A stretch of 64,000 nucleotides of DNA from Epibacterium ulvae (GTDB lineage: Bacteria > Pseudomonadota > Alphaproteobacteria > Rhodobacterales > Rhodobacteraceae), in the NCBI RefSeq assembly GCF_018678075.1, contig NZ_JAHHIR010000039.1:1-64000 (forward strand), given 5' to 3'. Under the pieces are notes generated by a model. It was not told the origin of the DNA. It did not search any database and saw nothing but the letters and a program-made list of their open reading frames with translations. The position numbers were made by a program, and so were the translations under genes. The number at the start of each line of letters is the position of its first letter. The stretch's first letter is position 1. Shown here one piece after another: positions 1-64,000 of the stretch.

Positions 1-102
1 CAGCGTCTGTTCCGCCTGGGCTGCCAGCGTCGTGACCCCGCGCCGCATGTCGGTCACACCAGCCGCAAGCCAGACCCGCGTGTTCGCCGGAACAGGGATC
101 AT
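1..102 (-). CDS. tnpB: IS66 family accessory protein TnpB (OrfB), N-terminal part
   Basis: The gene runs off the left edge of the window. The 34 visible codons begin [20 protein letters not shown], the strongly conserved start of IS66 OrfB/TnpB, a small protein needed for transposition of this family alongside TnpA and the DDE transposase TnpC. Its ATG overlaps the TGA of tnpA (ATGA at 99-102), so the two are probably translationally coupled. The reading frame is open to base 1. The C-terminal two thirds and tnpC cannot be assessed. Confidence 0.85.
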
Positions 103-485
103 GTAGACAGGCCCCGGATGAGCTGGGCCAATGCTTCTGGATCATAGCTGCCGACAATCCTCAGTTGATGACCGCCCACGATATCGATCTCAATCGCGCT
201 TTGTGCGGGCTTGGTGTCAGTCGTCGAGGCCGTCTCTTTGATCGGGGTGCGGTCGACAATCTCAACAGGAAGAAAGCACGGCTCCGGGGCAGTCTGTTCT
301 TCGACAGCCTCCAGGTCAGGCGCAAACTTGGGATCACGCAGCCATTTGTGGATCAGATTGGTGTTCATCGCATACCGACGTGCAGCTTGCGCGACACAAA
401 CACCAGGCGCGCATGTTTGCGCGCAGATCGACACCTTCTCGTCATCCGACCAGAACCGCTTCTTCTGACCCTTCTTGCCCGCCAT
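99..485 (-). CDS. tnpA: IS66 family transposase accessory protein TnpA (helix-turn-helix OrfA)
   Basis: A protein of about 128 residues beginning [17 protein letters not shown]. The N-terminal half has the transposase_8-type helix-turn-helix seen in IS66 OrfA (a basic start, then [16 protein letters not shown] as the recognition segment around residues 33-48), followed by a Pro/Glu-rich linker and a C-terminal stretch ([14 protein letters not shown]) typical of the family. An in-frame start at 512 would add nine residues. I prefer 485 because MAGKKG fits family starts and GAGGGCGG-like purines lie just upstream on the coding strand. It overlaps tnpB by four bases. It looks intact, so this part of the element may be functional. 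Confidence 0.82.
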
Positions 486-500
486 ATCCGCCCTCAAGAT

Positions 501-520
501 GTCCACTAGCAATAGTGGAC
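501..520. repeat. Perfect 8-bp inverted repeat upstream of tnpA
   Basis: GTCCACTA, four bases, then TAGTGGAC. It lies 16-35 bases upstream of the tnpA start and inside the IS66 end, so it could be an operator or a leader hairpin controlling transposase expression. Only the symmetry is observed; the role is inferred. Confidence 0.5.
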
Positions 521-631
521 ACTTATCAACACACTCTATGCCGCGTCAGACCAGCCTGGCCGGACGCTTACCTCATTTCTGACATTCGCCACGTGTTTAC
601 CAAAACTATCTGACCCGCCCTGCGCCCCATA

Positions 632-668
632 GAAAAAGCGGACCCCGTTACAACGGGATCCGCTTTAT
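632..668 (-). terminator. Rho-independent terminator of the yjbE-like gene
   Basis: A 15-bp inverted repeat (AAAGCGGACCCCGTT at 635-649 against AACGGGATCCGCTTT at 652-666, one mismatch) forms a GC-rich hairpin. On the minus strand it is followed by a T-run (complement of gaaaaa at 632-637). It sits 40-70 bases after the stop of the yjbE-like gene and probably closes the yjb transcript before the IS66 element. Confidence 0.85.
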
Positions 669-707
669 ATCTCTCAACCAAAACCCCCGCGTCCGGGAGC
701 GGCCACC

Positions 708-950
708 TTAGTTGGTGGTGGAAGTGGTTGTGCTTGTTTCGTCGTCGTCGGATACAACAACGCCAATCACAACGGCAGCGGCCAGAACGCCAGCTGCGAT
801 GGTGCCTGCTGCCAGACCGGTACCCGCGATGCCACCAGCGGCACCGGCGCCGCCAGCGCCACCGGCTGCTGCGCCTGGCTCAGCGGTTTGTGCGGAAGCG
901 GAACCTGCGGCCAGAACGGCAACGAGAGCTGCTGCAAAAATCTGTTTCAT
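708..950 (-). CDS. yjbE: YjbE/GfcA-like small secreted glycine/threonine-rich protein
   Basis: About 80 residues starting MKQIFAAALVAVLAAGSASA, a clean signal peptide with predicted cleavage near ASA-Q at residue 20. The mature part is Gly/Ala-rich, has one hydrophobic stretch (GTIAAGVLAAAVVIGVVV) and ends DDDETSTTTSTTN. This layout and the Thr-rich tail match YjbE of the E. coli yjbEFGH operon and GfcA of the group 4 capsule operon, small proteins tied to exopolysaccharide production whose biochemical role is unclear. An in-frame ATG six bases upstream is possible. It is the last gene of the yjbH-yjbF-yjbE series, but the 169-base gap before it suggests a promoter of its own. Its terminator is at 632-668. 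Confidence 0.7.
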   Translation of the reverse strand: MKQIFAAALVAVLAAGSASAQTAEPGAAAGGAGGAGAAGGIAGTGLAAGTIAAGVLAAAVVIGVVVSDDDETSTTTSTTN

Positions 951-1119
951 AGTCAAAAAAACTCCATGGGGTTTTCATTAGGATATCCTGCCTGGACCCT
1001 AGGCAAGAAGTGACCTTATTTCAACGCGACTTATGCGGGCAAAACACTTAAAAATCAGTTTGTCCCGCCATCAGTGCACAGATGCCACGGCTTTGCGGCG
1101 AAAATCAGCCAATTCATGC

Positions 1120-1806
1120 TTAAAGCGTTAGCTGACGGATGCGAATATAGCCATTCAAAGGCCCGGCCCATTGGCGCGATTGCCAGACGCGGCCCGTGCG
1201 GGAATCAACCCAGAAGTCATTCACAATCCGTCCATTCGCGCCTTCGCAAGTCTCCTGCAGGTGGTGCGTGGCATAGGTGATCTCGACAATCTCCAGAGGC
1301 TCCGCCCCTAGATCGGCAACGGTGCAGGCCATCTCAAGCGTTTTGGATTCGTGATCGCCAAAACGCAGATCAAACAGCCGCGCGCCACGGCCTTCGGGGC
1401 CTTGCGGCCCACCGGACTGCGCCAGAGTTGACGCCGACAAAAGATCGCCGCGCAAGCCCCGCGTGGCAATCAAGATCCCATCACGCAAAGTCACGCTGAC
1501 CTGGTCTTCGGTCACCCAATGCACCACCTCACCGGGGCCATCATCGCGGCGCACCAGCTGTGGCTGCAGATAGGCAAAGATTCCATTGGCCTCTAGCGTC
1601 ACCTCGATATAGGGGCTGCCCAGCGTGTCCAAAAGCGCGCGGGTCAGGGGCGGGCGCTCCTGTTTGGGGGCGCGGCGCAGGGCGATCTGTTCGCGGATGG
1701 TCGAAAAGATCTCCACCTCCAAGGGGGTGCGTTCCGGGCCTTTGGCGCAGGCGGCCAGCAAGGCCAACCCCACAAGGGCGCCCATAAGACGTGTTTGCTT
1801 GATCAT
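1120..1806 (-). CDS. yjbF: YjbF/GfcB-like outer-membrane lipoprotein
   Basis: A 228-residue lipoprotein with a signal sequence and lipobox ending LLAAC (Cys20). The body is predicted mostly beta and matches the YjbF/GfcB group 4 capsule lipoprotein family in size and pattern (EIFSTIREQI near the N-terminus, a C-terminal segment NDFWVDSRTGRVWQSRQW). The family is needed for exopolysaccharide or capsule secretion and sits in the outer membrane, probably with YjbH. Its ATG overlaps the yjbH stop (ATGA, 1803-1806), so the two are translationally coupled. E. coli has YjbG (GfcC) between these two genes; no YjbG-like ORF is present here. I am confident of the family, and the function is known only from the family. 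Confidence 0.8.
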   Translation of the reverse strand: MIKQTRLMGALVGLALLAACAKGPERTPLEVEIFSTIREQIALRRAPKQERPPLTRALLDTLGSPYIEVTLEANGIFAYLQPQLVRRDDGPGEVVHWVTEDQVSVTLRDGILIATRGLRGDLLSASTLAQSGGPQGPEGRGARLFDLRFGDHESKTLEMACTVADLGAEPLEIVEITYATHHLQETCEGANGRIVNDFWVDSRTGRVWQSRQWAGPLNGYIRIRQLTL

Positions 1807-3965
1807 TCCCAGATCCTCGCCTTTTGATCGACCAGGCTTTTGCGATGGCCTTCGCGGATCTGCCCATACAGGCGTCCGGGCACCGACAGGCGCGCGCCGC
1901 CGTCGCGCTGGGTGGGGCGCACCGTCAGACCAAAGGCATTGCGCGAGGGTTTCCCCCAGAGCCAGTCCAGCGGAATGCGGAAGCGGATCCCCTTGTCAAA
2001 GGAGCCTTCGCCAAACTCTTCGGCCGAGACATTGGTGAGGGTGAAAAAACCGCCCACCGACCAGCCGTTGTTAAAGGTCTTGTCGACGCTGAAGGTCGCG
2101 CCCACATCGCCGGCCAGATAGCGACCCACATCCACCTGGGCCAGGAACCCGCGCGGTGCCTCGTAATAGGCCGAGGCATGGCCGGTAAAGACGCTGTACT
2201 CCTGAAAGGAGAACCGCTGATCGAAATCGCGTTGCTTCACATAGTTGCCCTCAACCCCCAGCGCGAGGCGGGAATTGACCGGCTTCCACAGAACTTCGCC
2301 TGAGACACCGCCAAAGTTACTTTCCAACAGGCCAACGGTGGCGCGGGCATAAAGATCAGACGCCGGTTTCCAGTTGCGCGCCACATAGAGGTTTTCCAGC
2401 GTGGTATCGAACTGGGCATATTCCACCTGATTGGTGCGCACCCGTGGCAGAACCGAGTTTGAGGCGCGCCCGTCTTCCACATTGCCCGCCAGACGGTGGC
2501 GAATGGTGCCCGAGACAAGCCAGCCCGGCGCCGGCGCATAAGAGGCTCCGAAATCCAGCCCCACATCCAGCCGGAAGGGTTGGTCGGGGTCAAAATAGGC
2601 TGGGGCCGCATAGGGCGAGATTGAGGTGGCAAAAGCCGGGTAGAGCTCATCGGAGAAATCAGCCCCCTCGGGCAAGGGGCCTGCGTTTTGAAAACCCGTG
2701 ACCGCCACCAGCGCATCTGCGGCCTCGGGGGCAAATTCCAGCGCTTCCAGATCGCTGCGCCGGATCACCGTGGTCGACAGGCCCAAGCCCCGACGCACTG
2801 GTACAATCCGGAAGGTCTCCACCGAGGGCGGCAAGGTGCGCGCCATCGCGCGCGCCACCCGGCCGATGGTCAGCGTATAAGAGCGATAGCGGTTATTGCG
2901 ATAGCGCACCTCGGCCACATTGCCCTCAAGGATCACCGCCTCCAGCGTCAGCCCATCCGCCTTCAAAGCGTCGGCCATCAGATCGCGGATCTGGCCGCGT
3001 TTGTTTTCACTGGCCGCCCAGTCGGGGCTCCAATGGGCCTCTTCGGTCGCCCATTGGCTGCGCGGCACCACCGGGGTGGGCGCGGGGATGCGAATGGGTT
3101 GGGTGGGATGGCGCGGGTTCAGCTGGATCTGCGCGTTTACACCAATTTCAGAGCCATAAAGGTAATAGGCCCCCAGCCGCAGACCGGGGCTTTGTTGGTA
3201 TTCCACCCCAAAGTTCAGCGAGGACTTGCGTTCAAAGACGTTGGATTGCTGGGTTTCGAGCTCATAGGCGTCTGAGGAATATTCCGCCTTGATCCCCCAG
3301 CGGTCATCCAGCTCCCATTCCAGACCGGCAAACGGTGCCACATCGCCGCGGAACCATTGATCCACCGACAATTCGCCCCCGGTATCGCCGCCATTAAAGG
3401 CGCCGCGGGTGCCAATGGTGCCAATCGCCCCGTTTGACCCCAGCCGTCCCCAACCCAGACCGGCCGTGACTTTCAGCGTGCCATCCCCACCGCCCAGACC
3501 GGGCGTGTCAAAGGTCTTGGTCGCGGCAAGATATTCGCTGGCATAAATACCGGTGCCGGCAAAATCCTGCAGCCCCAGCGTCAGCGTGGGCAGGTATTTG
3601 CGTTCGCGCAAAAGCCGGAAGCGCACGTCAAAGCCACGGTCATAATAGGTGTTGAAGCCAAATAGGTTCAGGTTCTGGATGCCGTTATAACGAAACGACG
3701 CCGACAGCCAGGGCAGCGCCTGAAAGGTCAGGTTATACCGGCTGGTGCCGCCAAAATAGGAATAGGTGGTGGTGAACTGGCCTTCGGGCAGATGTTCGCC
3801 CGAGGGCAGGTCGATAATCCCCGGAGAGCCATAAAAGTTCAGACTGGGCTGGGCGGGGCGATCAAAATTTGGCGCCTCTGCAACCGTCTGCGCCTGTGCG
3901 ATGCTGGTCAGGCCTGCGGTAAAAGCCAGCACCAGTGCTGCGCGCAGCTTTGCACGGCCCCGCAT
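1803..3965 (-). CDS. yjbH: YjbH/GfcD-like outer-membrane beta-barrel polysaccharide secretion protein
   Basis: About 720 residues. The start MRGRAKLRAALVLAFTAG (ATG at 3965, preceded by AAGGCAG) gives a proper signal peptide cut near AQA-Q; an in-frame start at 4067 would place 34 residues before it. The mature protein opens with LNFYGSPGIIDLPSGEHLPEG, the hallmark of YjbH/GfcD, and continues with many alternating beta strands and aromatic residues, as in an outer-membrane barrel. YjbH proteins are thought to form or assist an outer-membrane path for exopolysaccharide with YjbF and a Wza-like protein. It lies between the dehydratase gene (about 130 bases upstream) and yjbF (ATGA overlap), so it probably belongs to that transcript. 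Confidence 0.85.
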   Translation of the reverse strand: MRGRAKLRAALVLAFTAGLTSIAQAQTVAEAPNFDRPAQPSLNFYGSPGIIDLPSGEHLPEGQFTTTYSYFGGTSRYNLTFQALPWLSASFRYNGIQNLNLFGFNTYYDRGFDVRFRLLRERKYLPTLTLGLQDFAGTGIYASEYLAATKTFDTPGLGGGDGTLKVTAGLGWGRLGSNGAIGTIGTRGAFNGGDTGGELSVDQWFRGDVAPFAGLEWELDDRWGIKAEYSSDAYELETQQSNVFERKSSLNFGVEYQQSPGLRLGAYYLYGSEIGVNAQIQLNPRHPTQPIRIPAPTPVVPRSQWATEEAHWSPDWAASENKRGQIRDLMADALKADGLTLEAVILEGNVAEVRYRNNRYRSYTLTIGRVARAMARTLPPSVETFRIVPVRRGLGLSTTVIRRSDLEALEFAPEAADALVAVTGFQNAGPLPEGADFSDELYPAFATSISPYAAPAYFDPDQPFRLDVGLDFGASYAPAPGWLVSGTIRHRLAGNVEDGRASNSVLPRVRTNQVEYAQFDTTLENLYVARNWKPASDLYARATVGLLESNFGGVSGEVLWKPVNSRLALGVEGNYVKQRDFDQRFSFQEYSVFTGHASAYYEAPRGFLAQVDVGRYLAGDVGATFSVDKTFNNGWSVGGFFTLTNVSAEEFGEGSFDKGIRFRIPLDWLWGKPSRNAFGLTVRPTQRDGGARLSVPGRLYGQIREGHRKSLVDQKARIWE

Positions 3966-4095
3966 CTGCCTTGGGGTTGTTGTGGAACCGGTCACCTTCT
4001 GCCCCGCCTTTATCTCATGTCTTTGGCTTGCGCCTGTTTTTCGCCTTAGACCACGAAAGCCCGGCACCGATCAACTGTTGCTGGGATCTCGACCC

Positions 4096-5970
4096 TCAGG
4101 ATGTGGCATGTGTGGCCACTTTGATCCCATCGCCTTCGACCCAATGGGCCACCAGGGCGCGTGCCGCCTCGGCGTCATTACTGGCCACCGCCTGGCGCAG
4201 CGCCCGCACAAAGGCGGCCACTTCGATCTCAGAGATCACCGCTTCATGGGCGCAGAAGATCTTGGGATGGCGAGTCAGCATCAGCTCATCGGTGAGCGTC
4301 AGCTCCTCTTCCATCTTTTCACCAGGGCGCAACCCGATGATTTCAATCGGAATATCTCCCTCGGGATTGGCCTCATCCCGCACGGTATAGCCACCGCTTT
4401 CGATCACTTGACGGGCCAGTTGGATGATCGGCACCGGTTTGCCCATATCCAGAACAAAGACCTCGCCGCCTTTGGCATCCGCACTGGCGGTCAACACCAG
4501 CTGCACCGCTTCCTGGATGGTCATAAAGAACCGGCGCACATCGGGATCGGTCACCGTGACCGGCCCGCCACGTGCCACCTGTTCCTGAAACAGCGGAATG
4601 ACCGAACCCGACGAGCCCAGCACATTGCCAAAACGCACCATCGAATAGACCGTATGGGAGCTGCGGCTGGCCAGATCCTGCAACACCAGTTCCGCCATCC
4701 GTTTGGAGGCGCCCATCACATTGGTTGGGCGCACCGCCTTGTCCGATGAGATCAGGATAAAACGGTCGACGCCAAAATCCCCCGCCGCGCGCGCCAGGGT
4801 CCGGGTGCCAAAGACATTATTGGCCAGCCCCGCCAGCGGGTTTTCTTCCACCAATGGCACATGTTTATAGGCGGCCGCATGCAGCACCACCCGCACCTGA
4901 TGGCGGCTCAGCACTTCGCGCACCTGACGCGGATCAGTGACCGAGCCCAGCACCGGCACCAATGCGATGCCATGCGCCTTGGCCTGGGCGCACAGCTCCT
5001 GGTGGATGGTATAAAGCGCCAGCTCCGACAGCTCATAGAGCACCAATTTGGTCGGGCGGCAGGCCATCACCTGACGACAAAGTTCCGACCCGATGGATCC
5101 CCCCGCGCCTGAAACCAGCACAACCTTGTCTCGGTAGGCATCTGCCGCTGCGGCCAGGGGCACATCATGAGCACGCCGGCCCAAGAAATTTTTCGGTGCC
5201 ACGGGGGTGAGCTTTTCCACCAGAGCTTCGGTGCCGATCAGTTGGGCAAACGACGGCAGCGCCTGCACATCCAGTTTCAACGCCTGCAGACGTTGGGTTA
5301 TCTGCGCCTGCTTTGGCATGCTTTGTGACGGCATTGCCAGCAATACGCGTGTGATTTGGCGGGTTTTCACCAGCTCTTCGATATGCGACGGCGCATAGAC
5401 CTGCAGGCCAACCAATGTCACGCCCTGCAGGGATTTATTGTCATCCACAAAAGCCACCGGATCGATCCAGTCATGGCTGCGCAGCGCCTGTGCCAATTGG
5501 GTGCCTGTGGCCCCAGCCCCATAAATCAGAACACGGTTACGCGGTTGCGCCCGGCGGTAGATCGACATCACAATCTGAAACAACACCGCCCGCACCGCCA
5601 CCATGGCGATAAAATAGACCAGCGCAAACACCACATAGGTGCCCAACGGCAGCGCCGGGCCAAACAACAGCATTGCCGCCGCCCCTACCCCACCAGCAAA
5701 CAGCGCCACCAAGGCCGTCATCCCCACTGCATGGCGTTCATAGGCATTGAGCTGCACATGCGGCAGCCCCAGCCACAGCGCAAACAAGGCGGAAAAGACC
5801 ATCACATAAGGCAAAACGGGCAGGCTGGCCGCAAGAAGATCCGCAGCCGGAGTTGGCAGGTTTTGTACAGCAAATGTAAAAACAAGCGCCAACGGCAGCA
5901 GCAGCAGGTCAATGCCCAGGAAAATATATGATTTTTGCGCCCGCGTCAGAGAGCTCAGTAGTCGAAACAT
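4096..5970 (-). CDS. Membrane-bound CapD/WbpM-like nucleoside-diphosphate-sugar 4,6-dehydratase
   Basis: A protein of about 624 residues. Four hydrophobic helices fill roughly residues 15-135. They are followed by a first Rossmann domain (GAGATG, about residue 150) and a CapD-type SDR domain beginning GAGGSIGSELCRQ (about residue 290). The catalytic region ISSDKAVRPTNVMGASKR carries the Ser-Asp-Lys and downstream Lys of WbpM/CapD/FlaA1 dehydratases, and EIIGLRPGEKMEEEL near the C-terminus is diagnostic. The family makes UDP-4-keto-6-deoxy sugars from UDP-GlcNAc, first step to QuiNAc, FucNAc or bacillosamine-type residues. I take ATG 5970 (MFRLLSS); a GTG at 5985 is possible. It leads the dehydratase-yjbHFE group, with a 393-base untranslated region upstream. 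Confidence 0.88.
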   Translation of the reverse strand: MFRLLSSLTRAQKSYIFLGIDLLLLPLALVFTFAVQNLPTPAADLLAASLPVLPYVMVFSALFALWLGLPHVQLNAYERHAVGMTALVALFAGGVGAAAMLLFGPALPLGTYVVFALVYFIAMVAVRAVLFQIVMSIYRRAQPRNRVLIYGAGATGTQLAQALRSHDWIDPVAFVDDNKSLQGVTLVGLQVYAPSHIEELVKTRQITRVLLAMPSQSMPKQAQITQRLQALKLDVQALPSFAQLIGTEALVEKLTPVAPKNFLGRRAHDVPLAAAADAYRDKVVLVSGAGGSIGSELCRQVMACRPTKLVLYELSELALYTIHQELCAQAKAHGIALVPVLGSVTDPRQVREVLSRHQVRVVLHAAAYKHVPLVEENPLAGLANNVFGTRTLARAAGDFGVDRFILISSDKAVRPTNVMGASKRMAELVLQDLASRSSHTVYSMVRFGNVLGSSGSVIPLFQEQVARGGPVTVTDPDVRRFFMTIQEAVQLVLTASADAKGGEVFVLDMGKPVPIIQLARQVIESGGYTVRDEANPEGDIPIEIIGLRPGEKMEEELTLTDELMLTRHPKIFCAHEAVISEIEVAAFVRALRQAVASNDAEAARALVAHWVEGDGIKVATHATS

Positions 5971-6363
5971 TCGCGTCCCACCCACCCATACAGGGAGGTC
6001 TTTAATTCATGTGCCTGTGCTCATAAGGTCCAAAGCATCAATTCTTTTTTAACATCCGGCCAATCATCGTGGCCAGATGCGCATGTGATGCACATTTCAG
6101 CTATATCCCCCGAAATGCACCACGGCGCGAACCCTCGCGCCCGTCCTCACCTGTTCAGACAAATCACAGGCCTACACAGAGGCGGTAGCTTTTATTTGCA
6201 CTGCAGCAAAATAAATCCCGCTTTGGGCGAAATTGTGCCAACAGATTAAGTTCTTATGTTTCCTGCGTGCACCACACAACTCAAAGATGCAAGTCTGATT
6301 TCCATGCCTTAGACCGCACCGTCGCAATTTGTGTCCCAAAACTCAGCAGATTCGCCCGCCCGG
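5971..6363. other. Intergenic region, probable promoter of the dehydratase-yjb operon
   Basis: No convincing gene. The AT-rich stretches near 6030-6050 and 6190-6270 make it a reasonable place for the promoter of the genes below 5970. I see no strong terminator for the sugar transferase gene and no clear sigma-70 hexamer pair. Confidence 0.4.
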
Positions 6364-6975
6364 CTACCCCCGCCGCAACAGGTTGCCGATGGTCTGAAAC
6401 ACCAGGTCAAAGTCGTACCACATGCTTTGATGGCGCTGATAAATCAGATCCAGCCGCGCCTTGGTGGGCACGCAGGTGAGCGAATAGACCGTATCGGTCT
6501 CCTCAGAACTGGCGCAGCGCTCCAACAGCTGGGTTTCATGTTTGTGATAGACGATTGACGCAAGCCCGGTGACGCCGGGGCGCGACTTCAGCACCTCGTT
6601 GTAGATTTCCGGATAGGCTTCCACATATTGGCGCAGCGGCGGGCGTGGGCCTACAAAGGACAGATCGCCGCGCAGGATATTCCACAGCTGCGGGAATTCA
6701 TCGAGCCGTTTGGAGCGCAGCCAGGCGCCGGTCCTGGTGATCCGCGCCGCTTTATCGCCCCCTGACACGCCGCTGTCGTCGTCAACCACCGTCATCGTGC
6801 GCAGTTTCCACAGGGCAAACGGCTCGGTCGGGGTTTTCATCCGCTCTGCCACATAAAACAGCGGTCGGCCTTCCTTGATCAGCAACCAGACCAGCAGCGC
6901 CAACAGCACCGGGCCCAGGATCACAATCAACAATGTGACAAAAAACAGATCAAACAGCCGTTTGCTCCAGGTCAT
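6364..6975 (-). CDS. Initiating sugar-phosphate transferase (polyprenyl-phosphate glycosyl-1-phosphate transferase)
   Basis: A 203-residue bacterial sugar transferase of the small single-domain (PglC/WcaJ C-terminal) type. It has an N-terminal membrane helix (LFFVTLLIVILGPVLLALLVW), then FYVAERMKTPTEPFALWKLRTM, the conserved RLDEFPQLWNILRGDLSFVGPRPPL block and a C-terminal SRPGVTGLASI. These enzymes move a sugar 1-phosphate onto undecaprenyl phosphate and so start assembly of a repeat unit on the inner membrane. Next to a WbpM-like dehydratase and an epimerase, a 6-deoxy-N-acetyl sugar is a plausible first residue (inference). It lies 30 bases after the epimerase gene on the same strand and is one of two such transferases in the window (the other is at 14827). 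Confidence 0.9.
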   Translation of the reverse strand: MTWSKRLFDLFFVTLLIVILGPVLLALLVWLLIKEGRPLFYVAERMKTPTEPFALWKLRTMTVVDDDSGVSGGDKAARITRTGAWLRSKRLDEFPQLWNILRGDLSFVGPRPPLRQYVEAYPEIYNEVLKSRPGVTGLASIVYHKHETQLLERCASSEETDTVYSLTCVPTKARLDLIYQRHQSMWYDFDLVFQTIGNLLRRG

Positions 6976-7005
6976 AGTCTACCCCCGGGGATTCCTTTGC
7001 CGCCC

Positions 7006-7866
7006 TTATTGGCAGAAGCCATGCCATTGCGCCACCAGGCTGATGCCACAGGCGGGCACCACGGGCGTGTTCAGGCAGGATTGCAGCAGGGTCAGGTCCA
7101 GCGTGACATCAGAAATCGCATCCGCAGGGGCCGGGCGGGTGGCAAATTCCAGATCAGCCCTGGTCAAAAGCTCTCCCATTTCAATGGGGCGCAGCTGCGC
7201 CACGTTGAGCGCAGGCGGCAGGCGTTTGGCCTCCATCAGATCGCAGATCACCTGCGCCAGCGCCTGCACGCCAATGTAACTGCGGCGCGGCGTTGTGCCA
7301 TCTGGGAACTGATCCAGCGTAAAACCGGGCTTCCAGCCGCCAAGGATCGCATCAAAGCCTGCCACATTGCCAATCCTGAGCGCGCAGACCGCCACCCCCA
7401 GCGCATCAGCCCGCATCCGCCCGGCCTCTTCCATCCGGACCTTGGCCTCCCCATAGGCGTTGGCGGGCCGCAACGGCTGATCCTCACGCAAGGGGCCGCT
7501 GCTGCGCCCATAAACCGCCGCAGATGAGGTCAAGATCACCCGGCCGCAGCCCGCATCTGCGGCGGCCTCGACGGCTGCGATGGCCAGACGGGCGTTATCC
7601 TCCAGATCGCCGCGCCCCGGCACGCTGCCTGCCAGACACAGGATATGGCCGCAGCCGGTTGCGGCCGCGCGCAACGCCTCTGGGTCGGTGAGTGGCGCAA
7701 AAACACGCCAATCCGCTCCGTTTTTCGTACTGTCGTCCGCCGGGCTGCGCCGCTGCAGACGCAGCCGCTCTTGCCAGCTTTCGGGCGCAAAATGGCGCAG
7801 CGCCTGACCAATGCGGCCATTTGCGCCCAGAATTAAGGTGGGTCTGGTGATGTCTTGCGTGCTCAT
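7006..7866 (-). CDS. NAD-dependent epimerase/dehydratase family protein (SDR)
   Basis: 286 residues. The N-terminus TLILGANGRIGQALRHF is a Rossmann NAD-binding start of extended SDRs. ILTSSAAVYGRSSG holds the conserved Ser region and NAYGEAKVRMEE the Tyr-x3-Lys pair. The overall size fits WbpV/WbjF-like 4-ketoreductases or 4-epimerases that act after a CapD/WbpM dehydratase, here encoded two genes downstream. The exact substrate cannot be read from sequence; reduction of a UDP-4-keto-6-deoxy-HexNAc is my inference from context. It is the first gene of this minus-strand group and is divergent from wza across a 101-base gap. Confidence 0.8.
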   Translation of the reverse strand: MSTQDITRPTLILGANGRIGQALRHFAPESWQERLRLQRRSPADDSTKNGADWRVFAPLTDPEALRAAATGCGHILCLAGSVPGRGDLEDNARLAIAAVEAAADAGCGRVILTSSAAVYGRSSGPLREDQPLRPANAYGEAKVRMEEAGRMRADALGVAVCALRIGNVAGFDAILGGWKPGFTLDQFPDGTTPRRSYIGVQALAQVICDLMEAKRLPPALNVAQLRPIEMGELLTRADLEFATRPAPADAISDVTLDLTLLQSCLNTPVVPACGISLVAQWHGFCQ

Positions 7867-7900
7867 TGTGCCGCGTCTTTCATTGTGATTGCGCCTTGTG

Positions 7901-7928
7901 TTGACGCAACTGCCCGTCTGGCTATCTT
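7901..7928 (+). promoter_or_regulatory. Probable sigma-70-type promoter of the wza-like gene
   Basis: TTGACG at 7901-7906 and TATCTT at 7923-7928 are separated by 16 bases, in the 101-base divergent gap and 40 bases before the wza ATG. The hexamers are close to consensus. Not tested against a model. Confidence 0.55.
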
Positions 7929-7967
7929 GCGTTTACCCAAAATTAATTTTTCCTGACTGGATTCTCA

Positions 7968-9089
7968 ATGCTCCGCTTCCTGTCCGCCGTCCTGTTGTCA
8001 GGTCTGGTTCTTGTGCCCGCCGCCTGTAGCCGCTTACCTGGAGGAGCCCCGGCCAGCCGCGAGATCCTGCGCGAGGCCCAAGAGGTGGATGCGGATTTCG
8101 CGCTTTACCCGGTCACCCGCGCCTTTTTGCCCAGCGTTGAACATTGGCCCGCCACCGGCCAGCAAGAACACCTCAGCTGGATTGGTCGCAGCCAAGGGGC
8201 CAAAACCCAATATATCCAGCCCGGTGATTTGTTGACCCTGCAGGTCTGGGACAGCGGTGACAACTCGCTTCTGACGGCACCGTTGCAGAAGGTCGCACAA
8301 CTACAGGACATGAAGGTTGCCGGCGATGGCACCGTGTTCATGCCCTATGTGGGCAAAGTTGCCGTGCGCGGCCTGACCCCGGATCTGGCGCGCGAACGTC
8401 TGCAAGAGGCGCTGGAAGAGATCGTGCCCAATGCGCAATTGCAGCTGAGCCTGCAGGAAGGGCGCAACAATTCGGTGGATCTGGTCTCGGGCGTGGCCCG
8501 TCCCGGCACCTATCCGATGCCGGATCGCAATTACACGGTTCTGGGGCTGATCTCAGCCGGGGGCGGCATTGGGCTCAACCTCAACAACCCACAGATTCGC
8601 CTGGTGCGCGGCAACCAGATCTATGGCACCTCGGTGGAAAACCTGCTGAATAACCCAACATTAGACACGCTCTTGCGCGGCGGTGACCGGGTGTTTGTAG
8701 AAGAGGATGAGCGCTATTTCCTCTCCTTTGGTGCCACCGGCACCGAGGCCCAGCATATTTTCAACCAGGACGCCATGTCAGCGATGGATGCGATTTCCGT
8801 GGCCGGCGGGTTGTCGGACCGCAATGCAGATCCAAAAGGCATCCTGATCCTGCGCGAATATGGCAATTCCGCCATCGCACCGGGCGCACGGGGACCGCGC
8901 AAAAAACGGGTGGTGTTCTCGTTGGATCTGACCACGGCAGACGGTCTGTTTTCCGCCCGTCAGTTTGCAATCCAGCCGCAGGATCTGGTGATCGCAACCG
9001 AGGCTCCGGTAACGGATGTTCTGACCGTCGCCTCGATCTTTGGCAATTTTGTCGGCGTCTTCAACACCACCAGCAATATCGGCAATTGA
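7968..9089 (+). CDS. wza: Wza-like outer-membrane polysaccharide export lipoprotein
   Basis: 373 residues with a signal sequence ending VPAAC (Cys20), a slightly irregular lipobox with Pro at -3. The poly-export domain covers about residues 80-175 (YIQPGDLLTLQVWD, then GTVFMPYVGKVAVRGLT), followed by two SLBB-like repeats (VSGVARPGTYPMP and the segment after DAISVAGGLSDRN). Wza-type proteins form the outer-membrane channel for capsule or exopolysaccharide. No tyrosine autokinase (Wzc) gene is adjacent. It is transcribed alone, divergent from the epimerase gene. It could serve the Yjb system, the KpsMTE-like exporter at 21.8-24.8 kb (which lacks a KpsD here), or both. The family is sure and the partner is not. 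Confidence 0.88.
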   Translation: MLRFLSAVLLSGLVLVPAACSRLPGGAPASREILREAQEVDADFALYPVTRAFLPSVEHWPATGQQEHLSWIGRSQGAKTQYIQPGDLLTLQVWDSGDNSLLTAPLQKVAQLQDMKVAGDGTVFMPYVGKVAVRGLTPDLARERLQEALEEIVPNAQLQLSLQEGRNNSVDLVSGVARPGTYPMPDRNYTVLGLISAGGGIGLNLNNPQIRLVRGNQIYGTSVENLLNNPTLDTLLRGGDRVFVEEDERYFLSFGATGTEAQHIFNQDAMSAMDAISVAGGLSDRNADPKGILILREYGNSAIAPGARGPRKKRVVFSLDLTTADGLFSARQFAIQPQDLVIATEAPVTDVLTVASIFGNFVGVFNTTSNIGN

Positions 9090-9102
9090 TTTGAAAATAG
9101 AA

Positions 9103-9132
9103 CCCTAAACCGGGGAATAGATCGGTTTAGGG
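9103..9132. terminator. Shared convergent hairpin terminator overlapping a stop codon
   Basis: A perfect 10-bp inverted repeat, CCCTAAACCG (9103-9112) and CGGTTTAGGG (9123-9132), with a 10-base loop. It lies between the convergent wza-like gene and the glycosyltransferase gene, whose TAA stop (9127-9129) is inside one arm. T-runs are weak on both sides. Confidence 0.6.
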
Positions 9133-10377
9133 CAGTTTGATCTGCGCGCCGGTGGTCACCAGACTGTTTATGCGCGTCAAGTGCTCGGGCAGACACCGGG
9201 TGAGGAAATCATAGTTCTCCACCACATGGGCGCGCGCATTTGGCCCCAGATGGGCATAGTCATCCGGATGCGCCAACACCTCGACCACCTGTTTGGCCAA
9301 GGCGGCAGGATCAAAGAAATCCACCAACAGACCGGTTTGCCCATGGGTGATGGCTTCCCGCACCGGACCCACATCGGTGGCCACCATTGTGGCCCCCATC
9401 GACATCGCCTCAAGACACGACCAACTGAGCACAAAGGGCATGGTCAGATACAGATGGCAGCGGCTGATCTGGATCACCTGTTGATAGGCGTCATAGGGCA
9501 CCTGGCCCAGGAAATGCACCCGGCTCCAATCGACCCGGTGGCCCAGCTCGGCCTCCATCTCTCCGCGCAAACCACCGGGATGGGTGCTTGCCTTGCCATA
9601 GGATGTGCCATTGCCGCCAATCACCAGAACCCGCGCCGCTGGACGTGCCTCCAGGATTTCCGGCAGCGCGCGCATGAACACATGGAACCCCCGCGTGCGT
9701 TCCAGATTGCGCGCCATAAAGGTCAGCACCTCATCATCGCGGGTGATCGGCTGCTCCAGCCGGCCCAGCGACAGGTTCACATCGGGGTTGGGCTTTAACA
9801 GATCGGTGCGAATGCCGTCGTGGCAGGTGTAGAAGTTCGAATGAAACCGTTCGGGGAAACTATCGCGCTGCCACTGGGTCGGCACCGTGCCCAGATCCAC
9901 CGCATCCAGATTTGCATTGGGCACCGCATTGCGGGCGCGCAGCAAAAACCGGCTGTGTTCGCTGGGCGGATCTTCGGGGTCAAACCCCACCGGACCGCCA
10001 CTGTTCAGGTAGAAATATTCAAAAAAGCCCAGCACCGGCACATCTGGCCAGACGTCCTTCATGAACAAGAGTTCCCCCCATCCCGTGTGGCCCAGGATGA
10101 TGTCGGGCTTGAACCCGGCCTCGCGCTCCAGCTTTTGTGCAGCCATCGCCGCACCAAATCCAGAGCCTGTGGCCTCTTCCCAGACTTTGGACAGCCCATA
10201 GGCCTCCTCCGCGGCGCGGTGATGGGGCTTATACTGCACCGTCTTCACGCCTTTGAACTGGGGCGCGGGGTGGCGCTGGGTCAGAAACACCAGCTCATGA
10301 TCCCCCTGTGCCGCCAGCCACCCAATCATTTCCCGATATTGGCCGGGCATATTCTGGTGCACCAAGAGGATCTTCAT
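9127..10377 (-). CDS. Glycosyltransferase family 4 protein
   Basis: 416 residues with a GT-B fold. The N-terminus MKILLVHQNMPGQYREMIGWL matches the GT4 group whose N-domain begins 'VHQN-PGQ-R'. The C-terminal nucleotide-sugar half has EVLTFMARNLERTRGFHVFM and the EX7E-like region EAMSMGATMVATDVGPVREAI. The protein is cytoplasmic and uses a nucleotide sugar donor. It is last in the minus-strand rmlC-acetyltransferase-rmlB-rmlD-rmlA group, only 9 bases after rmlA, so a rhamnosyltransferase is an attractive guess, but the donor cannot be read from the sequence. Confidence 0.85.
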   Translation of the reverse strand: MKILLVHQNMPGQYREMIGWLAAQGDHELVFLTQRHPAPQFKGVKTVQYKPHHRAAEEAYGLSKVWEEATGSGFGAAMAAQKLEREAGFKPDIILGHTGWGELLFMKDVWPDVPVLGFFEYFYLNSGGPVGFDPEDPPSEHSRFLLRARNAVPNANLDAVDLGTVPTQWQRDSFPERFHSNFYTCHDGIRTDLLKPNPDVNLSLGRLEQPITRDDEVLTFMARNLERTRGFHVFMRALPEILEARPAARVLVIGGNGTSYGKASTHPGGLRGEMEAELGHRVDWSRVHFLGQVPYDAYQQVIQISRCHLYLTMPFVLSWSCLEAMSMGATMVATDVGPVREAITHGQTGLLVDFFDPAALAKQVVEVLAHPDDYAHLGPNARAHVVENYDFLTRCLPEHLTRINSLVTTGAQIKLP

Positions 10378-10386
10378 GGAAAAGTC

Positions 10387-11271
10387 TTACTCCAAAAGTT
10401 TCGCCAAATAAGCGCCATAGGCGTTTTTCTTCAGCATTTCAGCCCGCTGTGCAAGCGCCGCAGCGGAAATCCAACCCTGATCATAGGCGATCTCTTCTAA
10501 ACAGCCGGTTTGCAGACCCTGACGCTCTTGCAATGTGCGCACAAAATTACCCGCATCCAAAAGCGACGCATGGGTGCCGGTATCCAGCCAGGCATAGCCA
10601 CGCCCCATGGTTTTGACGCTCAACGCGCCCTCATCCAGATAGGTCTGCAACAGATCGGTGATCTCCAACTCGCCGCGCGGCGACGGTTTCACGGCGCGGG
10701 CGCGTTCCGGCGCGGTACCATCCAGAAAGTAAAGCCCGGTGACCGCATAGTTGGACGGCGGTGCGGGGGGTTTTTCAATGATCTCGCGCGCCTGGCCCTG
10801 ATCGTCGAAATCCACCACGCCGTAGCGTTCCGGATCCGCCACGTGATAGCCAAAGACGGTGCCGCCAGCCGGTTTTTGATCGGCTGCCGCCAGAAGATCC
10901 GGCAATCCGTGACCAAAGAAGATATTGTCGCCCAGAACCAGCGCAGAGGGCGCGCCGCCCAGAAACGCTTCGGCCAGGATAAAGGCCTGCGCCAGACCAT
11001 CCGGAGAGGGCTGTACCACATAGGTGAAGTCCACCCCCCATTGGCTGCCATCACCAAGGGTGCGTTTGAACTGGGCCTGATCCTGCGGCGTGGTGATCAC
11101 GCAGATCTCGCGGATGCCGGCCAGCATCAACACAGAGACCGGATAATAGATCATCGGCTTGTCATAGATCGGCAACAGCTGTTTGGAGACCCCCATGGTG
11201 ATCGGGTACAGCCGGGTGCCGGAACCGCCTGCCAGAATAATACCTTTGCGCTGTAGTGTCGCTGCAGTCAT
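10387..11271 (-). CDS. rmlA: Glucose-1-phosphate thymidylyltransferase RmlA
   Basis: 294 residues, the normal length for Rml[22 protein letters not shown] is the signature nucleotide-binding loop, followed by [20 protein letters not shown] and [11 protein letters not shown]; the uridine/thymidine-binding and catalytic residues are all in place. It makes dTDP-glucose from glucose 1-phosphate and dTTP, the first step of dTDP-L-rhamnose synthesis. The ATG overlaps the rmlD stop (ATGA at 11268-11271). With rmlB, rmlC and rmlD in the same cluster the pathway is complete. Confidence 0.97.
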
Positions 11272-12119
11272 GACCCTGCTCCCAAATCCTTCAAAATATC
11301 ACCTAGACCCTGCCGCCAATCCGGCTGGGTTATACCAAAAACAGTCTCTAATGCGGTGCAATCCAGCCGCGAATTCAACGGGCGCACCGCGGGCGTCGGA
11401 TAGGCAGTGGTGGGGATATCTTCGACCACGCATGTGGTGCCGCTTTGCGCAAATATCTCACGGGCGAAATCCGCCCAACTGGCAAAGGGGGTGCCCTGAA
11501 AATGATAGGTGCCGGATTTTGCCGGATCTGCCGCCAGCTGTTGCGCCATCTCCATACAGGCCGCCGCAATATCACGGGCCGGCGTGGGCGCGCCGATCTG
11601 GTCGGCAATAATGGTCAGCTTGTCACGCTCTGCCCCCAGACGCAGCATGGTTTTGACAAAGTTATTGCCATGGGCCGAGACCACCCAAGAAGTGCGCAGG
11701 ATCGCATGGCTGCCCCCCGCCGCCTGCACCGCCTGTTCACCGGCCAGTTTGGAGCGGCCATAGGCATTGGGCGGGTCTACCGGATCTGCGGGCGTCCAAG
11801 GGCTCTCTCCGTTACCGGCAAAAACATAATCGGTGGAGATATGCAAAAACGGGATATTGAGCGCCGCGCAGGCCTGCGCCATCGCACCGGGCGCCGCCCC
11901 GTTGATGACAGAGGCCAGATCTTCTTCTGCCTCCGCCTTGTCCACCGCCGTATAGGCGGCAGCATTGATCACCGCATCAGGTGCGCGCGCCTCAATCAGT
12001 GCCGCACAGGCCGCAGGATCAGCGAGATCCGCCAGATCACGCCCCACACAGGTGACACCGTCAAACGGAGCCAATTCCTGCGCCACCTGCCCGGTTTTGC
12101 CAAAGACCAGAATGTTCAT
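11268..12119 (-). CDS. rmlD: dTDP-4-dehydrorhamnose reductase RmlD
   Basis: 283 residues. [16 protein letters not shown] is the RmlD-type NAD(P)H-binding start. [18 protein letters not shown] is the diagnostic RmlD motif, and [12 protein letters not shown] and YGRSKLAGE carry the catalytic Thr and Tyr-x3-Lys. The enzyme performs the last step, reduction of dTDP-4-keto-L-rhamnose to dTDP-L-rhamnose. It overlaps rmlA by four bases and follows rmlB after a 95-base gap that shows no obvious terminator. Confidence 0.96.
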
Positions 12120-12214
12120 CTCTTACCCTCTCCACGCAGAAACGTGCCCCATGTCCGCGCGCGCTTTCATCTTTTCCCAAATACGTCCGACCGTGTCTTG
12201 ACCGGGGGCCGCCT

Positions 12215-13267
12215 CTAAGCTTTCACGCCCAGACGTTCGCCGACGCCCGCGCGTTCCTGCAACGCGCGCCACCAGGCCTCATTGTCGAGATACCATTGCA
12301 CGGTTTTCGCCAGACCTTCTTCGACCGTCACAGATGGCCGCCAGCCCAGCTCGGTGCGGATGCGGGTGGGATCAATTGCGTAACGCGCGTCATGGCCCGG
12401 ACGATCCGTCACAAAGGTGATCTGATCCGCATAGGAACCACCACCCGCCTTGGGGCGTTTGTCGTCCAGAATGGCACACAGGGTTTTCACCAGTTCCAGA
12501 TTGGTGCGCTCATTCTCACCGCCAATGTTATAGGCGCGGCCCAATGCGCCCTTTTGCACCACCAGCAAAAGCGCATCGGCGTGGTCTTCCACATAAAGCC
12601 AGTCGCGGATGTTGGAACCATCGCCATAGATCGGCAGATCTTGACCCGCCAGCGCATTCAAAATCACCACCGGGATCAGTTTTTCCGGGAAATGGAAGGG
12701 GCCGTAATTGTTGGAACAGTTCGTCAGCACCACCGGCAGACCGTAGGTTTCCGCCCACGCCCGCACCAGATGGTCGCTTGAGGCCTTGGACGCCGAATAG
12801 GGCGAACGCGGATCATAAGCCGTGTCTTCGGTGAACATCACGCTCGGATCTTTGGGCAGGCTGCCGTAAACCTCGTCCGTCGAGATATGGTGGAAGCGGA
12901 AACTCTCGGGCTTGCCGGCGTCGGTCCAATATTTGCGCGCTGCTTCCAGCATATTATAGGTGCCGGTGATATTGGTCTCGATGAAATCGCCGGGACCATC
13001 GATGGAACGGTCCACATGGCTTTCGGCCGCCAGATGCATCACCGCATCGGGTTTATGGGTTTCAAACGCCCGGTCCAAGGCGGCGCGGTCGCGGATATCG
13101 GCCTGTTCAAAGGCGTAATTGGCATGATCCGCGACGCTTGCCACATTCTCCAGACAGGCGGCATAGGTCAGCGCATCCAGGTTGACCACACTGTGGCCCT
13201 GGGCAATGGCCTGACGCACCACAGCCGACCCGATAAAACCGGCACCGCCGGTGACCAGAAGTTTCAT
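12215..13267 (-). CDS. rmlB: dTDP-glucose 4,6-dehydratase RmlB
   Basis: 350 residues, standard for Rml[19 protein letters not shown] is the NAD-binding start, then [46 protein letters not shown] with the catalytic Thr-Asp-Glu, and [15 protein letters not shown] with Tyr-x3-Lys. It converts dTDP-glucose to dTDP-4-keto-6-deoxyglucose. The start overlaps the stop of the acetyltransferase-like gene (13264-13267), giving translational coupling with an enzyme not normally part of the rml pathway. Confidence 0.97.
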
Positions 13268-13770
13268 GTCTCACCCTTTTGTTTAATCACCCGCGCCGGG
13301 GAGCCCACGGCCACCGCTCCGGCGGGAATATCGCTTAATACAACCGCATTGGCCCCGATCACCGCGTGATCGCCAATGCTGACAGGGCCCAGCAGCTTGG
13401 CGCCGGCCCCCACATCCACATGTCCCCCCAAACGCGGCGCGCCGCTGCGCCCGGCGGTGGTGCCCAGGGTCACCTGTTGAAACAACAGGCAATTGGGTCC
13501 GACCACGGCGTCCGGATGGATCACCACCCCATTGGGATGGGGCAACAACAGACCGCCTGCGATCTGCGCGTTCAAGGGAATATCGGCGCCAGTGACCGCA
13601 GACCAGAACCGGTGATGCAGCACCGCCAAACGGCGACGCAGCCCGCCAGCAAACCCAGCAGTACCGGGGCGCTGATAGGCGCGCAGGCTGCGCAACAGGC
13701 GCCGAGACGGCTGCCAGCCGCCTGTGCAGGCCTCACGGCTCCAGTCGGGATCCTGCGCCGACGGGGTCAT
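13264..13770 (-). CDS. Serine-acetyltransferase-like hexapeptide-repeat acyltransferase
   Basis: 168 residues. An N-terminal helical part (about 1-60) is followed by left-handed beta-helix repeats: [40 protein letters not shown], with the catalytic-type His of the CysE/LbH_SAT group, then [27 protein letters not shown]. Short CysE-like acetyltransferases are frequent in polysaccharide clusters, where they O- or N-acetylate sugars using acetyl-CoA. True serine acetyltransferases have a longer N-terminal domain than is seen here. The gene overlaps rmlC upstream (13767-13770) and rmlB downstream (13264-13267), so it is embedded in the rhamnose operon and probably modifies the same polymer. The acceptor is unknown. 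Confidence 0.82.
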
Positions 13771-14339
13771 CCCGCGACGCTTTCGGTCGCCTCAAAGGTA
13801 AAGGGGCTGTCCAGATCCGCCAGGGTCTGTGCCACCGCGTCCTTGTCAGACAGGATCGGGCTGCCATCAAAGCCCCAGTCGATACCGCAGCTGTCCCAGC
13901 GCACCGCACCATCACAGTCGGGCGCATAATAGTCGGTGCATTTATAGATGATCTCGGTCATCGGCGCGCGGGTGACAAACCCGTGCAGGAACCCTTTGGG
14001 CACCAACAGCTGTTTGCCGTTCTCTGCCGTCAATTCGACCCCGACCCACTGCCCATAGGTGGGCGAGCCCTTGCGGATATCCACCGCCACATCAAACAAC
14101 GCGCCTTGCCCACAGCGCACCAGCTTGTCCTGGGCATGGGGGGGCGTTTGGAAATGCAGACCCCGAATGGTGCCCACTTCGGCGGACATAGAATGGTTGT
14201 CCTGCACGAACTCCAGATCAATGCCCGCATCCACCATCCGCTGCTTGTTCCAGCTTTCGCTGAAAAACCCACGTGCATCGCCAAAACGTTGCGGGGTCAG
14301 GATCAAAACACCGGGCAGTTTGGTTTGTTCCATCAACAT
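13767..14339 (-). CDS. rmlC: dTDP-4-dehydrorhamnose 3,5-epimerase RmlC
   Basis: About 190 residues from ATG 14339 (preceded by AAAGGGGG on the coding strand). An upstream in-frame start at 14474 would add 45 residues lacking RmlC character. LPGVLILTPQRFGDARGFFSE is the RmlC start, and TIRGLHFQTPPHAQDKLVRC holds the catalytic His. GDIRKG-type and PKGFLHGFV segments and the C-terminal DCDGAVRWD complete the cupin. The enzyme epimerises C3 and C5 of dTDP-4-keto-6-deoxyglucose. It is the first gene of the rhamnose operon, with a long upstream region, so the operon promoter lies in 14340-14500. Confidence 0.95.
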   Translation of the reverse strand: MLMEQTKLPGVLILTPQRFGDARGFFSESWNKQRMVDAGIDLEFVQDNHSMSAEVGTIRGLHFQTPPHAQDKLVRCGQGALFDVAVDIRKGSPTYGQWVGVELTAENGKQLLVPKGFLHGFVTRAPMTEIIYKCTDYYAPDCDGAVRWDSCGIDWGFDGSPILSDKDAVAQTLADLDSPFTFEATESVAG

Positions 14340-14826
14340 TGTGAAACCCCCTTTACTCTCTTCTTGCCCATCCATAGGGGCTCTCCCGCGCCCGTGCCAC
14401 AGGTTTTTTGCCCCCTGCCCGCACCAAACAGAGCCCGGCCCGAATCTGCAGCTGCAACCCACATTTCGCAGCATATAATCACCTATAAAGTGTGCGGCAT
14501 TTTCCAGTCATAGTCATGATCGCGTCACAATCTGGTAACTCATTATTAAGGAACTCCCTGAGTTTTGCTCAAATTTGCCACGTTATTTTGGGCGCACCCA
14601 TAAAGTCACAATTAATGGACCAGACAAGGCTTGCGCTCGCAAAATTAGATAGGCAAAACAAATCCGTATTGAATAAAATAATTATTGTCTGCGGCACTAC
14701 CTTTTGGCTCTGGTCTGCACCCCCTCGCCCTGAGACGGCATCGTTTTTAAAGCTGTCTCCCAGGCATGGTTCGCCCCGGCCAAAGCATATGAATTATACG
14801 CCAAATGCTTTAGGAGCAGAATAGAT
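14340..14826. other. Divergent regulatory region between rmlC and the ExoY-like gene
   Basis: 487 bases with no protein I can support; an ORF on the plus strand (14492-14824) has no coding character. The middle is clearly AT-rich (about 14540-14700), unlike the flanking genes. It must hold the promoter of the rhamnose operon and that of the transferase gene at 14827, whose AGGAG at about 14811-14815 is a good ribosome-binding site. I see no strong operator palindrome. Confidence 0.5.
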
Positions 14827-15501
14827 ATGGGACTGATTGATATGCGGAAGATGAGCCTGCCTCACACCAGCGAGTCCGCCCAGATACCTCCTGCAAAATT
14901 CTATCTTCGGATTGGCAAACGCCTCTTGGATCTGACCCTGGTTCTGATCGCGGCACCCATTGTTGTGCCCCTGATTTTGACCCTGGCCCTTGTGGTCGCT
15001 CGCGACGGCGGCAAACCCTTTTACCGCCAGACCCGCGTGGGCCGCGGCGGGCGTGCATTCACCATGTGGAAGGTGCGCAGCATGGTGCATCAGGCCGATG
15101 AAAAGCTTGCGGCCTATCTGGAGAAAAACCCAAAAGCGCGCGCCGAATGGGATGAGAAACAAAAGCTGAGCCAGGATCCCCGCATCACCCGGTTTGGCCG
15201 GATGCTGCGCAAAAGCTCGCTGGATGAGCTGCCGCAATTCTGGAACGTCTTTCGCGGCGATATGAGCCTGGTGGGACCGCGGCCGATGATGCCCGACCAA
15301 CAGGTGCACTACCCCGGCACCGCCTATTACGACATGCGCCCCGGCATCACCGGCAGCTGGCAGGTATCTGCCCGTAATGAAGCCTCATTTTCAGATCGTG
15401 CCTGGTTTGACAACGCCTATGCGCTCAGCATTTCTCTGCGCCAAGATGTGCGGCTCTTGGCAGCAACCGTTCGGGTGGTGGTGCAGGCAACCGGGCGCTG
15501 A
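14827..15501 (+). CDS. ExoY-like initiating sugar transferase
   Basis: 224 residues. A single membrane helix (LTLVLIAAPIVVPLILTLALVVA) is followed by PFYRQTRVGRGGRAFTMWKVRSMV, the catalytic block SSLDELPQFWNVFRGDMSLVGPRPMM and RPGITGSWQVSARNEASF. This is the bacterial sugar transferase family in the ExoY/PssA form common in exopolysaccharide synthesis of alphaproteobacteria, usually moving glucose or galactose 1-phosphate to undecaprenyl phosphate. It stands alone, divergent from the rhamnose operon. It is the second initiating transferase of the window. Whether the two start separate polymers or are alternatives cannot be told. Confidence 0.9.
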   Translation: MGLIDMRKMSLPHTSESAQIPPAKFYLRIGKRLLDLTLVLIAAPIVVPLILTLALVVARDGGKPFYRQTRVGRGGRAFTMWKVRSMVHQADEKLAAYLEKNPKARAEWDEKQKLSQDPRITRFGRMLRKSSLDELPQFWNVFRGDMSLVGPRPMMPDQQVHYPGTAYYDMRPGITGSWQVSARNEASFSDRAWFDNAYALSISLRQDVRLLAATVRVVVQATGR

Positions 15502-15670
15502 AGATCACGCGCGCGCCGAGCAAAAAGGCGGCGCCGCAAACCACTCTTCTCAAATCAAGCCCCCCATCTGCGTTCCAAACCTGGGCCCTATCCGTCAGAC
15601 ATTGACGGGATTGGAGTTCGGCCAGCCCAGACAAGCCCAGGCTCAGGCCCTGCGGAGGCGGGCTGTGAAC

Positions 15671-15705
15671 GCAAAACGGGCCGCATAAGCGGCCGGGCAT
15701 TTTGA
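15671..15705 (+). terminator. Possible terminator downstream of the ExoY-like gene
   Basis: GGCCGC (15679-15684), ATAA, GCGGCC form a compact GC hairpin followed by gggcatttt. The stem is strong but the T-run short. It lies about 180 bases after the stop codon, and the region 15502-15734 otherwise holds nothing I recognise. Confidence 0.45.
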
Positions 15706-15734
15706 TGTCAGAAATTTTGGCGATATGCTGCGCC

Positions 15735-15977
15735 TTAGCAGAGCTCTTCCTTGACCGCTTTGACCGTGCGCAAAGGGGTCGCCTGCCACAGAAGACTGGC
15801 CAGCAGCATCACGATTGCGACGGGCCATAGGGCCGACAGGGCCAAGCCCAGCACCCCATTCACCGCCGAGATCTGCCCATGGCTGCGCTGTTCACGCCGC
15901 GTCATCGTGATCGCAAAAAGCGCCACAACACCGTAGCAGGCAGTCCATGTCATCGAGAGATCCATCGCGGTTTCCAT
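15735..15977 (-). CDS. Small hypothetical membrane protein
   Basis: 80 codons from ATG 15977 (or 15965, MDLSMTW). Two hydrophobic segments (WTACYGVVALFAITM and VLGLALSALWPVAIVMLLASLLW) are separated by a basic and polar loop (TRREQRSHGQ), so a two-helix inner-membrane protein is likely. The family is not recognised. It is on the same strand as repA and 335 bases beyond its stop. The coding case rests on length, hydrophobic pattern and GC-rich third positions; a role in plasmid maintenance is possible but nothing shows it. Confidence 0.5.
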   Translation of the reverse strand: METAMDLSMTWTACYGVVALFAITMTRREQRSHGQISAVNGVLGLALSALWPVAIVMLLASLLWQATPLRTVKAVKEELC

Positions 15978-16312
15978 ACAGCTATATCTAACGGTAACTA
16001 GACTTGGTTAATTTGACTAAAAAAAGATTAATCCTTGGCGGAAATAGGGCAGGGTTTCGCCGATCCTGCCTACTCCTGCAGCGGCAAATTCGACCATGGA
16101 TAAAAGCACCCCAAAAAGTCCGTGAAATAAAATGCACCTCGATAATTGAACACTCTATTTAATTCACGAAAAAATGAAAACCCGTGAGTTTTTAAATATC
16201 CCCTGGGTTGCGCTGGCCTTTCCCTCTTCTCACGCCGTGCCCCGCACGCGCGGGAAGAGCGGGAAGACAGGTCGAAACCAGGAAGTAGCCGGCGGGCAAA
16301 CAGAGCGGCAGA
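15978..16312. other. Non-coding region downstream of repA
   Basis: 335 bases without a supportable gene. The part 15985-16040 and 16120-16200 is AT-rich, with a loose inverted repeat ggcagg/cctgcc around 16047-16070. It may carry the repA terminator and the promoter of the small membrane protein gene. I see no iterons here. Confidence 0.4.
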
Positions 16313-17341
16313 TCACCGCGTTTGGGCGCGCTTTTTGACCCAGCCCAGGAACGCCGCATCCGCATTGCGCAAAGCAGGCTGGCCGCTGCGCAGCCAGGTG
16401 GCGCGCCAATCGGCCTCCAGCGCATAGGCATCTGCGCCGGGCATCAGGGCGCGCGCCTCCTCCAGCGTCTCGGGGCGCAAGGTCGGCAGCGCCTGCGGCA
16501 CGCCGCCGCTTTCGACCACAGCCCCCTTGCGGAAGAACCGCATCAGATCGCCGGGACGTTCCTCGATCGCGTAATCGGGCAACGTGTCCGCCGCAATCAT
16601 ATCGCGTAGCATTTTGCGAAACACCCGGCGCGGGCTGGCCGAACCGGATTTCTTCAGCAGCGTATCCACCGAGACGGTCCATTCCGGCTGGCGGCCACAG
16701 TGTTTGCGCGCCAGCTCATAGATCCGCCGCTCCAGCGGTTTGCGGAGCCGGAAATAGTCGCGGCTGAGCGTCAGCACCGATTTCGACAGCACCGCCCGAT
16801 ACAGCCAATCCGACAGGGTGACCGCGACCGAGACCATGCGCCCACCATTCTTTTTTGACGTGGGCGCCTTGCGCACGATCTCCCATTTCTCGATCAGGCC
16901 AAAGCCGCTGGTGATCTCATGACCGCCGGTGACAATATTGGTGGTGATCCTAGTGCCGGCCAGACGTTCAAACGCCTCACGCAAACGCCGGTAGGCATCG
17001 CCAGAGGTTTCGCGATTGGTGGCCACCAACAGATCATGCGCCGTCAGATGCAGGGTGCGGCTCACCTGGCGGCCCGCATTCAACGCCGCCATCAGCTGGC
17101 TGACACAGAAGATCAAGATGTCCTTGTCGTGGATGGTCGCCAAGCCTTTGACGCTGGGCGTCACCGTAATCTCGGCGCCATTGTGTTCGTAATTCAGGAT
17201 GCGCCGATCCGGACGCGTGGCCAGCGAGAACAGCGGATGTTCCATCGAGACCAAATCGTTCTTGGGGATCGCCCCAAAAATATCGCACAGAAAGAACTCC
17301 CCCTGCCCTTCTGGGGGATATGCGCTCACCGCGTCTGTCAT
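16313..17341 (-). CDS. repA: Plasmid replication initiator RepA (replication initiator protein A family)
   Basis: About 342 residues. The family is recognised from FFLCDIFGAIPKNDLVSMEHPLFSLATRPDRRI near the N-terminus, LLVATNRETSGDAYRRLREAFERLAGTRITTNI in the winged-helix part, and FRLRKPLERRIYELARKHCG. This is the RPA-type initiator of alphaproteobacterial plasmids, called RepA-I/II/III in roseobacters. It binds iterons and opens the origin. A putative promoter (TATAAT on the minus strand at 17384-17389) would start transcription near 17377, so ATG 17341 (MTDAVSAY) gives a normal leader; ATG 17362 would leave about 15 bases. A palindrome resembling half-iterons covers the start region, implying autoregulation. 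Divergent from parAB. Confidence 0.9.
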   Translation of the reverse strand: MTDAVSAYPPEGQGEFFLCDIFGAIPKNDLVSMEHPLFSLATRPDRRILNYEHNGAEITVTPSVKGLATIHDKDILIFCVSQLMAALNAGRQVSRTLHLTAHDLLVATNRETSGDAYRRLREAFERLAGTRITTNIVTGGHEITSGFGLIEKWEIVRKAPTSKKNGGRMVSVAVTLSDWLYRAVLSKSVLTLSRDYFRLRKPLERRIYELARKHCGRQPEWTVSVDTLLKKSGSASPRRVFRKMLRDMIAADTLPDYAIEERPGDLMRFFRKGAVVESGGVPQALPTLRPETLEEARALMPGADAYALEADWRATWLRSGQPALRNADAAFLGWVKKRAQTR

Positions 17342-17364
17342 CGTAACTCTGCCTGCCTTCATGC

Positions 17365-17389
17365 CCCCGATTTCGGGGTGCGGATTATA
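17365..17389 (-). promoter_or_regulatory. Probable repA promoter and autoregulatory operator
   Basis: On the minus strand a perfect TATAAT (17384-17389) is followed by an inverted repeat CCCCGA-TT-TCGGGG (17365-17378), just before the repA start codons. The arms TCGGGG equal the core of the three iterons at 17495-17560. In many iteron plasmids RepA dimers repress repA at an inverted half-iteron while monomers bind the direct iterons, so this is a good operator candidate. No good -35 hexamer is seen. Confidence 0.6.
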
Positions 17390-17476
17390 CTGCTCTGGTC
17401 TCCCCTGTTTGGCCTGGTTTGAGGTCCTGAAACGGGGCGACTCGTTTTCGTGGTTTTGATTACACCCACCCTAGAG

Positions 17477-17560
17477 TTATCCACATGCGCTCGCAACGGG
17501 GGTTTGGAATCGCTTTATCGGGGGATCGGAGTCATTTGATCGGGGTTTCAGAGTCACTCG
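17477..17560 (+). other. Origin of replication: DnaA box and three 22-bp iterons
   Basis: TTATCCACA at 17477-17485 is a perfect DnaA box. It is followed by three contiguous 22-base direct repeats at 17495-17516, 17517-17538 and 17539-17560, each starting with A(A/T)CGGGG and sharing (A/G)(A/G)TC near the middle. A weaker related sequence (aacggggcgactcg) is at 17431-17444. An AT-rich stretch (about 17585-17660) lies just beyond and is a natural unwinding region. The position between divergent repA and parA fits an iteron-type oriV. Repeat spacing is observed; function is inferred. Confidence 0.75.
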
Positions 17561-17876
17561 GCGACGGAATTTGCACCCCATCCCCCTATAAAAAAGGGCT
17601 TTGCAGGGAGATTAGGACTCCTGTAACTAATATATAACTCAAAATTAACAGGGGATTTTTTTTCACACCCCTGCAACACCCCCCAAATCTCATGCCGCAA
17701 CTGCCGGATTTGCTTAGAAAATCTGCAAGGTGGTGCGATATATCTTTCATGTAGCGCGTTTTGTGGTATTCTGCCAAAAACACCGCACATGGACCAGGGA
17801 GCCCCCTACGGATCCACGCGCGCCAAAGAGCACACAGACCAGAGCAGTCGCCATCCGCATGAGGCTTTGAACGCAA

Positions 17877-19301
17877 ATGGCCAAAGATATCCACAAGACC
17901 CGCAGCGCGCCAAAAGACGCCGACCTGCCCCCCTATTTCAACATCGACCCCGATGCCGCCCTTGCGGATCTGGATCAGCCTACCTCCACCGAAGGCTTTG
18001 CTGAGATCGCCGAGGCCTGCGGGCGCGGGCGCACTGATCTGGCCAGTCGCGGCATGAATGAGGACGGCCAGAAAGAGCTGCGCCTGTTCTCCACCTGGGA
18101 GATCACCCGCTATGTGATACCCGTCGCCCAGGCCCATTTCCGCCGCGTGCTGAAACAGAACCCCGACCTGCCCCAGGGCCGGGTGGAGACCGAAGGTGGC
18201 GCCAAATGGTTCACCCTGGATGAGGTGCTTACCTTGCGCGCCTTCTTTGGCGCCCAGGGCTCCAAGGCCAAGGATTACACCCCCTACCGTCCCGAAGGCC
18301 TGCCGGCCAAAATGGTGGCTGTTGCCAATTTCAAAGGCGGTGTTGGCAAGACCTCTACCGCGGCCCATCTGGCGATGTCGGCGGCCTTGGATGGTTACAA
18401 GGTGCTGGTGGTGGATCTGGACAGCCAGGGTTCGATGACCTCCATTTTCGGCGGCAAGGTGGACGACGAATGGCAAACCGCCTTTCCGCTGCTGGCGCGC
18501 CACTACGGCGAACATCTGCGCCAGGAAAACCAGCGCCGCATGGATCGCGGCGATCCGCCCCAGCCCCTGGACGAGGCGCTGACCGCGGCGATGGATATGA
18601 CCGCGCAAGACGTGATCCAGCCCACCCATTGGCCCAATATCGATCTGATCGGTGCTCAGCTGAATTTGTACTGGGCCGAGTTCCAGATCCCGGTCTGGCG
18701 CATGGCGGCCCGTTCGTGGAAGCTGTGGGATGCGCTGACCGACCGCTTGGAGGCCGACGGGGTCTTGGACCAATATGACGTGATCTTCATCGACACGCCG
18801 CCTGCCCTTGGCTACCTGACGATCAACGGGCTGTCGGCGGCGGATATCCTTCTGGTGCCCATGGGGGCGTCCTTCCTGGAGTTCGACAGTACGGGGCGGT
18901 TTTTCGATATGCTGCATTCCACCTTTGCCTCGATCGAGGAGGGGGAGAACCTTGCAGCGCGCGCGCTTGGCCGGCCCGAGATCGGCTTTGAATGGGATGC
19001 GGTGCGCACCGTTATCACCCGCTATGACGCCGCCCAACAGGGCGAGCTTGCCGCCTTGATGCAGGCCTATATGGGGCGGGTGCTGAGCCCCCATAAACAG
19101 GATTACACCGCCCTCATCGGTCAGGCCGGTGAGCAGGTGTCGGGCATCTACGAGGCGGATTATCGCGATTTCAACCGCGAGACCTATGCCCGGGGCCGGG
19201 AAACCTTTGATGCTACTTATGCCGCCTTCAAACGGCTGTTGCTGGGGGTTTGGCGACGCGATGCGTTGCAGGACGAGGCCGACCAGCGCGCGGCCCAGTA
19301 A
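17877..19301 (+). CDS. parA: Plasmid partition ATPase ParA
   Basis: 474 residues, the long (type Ia) form. An N-terminal region of about 145 residues includes a probable DNA-binding part (EITRYVIPVAQAHFRRVLK, WFTLDEVLTLR). The deviant Walker A KGGVGKTS is at 153-160, and later motifs are VLVVDLDSQGSMTS (A') and YDVIFIDTPPALGYL (Walker B), then ADILLVPMGASFLEFDSTGRF. ParA forms ATP-dependent patterns on the nucleoid that move ParB-parS complexes, and the long forms also repress their own promoter through the N-terminal part. It is followed by parB after 56 bases and ends the transcript with the terminator at 20562. Confidence 0.95.
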   Translation: MAKDIHKTRSAPKDADLPPYFNIDPDAALADLDQPTSTEGFAEIAEACGRGRTDLASRGMNEDGQKELRLFSTWEITRYVIPVAQAHFRRVLKQNPDLPQGRVETEGGAKWFTLDEVLTLRAFFGAQGSKAKDYTPYRPEGLPAKMVAVANFKGGVGKTSTAAHLAMSAALDGYKVLVVDLDSQGSMTSIFGGKVDDEWQTAFPLLARHYGEHLRQENQRRMDRGDPPQPLDEALTAAMDMTAQDVIQPTHWPNIDLIGAQLNLYWAEFQIPVWRMAARSWKLWDALTDRLEADGVLDQYDVIFIDTPPALGYLTINGLSAADILLVPMGASFLEFDSTGRFFDMLHSTFASIEEGENLAARALGRPEIGFEWDAVRTVITRYDAAQQGELAALMQAYMGRVLSPHKQDYTALIGQAGEQVSGIYEADYRDFNRETYARGRETFDATYAAFKRLLLGVWRRDALQDEADQRAAQ

Positions 19302-19357
19302 CGCCGCCCAAAGAATAATATGCCAGGGTGCACCGCCCCTGGACGAGGAGAGAGAGC

Positions 19358-20524
19358 ATGGCAAAACGCAAACGGCTGACGCCGGCCCAACCCACCTATC
19401 TGGCACCGACGCCGGATGCCAAACCCAGCCCCTCGCTGGCAGGCCCCTCGATTGGTGCCGCGCCCATTGCCCAGGTCGCCAGCGAAGCCTCCACCCATGC
19501 CGCCCTGCAGGAACTGTCGGGCGTGCTGGAAAACGCCCGCGCCAAAGGGTTGATGATCGCCGAGTTGGCGGTGGATGCCATCGACGCCTCGCATCTGGTG
19601 CGCGACCGGTTGGAACAAAACCCCGAAGAGATGGCCGCGCTTATGGCCTCCCTCAAGGCGCGCGGCCAGCAAACCCCGATCGAAGTGGTTGCGGTGGATC
19701 CCCGCGCGGATGGCACCACCCATGGTCTGATCTCTGGCTGGCGGCGCCTGACCGCCTTGCGCAGACTCTATCAAGAGACATCAGAGCCGCGCTTTGCCCA
19801 GGTTCTGGCCCGCGTCATTGAACCCGGCAGCGCCGAAGACGCCTATGTGGCGATGGTCGAAGAGAATGAGATCCGGGTCAATCTCTCCCATTATGAACGC
19901 GCCCGCATCGCCGTGCGCGCCCTGCATGAAGGGGTGTTTGCCAATCAGAAACTGGCGCTTCAGGGTCTGTTTGCCAATGCTACCCGTGCCCGACGCTCCA
20001 AGATCGGCAGCTTTGTCACCCTGGTCGAGGCGCTGGATGATATGCTGTTCTACCCCACCGCCATCACCGAACGTCTGGGCCTGTCCCTGGTGCGCGAGAT
20101 GGAGCTGGATGCAGGCTTTGCCGAGACCCTGCGCCAGGAGCTGGCCCTGACCGACCGCCCCACGGCGGAGGTTGAGGTTGAGGTCCTGATGCGCACCCTC
20201 GCCGCCGCTCAGGCCCCCGCGCCCGTGCCACCTGCCCCATCAGATGATGCCTCAAATCAGAGCCTAAATAAGCAAGCAGAGCCTGTCTCGAGCCCATCTG
20301 CCACCGCAGATTCCAGCGCGCCGGTGGCCAAACCACAACCCCGCCCCCGCGCCCGCAGCTTGTCGTCAACCATGGCACCGGGCGAACGGCTGATCCTTAA
20401 TGCCGGTCCCGGCCTGCGTCTGGGCTTTTCCCCGGATGAGAAAAAGATCGAGCTGATGGGCGATGGGGTCACCGATCAATTGATGGAAGATCTGCAGGAT
20501 TGGTTGCGCCGGCGACAGGGGTAA
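19358..20524 (+). CDS. parB: Plasmid partition protein ParB
   Basis: 388 residues from ATG 19358, preceded by GGAGAG. The ParB/Spo0J-type nuclease-like domain spans about residues 75-190 (HLVRDRLEQNPEEMAALMASLKARGQQTPIEVV, then GLISGWRRLTALRRLY and MVEENEIRVNLSHYERARIA). A helix-turn-helix centre follows, then an acidic and Pro/Ala-rich linker (about 290-335) and a C-terminal domain (GERLILNAGPGLRLGF) typical of the RepA-associated ParB of alphaproteobacterial plasmids. It binds parS; the palindrome at 20651-20670 just downstream is the likely site. Confidence 0.92.
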   Translation: MAKRKRLTPAQPTYLAPTPDAKPSPSLAGPSIGAAPIAQVASEASTHAALQELSGVLENARAKGLMIAELAVDAIDASHLVRDRLEQNPEEMAALMASLKARGQQTPIEVVAVDPRADGTTHGLISGWRRLTALRRLYQETSEPRFAQVLARVIEPGSAEDAYVAMVEENEIRVNLSHYERARIAVRALHEGVFANQKLALQGLFANATRARRSKIGSFVTLVEALDDMLFYPTAITERLGLSLVREMELDAGFAETLRQELALTDRPTAEVEVEVLMRTLAAAQAPAPVPPAPSDDASNQSLNKQAEPVSSPSATADSSAPVAKPQPRPRARSLSSTMAPGERLILNAGPGLRLGFSPDEKKIELMGDGVTDQLMEDLQDWLRRRQG

Positions 20525-20561
20525 TTGGGGCCTCTTTCATGGATCATTGCGCAAGAGAGAC

Positions 20562-20588
20562 GGGGTGCCTGGCGGCGCCCCTTTTTAT
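20562..20588 (+). terminator. Rho-independent terminator of parAB
   Basis: GGGGTGCC (20562-20569), TGGC loop, GGCGCCCC (20574-20581), then TTTTTATC. The 8-bp stem contains one G-U pair. It lies 38 bases after the parB stop. Confidence 0.9.
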
Positions 20589-20650
20589 CTCTAACACATG
20601 GGGGTCTCCGCGTCGCTGCGAAACACTTCACAACGCATGCGTAAAGTTGA

Positions 20651-20670
20651 ATGTTTCGCATGCGAAACAT
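20651..20670. other. Probable parS centromere site
   Basis: A perfect 20-base palindrome with core GTTTCGCATGCGAAAC, close in form to ParB sites (GTTTC-N-GAAAC). A second imperfect copy, GTTTCTCCCTGCGAAAC, is at 20740-20756 and a half site GCGAAAC at 20618-20624. All lie between the parAB terminator and the next gene, the classic parABS arrangement. Binding was not tested. Confidence 0.75.
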
Positions 20671-20802
20671 TTGGGGGCATGTCCTCCCCTGGCCTCTCAC
20701 AAATCGGCAAAGCAATTGACATTGGGCGGCGGCTCAGGTGTTTCTCCCTGCGAAACTCAGACGATAAAAACACGCGTGCCAATACGGCCAAGGAGCAGTT
20801 CG

Positions 20803-21816
20803 ATGACCCAATCCAATCCCGCCCCCCGGCGTCTTGTGGCTGTGGTGGTGACCTATAATCGCTTGGACAAGCTGAAGGTGACATTGGCGCGGCTGTTGGA
20901 CAGTCCGGAACAGGAACTGGCGGCGGTGGTTGTGGCCAACAATGCCTCGACGGATGGCACCACACAATGGCTGGCGACGTTGGATGAGCCGCGTTTGGAT
21001 ATTCTAAACAGCGCCCAAAACACCGGTGGTGCCGGTGGGTTTGAAATGGGTATGCGCCGCGCGATGGAACATCATAGCCCTGATTGGCTGGTGGTGATGG
21101 ATGATGATGGCCGCCCGGAACCCGGTGGTCTGGCGACGTTTCACGCCCTGCCTGCCCATCAGGAAGACGGTGGCAAGTGGGATGCGGTGGCGGCGGCGGT
21201 CTATTTTCCATCCGGTGAGATCTGCGAGATGAACCGCCCGTCCCGGAACCCGTTCTGGCACGCGCCCGAGTTCTTTCGCACCCTGTTCGGCGGCGGCCGG
21301 TCCGGGTTCCATATTCAACCGTCGGATTACGAGGGCGACGGGCTGCAGGTCGATGTGACCTCATTTGTGGGGTTTTTCATCTCAGCCCAATCGGTGCGCA
21401 AGATCGGCTATCCGGACCCTACCCTGTTTATCTATGGCGATGATGGGATTTATACGCTGGGGCTGACAAAATCCGGCGGGCGGATTGGCTTTGAGCCCGG
21501 CGTGCGGTTCGAACATGATCTGACTAGTTTTCAGGGCAACGTAGGTATTGAGAAAACCGCCGTGCAACGCGGACGACTGACGCCCTTGTGGAAGGTTTAT
21601 TACTACCACCGCAACTTGCTGCTGCTCTACCGGATGGCAGCGGGTATTTGGTTCTGGCCCGCGCTTTTGGCGGTAGTGCCCAAATGGATCTTGAAAAGCC
21701 GTCACTATGGAACGGACCGCGCCATCTTTATGCGTTTGCTACGCTGCGCCCTACGCGATGGCCTGTTGCGCCACCCCGGTCTGTCCCATGCCGAGGTTCT
21801 GGAGCGCAGCGAGTAA
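20803..21816 (+). CDS. GlfT1-like GT2 glycosyltransferase (putative galactofuranosyltransferase)
   Basis: 337 residues from ATG 20803, with AGGAG just upstream; longer in-frame starts would run through the parS region. A GT-A fold of family 2: VAVVVTYNRLDKLKVTL at the start, VVANNASTDGT, NTGGAGGFEMGM (73-84) and the metal-binding MDDDG (DDD at 100-102). NTGGAGGF with DDD is characteristic of GlfT1/rhamnosyl- and galactofuranosyl-transferases. The C-terminal YGDDGIYTLGLTKSGGRIGFEPGVRFEHD fits the catalytic acceptor region. A UDP-galactopyranose mutase gene (30176) and a GlfT2-like gene (24844) in the same cluster support Galf transfer. It is convergent with kpsM after only 9 bases. Confidence 0.8.
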   Translation: MTQSNPAPRRLVAVVVTYNRLDKLKVTLARLLDSPEQELAAVVVANNASTDGTTQWLATLDEPRLDILNSAQNTGGAGGFEMGMRRAMEHHSPDWLVVMDDDGRPEPGGLATFHALPAHQEDGGKWDAVAAAVYFPSGEICEMNRPSRNPFWHAPEFFRTLFGGGRSGFHIQPSDYEGDGLQVDVTSFVGFFISAQSVRKIGYPDPTLFIYGDDGIYTLGLTKSGGRIGFEPGVRFEHDLTSFQGNVGIEKTAVQRGRLTPLWKVYYYHRNLLLLYRMAAGIWFWPALLAVVPKWILKSRHYGTDRAIFMRLLRCALRDGLLRHPGLSHAEVLERSE

Positions 21817-21825
21817 AGGTGTTGC

Positions 21826-22650
21826 TTAACCGTTGATAATATCGCGGTGATAGCGGCCCATAAGTGTCAGCCCGAGGGTCAAAAGCATGAGCGCAACCGA
21901 CAACACATAGACCTCGCTCACATAAGCTGCGGTGTAGGTCGGATAAAACCCGGTGCGCATCAGGCCGACGATATGGACCAGTGGATTGTACCAGAGCAGT
22001 TCCTGCGCAACGGGCGACATCTCATCATAGAGAAAGAAAATTCCCGATGCGATGAACAATGGACGGTTGAGGACACCCCAAATCAAGGCCCAGATCGGAA
22101 ACAGTCCCATCAAGACACAATTGACAGATCCCACACCCAATCCAAGGATCATCGCCAGCCCCATTGCCTGCAAGACCGGAGGCAGGTTCAATGTGGCGCG
22201 GCTGTCAATCAGGATAAGTATCGCACCCAATAGCAAGATGGTGTTCAAAACCCCGGTCAGACTGTTCAGAGTAAATCGCGCGAGCAAGGCATCCACCCAG
22301 GTCACGGCAGGAAATTTCAACAGCGGACGGGAAAACCTGATCGCAGCACTACAGGATTGGCTAACGGTTCCATAAAGATCAAAGGGCATATAGCCAGTGG
22401 CATAAAACAACAGGAAGCTGGTGCCGAGAGCCGGAGAGCGCAAAAACAGCGAAAATCCGAGGCTCAGGAATAGAATTGCGGCCAGGGGTTCGACGACATT
22501 CCACAGGTATCCCCCCGGTGTCCGGCTGTAGCGCGTTGACATCTCGCGCAACATCAGCGCCGCAATTGTGCGCAAAGAGGCAAATCGACGTGGGCTGCTG
22601 CGGACGGTCGCAAGGGGGCCTGGCTGTGGGATGTGGGATGTTTTGGTCAT
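21826..22650 (-). CDS. kpsM: KpsM-like ABC-2 transporter permease for capsule/O-antigen export
   Basis: 274 residues with about six hydrophobic helices and the ABC-2 family start LRTIAALMLREMSTRYSRTPGGYLWNVVEPLAAILFLSLGFSLFLRSP, diagnostic of KpsM/Wzm/RkpT permeases. It should pair with the KpsT-like ATPase (24146) to move lipid-linked polysaccharide across the inner membrane. Unlike the usual kpsMT order, it is divergent from kpsE and kpsT, so the three are expressed from a shared 128-base promoter region. It converges on the GlfT1-like gene with no terminator visible in the 9-base gap. Confidence 0.92.
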   Translation of the reverse strand: MTKTSHIPQPGPLATVRSSPRRFASLRTIAALMLREMSTRYSRTPGGYLWNVVEPLAAILFLSLGFSLFLRSPALGTSFLLFYATGYMPFDLYGTVSQSCSAAIRFSRPLLKFPAVTWVDALLARFTLNSLTGVLNTILLLGAILILIDSRATLNLPPVLQAMGLAMILGLGVGSVNCVLMGLFPIWALIWGVLNRPLFIASGIFFLYDEMSPVAQELLWYNPLVHIVGLMRTGFYPTYTAAYVSEVYVLSVALMLLTLGLTLMGRYHRDIING

Positions 22651-22778
22651 AAAAGCCTTTGGTTATAAACCCGTTGTGGACGATCACCTTACGCGCGATA
22701 CTATGGGCAATAGAAACGGTATTTACAAACAACTCTGAGGCAGGCGCCGAAACCGTGGCGTTAAAAGGACAGACAGCA

Positions 22779-24134
22779 ATGACACAGGATCACGCGGCCG
22801 TAGACTTCAAGACGGTTCCGCAGGGAACCGCTGAGGGCGGCCAGACGGCGCAACCCGGCGTGGCGCATGCTGAAACTGAAGGCACAGAGGCTCCGTTGAC
22901 CGTGACTGAGCAGCTGGCTGATGCAGAAAAGCGCGCTGCGGCAGCAGAACGGCGTGTGGGGCGGCTCAAGAGCAAACTGGCGGAGGCCAAACGCCCGCCG
23001 ATGGCGGAGTCGGCCAAAATGAAACGCCGCCACTGGGGACTGATGGCCAGTTTCCTGGTTCTGGTTCTCGCCCCTTTGGCCGCAGTGACGTTCTATCTGA
23101 CAACGATTGCCGAGGACCGCTATGCCTCTACGGCAGGCTTTGCAGTGCGTAGCCAGGAAAATTCCGGTGCAAATGAGCTGTTGGGCGGGCTGGCGCAATT
23201 GACGGGCGGCTCAACCGCATCTGACAGTGATATCCTGTATGAATATATCCAAAGCCAGGAGTTGGTCGAACAGGTCAATGCGGCGCTGGATCTGACGGAA
23301 CATTTTGGTCAACATTGGCCCACGGACTGGGCTTTTGCCTTGTGGCCCGAGCCGACGCTGGAAGACCTGACCTGGTATTGGCACCGGATTGTTGGCATCT
23401 CTTATGACAGCGGTTCTGGGCTGATGGAGGTTCATGTGACCGCCTATGACGCGGAGTTGGCCCAGTTGATCAATCGCACTATTGTGGAACTGAGCCAGAC
23501 CCGTATCAATGCGCTGAATGAACAGGCCCGCGAGGATTCCATGCGCTATGCGCGTGCCGATCTGGATGAGGCTCTGGAACGCTTGAAAGTAGCGCGTGAG
23601 GCACTGATCAAATTCCGTACCCGCACCCGAATTGTCGATCCTGAAACGGATATCCAGGGGCGTATGGGGGTGATGAACAATCTGCAGCAGCAGTTGGCCG
23701 AGGCCTTGATCGAGCTGGATCTGCTGCGCGGATCTTTGAACAATAATGATCCACGGATCACCACTGGGCAGAAACGCATTGATGTCATTCGCGAACGGAT
23801 CAATCTTGAACGCAACTCATTTGCCTCGGCTGAGACCACGGAAAATGGCGGCATCGGCGAAGATTACCCATCGTTGATTTCCGAATACGAACGCCTGAGT
23901 GTGGACCGGGAATATGCCGAACAAACCTACCGCGCAGCCCTGACAGCGCTTGAGGTGGCGCGCGATGACGCCACCCGTCAAAGCCGATATCTGGCGACAT
24001 ATATCAAACCCACCCAGGCCGAGGCCTCGGAATATCCACGCCGGCTCACCTTGATTGGCCTCGCGGGGCTGTTCTTGTTGTTGGGCTGGTCGATCCTGAC
24101 ACTGATCTACTATTCGATCCGCGATCGCAGATAA
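22779..24134 (+). CDS. kpsE: KpsE-like capsule export inner-membrane/periplasmic protein
   Basis: 451 residues; ATG 22779 follows AAAGGA. The cytosolic N-terminus contains an Ala/Glu-rich coiled coil (about 42-72), then a membrane helix (about 86-108), a Wzz-like domain (EDRYASTAGFAVRSQENSGANELLGGLAQLTGGS, DSDILYEYIQSQELVEQV), a long periplasmic coiled coil (about 245-400) and a C-terminal helix (LIGLAGLFLLLGWSILTLIYY). This is the KpsE/CtrB/BexC polysaccharide co-polymerase family, which bridges the ABC transporter to the outer-membrane channel. No KpsD is adjacent, so the Wza-like protein (7968) may take that place. It is followed by kpsT after 11 bases. Confidence 0.9.
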   Translation: MTQDHAAVDFKTVPQGTAEGGQTAQPGVAHAETEGTEAPLTVTEQLADAEKRAAAAERRVGRLKSKLAEAKRPPMAESAKMKRRHWGLMASFLVLVLAPLAAVTFYLTTIAEDRYASTAGFAVRSQENSGANELLGGLAQLTGGSTASDSDILYEYIQSQELVEQVNAALDLTEHFGQHWPTDWAFALWPEPTLEDLTWYWHRIVGISYDSGSGLMEVHVTAYDAELAQLINRTIVELSQTRINALNEQAREDSMRYARADLDEALERLKVAREALIKFRTRTRIVDPETDIQGRMGVMNNLQQQLAEALIELDLLRGSLNNNDPRITTGQKRIDVIRERINLERNSFASAETTENGGIGEDYPSLISEYERLSVDREYAEQTYRAALTALEVARDDATRQSRYLATYIKPTQAEASEYPRRLTLIGLAGLFLLLGWSILTLIYYSIRDRR

Positions 24135-24145
24135 TCGAGGCAGGC

Positions 24146-24799
24146 ATGATAAAGATCGAGAACCTGACCAAAAGCTTTCGGGTGACAGGGCACCGCAAGG
24201 TTGTGATCGACAATCTGTCGCTGACTTTGCCAACCGGAAAATCCCTAGCGCTTTTGGGGCGCAATGGGGCGGGGAAATCGACGTTATTGCAGATCATTGC
24301 AGGCACGTTGCACGCCGACAGTGGCCGGGTGTTAAGTGATGGTACGATCTCTTGGCCGGTGGGCTTGTCCTCATCCTTTCACCGGGATTTGACCGGGGTG
24401 GAAAACGTGCGCTTTGTGGCACGGATCTACGGCGTGGACACTGATCAACTGGTGGCTTTTGTGGAAGATTTCGCCGACCTTGGCCCATCATTCCATGCGC
24501 CCTTACGCAGTTATTCCAGCGGGATGCGGTCGCGGCTCACTTTTGGAACGTCTATGGGGATCAAATTTGATACCTATCTGGTCGATGAGGTGACAGCCGT
24601 GGGCGATCGGTCATTTAAAAATAAGAGCCGCGCGCTTTTTAAGGAACGGATGGGAAACGCGAGCGCGATTATGGTTAACCACTCCATGGGGCAGATCCGT
24701 CAGTTCTGTAATGCCGGCGTGGTGCTGGAAGCCGGGAAGGCCGAGTATTTTGAGGATCTCGAAGAGGCGATTGCCTTGCACGAAGAGCTCCTGTCCTAG
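24146..24799 (+). CDS. kpsT: KpsT-like ATP-binding subunit of the polysaccharide ABC exporter
   Basis: 217 residues. Walker A is GRNGAGKST at 38-46, the ABC signature is YSSGMRSRLTFG, and Walker B is TYLVDEVTAVGD, all intact. The Q-loop area is replaced by the KpsT-type GTISWPVGLSSSFHRDLTGVENV, a feature of the capsule/O-antigen exporter ATPases without a C-terminal carbohydrate-binding domain. It powers the KpsM-like permease (21826). It is in operon with kpsE (11-base gap) and followed by a convergent hairpin at 24818-24846. Confidence 0.95.
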   Translation: MIKIENLTKSFRVTGHRKVVIDNLSLTLPTGKSLALLGRNGAGKSTLLQIIAGTLHADSGRVLSDGTISWPVGLSSSFHRDLTGVENVRFVARIYGVDTDQLVAFVEDFADLGPSFHAPLRSYSSGMRSRLTFGTSMGIKFDTYLVDEVTAVGDRSFKNKSRALFKERMGNASAIMVNHSMGQIRQFCNAGVVLEAGKAEYFEDLEEAIALHEELLS

Positions 24800-24817
24800 G
24801 TGAAATCCGCTAATTAG

Positions 24818-24846
24818 GCTCTGTTTCACCGCCAAACAGAGCTTTA
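24818..24846. terminator. Convergent terminator between kpsT and the GlfT2-like gene
   Basis: GCTCTGTTT (24819-24827) and AAACAGAGC (24834-24842) form a 9-bp stem with a 6-base loop, followed by TTTATT on the plus strand. It sits exactly in the 44-base convergent gap, with the GlfT2-like stop codon at its edge. Confidence 0.75.
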
Positions 24847-26640
24847 TTCCGAGGTTACATCAGGCGCGAGTGTCTTTTGCCAATAGGGTTTTGAGGCCAT
24901 CTCCTGATACCCCTTGCGGTGGGCGGCCTTGATGGCATCAAAGTCCCGCTTCAGCTCCCAGGTCAGCTTGACCGCGTCGCATGCAATGCGGAAAAAACGC
25001 CGTTTGTCATGGCGACGGGTATAGGCCTTATCGCGATCTGTATTGAGGAATGTAATCTGCGCGGCACCCAAGGCGTGATAGACCAGACCACGATCTTTGA
25101 TGTGCAGCGTCATCCGACTGCCCAAACGACTCCAAAACGGGATTAAATGGCCATTTAGGGTCAAAAGCCCAAGTTTGGTGCGCCAAGGGCGGGACATACG
25201 GGTGATATTACGGGGCTGATTTTCCTGCGGTTGGGTCTCGATCGGGTGCCAGTTTTCATCGCTGGCCAGCTCTTTGATCGCGGCGCGGCGGGCGCTCATG
25301 TCGATATTGTCATCAAAAAACTGCGGACTCGACATCACGTCACGCCAGGCCATTAGCTGGGCCTCGGCGGTGGAATAGTGCATGCGCAACAGCGACCGCA
25401 GGATAAAACGCAACGGTACTTTGGCGGTGCTCAGCGGGCTGCGTGCCAGGCTGTCAAACACCAGGTGGTGATGGATATGATTGCGCAGATCCAGGTAAAG
25501 CGTTTGAGCGCTTTCTTTTTCGGTAAAGTCATCCTGGAAGGAAACTACCCCATTTAGGGTCTGAATATTGAAGTCATTGGCCAGCGAAAACGAGATGTCA
25601 TCACCACGCACAAAGAAGGGGAACGGGTAATGCTTTACCTCGGCAATCGGGAAGGCAAAGAACCACCAACCACCATACAGGGTGTCTGGTTTTTGATCAT
25701 TGACCCCATGTTGCATCTGCATCAACCGTGAGGTGCTGCGTAGGTTTGTGCCGCCCCACAAGGGGCGACATGCGCCATTAAACCAGGCCCCGCTTTCCCA
25801 GATTGCCCATTTGTTGGTGGTGTTGATCATTGCTCCGGCCAGCGCGGTTTTGGGGTCGCGGGCCAAAGCCAGAAACATATAGGTGCGCGCGATGTTTTCC
25901 ATGTGAAACGACGCATCATCATCCATAAACAGACAATGGCTGGCGCCGGCAGTTTCGGCTTCAAGCAGGCCTCGGGCAAATCCGCCGGCCCCACCCAGAT
26001 TGCGGTTGGGGTAAGGGGTCACATGATCGGATTTTACTATCTCGGCGCTTTGACCATTGTCCACCACCTGAACCCGGATACGGTCGCCGTGAGAAAAACC
26101 AGCTAAAAAGGTTTCCAGACGGTCCACCGTGGCGCGCACTTCGTCTTCGCGCTTAAAAGTGGTAATCGAGACGGTCAGGTCGGGCAGGGTGTCGGGCAGG
26201 CTGCGGGTGGCGAAACGGGCGGTCTCTAGGCGCACCTGATCGCCGATCGCAGTCAAGGCCAGTGCAAGCACACCGCCGACCTTGCCATTGGCATAAGCGC
26301 TTATATCCACCAAATGAGGCTGCCCAGGTTCAAGTGTCACAACCGAGCGGTGGATGACCTCGGCAGAGCGGCCGACGGGCGAGTGGGTGATCTGCAGCTC
26401 GACCTCTCCCGTGCCGATCAATTCCAGAAACAGACCGTCCAAGGTGCAGGCCTGCCAACTGTCTAGGTTGAACAGGTTGAAATAAGTGTCAAATGACAGC
26501 CGGGACGCCCGCGGGATCACATAGATACCGCTGTCATAGGAAAACCCCACAACACCGCGTTCGCGATGATACAGTGTTTGTTCGGTGCAGATGCCGGGCT
26601 CGGGAGCGAGAAAATTTTGCAGGGTAATCATAGAGCTCAT
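24844..26640 (-). CDS. GlfT2-like glycosyltransferase (putative galactofuranan polymerase)
   Basis: 598 residues. An N-terminal beta domain of about 150 residues (YHRERGVVGFSYDSGIYVIP, SFDTYFNLFNLDSWQ) resembles the beta-barrel of mycobacterial GlfT2. A GT-A domain follows with DLTVSITTFKRED, NLGGAGGFARGLLEA (214-228) and LFMDDDASF (DDD at 240-242), then a large helical C-terminal part with a long basic tail. Domain order and DDD position agree with GlfT2, which extends galactofuran with alternating linkages. Together with glf (30176) and a GlfT1-like gene (20803) this makes a galactofuranose-containing polymer likely. It overlaps the stop of the upstream sulfotransferase-like gene (26637-26640). 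Confidence 0.8.
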   Translation of the reverse strand: MSSMITLQNFLAPEPGICTEQTLYHRERGVVGFSYDSGIYVIPRASRLSFDTYFNLFNLDSWQACTLDGLFLELIGTGEVELQITHSPVGRSAEVIHRSVVTLEPGQPHLVDISAYANGKVGGVLALALTAIGDQVRLETARFATRSLPDTLPDLTVSITTFKREDEVRATVDRLETFLAGFSHGDRIRVQVVDNGQSAEIVKSDHVTPYPNRNLGGAGGFARGLLEAETAGASHCLFMDDDASFHMENIARTYMFLALARDPKTALAGAMINTTNKWAIWESGAWFNGACRPLWGGTNLRSTSRLMQMQHGVNDQKPDTLYGGWWFFAFPIAEVKHYPFPFFVRGDDISFSLANDFNIQTLNGVVSFQDDFTEKESAQTLYLDLRNHIHHHLVFDSLARSPLSTAKVPLRFILRSLLRMHYSTAEAQLMAWRDVMSSPQFFDDNIDMSARRAAIKELASDENWHPIETQPQENQPRNITRMSRPWRTKLGLLTLNGHLIPFWSRLGSRMTLHIKDRGLVYHALGAAQITFLNTDRDKAYTRRHDKRRFFRIACDAVKLTWELKRDFDAIKAAHRKGYQEMASKPYWQKTLAPDVTSE

Positions 26641-27776
26641 GGTTGCGTCTCAGGCGCGTTTTGGGTGGATTTTTCGCCTATTAGGGCCTGAACAAAGGTC
26701 GTCAGCTCTGGGTTGGGAAGGTCAACCTGGCTGAGGGTCTGCAGCAGTTTCGCATGGGCATCGTGTAGCGGAATCAGACAGGGGCGGCGCATCCATTCCA
26801 GGTCTGGAAAGAAACCGTCTTGGCCAATGAGCGTGCCAAGATAGGCGTCGATTGGCGCAAAGGCCTCATACAGTTTGTGGCGCAGCTCAACACCAAAAAG
26901 TTCAACATCAGAATTGGTCCAGGGTGTCAGGTTGGTGTCGCCTCTCAACAAGAATTGCAACAGGGCCTGTGCTTGGTTACGGGGCAGGTCTTGATTGGCG
27001 CGGCGCTGCACTTCAAAGGCGGCACGCGACAGGCCGCGGTTGCTTGGGCCTTTGCGCGATAGTCCCATGGGAAAGGTGCAGCCGACTTGGGCGGTGAAAT
27101 CCTGTACCGACCCACCAGCGGCCAGGATGGCGTCGTAGCTGCGCAAATGCAGCGAACTGTCTGGAAAGGCTGCGACCCAGGGGGCAATCATCTTGTGATA
27201 GTCAAAGTGAATGCTTTTGGTGTCCTTGAGCGCAGTTCCCTGATCCAGAGCCGCCGGTTTATGGCCAAACCGTAGCCGCTGGCCGAACCAGGAGGCAAGA
27301 TATTCATCGGGGCGGCGCAGCGCGCAGTAAATCTCAAACTCGGCCTCGGGAAAGGGCGCACGCAGAGCGGCAATCAAGTCATCGTGGCCGTTGCCAAAAT
27401 TGGACAGAACCTCGGAACAGATGATCACCGTATGGGGTTCAAAGACGTTGATTTGGTGTTGAATGGCGGCCAGCATATCGCTGGTTTGCGGCAAATGCCC
27501 ATGCCAGGCAGGGGTTTTGGCTTTGGCGGGGGTTTTAGCTCTGTCGGCCAACATGCGAAAAGCCAAGGCATTGTGGGGCTCACGCAGGTTCATACAGGCC
27601 AGTTTCGGCTCTTTATGGATACCGGTGGCCTGCGCCAGCAGATGGCTTAGCCCCTCGCTTTCTACAGCAGGGTACAGAATGCCTTTTTTCAACAAGGACA
27701 GCGTATTGCGTGCAAAATAGGCCTGAAGAGCCGTGGAACCAACTTTGTGGTGACCGATATAGAGGATAATCTTCAT
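26637..27776 (-). CDS. Sulfotransferase-like P-loop protein, first of two
   Basis: 379 residues from ATG 27776 (MKIILYIGHHKVGST); an upstream start at 27827 is less likely. The opening beta strand and GHHKVGSTALQ form a 5'-phosphosulfate-binding-type loop, and YCALRRPDEYLASWFGQRLRFG fits the 3'-phosphate-binding segment (R-x-P-x4-S) of PAPS sulfotransferases. The rest is not similar to anything I recognise. A transferase that sulfates the exported polysaccharide is a reasonable inference; other P-loop uses cannot be excluded. It shares its architecture with the next gene (27935-29050) and is translationally coupled to the GlfT2-like gene (ATGA). Confidence 0.6.
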   Translation of the reverse strand: MKIILYIGHHKVGSTALQAYFARNTLSLLKKGILYPAVESEGLSHLLAQATGIHKEPKLACMNLREPHNALAFRMLADRAKTPAKAKTPAWHGHLPQTSDMLAAIQHQINVFEPHTVIICSEVLSNFGNGHDDLIAALRAPFPEAEFEIYCALRRPDEYLASWFGQRLRFGHKPAALDQGTALKDTKSIHFDYHKMIAPWVAAFPDSSLHLRSYDAILAAGGSVQDFTAQVGCTFPMGLSRKGPSNRGLSRAAFEVQRRANQDLPRNQAQALLQFLLRGDTNLTPWTNSDVELFGVELRHKLYEAFAPIDAYLGTLIGQDGFFPDLEWMRRPCLIPLHDAHAKLLQTLSQVDLPNPELTTFVQALIGEKSTQNAPETQP

Positions 27777-27934
27777 AGATAGCTGCCTGTCAATGTGGCT
27801 CGTACTCCTGGGGACGTGCCCTAGCATGATTGGTACGGATTGTCAGAGCTTTGTGGAGGTGATGTCAGGAGAGTACGCGCCTGTGATGCAAAGACCATCA
27901 TCCGGCTGGTCCGGGTCGGTGTGCGGTTGCTGCT

Positions 27935-29050
27935 TCAAGGAGTGGATACGTAACGGGCGCGGGCATTATCCACCTCATCGAGGCGTTTTTGGTGGAAAAA
28001 ATGCGACCAGTCGACCGCTTCATTGTTCAACATGTCAGAGAAAATACTGGCCATCAGGGTCAGAGACTGGATTTCCGAGGCCGACAGATAGGTTGCAGGT
28101 TCAACGGATTGCGCGCGCAATCGCGCACCGCGCACGGCCCTTCTCAGCTCTAGTTCCAACAAGGGCGCCCCACTAAAGAAATCTCGGTCCATGGCGCAGG
28201 CATCCTCTAGGTAGGTGCGCTGTAGCGTTTTGGCCAAGGATCTGTGCAGCTGCAATTTCTGCCGGTTTGGATTGGCAGGCATCTTCGCCACGTGGCGGGA
28301 AAAATCCCATCCAATCCTGTGGCGTAGCTTTCGGTCTTTGTGCTGTAGGTTACGCTGCAAAACCTTCAGCCGCATCAAATCTACAAGGTCTAGAGATACA
28401 TTGGCCGTATCATCACCGTGCAAGACATAAGGCTCATCTGGGAAAGCATGATGGATGAAATCAGTTACAACAGAGCCCTGCTGCAATTGGCTGTGGATCA
28501 TGGGACGCAACACAAACGCATCACCAAATTCCTGGCGCCAGGCCGAAAACCGGGCGTGATAATTGGAGTTCTTGTTTTTCAAACGCAATGCTACAAACTC
28601 TGACAGATTTTTTGTCAGAGTTTGTGGCAGGCCCACTTTGGTGCGTTCACTGAACGAAGATACCAGCCGCGGCCCATGTGGACGGACGTAGGCAATGACG
28701 CGGATTTCATTGGCGGTGTTCGCAAAGAAATGATCCACCACCTTTTTGAAAAGCGGGGCAGGGATGCCTTCAAACTCTTCTGCCGAGACCAGCACATAAT
28801 CGGCAGAAGAGTTGCGGATCTTCTGGGCCAACGCGGTCAACTGGGGGGCGTGTTTCTGGCGCTCTGCCTCTGTTTCGGCAGTCGCCCAAGCATGAAAGGG
28901 AGGTTTTAGCGCGTTCGACGTAAGCTTGGCCGGATAAAAGACCGTTTTTTGATCTAGCGCCACGCGCCCTTCGGCAAAGGCGAGTTGGATCGAGGTGGAT
29001 CCAGTTTTGTGATCGCCAATGTGGAAAATAAGCGTTTTTGTGGCCATCAT
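27935..29050 (-). CDS. Sulfotransferase-like P-loop protein, second of two
   Basis: 371 residues. KTLIFHIGDHKTGSTSIQLAF is a P-loop like the PAPS-binding loop, and IRVIAYVRPHGPRLVSSFSERTKVG is in the place of the 3'-phosphate-binding segment. VPVSAEE-type VLVSAEEFEG lies between them, as in sulfotransferase-like proteins of polysaccharide clusters. It is the divergent relative of 26637-27776 and lies 158 bases upstream of it on the same strand, so the pair probably arose by duplication. Start choice between 29050 and 29047 (MATKTL) is open. Function is inferred from motifs only. Confidence 0.58.
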   Translation of the reverse strand: MMATKTLIFHIGDHKTGSTSIQLAFAEGRVALDQKTVFYPAKLTSNALKPPFHAWATAETEAERQKHAPQLTALAQKIRNSSADYVLVSAEEFEGIPAPLFKKVVDHFFANTANEIRVIAYVRPHGPRLVSSFSERTKVGLPQTLTKNLSEFVALRLKNKNSNYHARFSAWRQEFGDAFVLRPMIHSQLQQGSVVTDFIHHAFPDEPYVLHGDDTANVSLDLVDLMRLKVLQRNLQHKDRKLRHRIGWDFSRHVAKMPANPNRQKLQLHRSLAKTLQRTYLEDACAMDRDFFSGAPLLELELRRAVRGARLRAQSVEPATYLSASEIQSLTLMASIFSDMLNNEAVDWSHFFHQKRLDEVDNARARYVSTP

Positions 29051-29213
29051 CGATTGCGAATCTTTCGTTGAAGTTCTCCAAATAGGGATTAGATGATTTC
29101 AAGCAAGCAAACAATAAGCCGGTGCATGCCGATAAGATGTATGCCGACGGTGGACTTGTGAGCTTTTTGAAGGCATGCCACATGAGGCTAGATAAATTTG
29201 AGATCTGAGTTAC

Positions 29214-30083
29214 ATGTTGCAACGCTATTTAAAGGCCGCCGTAAGTCGGATGCGGCCGCGCCCAAAGGCCCAGCGGGTGAAACACGCGCCAATTACATTT
29301 TCCTATATTGCGCCAAACCTCCAGGATGCCAGCCCTGACCGTCCGGCACGGGTCTATGCGTTTGGGTCGTCTTCTACCGAGGTGCTGGATTATGTGTTTG
29401 GGGCCACGTCACGCTACCGCAGCTATTGGGCCAGCGGCTGGTCTGCGCGAGGGCTGCGTAAGGACGACAATCGCAACTATGTGCTGCGGTGTTTAGAAGG
29501 GGCGGCGGCGCAGGATATTATTTTCCTGCATTTCGGCGTAGTGGACGCCCTGTTTAATGCACCGTTCCGAATGGAAAAAGGTAACTTTATGGACCCGGAA
29601 GGGTTTTGCCAGGAAGCTGCCGACGGCATCACTACTTTGGTGGCGGATCTCAAGGCGGCAGGGTTTGAAAATGTCTATACGCTGTGTGTTGGGGCGCCGT
29701 GTCGGGTGCCTGTTAACTATTTTCACCGCCGGTTTAAATTCCATGGAATTCCGGTGCGCTATCAAGCGCAGCTGTTGAACAGGATCATGGAGCTGACCGG
29801 GCAGCGTTGTGATATGCGGGATTTATCATCGGTGTTGGCAGACGAATATGCGCTGATGAAGCGGGAATTCTTGCGTGCGAAGCCTAATCACCATGCGGAT
29901 TACAGCAAAATTCAAGATCTGGTCTGGCAAGGGATTGCCGACATTCCCGGGCTTCCACCACGGCGTGAGACCTGGCGTACATCGCTTTATCGCAGTGGTA
30001 CCCGAGGCGGGGTTGCAGCACGGATTAAGGCCAAGAACTATGGCGCGGTTGATCTGAGCCAATTTGAGCCGGAAAACTTGTAA
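29214..30083 (+). CDS. Hypothetical protein, possibly SGNH-hydrolase-like
   Basis: 289 residues with no signal peptide. PARVYAFGSSSTEVLDYVFG near residues 40-58 is reminiscent of the GDS(L) nucleophile block of SGNH hydrolases, and DIIFLHFGVVDALFN is in the place of the Gly/Asn block. A final His such as in NHHADYSKIQ could complete a triad. The match is loose and I would not assign a reaction. It is divergent from the sulfotransferase-like genes and 92 bases before glf, so probably co-transcribed with glf. An acyl esterase or acyltransferase acting on the polymer is one possibility. Confidence 0.5.
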   Translation: MLQRYLKAAVSRMRPRPKAQRVKHAPITFSYIAPNLQDASPDRPARVYAFGSSSTEVLDYVFGATSRYRSYWASGWSARGLRKDDNRNYVLRCLEGAAAQDIIFLHFGVVDALFNAPFRMEKGNFMDPEGFCQEAADGITTLVADLKAAGFENVYTLCVGAPCRVPVNYFHRRFKFHGIPVRYQAQLLNRIMELTGQRCDMRDLSSVLADEYALMKREFLRAKPNHHADYSKIQDLVWQGIADIPGLPPRRETWRTSLYRSGTRGGVAARIKAKNYGAVDLSQFEPENL

Positions 30084-30094
30084 CCTACGCCTAG

Positions 30095-31348
<1,254 letters not shown>

Positions 31349-31435
31349 TATCGAATTCCTATTGGGGTATTGGTGCCGATAGACAATACGAAGCGAATGA
31401 ATTTTTGATACGCTTCCATTTGTGAAATAGGAGAT

Positions 31436-31828
31436 ATGCAAGAGATGCGACCAAAGATTGTCATTGATTTGGACGGCACACTAACGATCGACGACAAGGA
31501 CGTCGCATACCCTGACAAGCGGCCCAATTTGGAAGTGATTGAGAAACTGCGTGCATACGCCCAGGACGGGTATGGGATTGTCATTCATACCGCCCGAAAC
31601 ATGCGCACCTACAAAGGTAACCTCGGCGAAATCAACGTCCACACCTTGCCTGTAATCCTCGAGTGGCTGGCCAAACATGCGGTGCCGTATGATGAAGTAG
31701 TGGTTGGCAAAGTATGGTGTGGTCACGGTGGATTTTATGTTGATGACCGGGCCATACGACCTGATGAGTTTGCACGATTATCAGCGGGTGAAATTGAAAA
31801 ACTCTTGGGATCCTGGGCACCTCAATGA
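31436..31828 (+). CDS. HAD-family capsule biosynthesis phosphatase
   Basis: 130 residues, a minimal HAD protein. IVIDLDGTL is motif I (DxDGT), HTARNM motif II (Thr), VVVGKVWCG contains the motif III Lys and FYVDDRAIRPDEF the motif IV acids. The sequence around HTARNMRTYKGNLGEINVHTLPVILEWL and the ending are those of the small HAD proteins of Campylobacter-type capsule clusters, probably a sugar or polyol phosphate phosphatase. ATG 31436 follows AGGAG closely; ATG 31445 (MRPKIVID) is an alternative. It overlaps the next gene by four bases (31825-31828), linking it to the nucleotidyltransferase/kinase pair. Confidence 0.82.
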   Translation: MQEMRPKIVIDLDGTLTIDDKDVAYPDKRPNLEVIEKLRAYAQDGYGIVIHTARNMRTYKGNLGEINVHTLPVILEWLAKHAVPYDEVVVGKVWCGHGGFYVDDRAIRPDEFARLSAGEIEKLLGSWAPQ

Positions 31829-32820
31829 TTACTCTTATTACGTCCGGAGATTATGTCAACGCAGAGATGAAGGCCGAGTTCGGCCAGCTACCACCAGCAA
31901 TGCTGCCGCTTGGAACATGGCGACTTATTGATCATCAGGTTCAGGCCCTCAAAGAACAGGGACAGGATCGGCAGATTTTTCTATCTCTGCCAGAAAGCTA
32001 TGCGCTTGGAGAGGCTACTCTTAGTGATTTAGAGGCCAATGGTGTGAAGCTGATCTCTGTTCCAGATGGTCTCTCTCTGGGGCAGTCGGTCTTGCATTGT
32101 ATCGAACAGGGTCAGTTTTCGGGACCCTGTTCGATCTTGCATGGCGATACGCTCTTGGATGTGCCGAGCTCTGAGCTGACCAATACACATCTCATTGGAG
32201 ATCGAGTTGGGGGCTATGCTTGGGGCCATGCGGTGCTGGACAATGAGCGCTTCACCGGTGCAACCCCGCTGTCTCAAGGTGAAGAAAACGACGGCCCGGT
32301 TCTGGTTGGGTATTTTTCGTTTTCCTGTGCTCAGGAATTTGCCAAAGCTCTACTTCAGGTCGAGTGTAATTTCTTAGAGGCACTGGGACGCCATGCCAGC
32401 GAGGTGCATGTGCAAGCGCGTTGGTGTCCTGACTGGTCAGATTTTGGCCACTTGCAGACATACTACAGATCTCGGGCTGCGTTTGCATCAAGCCGTGCTT
32501 TTAACAACTTACAGATCTCAGATAGCATTGTGCAAAAATGGAGCAGTGACAGCGATAAGATCAATGCAGAGTCTGATTGGTATTCCAACCTGCCCGCCCG
32601 ATTGCACCCTTATACGGCGCGCCTCATTGATGCAGGCGCAACCGAAACCGGCTGGCAATACTCCACGGAGTATGAACATCTACCAACATTGCAGGAGCTC
32701 TTTATTTTTGGGCGACTGGATCATGTGACATGGGATGAAATCCTGGGAGCCTGTGTGCAATGTTTGGAAGCCTTTGCCGACACGGATGTTGCGGATGCGC
32801 CGCAAGATGCTGCTCTCTGA
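31825..32820 (+). CDS. Nucleotidyltransferase-kinase fusion, N-terminal part (frameshifted gene)
   Basis: 331 codons. Residues 1-220 look like a sugar-phosphate nucleotidyltransferase of the capsule type (LPPAMLPLGTWRLIDHQVQAL, SILHGDTLLDVP, YAWGHAVLDNERFTG). Residues 225-320 look like the N-lobe of an APH/choline-kinase-like domain (VQKWSSDSDKINAESDWYSNLPARLHPYTARLIDAG, STEYEHLPTLQELFIFG). The frame then stops at 32818-32820, while the missing kinase C-lobe continues in the +1 frame (next entry). I read this as one gene broken by a one-base frameshift near 32800-32818, or a coupled two-part gene. Substrate unknown; LicC/LicA-like activation of a small phosphorylated group is one model. Confidence 0.7.
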   Translation: MITLITSGDYVNAEMKAEFGQLPPAMLPLGTWRLIDHQVQALKEQGQDRQIFLSLPESYALGEATLSDLEANGVKLISVPDGLSLGQSVLHCIEQGQFSGPCSILHGDTLLDVPSSELTNTHLIGDRVGGYAWGHAVLDNERFTGATPLSQGEENDGPVLVGYFSFSCAQEFAKALLQVECNFLEALGRHASEVHVQARWCPDWSDFGHLQTYYRSRAAFASSRAFNNLQISDSIVQKWSSDSDKINAESDWYSNLPARLHPYTARLIDAGATETGWQYSTEYEHLPTLQELFIFGRLDHVTWDEILGACVQCLEAFADTDVADAPQDAAL

Positions 32821-33412
32821 GCGGAAAACCTTTCGCAGGATCGCGCAGTTTGAGGCTGAGAGCGGGCTGAACTTTGCACAAGACATGCGTTTGAACGGTC
32901 AGATTTTGCCTGCTCCCCGGCGCATCGCCGAAGAAATGATTGAGATCATTCGGAATGTTCCCAAACGGCCTGCTTCAGTCCTGCACGGTGATTTCTGCTT
33001 TTCCAACATCCTCTACAACAGTCGCACACGCCGCGTGCGGGTTATCGACCCGCGTGGTCATATTGATAGCTTTGGTACCACGATTGGAGGGGACTGCAGA
33101 TATGATATGGCGAAACTGTCGCATTCTGTTGTGGGTTGGTATGATCTGATTATTGCGGGGCGTTTTGAGTGTCGCGTGTCACATGGGCAAACGCTTGGCT
33201 TTGATTTCGCCTTTGAGAATGCGCAGAGATATACGTGGATGGTTGAGCGACTTGAAAGGCTGTCGGTGACCGGTATTGCTTTTGACGCCCCTGAAATCAG
33301 GGCGCTGACTATTTTGTTGTTCCTGTCTATGTTGCCGCTGCACGGGGACCAACCCACGCGGCAAATGGCATTTTTGGCGAATGCACTTCGCCTGTATCAG
33401 CAGTTCTCATGA
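32807..33412 (+). CDS. APH-like kinase C-lobe, continuation of the frameshifted fusion
   Basis: About 201 codons from ATG 32807 (MLLSERKTFRR), in the +1 frame relative to the previous ORF and overlapping it by 14 bases. SVLHGDFCFSNILYNSRTRRVRVIDPRG contains the Brenner motif (HGDxxxxN) and the metal-binding D of the aminoglycoside/choline kinase family, and GDCRYDMAKLSHSVVGWYD is typical of the capsule version. On its own it lacks the kinase N-lobe, which is in the preceding ORF. If not a sequencing or mutational error, stop-start overlap could give a separate C-lobe that reassembles with the N-lobe. It is 7 bases before the next nucleotidyltransferase gene. Confidence 0.7.
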   Translation: MLLSERKTFRRIAQFEAESGLNFAQDMRLNGQILPAPRRIAEEMIEIIRNVPKRPASVLHGDFCFSNILYNSRTRRVRVIDPRGHIDSFGTTIGGDCRYDMAKLSHSVVGWYDLIIAGRFECRVSHGQTLGFDFAFENAQRYTWMVERLERLSVTGIAFDAPEIRALTILLFLSMLPLHGDQPTRQMAFLANALRLYQQFS

Positions 33413-33419
33413 GGTTTTG

Positions 33420-34151
33420 ATGATCGTTATACCCATGGCCGGCCTGTCCAGCCGGTTTACGAAAGCGGGCTATACAGAGCCTAAATATATGTTGCCGCTC
33501 TGGGGGGGGACAGTCTTTGATCACTCCGTGTCCAGTTTCAAAGCGGACTTTGAGGAGGAGACATTCCTCTTCATTGCGACGCAGCGTCCTGGGATTGAAG
33601 CTTTTGTGGAAAGCCGGCTGAAGGTACTGGGGGTACGCAATTGGTCCCTGGAGCTGTTGGAAGAGACGACCCGTGGGCAGGCAGAGACCGTTATGGTGGG
33701 CGTGGAACGCAGCGCGTGTCCGCCTGAGAGCGCGATTACGATCTTTAACATTGATACATTCGGCCATGCTCGGTTTCAGCCGAAGCAATCCAAATGGGCG
33801 CGCTCTTCCGGGGTGTTACAGGTCTTCCGCGGCAGTGGCGATAACTGGTCGTTTGTCGCGCCTTCGGCCGAAGAAGACGGGCGTGCGATCCAGACTGCGG
33901 AAAAACAGCCGATTTCGGATCTGTGTTGCACCGGCCTCTATCACTTTGCCAAGTTTAGCGACTATCGCAGAGCCTTCTGTCTGGAGCTGAAGGCACCGCA
34001 GGCTCCGGAACTTTATGTGGCACCAATGTACAACCACCTGATCGCAGATGGGCAGGCCATACACTATGATCTGATTGCGGAAGACGATGTGGTTTTTTGC
34101 GGTGTGCCCGCAGAATATGAAGCACATCTCAACAGAAAACCGGAAGAATAG
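33420..34151 (+). CDS. Capsule-type nucleotidyltransferase (sugar-phosphate nucleotidyltransferase-like)
   Basis: 243 residues from ATG 33420. MIVIPMAGLSSRFTKAGYTEPKYMLPLWGGTVFDHSV is an NTP-transferase start where the usual GGxGTR loop is replaced by MAGLSSRF, as in the phosphoglutamine/sugar cytidylyltransferase-like proteins of Campylobacter capsule loci. FNIDTFG lies where the metal-binding Asp should be, and ISDLCCTGLYHFAKFSDYRRAF matches the typical C-terminal part. It probably activates a phosphorylated compound with CTP or another NTP. It follows the split kinase gene directly, so HAD, fusion and this gene look like one short pathway. Confidence 0.75.
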   Translation: MIVIPMAGLSSRFTKAGYTEPKYMLPLWGGTVFDHSVSSFKADFEEETFLFIATQRPGIEAFVESRLKVLGVRNWSLELLEETTRGQAETVMVGVERSACPPESAITIFNIDTFGHARFQPKQSKWARSSGVLQVFRGSGDNWSFVAPSAEEDGRAIQTAEKQPISDLCCTGLYHFAKFSDYRRAFCLELKAPQAPELYVAPMYNHLIADGQAIHYDLIAEDDVVFCGVPAEYEAHLNRKPEE

Positions 34152-34267
34152 GTTGTCTGCGTGGTACATGCCCCATACCAAGAGACCTGGATAAGACAAT
34201 AAGCGACAGCGCGCCTTAAACTCTGGTGCGCCCACGCAATTCTCGATGAGCAGGTCACATAAAAAAG

Positions 34268-35329
34268 GTGAGCGAGATGAAGATGCACGATGTTCCTGAG
34301 GTGGTTGTTACCGGCGCGGTGCGCGACGAGGCTGAATTCAAGAACACATTTGAATTCCTCTTGGAACAACGCAGCCAGGGGAGGCTTGGCCGCATTGTCT
34401 TTTCGTCTTGGAAAACATTGGCTGAAACGGATGGACCCGTTTTAGAATGGTGCAAGGCGAAAGGGATCGAGGTCGTTCTGTCCCTGGAACCCCCTAAGAC
34501 AATGATGGGAAACTGCTGGAAACAGCATCGCGCCCTGTTGGCGGGGTTGAAAATGCTGGACCCCAATAAACCGGTTTTGAAGACACGGACCGACAAAGCC
34601 CAGGATCAGACACGGCTTGTCCTCCAAGAGTATCACAGCCTTGGACTGAGCGCGTGTACGTCGCCGGTGTTGGACTTTCGCGTTCTGTGCACCAAAGTGT
34701 CCACTTCCATGATGTTCAACATCGCAGATATGGTTTTTATTGGCCTTGGGCACGATCTCCTTAAGTTGATCAACTTCGAAGGATATTATGACGTTGTGGC
34801 CGTGCCCAGCACGATCAATGCGGAAATTCGGATGTTCTCGTGGCCCTTTGTGCAGCACTATGGGTTTGTTGAAGAATACTATCGCAACATGAATGTCCGG
34901 CGTGTGTCCACAAAGCTCATCTCCGCCGAGGGGCGGGGGTATATTCCGGCCTATTTGTTGGGGCTCCACGCGCGCTATTTCCAGCTGCTGCGCACGTGTT
35001 TTCAATTGCCAAGTGGGCCGGTGCATCGGCAGACGGTTCCGTTTTCGACCGTTTGGGCCAACCCGCCGGAAGGGCTTGGGTACCCATCTAAGTTGATTGA
35101 TGGCTTCCATATGGCGATTACCAATGATGCCATTCTCGACAAGATTGCCACGCTGGATTTCGCAGAAGATGCGCAATTGCTTCAGGTCCGCGATGCTTTG
35201 GAGAAAATCACCAATGCACCCTGCGATGGCGAGGTCCTGGCGTTATTTTCGTGGGATGAACTGGTGGATTTTGATCGGCGGGAAACCTCTGCTGGCCCGA
35301 TGTTGCGCCGGGATCCGATATTTTTCTGA
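34268..35329 (+). CDS. WavE-like lipopolysaccharide/capsule glycosyltransferase-type protein
   Basis: 353 residues with GTG 34268 or ATG 34277 as start. PEVVVTGAVRDEAEFKNTFEFL, then GRIVFSSWKTL, MGNCWKQHRALLAGLKML and PVLKTRTDKAQ follow the pattern of the WavE family (N-terminal strand and helix, STW-like motif, K-x-R-x-D). WavE is needed for core oligosaccharide of Vibrio cholerae and has a GT-A-like look, with no reaction established that I know. The last plus-strand gene of the island; beyond it an IS scar (35340-35577) meets the opposite operon. Confidence 0.62.
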   Translation: MSEMKMHDVPEVVVTGAVRDEAEFKNTFEFLLEQRSQGRLGRIVFSSWKTLAETDGPVLEWCKAKGIEVVLSLEPPKTMMGNCWKQHRALLAGLKMLDPNKPVLKTRTDKAQDQTRLVLQEYHSLGLSACTSPVLDFRVLCTKVSTSMMFNIADMVFIGLGHDLLKLINFEGYYDVVAVPSTINAEIRMFSWPFVQHYGFVEEYYRNMNVRRVSTKLISAEGRGYIPAYLLGLHARYFQLLRTCFQLPSGPVHRQTVPFSTVWANPPEGLGYPSKLIDGFHMAITNDAILDKIATLDFAEDAQLLQVRDALEKITNAPCDGEVLALFSWDELVDFDRRETSAGPMLRRDPIFF

Positions 35330-35339
35330 TAATGTTCTG

Positions 35340-35577
35340 ATTATGGTCAGCGTTCGATTTCGATCGCCCAGATTGCCGAGGAACGCCTTCTGTGCCTCCG
35401 TGAACTTCGATGCCTTCATGTGATTCCGCTCCCCTCCCAGCCTGGAAAAATTAGCGGAAAACTCCAGCTCCGAGCGATCCAGTTTTCAGGGAGCAGAGCA
35501 TTAATTCTTTGGCTTTAGGCAGCCATCTTGTCCATCATCTTTATCTGCAAGAATTCCATTGGGCTCAGGTCATCGGG
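35340..35577 (-). mobile_element. Remnants of an IS3-type element (transposase start and end fragments)
   Basis: On the minus strand an ATG at 35419 starts MKASKFTEAQKAF, the opening of IS3-family OrfA helix-turn-helix proteins, but similarity ends within about 15 residues. A second fragment (about 35577-35516) reads DDLSPMEFLQIKMMDKMAA then stop, in the form of a transposase C-terminus. It follows directly on the SGNH gene's stop codon. The order (an end before a start) suggests two deleted copies or a junction. Both pieces are too short to be functional. The assignment of the second fragment is weak. Confidence 0.45.
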
Positions 35578-36288
35578 TCAGGACGTGTGATCGAATATGG
35601 TGGTCTCGACAATAGATTGGGACACCAAGCGACCCCAGCCGGGGCTACCATGAATCTTGTCCCCCTTCATCGTCGAGTAGTAGGGCTGGGCCAGGGCAGT
35701 GGTTTCAGGGTCTCGGGAAAGATCTGAAACATCAATGAGTGGGACGCCAAGGGCGTCAAAACGCCTGTGCAGAACCGCACGAAGCGCGTCATGGACCTGG
35801 ACTTTGTAGTTTTTATTGTCGCGTGGGAGCGGGGAGACAATGTTCACTACGGGATGTCCTGCCTCTGTCAGCAGCTCGAAAAAATGAAGAATATGACCAA
35901 AAAAACCGGAAACGATTTTGTCCAGGACAGTATCTGAGATGAAATCTCGATCCGGGGTCGGGGCGGGGCACCATTGCGTCCACATCCAAGAGTGGACACA
36001 ATGTTCAATACAGGTGACCGAGCACAGGATCTGAGCCTCTACGTCCAAAATGTTTGTGACCTGCTGTCCTGTCAACGCTGTGACCCATTGCTCAAACAGA
36101 GCTTGGGCTTCGGGGCGCGTGAAGGTCAGGGGGGCTGTTTGGGAATGAAAATTCTCAAACCAGCCGGGGCCTAGGGGGAGTTGGCCACCGACGATATTGT
36201 GGCTGGTCAGCTGATTTTTTAATGCGGGTATGAAGACGTTACAGTGGCTGTCTCCCAGGACAAGAATATTAGAGCTCACGGTTTTCAT
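35578..36288 (-). CDS. SGNH-hydrolase-like protein
   Basis: 236 residues. ILVLGDSHCNVFIPAL is the block I nucleophile (GDSH), and KGDKIHGSPGWGRLV near the C-terminus has the D-x2-H of block V, so a Ser-His catalytic pair is present. No signal peptide is seen, so it is cytoplasmic unless exported otherwise. Such proteins in polysaccharide loci act as O-acetyl esterases or as acyl-transfer partners. It starts 20 bases inside the end of the GSCFA gene, so the two are translated from one message. Its stop is immediately followed by IS-like sequence, so the original 3' end may have been altered. Confidence 0.65.
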   Translation of the reverse strand: MKTVSSNILVLGDSHCNVFIPALKNQLTSHNIVGGQLPLGPGWFENFHSQTAPLTFTRPEAQALFEQWVTALTGQQVTNILDVEAQILCSVTCIEHCVHSWMWTQWCPAPTPDRDFISDTVLDKIVSGFFGHILHFFELLTEAGHPVVNIVSPLPRDNKNYKVQVHDALRAVLHRRFDALGVPLIDVSDLSRDPETTALAQPYYSTMKGDKIHGSPGWGRLVSQSIVETTIFDHTS

Positions 36289-37360
36289 TCCCTAAAAGCA
36301 TTTCATCACAGATGGTTTGTTGTTCCGCCGCAAAACGGTCTGCGGCTTCTTTGGCCGCTGCCGCCGTGTTGGGGGCAGGTGGTGTGATGTGGGGTGCGGG
36401 GACGGTCTTTTGATCTGCCTGATGGGCAGAGAAGAAGAGGTCCATTGCAGCGGCAATTCCGTCGGGTGAGGGGTCGCGCATGTTGTCCTGATAGAACTGT
36501 CCTTTGAACAAAGGGCTGGTGAATATTTCATAGGATGGAAAATAGTCGACATCGGGAAATTGGTCGCAGACTGTGCCTGCCACAGCGCGCAGGACCGATT
36601 TTGAGTAGCTGGTCGCACAAATCACGTTGTGTGCGGTGGCCGTGGCTTCCAGAGGTACGGGGGAGACCGTTAGAATGAATTTTAGATCCGGATTCTGGGA
36701 CTTAAGGAAGCGGCGTAATGTGCAAAAGCTTTCCAGGTTTTCACTGAAACCGGTATTGGAAAACGCATATTTTTCATCGTCGAAGACACCGGCATTGACA
36801 CCTGGGCACAGAGGAAAGACGGTTCCATCCTCTTGGCTGATCCACGTTTCCGTCAGCCCAAGTGTGAAAATAAGAACGTCCGCGTGCAAAAACATCTCGC
36901 GCACTCTGCGCAGGTGGCTCGCACGTGCAGCCTGGGCATCTTCTATGGAGGCAAAGCCGTTTGGTTCTATGGTGCTGCGCAGCGGGTCAAAAAAGCGGCT
37001 GTCTTTTTCCCAGAAGGGTTCGCTCGTTTCGAATTGGCCGAAGCTTCTCAACGCAAGTTGGTGCAGCTGTTCCAAAGTGTAGATATTGCCGAACCGAGCT
37101 GAAAACAGCTCATAGCCGAACGATTTGCGCTCGACCTCGGGAAAGAAGGGGGGGGCGGTTTCAAAATCGACAAATTGATATCCGTTTTGAATAAGATGGC
37201 GCCGTATATTCTGTGCGAAACAGCTGCCGGCTGCGGCCACTTTGGTCGATTTTGCAATTTTGAATTTCGGGGTGTAAAACGTAGACAGAGCGCGCGCCGT
37301 ATCCTTGGCTGCTGCAGTTCTCCAAAAGTGTTTTCGCTTTTGCTTACGATAAGGGGTCAT
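36269..37360 (-). CDS. GSCFA-domain protein
   Basis: About 363 residues from ATG 37360, which overlaps the preceding stop (ATGA 37357-37360); the longer open frame upstream to 37678 lies inside the previous gene. VAAAGSCFAQNIRRHL gives the family its name, FGNIYTLEQLHQLALRSFG and TLGLTETWISQEDGTVFPLCPG are the other conserved blocks, and FILTVSPVPLEATA follows. GSCFA proteins have an SGNH-like fold and are common in capsule and O-antigen clusters, probably as acyl-modifying enzymes. An Ala/Pro-rich linker and helical tail make up the last 70 residues. Next in the operon is another SGNH protein. Confidence 0.8.
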   Translation of the reverse strand: MTPYRKQKRKHFWRTAAAKDTARALSTFYTPKFKIAKSTKVAAAGSCFAQNIRRHLIQNGYQFVDFETAPPFFPEVERKSFGYELFSARFGNIYTLEQLHQLALRSFGQFETSEPFWEKDSRFFDPLRSTIEPNGFASIEDAQAARASHLRRVREMFLHADVLIFTLGLTETWISQEDGTVFPLCPGVNAGVFDDEKYAFSNTGFSENLESFCTLRRFLKSQNPDLKFILTVSPVPLEATATAHNVICATSYSKSVLRAVAGTVCDQFPDVDYFPSYEIFTSPLFKGQFYQDNMRDPSPDGIAAAMDLFFSAHQADQKTVPAPHITPPAPNTAAAAKEAADRFAAEQQTICDEMLLGNENREL

Positions 37361-40197
37361 ATATTGTCCTGCCTCAACTTGGAATGAATGAAGTGTGACA
37401 AACGCAGTCTGGCCAAGACGGCGGTAAAATATTCTTGACGGTACAAAAACAGCCAGACCCCTGCCAGCCAGGTCATGTTGACGAGGCTGCTCAGTGGAAC
37501 GGCAAACAGTATGACAAGGCTGAAAGCCAAGAAGAAAAAGGCCCGTGCCCCATATTTTGGCGTATGGGCGCGATCCCCTTGGAAACGGTAAATCAAATAA
37601 TTCGGCCAATGGCGGTAGACTTGAGCGATGATGAGGACCACGCCTGCCACAGAGGTGGGGAAAATCAGCCCGTAGCACAGAAGCTTAAATGCATGCAGAC
37701 TCCAGAATGTATATATCCTATGTCGCTCTGGAGCATGGTTATGCAGGTGAAACAGGCCGCGTTGTGCTGCCAGAACCCCGCACCAAATCAACAGAAGGAT
37801 ACAGAATTCCGCGCCAGAAGATAGTGTGTCCGCAGATGTGACAAACGGCGCGAGCAGGGGAGACGTGATGCCTGCGCGCTGGGCCAGAGCTGTCCCCAGC
37901 GCGCCTAGAACGGTTGCCCAGATCCAAACCGCAGGCTGTAAAGGGTAGTCTTTGAACTTCTGCATATTGGGGCTGACATTGGGAGTTGCCTCCTTTTGGG
38001 CAGCGACGAAATCATTCTCCCAATATCCGATCTCGTAGACTGCATTGAAGGAGATAAAATAGCATAGACAGGACAGGGCCACCAAAAGTGCGCTTGGGAT
38101 CAGTGCGACAAATTCAGCCAGTCCTAATGTGCTGAAAGAGGTGAGTGCTGGGAAGACTGCGAGCGCAAATGCAGCGAGGATGACCGGGAAATCTTCCTGA
38201 AACCGGTGCCGTTTGACGACATTCGCACCCGCGTATTTGCCTCTGTCCGTCAAGACAAACGGGAAATAATGCGCGAGTGGATCTGCCTTGTTCTTGCGAT
38301 CCTGCCAATCGATCAGAAAGGCCTTGCGCGTATTGTTCAGCAGATCGTCGTCGTCTCTTGAGTCCGTGATGATGATGCTTTGGTCTGGGGAAAATTCGGA
38401 AATCCGTTGGGCACAGGTTGCCAGTTTCCCGCGTCGGCGAATATCGTGGGGCCCGGGGAGCACATGTCCACAAATCAGCTGGACATCTTTGAGCCCCATT
38501 GCATTTAGCAAAGGCCGCAACAACCAAGGGTGGCCGAGCGAAACAATAGCTATGCGTTTGGAATCCATAGACGTGAGGCGCTCGAGCAATGCAAAATTGA
38601 CCATTCTTTCTACATAGCCAGGCGCTGCCTTACTCCATGACCAAAGTGTCCAGGGCATGAAGAACAGGCAGCAGGTGATCCGGATTGGGTCATAGAACTC
38701 ATGTTGTTGGATGCCGCGCCGAGCAAGAGCTTTCCACGGGATGAGCCAGGTCACCAGCCAGTGCAAGACAACAAACCCCCAGTTCGGGCGGACTTGCTGC
38801 AGGAACAGCTCAGTCGAGTTTGCAAACATCAGCGTGTGATCGAAATCTACTAAAAAGCGGTTCTGTGTATCTGTGCCCAGGGTTTGGAACAATTCCGCGC
38901 GGTTCGTGTTGACCCGGTCATCATTATATTGATGCGTCGCGCGCACCGCTGTCTGGATGTTGGGCATCTCTCCAAAGCAATCGAACATAATGTCGCGCAC
39001 GGTATCGACGGGCCGACGAAAGGCTGCATCTGCGTTTGGCCCAGATGTGAGATAGGACGTCAGGGCGTAGCCGATAAAGGTCGTGAACCTGTGTCGGCGG
39101 TTTTCCAAATTTTCATGCGCCAGTGCGGCCTCCAACGCCGGGCGGATTTCGGTTTGAGCATCATACGTAATGTTCTTGAAAGAAAATTGGTCCCGTCCCA
39201 TTTGCAGAACTGGCTGTCCCTGGGCCATGGCTGTGACGATCAGGCCACTGCCGGTTGAGGCGACGACATCAGCATGGGCCATCACATCACGATAGTCGTG
39301 GTCGATGACAAAGAGATTGTTTCCCACTTGCTCGGGGAGGTCCAGCTCACGGAAGGAGGGGTGGGGCTTGAAGACCACATCACATTCCGGCGCGGTCTCG
39401 GCCAGGGCGATTGCGGCGTCGAGACTGCTGTCATAGAGGGGGACATGTTTGCGTTGGTCCTCTATACCAGCTGGTATAAAGCCAAGCGACAGATCATCTG
39501 GTGGAAAAAAGCCAATCAGCGGGCGGGCGGTGGCTTTTTTGTGCTCCAGAATGGCAGCAAACCGAGGATCGCGGTTTTGCGCGTACCGTGACATGTCTTC
39601 GAATGGGTGCGTACCGAGATAAGAGCGACCGAGTTCATGCAGGCGTTGCTCATCTGCGCCTATAAGGTCTTCATAAGAACGTTCAACCAGATCGGAATGT
39701 CCAACAAGTCCACCTGGTTCGATAAACCAGGAGTTGTTTAGGAAGCCGCGTTCCATGAGGTAAACTGAACAGCCTCTCTGGCGGGCAAGCTCTCCTAGAA
39801 CACCACTATGGGGGCATAAAGTGTTCCATGACAGGATCAGATCGGGCTGGAACGTATCTAGGACATGGGACGTAAACCGCTCAAGGATGTCGAGCAGCTG
39901 GGCTGGGGTGCGATCGGTTCCTTGCAGGGACAGTTGGGCAATACGGGCGATCCAGATCTCACGCTGTGCCTCAGGCAGACGCTGCGCGGAATTGATCTCT
40001 TTGAGATCGTATTGTTTCTCGATGTTCGCAATGACCCAGTCAAAGGGATGGTGAAACGTTTGAAGATCTGGGTGTGACTGTGGTGAGAAGAATGAGAATT
40101 TTGCGTCAGTGGCCTCAAAGGCATCCCGCAGGCCGCGAAAGAACTTTGCGTCCTGTTCTTCTACTTTGGCCAGGTTGAATGCGATGACGTTTTTCAT
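37357..40197 (-). CDS. Three-domain fusion: capsule glycosyltransferase, HAD phosphatase and UbiA-like membrane domain
   Basis: 946 residues. Residues 1-410 look like a capsule polysaccharide synthase/KpsS-type GT-B glycosyltransferase (CDVVFKPHPSF 272-282, HADVVASTGSGLIVTAMAQGQPV 308-330). Residues 445-635 are a HAD domain with all four motifs: DFDHT 451-455, Ser553, Lys591 and TDSRDDDD 611-618. Residues 670-946 have about seven to nine hydrophobic helices and YEIGYWENDFVAAQKE near 721-736, which recalls the first Asp-rich motif of UbiA prenyltransferases, though only part of it is kept. HAD-UbiA fusions are known and resemble decaprenylphosphoryl-ribose enzymes. A glycosyltransferase in front is unusual. 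It may build a lipid-linked primer (inference). Confidence 0.72.
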   Translation of the reverse strand: MKNVIAFNLAKVEEQDAKFFRGLRDAFEATDAKFSFFSPQSHPDLQTFHHPFDWVIANIEKQYDLKEINSAQRLPEAQREIWIARIAQLSLQGTDRTPAQLLDILERFTSHVLDTFQPDLILSWNTLCPHSGVLGELARQRGCSVYLMERGFLNNSWFIEPGGLVGHSDLVERSYEDLIGADEQRLHELGRSYLGTHPFEDMSRYAQNRDPRFAAILEHKKATARPLIGFFPPDDLSLGFIPAGIEDQRKHVPLYDSSLDAAIALAETAPECDVVFKPHPSFRELDLPEQVGNNLFVIDHDYRDVMAHADVVASTGSGLIVTAMAQGQPVLQMGRDQFSFKNITYDAQTEIRPALEAALAHENLENRRHRFTTFIGYALTSYLTSGPNADAAFRRPVDTVRDIMFDCFGEMPNIQTAVRATHQYNDDRVNTNRAELFQTLGTDTQNRFLVDFDHTLMFANSTELFLQQVRPNWGFVVLHWLVTWLIPWKALARRGIQQHEFYDPIRITCCLFFMPWTLWSWSKAAPGYVERMVNFALLERLTSMDSKRIAIVSLGHPWLLRPLLNAMGLKDVQLICGHVLPGPHDIRRRGKLATCAQRISEFSPDQSIIITDSRDDDDLLNNTRKAFLIDWQDRKNKADPLAHYFPFVLTDRGKYAGANVVKRHRFQEDFPVILAAFALAVFPALTSFSTLGLAEFVALIPSALLVALSCLCYFISFNAVYEIGYWENDFVAAQKEATPNVSPNMQKFKDYPLQPAVWIWATVLGALGTALAQRAGITSPLLAPFVTSADTLSSGAEFCILLLIWCGVLAAQRGLFHLHNHAPERHRIYTFWSLHAFKLLCYGLIFPTSVAGVVLIIAQVYRHWPNYLIYRFQGDRAHTPKYGARAFFFLAFSLVILFAVPLSSLVNMTWLAGVWLFLYRQEYFTAVLARLRLSHFIHSKLRQDNI

Positions 40198-40240
40198 GAT
40201 GTGACGTAGCCTTTAGAAAGGTGTACTGAAATGACCCGCA

Positions 40241-41395
40241 TTAGCTGATCCTTTGATGACAGCTGGAGAGATAATTGCCCCCCAAATGCGCCAATATCTG
40301 ATCCAAAAACCGGTCTAGATGCGGGTCTGTCCCAGCAAAGACCACGCAGCTTTCTGCCAGAAGATCGGGGGTGATGTCTTTTTTTATGTGTTGGCCAGTA
40401 AAGGCTTGCTGCGCGAGCCAGTAACGAAATGGCACACCGCGCATATGCGCCGGATCCTGTGGGGAGGGGAGAGCGAGCTGTGCTTTATCATTTCCCAGAA
40501 CAGTGAGTGTTTTGGTATTGGCGGTCTCTTGCGCGCGGGCTAGCAAATCGGCGATTGCCGGGGCGGGCAATCGCCCATCTTCGGAGTTTGGCAAATTGAA
40601 CCAGTGGCGGCACAGGGCCACGACGCCCTGGCACTGGGATGTGTCCCGTCTGTTAAAACTGATCGACAGACCGCCTTGGCTGGTCTGGAGAAGGGGGTGA
40701 TCGGCCCGCGGAACAAGAGTCAGGGCATAGCTGTTCACGACATCCAGCTTTTCGGCTTGGAAGAAGAGGGATAGAACGGGCGTTTGCTGCAAATATGCAG
40801 CCGCTTGGGCGCTTTCACGGCAGAGCGGTATGCATAACACTGCTGGAAAGCGGCGAAAAACAGCATCAATCCGATTTGCAGTGTCCCGTGGCGCGGCTGG
40901 GTCACTCAGCACGGTCATCTGCCGTGTCAGCTCGAAAATTGGACGTGGGCTGAGCCGAGTTTCGCCCTCTTTGTCTTCGAGCAGAAGAAGGAAAATGTTC
41001 AGATGATCTTTCACAAAGGGTTGTAAGGTCTGGAACCAGTGAAAGAAGCGTTTGATACGGTTGGCAGAGATCATCACGCAGATGGATTTCCCGCTCTCAG
41101 CAGCTGTCCACAGGTTGTGGTTGACGGGGAGGGGGGCGCTGTCTTCTGATAACCAGACTCTACCTTCGAAGATGTTGGGGCTATCCAGGCCTTCGAGACG
41201 TACAAGGTGAGGCGTGTTTGTGTTGTACAGGGCGGAGAAGGAAAACCCTGCTTTCAGATCCGTCGCAGAAAAGTCACCGATGAGCTGGAGATCGGCCCAG
41301 ACCCTGTATGCCCCCTCAGAGATCTCAGGGAATTGGATGGTCATGCGTCGGCTGCCAACATCAAAGGTGGCCTGTAGGGTTGAAGAATAGGTCAT
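40241..41395 (-). CDS. Hypothetical protein of the capsule island
   Basis: 384 residues with no signal peptide or membrane helix. The first 140 or so residues are rich in beta strands (MTIQFPEISEGAYRVWADLQLIG, FEGRVWLSEDSAPLP), and a Leu-rich stretch KDHLNIFLLLLEDKEGE precedes an alpha/beta part ending GVPFRYWLAQQAFTGQHI. I do not recognise the family. It lies 6 bases after the 1201-residue glycosyltransferase gene and 43 before the fusion gene, so it is co-expressed with them. Its job may be to modify or recognise the glycan, but nothing in the sequence proves this. Confidence 0.6.
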   Translation of the reverse strand: MTYSSTLQATFDVGSRRMTIQFPEISEGAYRVWADLQLIGDFSATDLKAGFSFSALYNTNTPHLVRLEGLDSPNIFEGRVWLSEDSAPLPVNHNLWTAAESGKSICVMISANRIKRFFHWFQTLQPFVKDHLNIFLLLLEDKEGETRLSPRPIFELTRQMTVLSDPAAPRDTANRIDAVFRRFPAVLCIPLCRESAQAAAYLQQTPVLSLFFQAEKLDVVNSYALTLVPRADHPLLQTSQGGLSISFNRRDTSQCQGVVALCRHWFNLPNSEDGRLPAPAIADLLARAQETANTKTLTVLGNDKAQLALPSPQDPAHMRGVPFRYWLAQQAFTGQHIKKDITPDLLAESCVVFAGTDPHLDRFLDQILAHLGGNYLSSCHQRIS

Positions 41396-41401
41396 GTGTT
41401 G

Positions 41402-44400
41402 TCAGTGCACCATGAAATTCAAGGAGGTTGGGAAAGCGGGGACGGCCCTGGAAGCTTCCCTTTCTGGGTGCACATAGACAAGCGTTGCGCGGTGAACTCC
41501 AGACGGTTTCTTGTGGTTCAATGTTGCTGTAATGGCTGGGATGTCGTCGCGGGTGTCAACGCGACGGTTGATCAGCGCAGGTGAGCCATTGATCATGACA
41601 TGCCAGCGAAACACATCATCGTCATCGGTGCCATACGGGAAAAGAAGCTGAACACCGGACAGCGGGAAAGAGGATTTGAACAGAGCCTCCAGGCGCAGTT
41701 CCGCGATGTCGTCCGTTTGGTGCCAAAGGGGCCCCACAGATTGTCCTTTTGTACTGACCTCAAGGCTGCGTTGCCGGATCTGGACCGGCCATTGCGCTTT
41801 CCAGACGCCGTTTGGAGCGCTGCCTGTTGCGGCTGGTTTCATATTGGGCAGCGGATTGGCGTGCCGGACGTCGGCAGGGGCCAAGACAGTATGCTGGGCT
41901 TTGCCGTTGGCATCATAAAGCGACAAAACATCGGTGGTATGTGCAGGCAGTGTGCTTGGGAGATACGAGAGTGACTGCACCCAGGTTCTGTCGGGGAGCG
42001 TTGTGGTTTGAGAGCGTCCCAGGACATAACCGACGAAACTATTGCGGCTGTAGGCCGAAAAGGTTCGGATATCTTCATCCCTTGTGACTTGGCGTGTTGT
42101 GGGAGAGATAATGCAGGTCCCAGGATGGGCGCTCAGCCCCTGATAGTACCAATTGGGCATCAGGTATGCTTCGGATTTTGTCGGCGGGCAGGCGAGCGGA
42201 AGCTTATCTGCGATTTGGCCGTTCACTCGGATCGTGACCTGGAAGGGGCCACCGTCGAACAGCCAGACTGGAAGTGGCACTTTGAATTTTCCTTCCAGCA
42301 AGGTGCCTGGCGCCGCATGCCAAATTCTGGTGGGCTGACCAACCGCAGTTTCGATTTCTATTTTGATCGCGCGAGGGGCTTTTGATGTGTGGGGAAACCG
42401 CAGTTTGAGCACAAGGTCTGGGCCCTTGACCTCGTAATGGACGATCTCTGGGGGGGAGGTATCGGTGGCGGGGGCTGCGGGCAGGTTTTCCAGCATGTCG
42501 ATGACATGCCTGTATACAAAATCCGGGGAAAAATAGGTGCCCAGAAAAGTCTCGGCGTGTTGTGCCAGTGCCTGCGCCTGGTCTGGGTTTTCAATCAGCT
42601 CACTGATGGTGTCCGCAAAGCGAGACAGTTCGACGACACGTAACGGCGCAGATGAGGGGAACCCCATAGCGCCGGCTGGAGTTGTGACCACGCAGCGTTT
42701 GTAGGCCAGACCTTCAAGCGATTTGATTTTGAAACCGGTGCCGAAATTCGTGGGATTGATGACGATACCGCATTTCTCATAAAGAGGTTCCAGACGCGGA
42801 ACAACGCCATGACAGGTGATCCGGCTGTCGTTGATATCCTTGAAGACTTCGCTGACCCGCCCGGCGATGTGCAGATGAATATTAGGATTGGAGGCTTTTA
42901 GCTGCGGCCAAACCTGGTTCAAAAATGCACGCAGCCCTTCGATATTTGGCTTGTAGCGTTGCCCGATGAACAGCAGCTGTGTCAGCTGTTCGGCGGTGGG
43001 AAGGACGCTGTCGGCATGAACCGCCAGAGTATGTTCGGCCGTGATGACAGTTTTCTGAGGGACGCAGTCCTGAAGAACGCGTTGTTCTTCGCTTTGGATG
43101 GCAATGATACCATCCGCATGCGTGAGAAGCTTTACTTCCTCTCGATAGGTGCAACGGCGGTCTTCCAAGTCAGATCCATGTTGCTGAGCGTTGCGGGCTC
43201 TCAGATGCTGGACATCATGCGCATCCAGAATAACCGGTCCCGACAGGCGTTCGGTGGCGTAGAGATTAAAGGCGAAATTCACGATTGTCGCGGCAGGCTC
43301 GTAGCAAATTTCCAGCGTCTCAAGAAGAGGCCCTAGACTGGCTTTGGCCTTCTTGAACATTTCATAATCCGGCGCGGAGTTCGGTGTGATGGTGCATTGG
43401 GGTACAAAAACGACCGCATCCGCATAGTCCTGCAATTCCTTGGCCGATCGATCGGTTGTCTCAGTGGCAAAATCGACGACCAATGCAACACGGTAGCCCT
43501 TCTTCCGCAGATGTTTGGCCATGGCATAAGACCGGGCCATCCCGCCGCCGGTGACTGGCCAGGATGTCATGCCCGTTGCATATACAACCCAAGGCGCATC
43601 TGCGCGCTCTACAGCGGACGGGAATTCATAATGCGCCCCGCCTTGGCTTGAGCGCCCGGACGGGCCCATGACTTGGGATGTGAGGTGTTTTTCACGAATG
43701 TTGGCCCGGCGTGTGTAAAGTTTACGGTCGCCGGAAAAATATTCGATTTGGACTTCTTTTTCCTTTGGGGTGTTGAGCAGGCTTGCCAGATAAAATCCGG
43801 TGCTTGGTTTGTCGGCAAAGTCGTGATTGTGGTTCAGAAATGTCCGGGATGCAGCCACAACGGTTCCGTCGACCAGCGCCTGCGCATGGGTGACGCCCAA
43901 AAAGCCGCACTCCCCCGAGACGACCAGATCCTGTGTCTCTGGGCAGAAATGTGCGGATGCAATCGAGGGGGCTTGCGTGTGGGACAGGACCAGCGGGACA
44001 ATGTCGCCAAAGTGCACGGCGCCTTTTATGTCTTCGACCAACAGCTCCAGAGGGCCGCTGGGGGATTCCGCTAGATTGAATATGGCTGTCGCCACCCATT
44101 CGGCGTTATGCGTGCTCAAAGCCTGAGGGGCTTTTGTCCCATTTGAAACGGAGGCGCTCGCGCTCAGGAAGAGTCCATCGGCGCCCTTGATATGCATCTT
44201 GATCGCAGACTCTAGCCCAGGGATGGCCACACAGACCGCAAGGAGACCATGTGCGGCGGTATATGATGCGACTATTGCATCCTGCGAGGAGGCGCGGCGG
44301 CGTACAAAGATATTGCTGGGCTCCCACTGCAGAGGTCGCTGTATTAGGACCTCGCCATCCGCTCCAAGGGCGCGCAATTCAGCTGTGTTTGAATGTTCGT

Positions 44401-45007
44401 GGTTCGGAATTCTAGCCCGAAATCCGCAGTAAACCGAGCTGACCCCTGGATTGTCACGCCGCACATCCGGACGGTATTGATGCAATTGAGCGAGATGTAC
44501 ATGCGGGCCTGCATGGAGCTCAATACGAGAGATGAGATCTGGATCAGGAAGCCACCCGCTCACATGCAGGGTGGCCCCGTTGTCTAGGATTTGTGTTTGG
44601 GAGACGTATACGTCATCGGGGTGCAAGGCCTGAACGATAGCGTCCTGGGTTGCCATTTGCTTTCCATGGCGTGAGAGCATGTTGATTGTGCAATGCGCAT
44701 TGCCCATGTGCGGTTCAGGCAATTTAAGCTGAGCTGTAAAATTGACGAGACGCGTTTTAGACCGGCGCAATAAATTACCCAAGCCGGTTCCGGTGTCCTG
44801 TTCCTGGATTTTGGCAGGCACGGACAGCTGTCTATAACATAAAGCGAGCGTGTCGTTTTCCTGCGTTAAAGTCGCTTGGCCGACGACATAAATGGTCGTT
44901 GGATCGAGAAAACGGGCAGAGGCCAGAGAGATCTGTTCTTTAAAATTTGGCATAAAGGGACGCAGGCCTGTGACTTGAGGAACATTGAGCAAAAACGTGC
45001 GACACAT
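41402..45007 (-). CDS. Large glycosyltransferase (GT4-type domain with beta-rich flanking regions)
   Basis: 1201 residues; MPNFKEQIS (44953) is an alternative start, with no clear ribosome site for either. The first 450 residues look beta-rich and contain repeated units of about 100 residues. A GT-B glycosyltransferase follows: APWVVYATGMTSWPVTGGGMARSYAMAKHLRKKGYRVALVVD near 485, IVNFAFNLYATERLSGPVILDAHDVQHLRA, LLFIGQRYKPNIEGLRAFLNQVWPQL, and GTGFKIKSLEGLAYKRCVVTTPAGAMG as the nucleotide-sugar E-x7-E region. About 320 more residues follow as a second beta-rich part. It is large for a single glycosyltransferase. It heads the minus-strand operon down to 35578. Donor unknown. Confidence 0.7.
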   Translation of the reverse strand: MCRTFLLNVPQVTGLRPFMPNFKEQISLASARFLDPTTIYVVGQATLTQENDTLALCYRQLSVPAKIQEQDTGTGLGNLLRRSKTRLVNFTAQLKLPEPHMGNAHCTINMLSRHGKQMATQDAIVQALHPDDVYVSQTQILDNGATLHVSGWLPDPDLISRIELHAGPHVHLAQLHQYRPDVRRDNPGVSSVYCGFRARIPNHEHSNTAELRALGADGEVLIQRPLQWEPSNIFVRRRASSQDAIVASYTAAHGLLAVCVAIPGLESAIKMHIKGADGLFLSASASVSNGTKAPQALSTHNAEWVATAIFNLAESPSGPLELLVEDIKGAVHFGDIVPLVLSHTQAPSIASAHFCPETQDLVVSGECGFLGVTHAQALVDGTVVAASRTFLNHNHDFADKPSTGFYLASLLNTPKEKEVQIEYFSGDRKLYTRRANIREKHLTSQVMGPSGRSSQGGAHYEFPSAVERADAPWVVYATGMTSWPVTGGGMARSYAMAKHLRKKGYRVALVVDFATETTDRSAKELQDYADAVVFVPQCTITPNSAPDYEMFKKAKASLGPLLETLEICYEPAATIVNFAFNLYATERLSGPVILDAHDVQHLRARNAQQHGSDLEDRRCTYREEVKLLTHADGIIAIQSEEQRVLQDCVPQKTVITAEHTLAVHADSVLPTAEQLTQLLFIGQRYKPNIEGLRAFLNQVWPQLKASNPNIHLHIAGRVSEVFKDINDSRITCHGVVPRLEPLYEKCGIVINPTNFGTGFKIKSLEGLAYKRCVVTTPAGAMGFPSSAPLRVVELSRFADTISELIENPDQAQALAQHAETFLGTYFSPDFVYRHVIDMLENLPAAPATDTSPPEIVHYEVKGPDLVLKLRFPHTSKAPRAIKIEIETAVGQPTRIWHAAPGTLLEGKFKVPLPVWLFDGGPFQVTIRVNGQIADKLPLACPPTKSEAYLMPNWYYQGLSAHPGTCIISPTTRQVTRDEDIRTFSAYSRNSFVGYVLGRSQTTTLPDRTWVQSLSYLPSTLPAHTTDVLSLYDANGKAQHTVLAPADVRHANPLPNMKPAATGSAPNGVWKAQWPVQIRQRSLEVSTKGQSVGPLWHQTDDIAELRLEALFKSSFPLSGVQLLFPYGTDDDDVFRWHVMINGSPALINRRVDTRDDIPAITATLNHKKPSGVHRATLVYVHPEREASRAVPAFPTSLNFMVH

Positions 45008-45336
45008 TAACCAGTGGTGTGCGTGATGAAGCCCGGTTGAATGTGACGGCTGATATTATGATGTGGCGCACAGCAAATACCTTTTAGTGGACGTGTGCTG
45101 ATGTGGACTATGACCACATCAGCAGAGATGTTAAATACGAAAAGCTGAGAGGTGTCACGAGTTTACATCCAAGGGGTGCAGGGGTCTTCGGACATCTCGC
45201 GGAAACACCCCAGCCAGTCGTCCAGGGGATTGCACCTATGTGTTGTCTGCTTTGGAGTGTTGATGCGCGTCGTGCCATACTAGCCTGATCAAATGCAAAA
45301 ACCGTCATAACTGTATTCTAGCTTATAGTTTTTATT
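45008..45336. other. Intergenic region with probable promoter of the large glycosyltransferase operon
   Basis: 329 bases without a supportable ORF, between the stop of the SMP-30-like gene (same strand, upstream) and the large glycosyltransferase start. It holds the palindrome at 45096-45124. It separates the cytidine-sugar operon from the capsule island and is AT-rich near 45270-45336. Confidence 0.45.
45096..45124. repeat. Perfect 11-bp inverted repeat upstream of the large glycosyltransferase gene
   Basis: TGCTGATGTGG at 45096-45106 and CCACATCAGCA at 45114-45124, with a 7-base spacer. It lies about 90 bases before the 45007 start. There is no T-run on either side, so an operator or leader structure is more likely than a terminator. 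Confidence 0.65.
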
Positions 45337-46245
45337 TTACAGGACCATTTGAGGTTCGACTTGACCAGCCCAATCCGCTTTCAAAGCTTCAAACGCAAAA
45401 GTTTGCCCCGCTCTTTCCTGCCACTCTGGTCGATCCTCGGGCAGTTTTTGTTGTGCGGTTGTGACAAAGAGGGTGGACATATCGTCGTCGCCAAAGGCAG
45501 GACAGGAAGTATGACCGGTGAGGAGTGAAATGGCGCTTAAGAATTGCCCATCCGGGCTGTAACGCGCGACGCGTGCGGCGCCCCATTGGGCGTTCCACAA
45601 GCAGCCCTCGGCATCTACTACAGCGCCATCGGGCTTATATTCCGGGCTGTCGGCAGTGGCGTTGAGATCGACGAAGATGGTTTTTTGACCTTGGGGCCAG
45701 CCGGTTTCGGGATCCACGGGCTGGCGCCAGATGATACGGGTTTTGGTATCCGCCCAATAGGCACAGGCGCGGGCTTTGTCGAAACAGATGGCATTGGGGG
45801 TGCTGAGTTCTGTTTCCAACACCTGCAGCGCGCCGCCATCGGGGCTGGGTCGCCAGCGATAAAGCGTGCCCTGACCCATCTCTCCTGCTTTGGACATGGT
45901 GCCCATCCAGAACCCACCCCAGGGGTCGGCGCGCCCGTCGTTGGAGCGGGTCAGCGGATTGTCGGCCTCGATCTCGCAGAGCATCTCATCCGCGTGACTG
46001 TCCAGGTTAAACCGGCTGAGGCCGGTTTCGCTGGCGATCAGAAGGTGGTCATGGTCAACCCAGGCGGCGGCACTGACATTGCGATCAAACTGCCAGGTGA
46101 GGGCCTGACCATCCAGGCGTGACAGCAGCGTGTTGTTGACAATGTCAAACCAGAACAGCTGCTTGCGTTCGGGGTGCCACAAGGGACCTTCGCCTAGAGT
46201 GCAGCCGCGGTCATCAAAAATCTCGACAGCGAGGGAGTGGCTCAT
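45337..46245 (-). CDS. SMP-30/gluconolactonase/LRE-family protein
   Basis: 302 residues, beta-propeller type. CTLGEGPLWHPERKQLFWFD is the family start with the metal-binding Glu, LTRSNDGRADPWGGFWMGTMS has the Asn/Asp ligands, and YKPDGAVVDAEGCLWNAQWG and AFGDDDMSTLFVTTA the later ones. Members hydrolyse sugar lactones with a divalent metal. It is the last gene of the minus-strand operon and overlaps the DUF115 gene by four bases (46242-46245). Lactonase activity fits a pathway containing a Gfo/Idh oxidoreductase and a 2-hydroxyacid dehydrogenase (inference). Confidence 0.85.
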   Translation of the reverse strand: MSHSLAVEIFDDRGCTLGEGPLWHPERKQLFWFDIVNNTLLSRLDGQALTWQFDRNVSAAAWVDHDHLLIASETGLSRFNLDSHADEMLCEIEADNPLTRSNDGRADPWGGFWMGTMSKAGEMGQGTLYRWRPSPDGGALQVLETELSTPNAICFDKARACAYWADTKTRIIWRQPVDPETGWPQGQKTIFVDLNATADSPEYKPDGAVVDAEGCLWNAQWGAARVARYSPDGQFLSAISLLTGHTSCPAFGDDDMSTLFVTTAQQKLPEDRPEWQERAGQTFAFEALKADWAGQVEPQMVL

Positions 46246-47957
46246 AGAGGCTCTCCTGTTGGGGGGAACATTTGGTCAAAATCTGCGCGCTCAAAGACGT
46301 CCAGCTTGCTCTGACGCGAGGCATTCATGATCCGGATACCGCGGGCGGCACAGACATCGCGCGCCTTGGCATAGGAGCGTTCCAGCACATCAAGATTGGG
46401 CTGATGCCAGGCCTCGCCGGGGCTGCGGTAGTCAGGGTGAAAGTGGTTTTGTTCACCTTCATAGATATATTGATTGCCGCGTTTCTGCGAGGGCAGCCGG
46501 TAGCTGTGATCCACCCCGATCAGGATGATTTCCGCACAGCCCATAAAAGCGGCCATTTGGATCTGGCTATAGGTGATTGTGGATCCCCAGGCGATCCCCT
46601 GGCTCAGGTCGTGGCTGAAGTGGGGAAACTCTGGATCCGAGAGCGGATCCTCAAAGGATTTGGGCGGCAGAAAGGGCGCAAAGATCGTGTCGCCCGCGTG
46701 ATAGTCAAAATTGCGGGTGCTGGCGGGGAACAGCTTGATGCTACCGCTCAGCGCTGCGATCCGATCGCGGTTGTTCATGAGAACCAGATGATCTTCGACC
46801 GAGTAATAGTTGGGTCGCCAATCGGTGTCATCATAGGCCAAAAAGATCTTGTTAGAGCCAAAAGTTACCACATCCCGAAGCCGCTCCAGGTCGCTGGGGC
46901 GCAGGCTGGGGCCATTGCCGACCACCACCGCACGCTGCCCTTGGTGGCGATTGCGCAACAGAGACAGTGCCGTGCGGCTGGCGCGGGTGAGATCGGCTTC
47001 TATCTGGGCCGGATCCCACAGGTTGGTGTCGCGCAGGCGCTGCTCCATCTGGCGCTGGCTCTGGATCAGCTGTCGATGCAGATGGCGGGTTTGATCGATC
47101 TGCTCCAGTTTGATGCGCACGATTTCCGGAGATGGGGTGCGCGCGGCGCGCAGGCCCAGGCGCAGCCTTTCTCGTCGTGCAGTCTGGCGCCGCCAGGTTG
47201 GCACCCTTGGCGGCGGCCCAAAGGGGGCTAGCCTGACCACCCCCTGATCGGCAAAACGCGACATATAGGAGCTCAGCTCAGCCGTCGGCAGCCCGTGTGA
47301 ATAGACGTGGCGCAGATCAAAAAGCGCGACAGGCCATTCCTGAGGCTTCCCCGAACCGTGAAGCACCACATTCTGGCGCAGAAAGCAGGCCAGCGCCTGT
47401 GTCCGGATGCGGCATTCTTGGGGTTCTGGGGCGGTTCTGCGGCTTAGGGCCAGATGGGTCGGAACCAGCGGCATATCGTCATCGTTGGATCGGACAGTCG
47501 GCCCCAGCCCATAAGCCAGATTGTGACAGATATCCCGGAGCCCGGTCCTGTCTTGCGGGTCCTCAGACACAAAGACTGCGTGCGCGTTGGGGCAGGGGGC
47601 CAGATCGTTGGTGCCGAAACAGGCGTCAAACTTCGCGTCCTCGGAACGGTTGACAATCACCGGCACCAGGCTGCCGCCCTGGTTGGCCAGTTCGATCAGA
47701 TCCAGGGGCGGGCTAAAGCTGGAGCCCGGATAGGGGCAGTCGATCCGGGCGATTTCATGCTCTTGGCCATCGGGGCGGCAATGGCGCAGGCTGAGGGTGA
47801 CGGCACCCTGGACCACCAGCAGTTCCACACCAAAAAAAGCCAGATGGCTGGCGTCGCGCCAGAAGGAGAGGTTAAAGGCATCTGCCTCTGGCCCGCCCTC
47901 TGCCCGGATGCTTTGCAGCCGGTAATGCATGCCCCGTGCTAACATGGATGTTTTCAT
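46242..47957 (-). CDS. DUF115 (MptE-like) protein, putative glycan-modifying transferase
   Basis: 571 residues. The conserved part lies in the C-terminal half: RAVVVGNGPSLRPSDLERLRD, then NYYSVEDHLVLMNNRD, and MAAFMGCAEIILIGVDHSYRLP, the marks of the DUF115 family of 6-hydroxymethylpterin pyrophosphokinase MptE-like proteins and of motility-associated glycosyltransferases. The N-terminal 300 residues look independent and are unassigned. In polysaccharide clusters DUF115 proteins are thought to transfer sialic-acid-like or other activated sugars. It overlaps the genes on both sides by four bases (46242-46245 and 47954-47957). It follows a cytidylyltransferase two genes upstream, which is where one would expect a user of its product. 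Confidence 0.75.
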   Translation of the reverse strand: MKTSMLARGMHYRLQSIRAEGGPEADAFNLSFWRDASHLAFFGVELLVVQGAVTLSLRHCRPDGQEHEIARIDCPYPGSSFSPPLDLIELANQGGSLVPVIVNRSEDAKFDACFGTNDLAPCPNAHAVFVSEDPQDRTGLRDICHNLAYGLGPTVRSNDDDMPLVPTHLALSRRTAPEPQECRIRTQALACFLRQNVVLHGSGKPQEWPVALFDLRHVYSHGLPTAELSSYMSRFADQGVVRLAPFGPPPRVPTWRRQTARRERLRLGLRAARTPSPEIVRIKLEQIDQTRHLHRQLIQSQRQMEQRLRDTNLWDPAQIEADLTRASRTALSLLRNRHQGQRAVVVGNGPSLRPSDLERLRDVVTFGSNKIFLAYDDTDWRPNYYSVEDHLVLMNNRDRIAALSGSIKLFPASTRNFDYHAGDTIFAPFLPPKSFEDPLSDPEFPHFSHDLSQGIAWGSTITYSQIQMAAFMGCAEIILIGVDHSYRLPSQKRGNQYIYEGEQNHFHPDYRSPGEAWHQPNLDVLERSYAKARDVCAARGIRIMNASRQSKLDVFERADFDQMFPPTGEPL

Positions 47958-48886
47958 TGCCCCAGGTGTTTGAACAGGTTGTCCAATGTGTTGCTGTGCA
48001 CATATTCGATCGCTTGCACCGTGGAATTGGCGTTATGGCTGGACAGGGCTACGTTTTCAAAGCTGAACAGCGGATGATCTGCGGGCAGTGGTTCGACCTC
48101 AAACACATCCAGTGCGGCCGCGGCCACTTTGCCGCTGGTCAGCGCCGCAACCAGGGCCGCCTCGTCGACCAGACCGCCGCGGGCCACATTGCACAGGATC
48201 ACCCCGTCTCGGGCGCGGGCCAAAGTATCGGCGGTGATCAGGTGATAGTTGTCCTCGGTCTGGTTACAGCACAGGCAAATGACATCGGCTTGTTCTAGTA
48301 GCGCATCAAATGTCACCAGTGGCGCGCCATCCGGGGCCTGATCCAGGGTTTCGGCCATAAAGGGATCATTGGCGATGACCTCCATGCCCAGGCCCCGCGC
48401 GCGCTGGCCCACACCCTGGCCAATGGCACCATAACCCACAACGCCCATGGTCTTGCCGGTCATGCCGGGGAAACGTCCCTTGGGCCATTCGCCCTGGCGG
48501 ATCATCCGGTCGGTGCGCGCCAGGCGGCGGGTGGCCGCCAGGAGTAGACCAATGGCATATTCGCTGACCGCATCGCGGAAGGCGCCAGGCGAGTTGCAGA
48601 CCGGAACGCCCAGTTTTTTGGCCGCGTCAAGGTCGATACTGTCGATGCCAGTGCCCCATTTGGAGATCACTTTCAGACGCGGCAGAAAGGCGTCGAGGAC
48701 GGCGCGGGTGATTTGATCGTCGCCAGCCAGCCAGCCGTCGATCTCGCCGGCATATTCCAGGCATTGGCCCACATCCATAAACTGGTTCACCTCGGGCCAG
48801 ATCGGGGTCAGGCCGCGGTCGCGCAGTATCGCATCGAAGCGGTCGCGCTCGTTGATCATCATAATATTGGATACAAGTACGTTCAT
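47954..48886 (-). CDS. D-isomer-specific 2-hydroxyacid dehydrogenase (phosphoglycerate dehydrogenase-like)
   Basis: 310 residues. VGYGAIGQGVGQRARGLGMEVIANDPF is the NAD-binding GxGxxG strand and loop, and VICLCCNQTEDNYHLITADTLARARDGVILCNVARGGLVDEAALVAAL is the family signature carrying the Arg. Glu and His near the C-terminus (DVFEVEPLPADHPLFSFENVALSSHNA) complete the catalytic set. It oxidises or reduces a D-2-hydroxyacid. Without a phosphoglycerate-specific regulatory domain it is a general family member. Its stop lies inside the DUF115 start, and a cytidylyltransferase stop sits 11 bases upstream. Confidence 0.9.
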   Translation of the reverse strand: MNVLVSNIMMINERDRFDAILRDRGLTPIWPEVNQFMDVGQCLEYAGEIDGWLAGDDQITRAVLDAFLPRLKVISKWGTGIDSIDLDAAKKLGVPVCNSPGAFRDAVSEYAIGLLLAATRRLARTDRMIRQGEWPKGRFPGMTGKTMGVVGYGAIGQGVGQRARGLGMEVIANDPFMAETLDQAPDGAPLVTFDALLEQADVICLCCNQTEDNYHLITADTLARARDGVILCNVARGGLVDEAALVAALTSGKVAAAALDVFEVEPLPADHPLFSFENVALSSHNANSTVQAIEYVHSNTLDNLFKHLGQ

Positions 48887-48897
48887 GGCGCGGGTCC

Positions 48898-49575
48898 TCA
48901 GGTACCTTTATGTTTGGTCAGAACGCTCAAGAGCGCCTCGGCGATATCCAGATCTTCCTGGGTCTTGATCACATGGCCGGAAATCGCCCCCACGGGGTAG
49001 AAAGCGATTTTGCCATTATAAGTCCCAATAGAGCCGCTTTCGACCGCCTCTATATAGGGTTTGGCGCGCCAGCCGGTGATCGACCAAGTGACCCGCTGCG
49101 TGGGTTTCAGATCCTGGGAATTGGTTTTCTCGGCAAAGGTGAAATTGACGGGCTGATCCTCATAAGCCACCTCGATCCGATCTTCGATGCACGACAGCAT
49201 CACGTCAGCGTCTGAGGCGATAAACGCCTCGGCAAAGGCTTTGACTTCTTCGGCGGTCAGCAAAGGCGCGATGGAATGGACCTGGATGATTAGATCGCAG
49301 TCGACGTTTTTCAGGAAATCATAGACAAACTGTTCGGAGGTGGCGACCGAATTGCCCAGCTCTTCGGGGCGTTGGTAGAATTTGATACCGTATTCTTCGG
49401 CGAACTGTCCAAATTCGGCGTTTTCCGAATTGATGTAGATCTCGTCAAACAACCCGCTGGCCTGGCACTTCTCGATCGCATGGGTGATCAGCGGCTGGCC
49501 GGCCAGCGGCGCGAGGTTCTTTTTCTTGAGGCGCTGGCTGCCCATGCGTGCGGGGATCATTGCAACGGTTTTCAT
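48898..49575 (-). CDS. Cytidylyltransferase (CMP/CDP-sugar activating, NeuA/KdsB-like)
   Basis: 225 residues from ATG 49575, with AAGGATGATGAG just before; a longer start at 49608 lies inside the preceding gene. KTVAMIPARMGSQRLKKKNLAPLAGQPLITHAIEKC is the CTP-binding signature (IPAR-GS-R-K-KN). DLIIQVHSIAPLLTAEEV holds the usual catalytic site residues. It is a member of the acylneuraminate/acid-sugar cytidylyltransferase family. The sugar is unknown: no NeuB, NeuC or KdsA gene accompanies it, so sialic acid or KDO is not supported. An SIS isomerase and an IMPase-type phosphatase lie directly upstream in the same operon. Confidence 0.9.
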   Translation of the reverse strand: MKTVAMIPARMGSQRLKKKNLAPLAGQPLITHAIEKCQASGLFDEIYINSENAEFGQFAEEYGIKFYQRPEELGNSVATSEQFVYDFLKNVDCDLIIQVHSIAPLLTAEEVKAFAEAFIASDADVMLSCIEDRIEVAYEDQPVNFTFAEKTNSQDLKPTQRVTWSITGWRAKPYIEAVESGSIGTYNGKIAFYPVGAISGHVIKTQEDLDIAEALLSVLTKHKGT

Positions 49576-49604
49576 CTCATCATCCTTTGTCTGGGACGGC
49601 TGTT

Positions 49605-50402
49605 TCAACCGCGCGAACGGGCAAACAGCGGCGCATATGTTTCAAAAATCTCTGGTGCGGCGCAGAGGCTAAGCTGGTTTTCATCCAAGGGGCGCGACGT
49701 ATTGGTGGGGGCATAGCTGCCATAGGTCAGCCCCGCCTCCTGGGCGACCAGCGCGCCGGCCAGATCATCCCATCCCTTGGCCTCGCGGCTGGCAACCAGG
49801 CTGGCCCGTCCTGCCGCCGCATAACATAGATGCAGGGCCTGGCTGCCGAAATTGCGCAATTTGAAGGCACCCAGTAGATCCACCAGCGCTTCGGGGGCGG
49901 CCTCGGCCAGATCTTTGAGCAGCCCAGAGGAGACAATCGCCAGCCGTGCCTTGTGGGATGTGGGGGAGACAGGGTAACCATTGAGCCGTGCACCGCGCCC
50001 AGTTTCCGCAGAATAAAGATCCCCCTGGGGGATGTCATAAACCGCTGCCAGCAGCGGCTGGCCCGCTTCCAGCAGCACCACGGCGACCGAATAGGCCGGC
50101 AAGCTCGCCACAAAATTCACCGTGCCATCCAAGGGATCCACCAGCCAGGCGGGGCCTGCACCGTCATGGGCGGCAAAGTCTTCTTCGCCCATCACAACCG
50201 AGCCGGGCAGTAGTGCGGACAGTTCCTGTTCTAGCCGCGCCTGCATGGCCAGATCGACCGAGGTGACCAGATCCAGCCCGTCGTCTCCCTTGTCCAGCGT
50301 GTCAAAATCCTGCGCAAAAACCTCCTGCACCAGAGCGGGCAGGAGGTCACACAACCGGTTGTGGAGGTCGGTTGGAAGATCGGTCGATTGGCCAGACGCC
50401 AT
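49605..50402 (-). CDS. Inositol monophosphatase/CysQ-like phosphatase
   Basis: About 265 residues from ATG 50402 (MASGQSTDL), one base after the SIS stop; an in-frame ATG at 50423 is possible. VVMGEEDFAAHD and the metal-binding DPLDGTVNF are IMPase motifs 1 and 2, and GWDDLAGALVAQEAG the later motif. Members cleave inositol phosphate, sugar phosphates or 3'-phosphoadenosine 5'-phosphate (CysQ). Two functions fit: a sugar phosphatase in the pathway, or removal of PAP made by the sulfotransferase-like proteins at 26.6-29 kb. Sequence does not decide between them. Confidence 0.88.
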   Translation of the reverse strand: MASGQSTDLPTDLHNRLCDLLPALVQEVFAQDFDTLDKGDDGLDLVTSVDLAMQARLEQELSALLPGSVVMGEEDFAAHDGAGPAWLVDPLDGTVNFVASLPAYSVAVVLLEAGQPLLAAVYDIPQGDLYSAETGRGARLNGYPVSPTSHKARLAIVSSGLLKDLAEAAPEALVDLLGAFKLRNFGSQALHLCYAAAGRASLVASREAKGWDDLAGALVAQEAGLTYGSYAPTNTSRPLDENQLSLCAAPEIFETYAPLFARSRG

Positions 50403-50403
50403 A

Positions 50404-51030
50404 TCAGAACTTCCGGTCGGCAATCAGGCCAGCATCCATATGGGTCATGCGCAGATATTGGGTCAGAATATGGATGAACGCCATGTGGATGTCTTCGACC
50501 ACGCCATAATTATCGGCGTTTACATGGGCGTTCACATCCGCCAGATCCTTGGAACGGCCGCCGGAGAAGCCGGTGAAGGAAATAGATTTCAGCCCGATCT
50601 CTTTGGCCACTTCCAGAGCGCGCACCACATTCTGACTGTCGCCCGAAGAGCTGACGGTCCAGACCAGATCGCCGGGGCGGGCCATGGATTGCAGCTGATA
50701 GGCAAAGACCTCATCATAGGAGATGTCGTTGGCCAGCGCCGAATTCATCTCGGTATGGGCCGATAGGGACATGAACCGCGGCATCAGATCGGTGTCGGTG
50801 CGCACGCACTTCAGGAAATCGCACAGCGAATGGTTGGCAATCCCTGCCGAGCCGCCGTTGCCGCAGATATAGATAAAATTGCCCGCTGCGATGGTCTCGC
50901 GCAGAAGCGTGGCCACCTTGTCCAGTGCCCTCAGGTCGCTCACCTGGGTCGCTTTGGCGAGGGTGGTAAAATAATCGGCGGCAAAGTTTGCGCAAGTATC
51001 ATAGGGGGCGGTTGGGAAAAAGTCACTCAT
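50404..51030 (-). CDS. SIS-domain sugar-phosphate isomerase (GmhA-like)
   Basis: 208 residues. IYICGNGGSAGIANHSLCDFLK is the GmhA-type substrate-binding loop (GNGGSA), and TVSSSGDSQNVVRALEVAKE and SFTGFSGGRSKDLADVN continue the SIS fold, with GVVEDIHMAFIHILT at the end. The family includes sedoheptulose 7-phosphate isomerase and related enzymes. It lies in the middle of the minus-strand operon. No HddA/GmhB/HddC set is present, so an ordinary heptose pathway is not supported, though the cytidylyltransferase two genes downstream could play the HddC-like role with CTP. Confidence 0.9.
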   Translation of the reverse strand: MSDFFPTAPYDTCANFAADYFTTLAKATQVSDLRALDKVATLLRETIAAGNFIYICGNGGSAGIANHSLCDFLKCVRTDTDLMPRFMSLSAHTEMNSALANDISYDEVFAYQLQSMARPGDLVWTVSSSGDSQNVVRALEVAKEIGLKSISFTGFSGGRSKDLADVNAHVNADNYGVVEDIHMAFIHILTQYLRMTHMDAGLIADRKF

Positions 51031-51066
51031 ATGTATGGGGCCTTTGGGTCGGTCAAAAAGGATCAG

Positions 51067-52026
51067 TCAGGTTTCCAGAACAAACCGCAGCACGCCGGAT
51101 TTAAGGCTGCGTTGCAGCAGGATCTGTAAATCCCGCAGGCGGTTTTTGTCAGCCTCACGAAAGAAGCTGGACCAGAAGGGAATGTCGCTGTTTTCTGCAG
51201 AATTGAAATAGCGTTCCAAGATCACCGCATCGCGCCGCCCCGGAGTAGAGACTTCCAGCGCCTTGAAGCCAAGGCGTTTTACAAGGGTTTCAAAACCTTT
51301 GATGGAGAATACGGTCAGCCGGTCCAAGGGCACAAAACTGGGTGAATCCGCGCCGAGAATTTCATATTCCAGCCCATCGGCGCAGGAACTCGCAACAAAG
51401 AACACAGTGCCAGGGGCCACGGCCCCCTTGAGGGTGCGCAACAGGGCTGCGGGATCCGCAACCCTGTCCAGCTCTGCGGGCAACAGCACGGCCTTGGGGG
51501 CGAGCTTGGCGACCTCCTCACCTAGGGCCGTGAAATCATCGCTGTCCGGGGTGAGGGGCAAAAAGGACCAGCTGCGATTGTGGCTCAAGCGCTTGGTTGC
51601 TTCGGGGAAGCCCGGTGCAAGGGTGGCAAAGCGGATATCCAGAACCCGATCCAGTGGGCGTTCCAGCCGCGCTTCGGTGAGGCTGACCCAGTTCAGCAGC
51701 GAGGTGAATTCAAACGCGCGGTCGTCTGCATCTGGGGTCTGAGCCAGGCGGCTTTGGTCCAATGTTGCCTGATCTGGAGTTCGAGCCGCATAGATCGTAT
51801 TGCAGTTTGTGCAGTTCTGGAATTCCAACAGGGTCTGCGAAAAGCTACGGCTGCTGGCGCAATTTGCACCACAGGCCGGGCAGCTGCTGCGGGTCTGCCA
51901 GTTGATGCTGTTATCCAGCATCAATTCCAAGAGCGCCTTGTTACGGGCCAGACGATATTGCACGGGTTTCTGGCCTGCAACCGTATCAATGTCCGGCAGG
52001 TGGTCCAGAAAAACAGGTGTTTGCAT
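51067..52026 (-). CDS. Zinc-ribbon methyltransferase-like protein with a degenerate SAM motif
   Basis: 319 residues. A zinc-binding-like cluster occurs near residues 48-75 (SCPACGANC and CTNCNTIY, four Cys), as in C-methyltransferases of sugar pathways. The body VLDIRFATLAPGFPEATKRL occupies the position of the SAM loop (normally VLDIGCGTG), but the glycines are missing. VFFVASSCADGLEYEILG and ILERYFNSAENSDIPFW follow the fold. It may be a methyltransferase that lost SAM binding, or a related fold with another job. It is 5 bases after the oxidoreductase gene and 36 before the SIS gene, so in one operon. Confidence 0.55.
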   Translation of the reverse strand: MQTPVFLDHLPDIDTVAGQKPVQYRLARNKALLELMLDNSINWQTRSSCPACGANCASSRSFSQTLLEFQNCTNCNTIYAARTPDQATLDQSRLAQTPDADDRAFEFTSLLNWVSLTEARLERPLDRVLDIRFATLAPGFPEATKRLSHNRSWSFLPLTPDSDDFTALGEEVAKLAPKAVLLPAELDRVADPAALLRTLKGAVAPGTVFFVASSCADGLEYEILGADSPSFVPLDRLTVFSIKGFETLVKRLGFKALEVSTPGRRDAVILERYFNSAENSDIPFWSSFFREADKNRLRDLQILLQRSLKSGVLRFVLET

Positions 52027-52031
52027 GGCTA

Positions 52032-53072
52032 TTACCCGATTGCTTTGAGGGTGTTTTCGTGCAAGGTCGCGGTCCAGTTCGGATCAGCGGCATAGATCGC
52101 CTCAACCAGCTCCATCACATCCAGCGCCTGTTGCGAGGTGCCGCATTTCAGTGGTGCGCCATCCACAACGGCGGCGTGGAACTCGGCGATCTCCTTGTCC
52201 CAGGAGTGATCCTCTGTAAAGCGGATTTCCTGTTGTTCAGGGTTGGGGATCGGATTGCCGGTGGAATCCAGACGGTTGAGCGCCACAGTGAGCACCTCAG
52301 CCCCGTAGCTGCCCGAGGCCGACAGGATGCCATCCACCGAGATAAACCCATTGCGCATATAAAGTTCAAGTCGGAAAGTATGCTGCCATTGGGTTGCCGA
52401 AGAATGCACCGAGGCAACAATGCCATCGGGGTTTTTCATCAGGGCAAAGGCGTTGTCTTCAACCGGGACATCGGTCCAGAAATTGCGCTGCACAAAGCTT
52501 TGGACTTCGGTGAAACGACCGGCGAACATCTGGAACAGATCCAGCATATGGATGCCTTGGTCGATCAGGATACCGCCGCCTGATTGTTCGGGATCGTTGC
52601 GCCAGTTCTGGGCATAGTTCGGCCCGCCCGCCTTACCGTAAACGCCGCGCATGAAGTAAAGGTCACCCATGGTGCCCGCCTGGATGAGTTTTTGCGCCTC
52701 TTCAATGGCGTCATGCACGCGATGATTGAAGCCGAATTTCAACACCACCCCATTGGCGGCCTCTTCGGCGACCATCATACGCCGGACATCTCCTGAGTTT
52801 CGCCCCGGCGGTTTTTCGGAAAACACATGTTTGCCGCGTGCCAAAGCGGTGCAGACCACATCGGGGATCATCATGTTGGGGACGCTGCAGACAATCACAT
52901 CAGGATCATAGTCGTAGACTGCCATCGGTTCGGTGACCATGGGCACTGAAGCGCCTGGATCAATCGCAGTATCACAGGCCACGACCACGTCAAACCCGCC
53001 ATGGCGATCCATGGCGTCATGACGAATGCGGCCCATTTTCCCATAACCGATAATTGCTGCACGCAAAGTCAT
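52032..53072 (-). CDS. Gfo/Idh/MocA-family oxidoreductase
   Basis: 346 residues. AAIIGYGKMGRIRHDAM is the N-terminal dinucleotide-binding motif (GxGxxG), VFSEKPPGRN contains the EKP signature of the family, and GGILIDQGIHMLDLFQMFAGRF has the conserved GG-x2-D-x2-H. Members oxidise or reduce sugars and sugar acids with NAD(P). It is the first gene of the operon ending with the SMP-30-like gene, and a sugar oxidised here could yield a lactone for that enzyme. The promoter must be in the 258-base gap upstream. Substrate unknown. Confidence 0.93.
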   Translation of the reverse strand: MTLRAAIIGYGKMGRIRHDAMDRHGGFDVVVACDTAIDPGASVPMVTEPMAVYDYDPDVIVCSVPNMMIPDVVCTALARGKHVFSEKPPGRNSGDVRRMMVAEEAANGVVLKFGFNHRVHDAIEEAQKLIQAGTMGDLYFMRGVYGKAGGPNYAQNWRNDPEQSGGGILIDQGIHMLDLFQMFAGRFTEVQSFVQRNFWTDVPVEDNAFALMKNPDGIVASVHSSATQWQHTFRLELYMRNGFISVDGILSASGSYGAEVLTVALNRLDSTGNPIPNPEQQEIRFTEDHSWDKEIAEFHAAVVDGAPLKCGTSQQALDVMELVEAIYAADPNWTATLHENTLKAIG

Positions 53073-53330
53073 ATCCGTCCACTCTTTGATTTGGCGCAGA
53101 AGGTGTCATGTGCCGTCATTTTTGCCCTGATCGGCGCCAACAGTCGAGTTGATGCGCAGGGATTGTCGCAACTTTACTGATCCCCTATGGAGGACGCAAG
53201 CGCCAAGGTGCCCAGGTGGAAACTCAAGTGTTTGCAGAGGCAGATGGTGTGTCTGAGATTTGATTTTTTACTCTAAAGGTCAAAGGTTTATATTGGATTT
53301 TGCAGCGCTTCTTGGAAATGTGACAAAATT

Positions 53331-54080
53331 ATGAAGAAGATGAGGATGACGGGGATGGAACAGGTGATTGCGGCCTTAAACGTAGCGCGCACCAATGGGG
53401 AACAGGCGCGGTTGGAAAGCGCGGATTTGCCAGCAGATATTTCTGCCGCATATGCCGTTGCAATGGCCCAGGTCGCGGAGGTGGCGGGGTGGAAAATTGG
53501 TGGGGCAAATCCTTGGTCTCGCGCGGTTTTTGACAATCAGGAGGTCTTTGTTGGCCCGCTCAAACCCAGCGAGGTCAGTCTGGGCTGTGCGACGCTTTCC
53601 TTGGCAGGATTGGTGGCGCCTCTGGGGGAGCCCGAGCTGATGTTGGAGATCGCAGACCCCCAGGGCAAGACCGCGGAAGAGCGCTTCTCTCGGATGGGGT
53701 TGGGGATTGAAATCCCTGCGTCGGTTTTGCCGGACGTATTGAAACCGGAGCTGATGGGGCAGGTTTGCGACCGCGCCGGTGCCGGTCATCTGTGGATTTC
53801 TGGGCTGATACAATTTGACGCGGATAGGTTGAGTGCGCCGTTTGACGCCCAATTCACCCATAATGGTGCAGAGCCGGTTGTAGCTACCAGCGCCAATGTG
53901 ATCGCAGGCCCATTGGGCGCCACCGAGGAATTTCTGATGCTGGCGCAGCGTTACGCTTTCCCGGTGGCCTCGGGGCAATGGATCGCGACTGGTGGTTTGT
54001 GCCCGGCGGTGGCTTTGCAGCCGGGAGATCAGCTGCGGTTGACCGCCTGGGGAGAAGATCTACGGCTACAGTTCACCTGA
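53331..54080 (+). CDS. MhpD/2-keto-4-pentenoate hydratase-like (FAH superfamily) protein
   Basis: 249 residues with several possible start Met codons (53331, 53346, 53355). AGWKIGGANPWSRAVFDNQEVFVGPL and PLGEPELMLEI, with the metal-binding E-x-E, resemble 2-keto-4-pentenoate hydratases. The C-terminal GPLGATEEFLMLAQRYAFPVASGQWIATGGL is the typical ending. The family hydrates or decarboxylates 2-oxo acids. It is on the plus strand, divergent from the oxidoreductase operon, and converges 4 bases from the DUF2793 gene. A role in the same sugar-acid metabolism is possible but not shown. Confidence 0.8.
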   Translation: MKKMRMTGMEQVIAALNVARTNGEQARLESADLPADISAAYAVAMAQVAEVAGWKIGGANPWSRAVFDNQEVFVGPLKPSEVSLGCATLSLAGLVAPLGEPELMLEIADPQGKTAEERFSRMGLGIEIPASVLPDVLKPELMGQVCDRAGAGHLWISGLIQFDADRLSAPFDAQFTHNGAEPVVATSANVIAGPLGATEEFLMLAQRYAFPVASGQWIATGGLCPAVALQPGDQLRLTAWGEDLRLQFT

Positions 54081-54084
54081 TCCC

Positions 54085-55236
54085 TCACCGCACCAGCCAG
54101 CGTTCAAGGCCTCCGTCCAGCTCTTGCAACCGCCGCCAGCGGGGATCTGTGGGTTGGCCTGCGCGCAAGGTCAGCTTGCCCAGAAGGCCCACCATGGCCC
54201 ATTCGGGGCGCTCGGTGCGGGGAATATAGACCTGATTAGGGTCGAGATCGGGGGAGATTTCCCCGGTGCGGCTGCCAAAGGCATCGCGCATATACTTGCC
54301 CTGCCATTCGCCCAGATCTGCATCGCCCAGGAGGGTTGGCGCGGATGAGATCACGCCGATGGGGATTTCGCCTGCTTGGGCGGTGCGGATCTTGTCACCT
54401 TCTAGCACCACCGAGATCCCGCGCCGGTCTGCGCCCTCAGAGTTGCCATCACCCCATTCAAAAAACTCTGCATAATCGGCTCCGCCCGATTGCCAGCTGC
54501 CTGCGGCCATGCCGTCGCCTGTGGCGGTCAGGCGGAACTGGGGGGTGCCTGCGGCCTCGGCCAGCAGCAGATCCTCGCTGGTGCCGGGCTGCGACAGGCG
54601 CAGACGGGGGGCGGCGCCGGCCGACAGGACCAGCGCATCGGCAAATGTGCTGCCATCGGCGCTGAGCTTCAGGCTCAGATCATCGGTGCCGGTCAGACCG
54701 ATTTCGGCGCGACCACTGAAATTGGACTGCAGCAACAGGCTGGCGGTGTCGCTGGGGCTGGCCTTGTTCAATTTGACCTGATGGCCGGCGCCTGCATGGG
54801 TGAACAGGCTGGCGGGGGCGGCAACTGCCAGTCGGTTGGTGTCATCGGCCGGGGTGGCCACGCCGATCCGGGGGGTTGCCAGACAGGGCAGGGGCATCCA
54901 GGCACCGTCCTGCCAGACCCGCATCTGCCCGTCTCGCTGATCCCAGATATGCCAGCCGGGGTGGGGGGCGAGAAACAGCCAGCCGCCGCCAGATTCTACA
55001 CCTTGCCAGATGGCCAGGCGATGGGCCTGTCCGGCCCAGGCGGCATTGGGGGCAGCCCCCAGCGCATAGGCCGCGCCAAGGGTGGGGGCGATGGGGGGCA
55101 CTTGGGCGTCGATCTCTTGTACCACCAGCTGCACCAAACCATCCAGACGGCGCAGCGCCTCATTGTGGGTCACATGTTTCTGGGCCTGGGCAGGCAGGAT
55201 GAAAGGCAGATCCAGACGGGGAGAGAGATCGGGCAT
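54085..55236 (-). CDS. DUF2793 protein with a Peptidase_G2-like autoproteolytic C-terminal domain
   Basis: About 383 residues from ATG 55236; 55245 is also in frame. PRLDLPFILPAQAQKHVTHNEALRRLDGLVQLVV is the DUF2793 start, known from phage and phage-like tail proteins of alphaproteobacteria. The C-terminal part ADYAEFFEWGDGNSEGADRRGISVVLEGDKIRTAQAGEIPIGVISSAPTLLGDADLGEWQGKYM matches the IMC autoproteolysis domain (Peptidase_G2) that matures trimeric phage tail or fibre proteins. So it may be a fibre-like or surface-displayed protein, not an enzyme of sugar metabolism. No phage structural genes are near. Domain calls are from pattern recognition. Confidence 0.75.
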   Translation of the reverse strand: MPDLSPRLDLPFILPAQAQKHVTHNEALRRLDGLVQLVVQEIDAQVPPIAPTLGAAYALGAAPNAAWAGQAHRLAIWQGVESGGGWLFLAPHPGWHIWDQRDGQMRVWQDGAWMPLPCLATPRIGVATPADDTNRLAVAAPASLFTHAGAGHQVKLNKASPSDTASLLLQSNFSGRAEIGLTGTDDLSLKLSADGSTFADALVLSAGAAPRLRLSQPGTSEDLLLAEAAGTPQFRLTATGDGMAAGSWQSGGADYAEFFEWGDGNSEGADRRGISVVLEGDKIRTAQAGEIPIGVISSAPTLLGDADLGEWQGKYMRDAFGSRTGEISPDLDPNQVYIPRTERPEWAMVGLLGKLTLRAGQPTDPRWRRLQELDGGLERWLVR

Positions 55237-55556
55237 GAGGCGCACTCCGGCTTGGGCTGTGAGAGGACGCCACTCTCGCAGAGCCGGGTCAACGCGCCCC
55301 TAAGGGGGCGTACGCAGGGCGCGCAACACCCAGCATTCAAAAAGCCGGGTACAGGCAGTGGCTAGACCGGGACCGGACAGGGGGCAGAGGGGGCCGCGTG
55401 CGGACAAAAGGGGATCAAAGCACGTCGGCAATCGGGCAGATTGTTCTTAGATTGAAGACAATATCCATGGTTTCGCCGCAATCCGGTGCCGGTCGCGGGC
55501 TGATCACAACCCCAAAGTGTTCAAACAAGGCGAATTTGCGACGCGTGGGGGCGGCG

Positions 55557-58196
55557 ATGGATTTCAGATTTTATGGTGGTTTTGGCAAGGCGCAGGGGGT
55601 GGCGGATCTGCTGCTGGTGCCCGGTGCGGGCGGCGCCTATCTGGTGGCGGTCGAACGGCTGGGCGGGGGGCTGCGCAGCTATGGGACCGCCACATTGACA
55701 GAGCGCGATTACCGCCCGCATCAGGGGGCGAACCTGCTCACTGGAGCGGCTGTTGCCTTGGGCGGGGACAGCGGGCGGCTTTTGCTGGCGGGCAGCGATC
55801 TGGCCCGGCTGGACAGTCATCTGGTCAGCAGCAGCGGTACGATTGCCGCGCAGACCAGCTGGAGCCTGCCCGGTCTTGCCCAGGGGGCTGAGGTTTCAAC
55901 CCTGACCAGCACCACCAGCCAGGGACAGGCGCTGGTCTATGGGGTGGCCGACGGGGCGCTGCGGGGCTGGCAGGTGTCTGAGACCGGCAGCGCCAGCGCG
56001 GTTGCACGTTCTGGTGGCGCTGCGCCCTATGGGCAGGCGGGATCACCGGGGCCTGTGGCGTTGGATGTGGTCACCACCGGCAGCAGTCAGATCCTGGTGG
56101 CGGCGGATGCGGGCCTGGGCGGGCTGCGCAGCTACCGGATTGCGGCCGGAACCGGGGCGCTGACGCCTGCGGATGAGCTGGGCCGTGACCAAGGGCTGGG
56201 CATTGCAGCCCCGACGGCGGTGGATGCGATCATCGCCTATGGGCAGGCCTGGGTGGTGCTGGCGGCTGCGGGCACCAGCAGCCTCAGCGTGATGGCGGTG
56301 GCGGCCAACGGCGATCTGACCCTGGTGGATCATGCCATCGACAGTCTGGGCAGCCGGTTTGGTCAGGTCACCGCGGTGGAGAGTTTTGTGGTGGATGGCC
56401 ATGCCTTTGTGCTGGTGGCGGGGGGCGATGGCGGCATGGATCTGTTGCGGCTGCTGCCCTCGGGGCATTTGGTGCAGGCCGCCCAGGTTCTTCATGCGCC
56501 GGGGCAGGGGCTGCAGAATGTCACCGCGATTGAGACCCGTGTCACGGGGGATACCGTGTCGATCTTTGTCGCCTCCGAAGGGGGGCTGAACGCAGATGGT
56601 GAGGGGATCGCGCGTTATGGTTTCAGCCGGGCGGCGCTGGGGCAGGTGGCAACCGCCAGCGCCGCCACGCTCAGCGGGACGGCGGGCGATGATCTGCTGA
56701 TAGGCAATGGCACCGCTACCACGATCACCGGCGGGGCGGGCGATGATATGTTGGTGGCATCGGCTCCTGGCGACCGGCTGGAGGGCGGCGCAGGCGCGGA
56801 TTTCTATGTCATCGCGCCGGGGCGTGCGGGGGCAGACCGGGACCGGGTGGTTATCGCCGGGTTTGAACCGGGTCACGACCAACTGGATCTGAGCCTGTTG
56901 GAGGGGTTGCGCAGCCTGTCCCAGCTGCAGGTAGAGGCGCGCCACAATGGGATCGACTTGCACTGGCAGGGCGGTGAAATTCGTGTCGAAAGCCGGGATG
57001 GCGGCTCTCTCTCTCTCACGGATCTTTGGCCTCAAGGCTGGAAGCGCGCCCATCACCTGCCCTTGGGAGAAACCTTGCCCGCCACGGCCGACGACGACAC
57101 CGTTGTTTCCGGGGGCGGAAGTGACGGCAGCGTAACCCTTGTGGGGGGGGGCGGTGACGATAGGCTTGCGGGGCAGGCCGGGGCTGATGTGTTGGAGGGA
57201 GGAGCAGGGCGCGATCATCTTTTGGGGGCGGCGGGCAATGACACGCTTAGAGGTGGGGCTGGTGGCGACCAACTGGAGGGCGGCGACGGTGCTGATCAGC
57301 TTGACGGTGGCCGCGGCAATGACACGTTGATCGGCGGCAACGGTGCGGATCAATTGCTGGGGGGCGACGGGGCCGACAGGCTGGATGGCGGGCAGGGTGC
57401 CGATACCCTGCGTGGAGAGGCGGGTGCCGATCACATATTTGGCGACCAGGACGACGATTTCCTATGGGGTGGCAGTGGCAATGACAGCCTGTTCGGAGGC
57501 AGCGGCGCCGATCAACTGTGGGGAGAGGCCGGCCATGATGTGCTGCAGGGCGGCGGCGGGTCAGACGCGATTCACGGTGCTGCGGGGCGCGATAGCATCT
57601 GGGGCGGCGGTGGTCACGATGACATCTGGGGTGGCGCGGGCCGGGATCAGATATGGGGTAAAAACGGCGCGGATGACATTCGGGGCAATGGCGGGCAGGA
57701 CACGATCCAGGGCCAGCAGGGCAATGATGCGATTTATGGCGACGCCGGTGCTGATGTTTTAAATGGCAATGGTGGCCACGACGATATCTGGGGCGGCGCG
57801 GGCCGGGACCGTGTCTCTGGTGGCAACAAGGGGGATCACCTGCGGGGGGGGCGCGGAGATGATCGCCTGTATGGGCAGCGGGGCCATGACCTGCTGGAGG
57901 GGCAGCAGGGCGATGACAGGCTGCGGGGCGGTACGGGAAATGACACGTTACGCGGCGGGTTAGGGGCGGATGTGTTTATTTTTGATGACAGCAATGGCCG
58001 TGACTGGGTGTTGGATTTTACCCAAGGGGAAGATGTGCTGCATCTGCGGTTTCTTAGGAGAGAGGGCGCGCAACGCCTGTCTGACGTAGGGATCCACCAA
58101 AATGGCGTGGATCTGGTGCTGGATATTGGCACCGGCCAGATCACATTGGCCGATCAGGCCGGCCTGCAGCTGGAGGTGGATGATTTTCTATTCTGA
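55557..58196 (+). CDS. RTX (hemolysin-type calcium-binding) repeat protein with beta-propeller-like N-terminus
   Basis: About 880 residues from ATG 55557 (MDFRFYGGFGKAQ); in-frame starts at 55398 or 55467 would add a low-complexity stretch. The first 370 residues contain repeated blocks of LLVPGAGGAYLVAV-type strands, consistent with a beta-propeller. Two RTX parts follow: a short block near 56676-56810 and about 30 tandem nonapeptides (GGxGxDxLx) at about 57130-57970, which bind calcium outside the cell. The C-terminus (VLDIGTGQITLADQAGLQLEVDDFLF) has the type I secretion-target look. No HlyB/D/TolC genes are near, so its exporter is elsewhere. Convergent with the serralysin-like gene. Confidence 0.85.
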   Translation: MDFRFYGGFGKAQGVADLLLVPGAGGAYLVAVERLGGGLRSYGTATLTERDYRPHQGANLLTGAAVALGGDSGRLLLAGSDLARLDSHLVSSSGTIAAQTSWSLPGLAQGAEVSTLTSTTSQGQALVYGVADGALRGWQVSETGSASAVARSGGAAPYGQAGSPGPVALDVVTTGSSQILVAADAGLGGLRSYRIAAGTGALTPADELGRDQGLGIAAPTAVDAIIAYGQAWVVLAAAGTSSLSVMAVAANGDLTLVDHAIDSLGSRFGQVTAVESFVVDGHAFVLVAGGDGGMDLLRLLPSGHLVQAAQVLHAPGQGLQNVTAIETRVTGDTVSIFVASEGGLNADGEGIARYGFSRAALGQVATASAATLSGTAGDDLLIGNGTATTITGGAGDDMLVASAPGDRLEGGAGADFYVIAPGRAGADRDRVVIAGFEPGHDQLDLSLLEGLRSLSQLQVEARHNGIDLHWQGGEIRVESRDGGSLSLTDLWPQGWKRAHHLPLGETLPATADDDTVVSGGGSDGSVTLVGGGGDDRLAGQAGADVLEGGAGRDHLLGAAGNDTLRGGAGGDQLEGGDGADQLDGGRGNDTLIGGNGADQLLGGDGADRLDGGQGADTLRGEAGADHIFGDQDDDFLWGGSGNDSLFGGSGADQLWGEAGHDVLQGGGGSDAIHGAAGRDSIWGGGGHDDIWGGAGRDQIWGKNGADDIRGNGGQDTIQGQQGNDAIYGDAGADVLNGNGGHDDIWGGAGRDRVSGGNKGDHLRGGRGDDRLYGQRGHDLLEGQQGDDRLRGGTGNDTLRGGLGADVFIFDDSNGRDWVLDFTQGEDVLHLRFLRREGAQRLSDVGIHQNGVDLVLDIGTGQITLADQAGLQLEVDDFLF

Positions 58197-58216
58197 CACA
58201 AGACCAGCAGGCCAGG

Positions 58217-59824
58217 CTAGAACAGAAACTGATCCGCGCTGAGATCGCTGAGATCCACATCCAGCAGCCACATATTGTTGCCTGCGTCATCGCGGATCAC
58301 AACCCCGGTGTCGGTGGCCTGCATACGGGCCCCAGAGATACCTTGAGACCCTGTGAGACCCTGAAAATCAGTGATCCCGGCGGCGCGGCTGAGGTCAATT
58401 CGATCGCCCTCAGCGCGGGTGAAATCGAGCACCTGATCTGCACCGCTCGCAAAGACAAAAATATCAACACCCGCACCCCCGGTCAGCACGTCGTTGCCGT
58501 TGCCGCCATTCACGATGTCGCGGCCTGCCCCGCCGTATAACCGGTCATTGCCATTATCGCCCCACAACAGGTCATCACCTGCCTGCCCCCTCAGAAGATC
58601 AGAACCTCCCCCCCCGGCCAAGCGATCCTGACCACTGCCCCCATTCAGCGTATCCTGGTGCTGCCCACCAACCAACCGGTCATCACCGTCCTTGCCATGC
58701 AGACGGTCACGTCCTTTGTGGCCAAATATCTGGTCATTGCCGCTGTCGCCAAACAGCTTGTCGCGCCCCGCCAACCCGGCGATCCGGTCGTCGCCTGCCC
58801 CGCCACGTATCTTGTTGCCGGTTGGGTTGCCGGTGATCCAGTCGTCCCCATCACCGCCCCAAGCCTGTTCGATGAAATTGACCACCCGGCCGTCTTCACG
58901 CACCTTGGCGGCCACGGCGACATTATCGGTGACACCGCCAATGGAGGAATAGTGCCCGGCGCGCAGGTCGATATGGGCATCTTGGGTGAAATCGGACGCA
59001 TCCAGCAGGTCGGTCCCTCCGCCATCCCAAATGGTCAGGATCACATCACGTAAGCGCCCGTCTTCGCCCCGGATCTGCATATTGGTGGCCCCGTATTGAA
59101 AGGCGCGCTCGGCCTGACTGGCAAACCCGTCGCCCGCCCCCAGATAGACGGTGGCCGTGTTGCGGGTCTCGGTATTGGCGCCATAAAGCGCCTGCGTGGC
59201 TTGAATGTCCCAAACCATTGGGGTCAGTGGAAAGGCCGCCATCCGGGGGTTTTCCAAAAATTGAGACGGGTGATCCACATAGGACATCACCGTGTATTTG
59301 GCACTGCTGTTTGGGTCGTCGGGGCGATCATTGGGATGGCTGAGACCCAGCGCATGGCCCAGTTCATGCAAGTAGGTGTACCAGCTGGAGTGACCGGTTA
59401 CCGGACCCACGCCCGGGACATTTTGCTGATCAAACCCGGCATTGACCCAGATGTCACCGCTGTGAGATCCAAACCGCCCCAGAACATCCGCATTGGGGTA
59501 ATAGGCAAACCCATAAAGGCCGGTTTGAAATTCGGCGCTGCCGATGACGATATCGGCGTTGCTGCCGCCACCCTGAACCAGATTGACAGTTGCGACCTCG
59601 TTCCAGCGGGCAATCGATGCCGCCATCATGGCGCGTTCGCGGGCATCCATGGCAAACCCGGCAAAGCTGCCAAAGGAGGTGCCGCCAATGTCCCAGCCCG
59701 CGCCTGAACGGTAATAGCTGGGTGGGGTTGAGGTGATGAAATCATAACGCAGTACCTCATCGCCTGCGTGCCAGGCCCGCTCCCCATCGGCCATCAAGGA
59801 TCGATAATCGCTGTATTCGGGCAT
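58217..59824 (-). CDS. Serralysin-family (M10) metalloprotease with RTX repeats
   Basis: 535 residues. HELGHALGLSHP at 153-164 is the zinc site HExxHxxGxxH, and YTVMSYVDHP (Met180) is the Met-turn. After a linker with strand repeats (AERAFQYGATNMQIRGED), about 10 RTX nonapeptides occupy residues 335-465, and the end VDIFVFASGADQVLDFTRAEGDRIDLSRAAGI and C-terminal WLLDVDLSDLSADQFLF is a type I secretion signal. There is no N-terminal signal peptide. It would be a secreted, calcium-stabilised protease, perhaps releasing cells or remodelling the surface (inference). Its C-terminus resembles that of the convergent RTX gene. Confidence 0.93.
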   Translation of the reverse strand: MPEYSDYRSLMADGERAWHAGDEVLRYDFITSTPPSYYRSGAGWDIGGTSFGSFAGFAMDARERAMMAASIARWNEVATVNLVQGGGSNADIVIGSAEFQTGLYGFAYYPNADVLGRFGSHSGDIWVNAGFDQQNVPGVGPVTGHSSWYTYLHELGHALGLSHPNDRPDDPNSSAKYTVMSYVDHPSQFLENPRMAAFPLTPMVWDIQATQALYGANTETRNTATVYLGAGDGFASQAERAFQYGATNMQIRGEDGRLRDVILTIWDGGGTDLLDASDFTQDAHIDLRAGHYSSIGGVTDNVAVAAKVREDGRVVNFIEQAWGGDGDDWITGNPTGNKIRGGAGDDRIAGLAGRDKLFGDSGNDQIFGHKGRDRLHGKDGDDRLVGGQHQDTLNGGSGQDRLAGGGGSDLLRGQAGDDLLWGDNGNDRLYGGAGRDIVNGGNGNDVLTGGAGVDIFVFASGADQVLDFTRAEGDRIDLSRAAGITDFQGLTGSQGISGARMQATDTGVVIRDDAGNNMWLLDVDLSDLSADQFLF

Positions 59825-60160
59825 GGCAGTTCCCTCCTTCGTTTCCCATTTGTTCCAAATCTACCTATGGGTGATTAAGGAAAGGCTATTTGAAAACAAA
59901 AAGAGAACATCCATCACTGCATGAAGGACCTAAATTGCAGTTAGGTGCTCCGTGACGGTTGCGCGTGACATAGGAGGTGACATGGGCATGGGCAGGATAT
60001 GTCTGACGTATACACGACTGACATTTGGGGTTTTTAGCACCTCTCGGCCTTTGGTGTGCTCTGACGTCAATGCAGGATCATTTGTGCCGACTGCAGGCTT
60101 GAGAATGGGCGATATAATCCGTAGGACTATCATACAATTTCAGTTTGCAGGTACATCAGC
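59825..60160. other. Divergent regulatory region between the serralysin gene and manC
   Basis: 336 bases without a gene. A perfect TATAAT at 60113-60118 lies 42 bases before the manC ATG and may be its -10 box; no good -35 hexamer is at the right distance. The serralysin promoter must lie near 59840-59900, which is AT-rich. I see no clear operator. Confidence 0.45.
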
Positions 60161-61585
60161 ATGACCATTACCCCTGTTCTTCTGTGCGGCGGCTCCGGCA
60201 CCCGGCTTTGGCCTTTGTCACGCAAAAGCTACCCCAAGCAATTTGTGCCGCTGGTGGGGGAGTCGACGCTGTTTCAGGCCTCTAGCCAGCGCCTGTCGGG
60301 GGCGGGTTATGGCGCGCCTGTGGTGCTGACCAATTCCGATTTCCGCTTTATTGTCACCGAACAGCTGTTGGAGGTGGGGATCGACCCCGGCGCCATATTG
60401 ATCGAACCCGAAGGGCGCAATACCGCGCCTGCGGTACTGGCGGCGGCCCTGTGGTTGGAGAAGACCGACCCAGACGGGTTGATGCTGGTGGCGCCCTCAG
60501 ATCATGTGGTGCCGGATCCCGAAGCCTTTCGCGCCGCGGTCGCCGCCGGGGAAGAGCGCGCACGCGCAGGCCGGCTGGTGACCTTTGGCATCAAGCCGAC
60601 CCATGCGGAAACCGGCTATGGCTACCTGGAACTCGAGGGCGATCCCGGTGATTTTGCGCCTGTGCCGCTGGCGCTGAAACGCTTTGTGGAGAAACCCGAC
60701 CTGAAAACCGCCGAAGCGATGCTGGCCTCGGGTCAGTATCTGTGGAACGCGGGGATTTTCCTGTTCTCGGTGAAAACCATTCTGGCGGCTTTCCGTGCCC
60801 ATGCGCCGGATCTGATGGCGCCGGTGCAGGGGGCGGTGGATCAGGGCAAGACCGATCTGGGCTTCTTGCGTCTGGACCCTGCGGCCTGGAGCGGGGCTGA
60901 AGATATCTCGATCGATTATGCGGTGATGGAGCGGGCCGATAACCTGACGGTGGTGCCCTTTGCGGCTGGCTGGTCCGATCTGGGCGGCTGGGACGCGGTC
61001 TGGCGCGAAAGCAGCCCCGACGCGGCCGGGGTTGTGACCTCGGATAATGCCACCGCAATTGATTGTGAAAACAGCCTGCTGCGGTCCGAGGATGCCAGCC
61101 TGGAAGTGGTGGGGATTGGCCTCAAAGATATCATCACGGTCGCCATGCCCGATGCGGTTCTGGTCGCCGATGCCTCCCGCGCGCAGGATGTGAAAAAAGC
61201 CGTGGCCGCGCTCAAGGAAAAATCCGCCAAACAGGCGGTGCAATTCCCCAAGGATCACCGCCCTTGGGGTTGGTTTGAAAGCCTGGTGGTGGGCGAGCGA
61301 TTCCAGGTGAAGCGTATTCTGGTGCACCCGGGTGCGGCCCTGTCGTTGCAAAGCCATCACCACCGCTCGGAACATTGGATTGTGGTGGAGGGTACCGCCA
61401 AGGTCACGGTGGATGATACCGTGCAATTGGTGAGCGAGAACCAGTCAGTCTATATTCCCCTCGGCGCCACCCACCGGATGGAAAACCCCGGCAAAGTACC
61501 AATGGTGCTGATCGAAGTGCAGACCGGCAGCTATTTGGGCGAAGACGACATCATCCGCTATGAGGATGTCTATGCCCGCACATAA
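60161..61585 (+). CDS. manC: Mannose-1-phosphate guanylyltransferase/mannose-6-phosphate isomerase
   Basis: 474 residues, the bifunctional length. LCGGSGTRLWPLSRKSYPKQFVPL is the GDP-mannose pyrophosphorylase signature, FVEKPDLKTAEAML and WNAGIFLF follow, and DLGGWDAVW closes the first domain. The C-terminal cupin (about 350-474) is the type II phosphomannose isomerase: RPWGWFESLV, QVKRILVHPGAALSLQSHHHRSEHWIVVEGTAKVTV and IPLGATHRMENPGKVP with the metal-binding His residues. It gives GDP-mannose for mannosyl transfer or for GDP-fucose/rhamnose. No phosphomannomutase gene is in the window. A hairpin follows the stop. Confidence 0.95.
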   Translation: MTITPVLLCGGSGTRLWPLSRKSYPKQFVPLVGESTLFQASSQRLSGAGYGAPVVLTNSDFRFIVTEQLLEVGIDPGAILIEPEGRNTAPAVLAAALWLEKTDPDGLMLVAPSDHVVPDPEAFRAAVAAGEERARAGRLVTFGIKPTHAETGYGYLELEGDPGDFAPVPLALKRFVEKPDLKTAEAMLASGQYLWNAGIFLFSVKTILAAFRAHAPDLMAPVQGAVDQGKTDLGFLRLDPAAWSGAEDISIDYAVMERADNLTVVPFAAGWSDLGGWDAVWRESSPDAAGVVTSDNATAIDCENSLLRSEDASLEVVGIGLKDIITVAMPDAVLVADASRAQDVKKAVAALKEKSAKQAVQFPKDHRPWGWFESLVVGERFQVKRILVHPGAALSLQSHHHRSEHWIVVEGTAKVTVDDTVQLVSENQSVYIPLGATHRMENPGKVPMVLIEVQTGSYLGEDDIIRYEDVYART

Positions 61586-61614
61586 GCCATGCGCTGTTGC
61601 AAAGATAACAAGCG

Positions 61615-61645
61615 GGTAAGCCAGCCCTTGGGGGCTTGCCTTCCT
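61615..61645 (+). terminator. Possible terminator downstream of manC
   Basis: GGTAAGCC (61615-61622) and GGCTTGCC (61633-61640), an 8-bp stem with one G-U pair, followed by TTCCTTTC. A second perfect 7-bp hairpin (AGTGTTC-AAGCA-GAACACT) follows at 61655-61673. The T-run is interrupted, so termination may be partial and the epimerase gene could be read through. Confidence 0.45.
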
Positions 61646-61740
61646 TTCGGGGGCAGTGTTCAAGCAGAACACTCTCATAAAAGACCGTCTGGGCACTGGC
61701 CTGGGGTTTGGCGGTCTTGGCCCCCAAAGGACACCCAGGA

Positions 61741-62772
61741 ATGACACGCGCTTCCTCTCACACGTCTGCGACATCTCATAAAACCGCGCTGGTGACCGGG
61801 GCGGCCGGGTTCATCGGCTATCACTGCTGTCAGGCGCTGCTGGCGCAGGGGCTGCGTGTGGTGGGGCTGGATGTGATGAGCACATATTACGATGTGTCGC
61901 TCAAACAGGACCGTCTGGCGCAGCTTGCAGGGGATTTCCGCTTTGTTGAGGGCGCGGTTGAGACGCCGGGCCTGTTGCTGGATCTCTTTGCCGAAGAGAC
62001 GTTTGACGTGGTGATCCATCTCGCAGCCCAGGCCGGAGTGCGCTATTCGATCGACAATCCGCGCGCCTATCTGGACAGCAATATCGCCGGCACCTTTGAA
62101 CTGCTGGAAGCCGCCCGCGCCCATCCGCCGGCCCATATGTTGCTGGCCTCCAGTTCGTCCGCTTATGGCGCCAATACCCAGATGCCTTACGCCGAATGCG
62201 CGCCGTCGGACCATCCCCTGTCGTTTTACGCCGCCACCAAAAAGGCCGGTGAGGCGATGGCCCATTCCTATGCCCATCTTTATGATCTGCCGATCACCCT
62301 GTTTCGGTTTTTCACCGTCTATGGCCCCTGGGGCCGCCCCGATATGGCGCTGTTCAAATTCACCAAGGCAATTTTGGCGGGCGAGGCGATCGACGTCTAC
62401 AATCACGGCGATATGAGTCGGGATTTCACCTATATCGATGATCTGGTGGCGGGGATTGTGGCGCTGATCGACGCGGTGCCTGTGGCGGGGGAGCGGGCCC
62501 ATGCCAGTGACAGTCTGTCGCCGGCCGCGTCCTGGCGGATTGTCAATCTGGGCAATTCCAAACCGGTGCAATTGACCGAGTTCATCACCGCCATCGAGGC
62601 CGCCACCGGCAAAGTGGCGATCCAGAACCTGTTGCCGATGCAGGCCGGTGATCTGCCGGCCACCTGGGCCGATACCACATTGTTGGAAGCGCTGACGGGC
62701 GAGCGACAACACACCGATCTGCGCAGCGGCGTGGCGCGGTTTGTGGCGTGGTATTGTAGCTATTACAGCTGA
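61741..62772 (+). CDS. UDP-glucuronate 4-epimerase-like NAD-dependent epimerase
   Basis: 343 residues from ATG 61741 (AAAGGA upstream). TALVTGAAGFIGYHCCQALL is the Rossmann start, and STYYDVSLKQDRL is a motif seen in UDP-glucuronate 4-epimerases (LpsL/GalE-like). HLAAQAGVRYSIDNPRAYLDSNI and LLASSSSAYGANTQMPY and FYAATKKAGEAMAHSYAHLY contain the Ser and Tyr-x3-Lys. The ending is ALTGERQHTDLRSGVARFVAWYCSYY. It converts UDP-glucuronate and UDP-galacturonate, giving acidic residues for the capsule. It follows manC after a 155-base gap with hairpins. Confidence 0.9.
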   Translation: MTRASSHTSATSHKTALVTGAAGFIGYHCCQALLAQGLRVVGLDVMSTYYDVSLKQDRLAQLAGDFRFVEGAVETPGLLLDLFAEETFDVVIHLAAQAGVRYSIDNPRAYLDSNIAGTFELLEAARAHPPAHMLLASSSSAYGANTQMPYAECAPSDHPLSFYAATKKAGEAMAHSYAHLYDLPITLFRFFTVYGPWGRPDMALFKFTKAILAGEAIDVYNHGDMSRDFTYIDDLVAGIVALIDAVPVAGERAHASDSLSPAASWRIVNLGNSKPVQLTEFITAIEAATGKVAIQNLLPMQAGDLPATWADTTLLEALTGERQHTDLRSGVARFVAWYCSYYS

Positions 62773-62791
62773 ACCGCTGTTAGAGCGGCGC

Positions 62792-63742
62792 TTATTCCAG
62801 TATGGGAACTGGGCGTGCGGCCTCCTGCGCGGCCTTTATATTCTGCTCCAGACTGCGTTTGGAATACATAGAACAAAGCACCACCCCGTCTGGATTGCAG
62901 GCCCGCGCCCGCGCCAGAAGAGCGGCGGCGGCCAGCTCTTTGAGGGGGGCCTGCGGCGCGGCCAGGTTTGCGCTGCGCAACCGTTCCAGCAGCTCTGTAT
63001 CCTGTCGCAGGCGGCGTTCCAGATGGGCCAATTCCCCCGCCACCCCAAAGACGGAATGGGTGATCACATCCAGCCCCGCAGTACGTGCCGTTGTCAGGGG
63101 GGCCTGATCCGCGACTGGATGCGCCAGTTGCACCGCAGAAAACGGCGTGCCAATGCGCGCCGCCGCCAGGGCCGCCGCGCCATCGCCGGCCACCGCCAGG
63201 GCGCGGGCTTTGCCAGAGGTGGTCAGATCCTCCAACACGCGCAGGATCTCATCGCGCTCCAGATCCTGGGGGTCGGCATTGTGTAACGCATAAAGGGTGA
63301 CCTGCTCTAGGTTGAGCCGTTTCAGAGACTGTTCCAGGGAATTTTTCAGGATATCGGGGGTCAGCGGCAGTCTGCGATTGGCGGTGGCACCGGATTTCCG
63401 GATCATCGCGCGCATCGGGGACAGGGCGCGGCTGGCCGGGCGCAATGCGGCACGCAGCAGCTTCTTGGCCGGGTTTTGGGGCGGTGGCAACAGGCCGACC
63501 TTGGTGCAGATTTGCGCCTGGTCCCGATCGGCCCCACGTTCGGCCAAAAACGCGCCAAGCAGCATCTCGGCCTCGCCGCCGCCATAGGCCGGGGCCACGT
63601 CAAACCAGCGCACCCCCGCAGCCCAGGCCCGCGCCAGGGCCTGCTGTCCCTGGGCGGCAGAGACCCGTGATCCCAGCGAGGCGCAGCCCATGCCCAGCGA
63701 TGAGGTTTCAACCCCAATTGCGTGCAGCGTGACCTTATGCAT
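62792..63742 (-). CDS. Aldo/keto reductase
   Basis: 316 residues. SSLGMGCASLGSRVSAAQGQQALARAWAAGVRWFDVAPAYGGGEAEMLLGAFL is the AKR start with the catalytic Asp/Tyr region (Asp in FDVAPAYG). CTKVGL holds the Lys and LYALHNADPQDLERDEILRVLEDL is the His segment. It reduces carbonyls with NADPH. Compared with ordinary AKRs it is short at the C-terminus and has an Ala-rich stretch. Its start overlaps the end of the GMC oxidoreductase gene by 8 bases, so both are one transcript. It converges on the epimerase gene with a 19-base gap. Confidence 0.88.
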   Translation of the reverse strand: MHKVTLHAIGVETSSLGMGCASLGSRVSAAQGQQALARAWAAGVRWFDVAPAYGGGEAEMLLGAFLAERGADRDQAQICTKVGLLPPPQNPAKKLLRAALRPASRALSPMRAMIRKSGATANRRLPLTPDILKNSLEQSLKRLNLEQVTLYALHNADPQDLERDEILRVLEDLTTSGKARALAVAGDGAAALAAARIGTPFSAVQLAHPVADQAPLTTARTAGLDVITHSVFGVAGELAHLERRLRQDTELLERLRSANLAAPQAPLKELAAAALLARARACNPDGVVLCSMYSKRSLEQNIKAAQEAARPVPILE

Positions 63743-64000
63743 GACAGCACTCCTTGAGGTGATCCGCCAGGCGCAGCCCGATCTGCAGTGCCGTCAGCGT
63801 GGGGTTGGCCTGCGATGATGTGGGCAGGATGGCAGTTGAGACGACATAGAGGTTGGCCAGATCAAAACTCTGCGCCATGGCGTTGACCACCGCCTCTTTT
63901 GGATCTGTGCCCATGCGGATGGTGCCTTCTTGGTGATTGCCATGGATGGCTTCTTTGAGCACACCGTCTGCGCGGTCCGCCGCGTCGTAGCGATAATGCA
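63735..64000 (-). CDS. GMC-type oxidoreductase, C-terminal part
   Basis: The gene runs off the right edge of the window; 88 codons are visible. HGNHQEGTIRMGTDPKEAVVNAMAQSFDLANLYVVSTAILPTSSQANPTLTALQIGLRLADHLKE is the GMC_oxred_C signature (HxxGTxRMG, then N-PTLT), with the catalytic-type His/Asn pair. GMC flavoenzymes oxidise alcohols or sugars. The stop TAA overlaps the AKR start (63735-63742). The N-terminal FAD domain cannot be assessed. Confidence 0.88.
   Translation of the reverse strand, partial: HYRYDAADRADGVLKEAIHGNHQEGTIRMGTDPKEAVVNAMAQSFDLANLYVVSTAILPTSSQANPTLTALQIGLRLADHLKECCHA

Follow-up and report, generated by a model that had tools for sequence, protein, structure and literature searches.

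A compact operon in a 64,000-nucleotide stretch of Epibacterium ulvae DNA (the window) is predicted to use neither NeuB nor a KdsA encoded in the operon to make a CMP-activated 2-keto (ulosonic-type) sugar acid, which its DUF115 protein would transfer to a surface acceptor. We give this reading a probability of about one half. CMP-linked ulosonic acids serve to decorate capsules, LPS, and flagella; their well-known biosynthetic routes depend on the phosphoenolpyruvate (PEP)-using synthases NeuB and KdsA. The product here may be a rare activated sugar acid, reached by a route that does without the key enzyme on which these pathways usually depend.

A reading made from the sequence alone had described eight packed genes with overlaps. 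All eight (A to H; Table 1) are in the ORF list of the window, on the minus strand from 53072 to 45337. The intergenic distances from A to H are 5, 36, -20, -4, 11, -4, and -4 bases, so neighbors overlap or lie 5 to 36 bases apart. That reading overlooked a ninth gene, I, which is divergent from A. The likely start of E is the ATG at 49575, which matches the alignments better than 49608 and turns the D/E overlap into a 29-base gap. A promoter and terminator scan returned 10 promoter-like sites (3.6 expected) and 4 terminator-like sites (8.1 expected).

Table 1. Genes of the operon and the adjoining gene I, with positions in the window
Gene	Product by family	Position	Strand	Length (aa)	Family evidence
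A	Gfo/Idh/MocA oxidoreductase (dehydrogenase); core gene	52032..53072	-	346	PF22725/PF02894/PF01408
B	Zinc-ribbon-like methyltransferase-fold protein	51067..52026	-	319	PF13489, under cut-off
C	GmhA-like SIS-domain isomerase; core gene	50404..51030	-	208	SIS_2
D	IMPase-family phosphatase	49605..50423	-	272	PF00459 (Inositol_P)
E	CMP-sugar synthetase family protein	48898..49608	-	236	PF02348 (CTP_transf_3)
F	D-2-hydroxyacid dehydrogenase; core gene	47954..48886	-	310	PF02826 (2-Hacid_dh)
G	DUF115/MptE-like protein, candidate glycosyltransferase	46242..47957	-	571	PF01973
H	SMP-30/gluconolactonase-like lactonase	45337..46245	-	302	PF08450 (SGL)
I	FAH-fold 2-keto-acid hydratase/decarboxylase-like protein	53331..54080	+		Profile versus PDB

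One genome scan yielded 14 related loci, and 12 of them preserve the order A to H (H is cut off at a contig end in one of these, L015). The gene set is therefore more than chance, and the conservation of gene order proposed earlier as a check was found. In the other two loci (L009 and L011), the slot between F and H has no G, and the order is otherwise the same. Gene I was found in 13 of the 14 loci, E in all 14, and G in its slot in 12. These counts for E and G argue against a catabolic or detoxifying sugar-acid operon in which the cytidylyltransferase-like and DUF115 genes are bystanders. Catabolic relatives do exist for A, F, H, and I, but none of the nine genes encodes a transporter or regulator, and much of the window, judged by eye, consists of glycan synthesis and export genes. 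We consider a catabolic operon very unlikely.

The Pfam scores of A, C, D, E, F, and H are well over their cut-offs, that of G is barely over, and that of B is under. A has the motifs EKPP and DQGIHM(L/V)D in 21/21 aligned rows each; its closest NCBIfam relatives, levoglucosan and inositol dehydrogenases, are far below cut-off. C scored 118 bits against TIGR00441 (gmhA), below the cut-off of 209.45, and matched phosphoheptose isomerase in the PDB (5.3e-25). At the positions of the GmhA zinc site, which we take to be His61, Glu65, Gln172, and His180 (E. coli numbers), C has His, Asp, Glu, and His, the last being Thr in 2 of 21 rows. D matches PF00459 at 134 bits and has DP(L/V/I)DGT in 19/19 aligned rows. 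F matches PF02826 at 189 bits and phosphoglycerate dehydrogenase in the PDB at 1.6e-57, and the Arg and His of its catalytic motifs are retained in 21/21 rows.

E is by sequence a member of the CTP_transf_3 superfamily (PF02348, 88.7 bits versus a cut-off of 22.6), and its profile (A1) matched CMP-NeuAc synthetase in the PDB (3.5e-26). Its scores were 81.1 bits against the PseF model (cut-off, 205.7) and 38.4 to 61.3 bits against the KdsB models (cut-offs, 155.2 to 281). In a tree with seven long-branched rows, whose details are unsure, E falls in a clade of 24 rows (support, 96/99) with the PseF rows outside (own support, 99/98). All 17 operons of this type that were examined (the window, the 14 relatives, L020, and L025) have V-x-K in E in place of the NeuA D-x-D, whose metal-binding Asp pair is D209/D211. 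In the window, V213 and K215 occupy the Asp positions, and Ile113 stands at the place of KdsB D95. D-x-D or E-x-D is retained in six reference rows and in 15/15 other members of the family. The x-x-K motif also occurs in L024 and L037, neither of which carries the A, C, F set, and a NeuB is located 7 kb away in L037. Passages of one KdsB study describe two conserved active-site Asp residues for one Mg, with D95 and D219 of the A. aeolicus enzyme shown with metals (PMC3149649).

CMP transfer by E is thus not assured, because the residues that bind the metal in NeuA and KdsB are missing from it. E might no longer be a CMP-synthetase in this lineage and might instead have another catalytic or structural role, the product being a sugar acid that is either not activated or activated in another way. 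The uniform V-x-K, the Ile, and the intact motif elsewhere in the family favor this. However, few proteins of the operon are as well conserved as E (76-98% identity), and KdsB-type genes replace it in four clusters described below. In addition, the only other clear CTP_transf_3 gene of the genome, its KdsB, likewise has no Asp near the C terminus and is presumably active. (This KdsB row is misaligned at the C terminus in the motif alignment, and that end was read separately.) We regard loss of synthetase activity as rather unlikely. CTP-dependent CMP transfer by E remains our prediction; cytidine activation as such is supported indirectly by the family of E and by those four clusters. Of the cytidine activation claimed in the sequence-only reading, the family assignment stood and the metal motif did not conform.

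A core of A, C, F, and a CMP-sugar synthetase is also encoded in Paenibacillus and in further Pseudomonadota. A Paenibacillus replicon has A, B, C, D, E, and F in a different order, with no I in the fetched stretch. S. fredii SMH12 and L025 have A, C, D, E, and F plus I, again in a different order, and I relatives are located inside the operon in the more distant L020 and L025. A profile of the A subfamily matched 9 of 398 Pseudomonadota genomes. In the 8 non-self genomes, F was nearby in 7, C in 6, and a CMP-transferase in 6. In G701, the parts are split over two contigs whose ends have 127 identical bases in common. Among the loci examined, G and H were confined to roseobacters. The earlier reading, which was supported in part, had missed this restriction as well as the widely shared core.

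By tblastn within fetched stretches, 24 loci have A, C, and F, 15 of which are close relatives that count as one lineage. E is present in 20 and a KdsB-type gene instead in 4, never both. D is present in 20 and an AroB-related gene instead in 3, with neither in 1 and both in 0. Outside this count are L022 (a second Leisingera aquaemixtae), L036 and L059 (F or C missing at contig ends), and L060, which carries A alone. E-like matches were inspected in 14 of 35 genomes from one search and 7 of 16 from another (own genome included in the latter), with G474 from a separate search left aside. The full A, C, F set was not in the fetched stretches of E-like loci L023, L030-L035, and L038-L047; a Gfo/Idh match in L030 is weak, and a C match in L045 is about 7 kb away.

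Three clusters, L028, L054/L029, and L058, combine the AroB-related gene with A, C, and F. This gene passes TIGR04425 (putative sugar phosphate phospholyase, labeled a hypothetical equivalog by NCBIfam; cut-off, 400) in the two clusters scanned, L028 (446.7 bits) and L058 (472.9 bits). Like the window operon, these clusters have A, C, F, and a CMP-transferase, but they also have short-chain dehydrogenases, and tblastn did not find B, D, H, or I in their fetched stretches. The product there could be carbocyclic. This raises a cyclitol or carbasugar route for the window too, with an inositol-dehydrogenase-like A and an inositol-phosphatase relative in D leading to a nucleotide-linked ring alcohol or acid; the inositol dehydrogenases among the NCBIfam relatives of A agree with it. 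However, tblastn found no AroB-related gene in the window or in the other 20 of the 24 loci, and D was not found where that gene occurs. NeuA/KdsB-type enzymes, moreover, are known for ulosonic acids. A ring product in the window is unlikely.

The four clusters with a KdsB-type gene bear on another alternative, in which the operon oxidizes or trims chromosomal Kdo or Kdo-8-phosphate and E activates the modified Kdo. Kdo is probably available, because the genome has one KdsA copy, on contig C21 and not in the operon, and a KdsB-like gene at C14:96687. Against this, the core also occurs in Paenibacillus, a Gram-positive genus in which, to our knowledge, Kdo is not expected. A GmhA-like C would be an odd tool for altering Kdo, and E is far below the KdsB cut-offs. 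Modification of Kdo therefore seems quite unlikely.

Known pathways were also compared with the operon. No NeuB (PF03102) match was found in this 97% complete genome, in line with the sequence-only reading. The same profile matched in 9 of 14 control genomes. Of the 14 related genomes, G1144 has a NeuB, and the other 13 gave no match. We therefore rejected a nonulosonic acid route. In the NeuA/NeuB, legionaminic, and pseudaminic pathways, an acidic CMP-sugar is the expected kind of product, and E belongs to their NeuA/PseF/KdsB superfamily, but it sits in a separate clade with an altered metal motif. The Kdo pathway (KdsD, KdsA, KdsC, and KdsB) has a similar logic of isomerase, phosphatase, and CMP-transferase, whereas the operon has no KdsA, a GmhA-like C, an IMPase for D, and A, F, H, and I in addition. 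C resembles the isomerase of GmhA heptose pathways, but heptose kinase and GmhB are absent among the nine genes. A plain Kdo or heptose route was rejected because E and C are far below the KdsB and GmhA cut-offs, and, in line with the earlier reading, none of the gene sets for sialic acid, Kdo, or heptose is complete in the operon.

I alone had no Pfam match at E 1 and none in NCBIfam. However, its profile (A5) matched 2-keto-4-pentenoate hydratase (MhpD) in the PDB (1.6e-18), and profiles align I over nearly its full length with MhpD/DmpE and 4-oxalocrotonate decarboxylase. Lys55, Glu100, Glu102, and Glu127 are invariant in 15 rows, and we equate their roles with those of MhpD site residues. 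This family acts on Mg2+-bound enols of 2-keto acids. Unlike MhpD/DmpE, I adjoins a glycan operon, and the window lists showed no obvious genes for aromatic degradation. In L055, L056, and L057, A, C, F, and B have an HpaI-type pyruvate aldolase gene as a neighbor (on the opposite strand in the latter two). Three HpaI-family genes elsewhere in this genome, and its KdsA, could act in trans. H matches PF08450 at 215 bits and retains LGEG, SNDG, PN, and DG, presumably with metal-site roles, in 15/15 rows (one incomplete). In L029, F is followed by a gene for 6-phosphogluconolactonase, a lactonase unrelated to H; L025 has a relative about 3 kb upstream.

G is a candidate glycosyltransferase by its DUF115 domain (PF01973, 36.1 bits versus a cut-off of 34.6; 38.7 in the genome-wide search). 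It is the sole PF01973 match in the genome, in keeping with the DUF115 protein noted earlier, and across 13 rows its C-terminal domain is strongly conserved and its middle variable. Maf/DUF115 proteins are flagellin glycosyltransferases, but G sits among capsule/EPS-like genes, and inspection by eye of the window ORF lists, made with length cut-offs, revealed no flagellin gene. Passages of a study of Geobacillus flagellin islands contain known pathways only (PMC5109656).

B had been called methyltransferase-like, which holds at the level of fold. It scored 23.1 bits against Methyltransf_23 (PF13489), below the cut-off of 27, and its predicted model (pLDDT, 72; pTM, 0.74) has MtmC (E 4.3e-9; TM, 0.48 by query) and TcaB9 as best PDB matches. 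The glycine-rich SAM motif is not recognizable in the corresponding stretch (VLDIRFATLAP), and LDYGSSS in B of L056 and L057 is nearest to it. Four Cys are invariant in 16/16 rows and in 7/7 more spread rows. Despite its zinc-binding, sugar-methyltransferase-like fold, B probably transfers no methyl group.

We infer each reaction, the order of reactions, the sugar, and the acceptor, since families would not in themselves reveal substrates. C would convert a ketose phosphate to an aldose phosphate, GmhA style, and D would remove the phosphate. A would then oxidize the sugar with NAD, H would open the lactone, and F would set the hydroxyl or keto state at C2. I would complete the 2-keto acid, possibly in 3-deoxy form, E would couple it to CMP, and G would transfer the activated sugar to the surface acceptor. 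A purely oxidative 2-ulosonate route (A, H, and F) was retained only in part because H turned up only in roseobacters and the HpaI-type genes of L055-L057, with I, point to a 2-keto-acid enzyme.

More broadly, we tentatively suggest that the V-x-K synthetase branch serves an unrecognized route to a new class of nucleotide sugar acids. This route would use a GmhA-type isomerase, Gfo/Idh and 2-hydroxyacid dehydrogenases, and an interchangeable 2-keto-acid enzyme, without NeuB or KdsA, and elsewhere an AroB-like cyclase would reroute the A-C-F trunk to a ring product. Because alternatives exist both for the synthetase (E or KdsB-type) and for the enzyme downstream (a phosphatase or an AroB-like protein), the A-C-F trunk is testable with purified enzymes. 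If true, a route that combines an isomerase with dehydrogenases and exchangeable 2-keto-acid enzymes would be a further chemistry for glycobiology and would probably yield a new sugar. Full-text searches of open-licence literature surfaced no description of this gene set and no known pathway with exactly these enzymes, which would have refuted the earlier reading. The S. fredii SMH12 glycan was dropped as a guide, as passages of PMC8707391 and PMC4270759 give no structure for it. The nucleotide form of Dha of plant pectin is called undefined in PMC12168206. The operon offers bacterial candidates for sugar acids of unknown activated form such as Dha, a link that we make only as a suggestion.

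The operon is probably carried on a plasmid. Each of the 15 plasmid matches listed covers 72-85% of the replication/partition stretch, with identities of 80-82%. Rhamnose-type genes, named by eye, at 10387-14474 are a further point of resemblance. In the plasmid collection, E had one match at 80-90% identity, in Leisingera aquaemixtae, and the next was at 59%.

The eight genes of the operon, A to H, lie on the minus strand from 53072 to 45337, with successive intergenic gaps of 5, 36, -20, -4, 11, -4, and -4 bases. Pfam agrees with the family names given to them in the sequence-only reading, with two weak points: B (methyltransferase-like) falls below the methyltransferase cut-off, and G barely exceeds that for DUF115. 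No NCBIfam model scored above its own cut-off for any of the eight. Catalytic motifs are intact in aligned relatives of A (Gfo/Idh oxidoreductase), D (IMPase-type phosphatase), F (2-hydroxyacid dehydrogenase), and H (SMP-30 lactonase-like), and C (GmhA-like isomerase) deviates at one site in 2 of 21 aligned rows. The four cysteines and STPG motif of B are kept in all seven spread rows aligned. Its predicted model (pLDDT 72, with several weak stretches) is nearest to the sugar methyltransferases MtmC and TcaB9, at TM-scores below 0.5. In G, the N-terminal region and the C-terminal DUF115 region are kept and the middle is variable; no PDB chain matched G at 0.01.

The gene order, for which a check had been proposed, is indeed conserved. 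Among 14 related loci from one scan of genome contigs, 12 have A to H in order, counting one (L015) that is cut within H. The other two (L009 and L011) have no G between F and H, and a DUF115 gene lies elsewhere in each locus. E (CMP-sugar synthetase family) is rare, being found in 3 of 100 genomes of a family sample and 2 of 385 of a class sample, the host counted in both; the other class genome (G053) is without the operon. The operon is accessory. In several relatives H is followed by an additional DUF115 protein of greater length (868-894 aa), at L003:14266-16950 and in like places in L004-L007, L010, L014, and L016; it is absent from the window. Elsewhere in the host genome there is a second SMP-30-like gene (C96:3433-3518, L002), 48% identical to H.

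The genome hosting the window (C14:1-64000) comprises 4.1 Mb in 107 contigs. The operon is probably plasmid-borne, judging from the sequence, because the window contains an RPA/ParA stretch that matches Phaeobacter and Leisingera plasmids (about 80-82% identity among the matches listed). The E proteins of the window and of Tritonibacter litoralis are 98% identical. Roseobacter "biofilm plasmids" are known for a rhamnose operon, according to PMC10090131. On a Leisingera aquaemixtae plasmid (L022), the operon is likewise flanked by calcium-binding and DUF2793 proteins.

Features of the window, its contig, and related loci
Feature	Location	Strand	Remark
Rhamnose-type genes	10387-14474		Named by eye from gene list
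Replication initiator, RPA family	16313-17362
ParA-type gene	17877-19301
Gene I	53331-54080	plus	Overlooked in earlier reading
DUF2793/Peptidase_G2 protein	54085-55245		Flanks operon
RTX calcium-binding repeat protein	55398-58196		Flanks operon
Only clear KdsB-like gene of host genome	C14:96687-97364 (L027:12778-13572)		Far end of window's contig
A, C, F, AroB-related gene, and short-chain dehydrogenases	L028:14924-8786; L054:8574-12653 with L029; L058:8228-13426

Beside the eight lies a ninth gene, I. Alone, I had no match in Pfam or NCBIfam; a 15-row profile of it matches 2-keto-4-pentenoate hydratase at 1.6e-18 and the 4-oxalocrotonate decarboxylase NahK at 1.5e-8, and Lys55, Glu100, Glu102, and Glu127 are invariant in that alignment. 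I is divergent from A in 13 of the 14 related loci (the L009 copy is partial); the L015 sequence starts too close to A for I. Two loci, one from S. fredii SMH12 (L020) and one from G465 (L025), a genome of the host's own family, have I within the operon, which runs F, A, C, I, D, E; neither stretch showed B, G, or H.

The core extends beyond roseobacters. A Paenibacillus replicon (L021) has the order E, C, F, D, B, A. In 398 Pseudomonadota genomes, one of the samples of this phylum that were searched, an A-subfamily profile gave nine matches at 1e-70 or better, including the host. Around the other eight, F is close in seven, C in six, and a CMP-transferase in six. The weakest match (G588) has none of the three nearby, the G626 contig stops at A, and in G701 the parts are split over two contigs whose ends have 127 identical bases in common. 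Taken together, the evidence supports reading the operon as one version, probably on a plasmid, of a pathway trunk that is shared across phyla and serves an activated 2-keto sugar acid, supplemented here by lineage-specific genes. We infer the sugar, the reactions, and the acceptor.

The reported lack of NeuB held for the whole host genome, which gave no match, and none was found in 13 of the 14 related genomes. In nine other genomes or records, NeuB was present in six and not found in three. The distance between NeuB and the E-like gene is about 7 kb in G1105 (L037), 11 kb for the Paenibacillus record, and 16 kb in G720; in the remaining positives NeuB is far off or on another contig. KdsA, also said to be missing from the operon, is on another contig of the host. 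Because three HpaI-family genes above cut-off are on other host contigs, an aldolase may act in trans.

The synthetase and the phosphatase are exchanged in some loci. We compared 24 loci in which A, C, and F occur together (the window, entered from its own ORF and Pfam results for A, C, E, and F; the 14 relatives; L020; L025; L021; L028; L054 with L029; and L055-L058), leaving out of the count the weak hits that E queries gave on KdsB-type genes and the reverse. E is present in 20 and a KdsB-type gene in four (L055-L058), and the two never occur together in the stretch covered, as a rule 10-25 kb; the host's own KdsB shares a contig with E, at a distance of about 47 kb. The KdsB-type genes of L055 and L056 exceed the PRK13368 cut-off and that of L058 the cut-off of another KdsB subfamily; that of L057 was assigned by a 75% match to L056. 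D is present in 20 of the 24. L028, L054, and L058 carry an AroB-related gene (above the TIGR04425 cut-off in L028 and L058), and L056 has neither. Since 15 of the 24 loci are close kin, the number of independent cases is small; they comprise the roseobacters, L020/L025, Paenibacillus, L055, L056/L057, and each of the three clusters with an AroB-related gene. Next to the core genes of L055, L056, and L057 are HpaI-type genes, which in L056 and L057 are on the opposite strand. A 6-phosphogluconolactonase gene follows F in L029 (202.4 bits; cut-off, 124.45), and a relative lies about 3 kb upstream of F in L025. By eye, flagellin-like and flagellar regulator-like genes adjoin the L028 cluster, and at one contig end a HAD-kind phosphatase-like gene (L059:8124-8852) separates A from F, in the place that D takes in other clusters.

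In a 31-row tree, E and its relatives (24 rows) group in one clade (96/99) that excludes PseF (99/98), with details unsure given seven long branches. HMMER alignments place the NeuA Asp pair on V213 and K215 of E. The motif reads VIK in all 17 E proteins of the window, the 14 relatives, L020, and L025; among other E-like proteins it is ILK (L024), LLK (L037), KIS (L029), DLD (L021), DID (L028 and the first L036 copy), or DIE (the second L036 copy). D-x-D or E-x-D is kept in all 15 of the additional family members aligned and in six reference rows. From these readings, the change is typical of this operon in alphaproteobacteria and not unique to it. I113 of E occupies the position of KdsB D95; PMC3149649 shows D95 and D219 of A. 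aeolicus KdsB with the metals. Because E is strongly conserved across operon relatives (76-98% identity) despite the motif change, we read its function as altered rather than lost, and this lowers our confidence in the overall reading.

Two E-type genes are adjacent in L036 (3702-5655); the second aligns along its length with the cupin-fused E of L028, and its own first motif is degenerate. An E-like gene with an x-x-K motif adjoins a Gfo/Idh gene and a gene of the enolase superfamily whose type is that of sugar-acid dehydratases (L037:8444-12854). One stretch (L024:9116-17450) combines an E-like gene with genes for an HMGL-like aldolase and a KdsB-like protein. By eye, the KdsB-like protein of the host has ELNNPED near its C terminus in place of the expected Asp.
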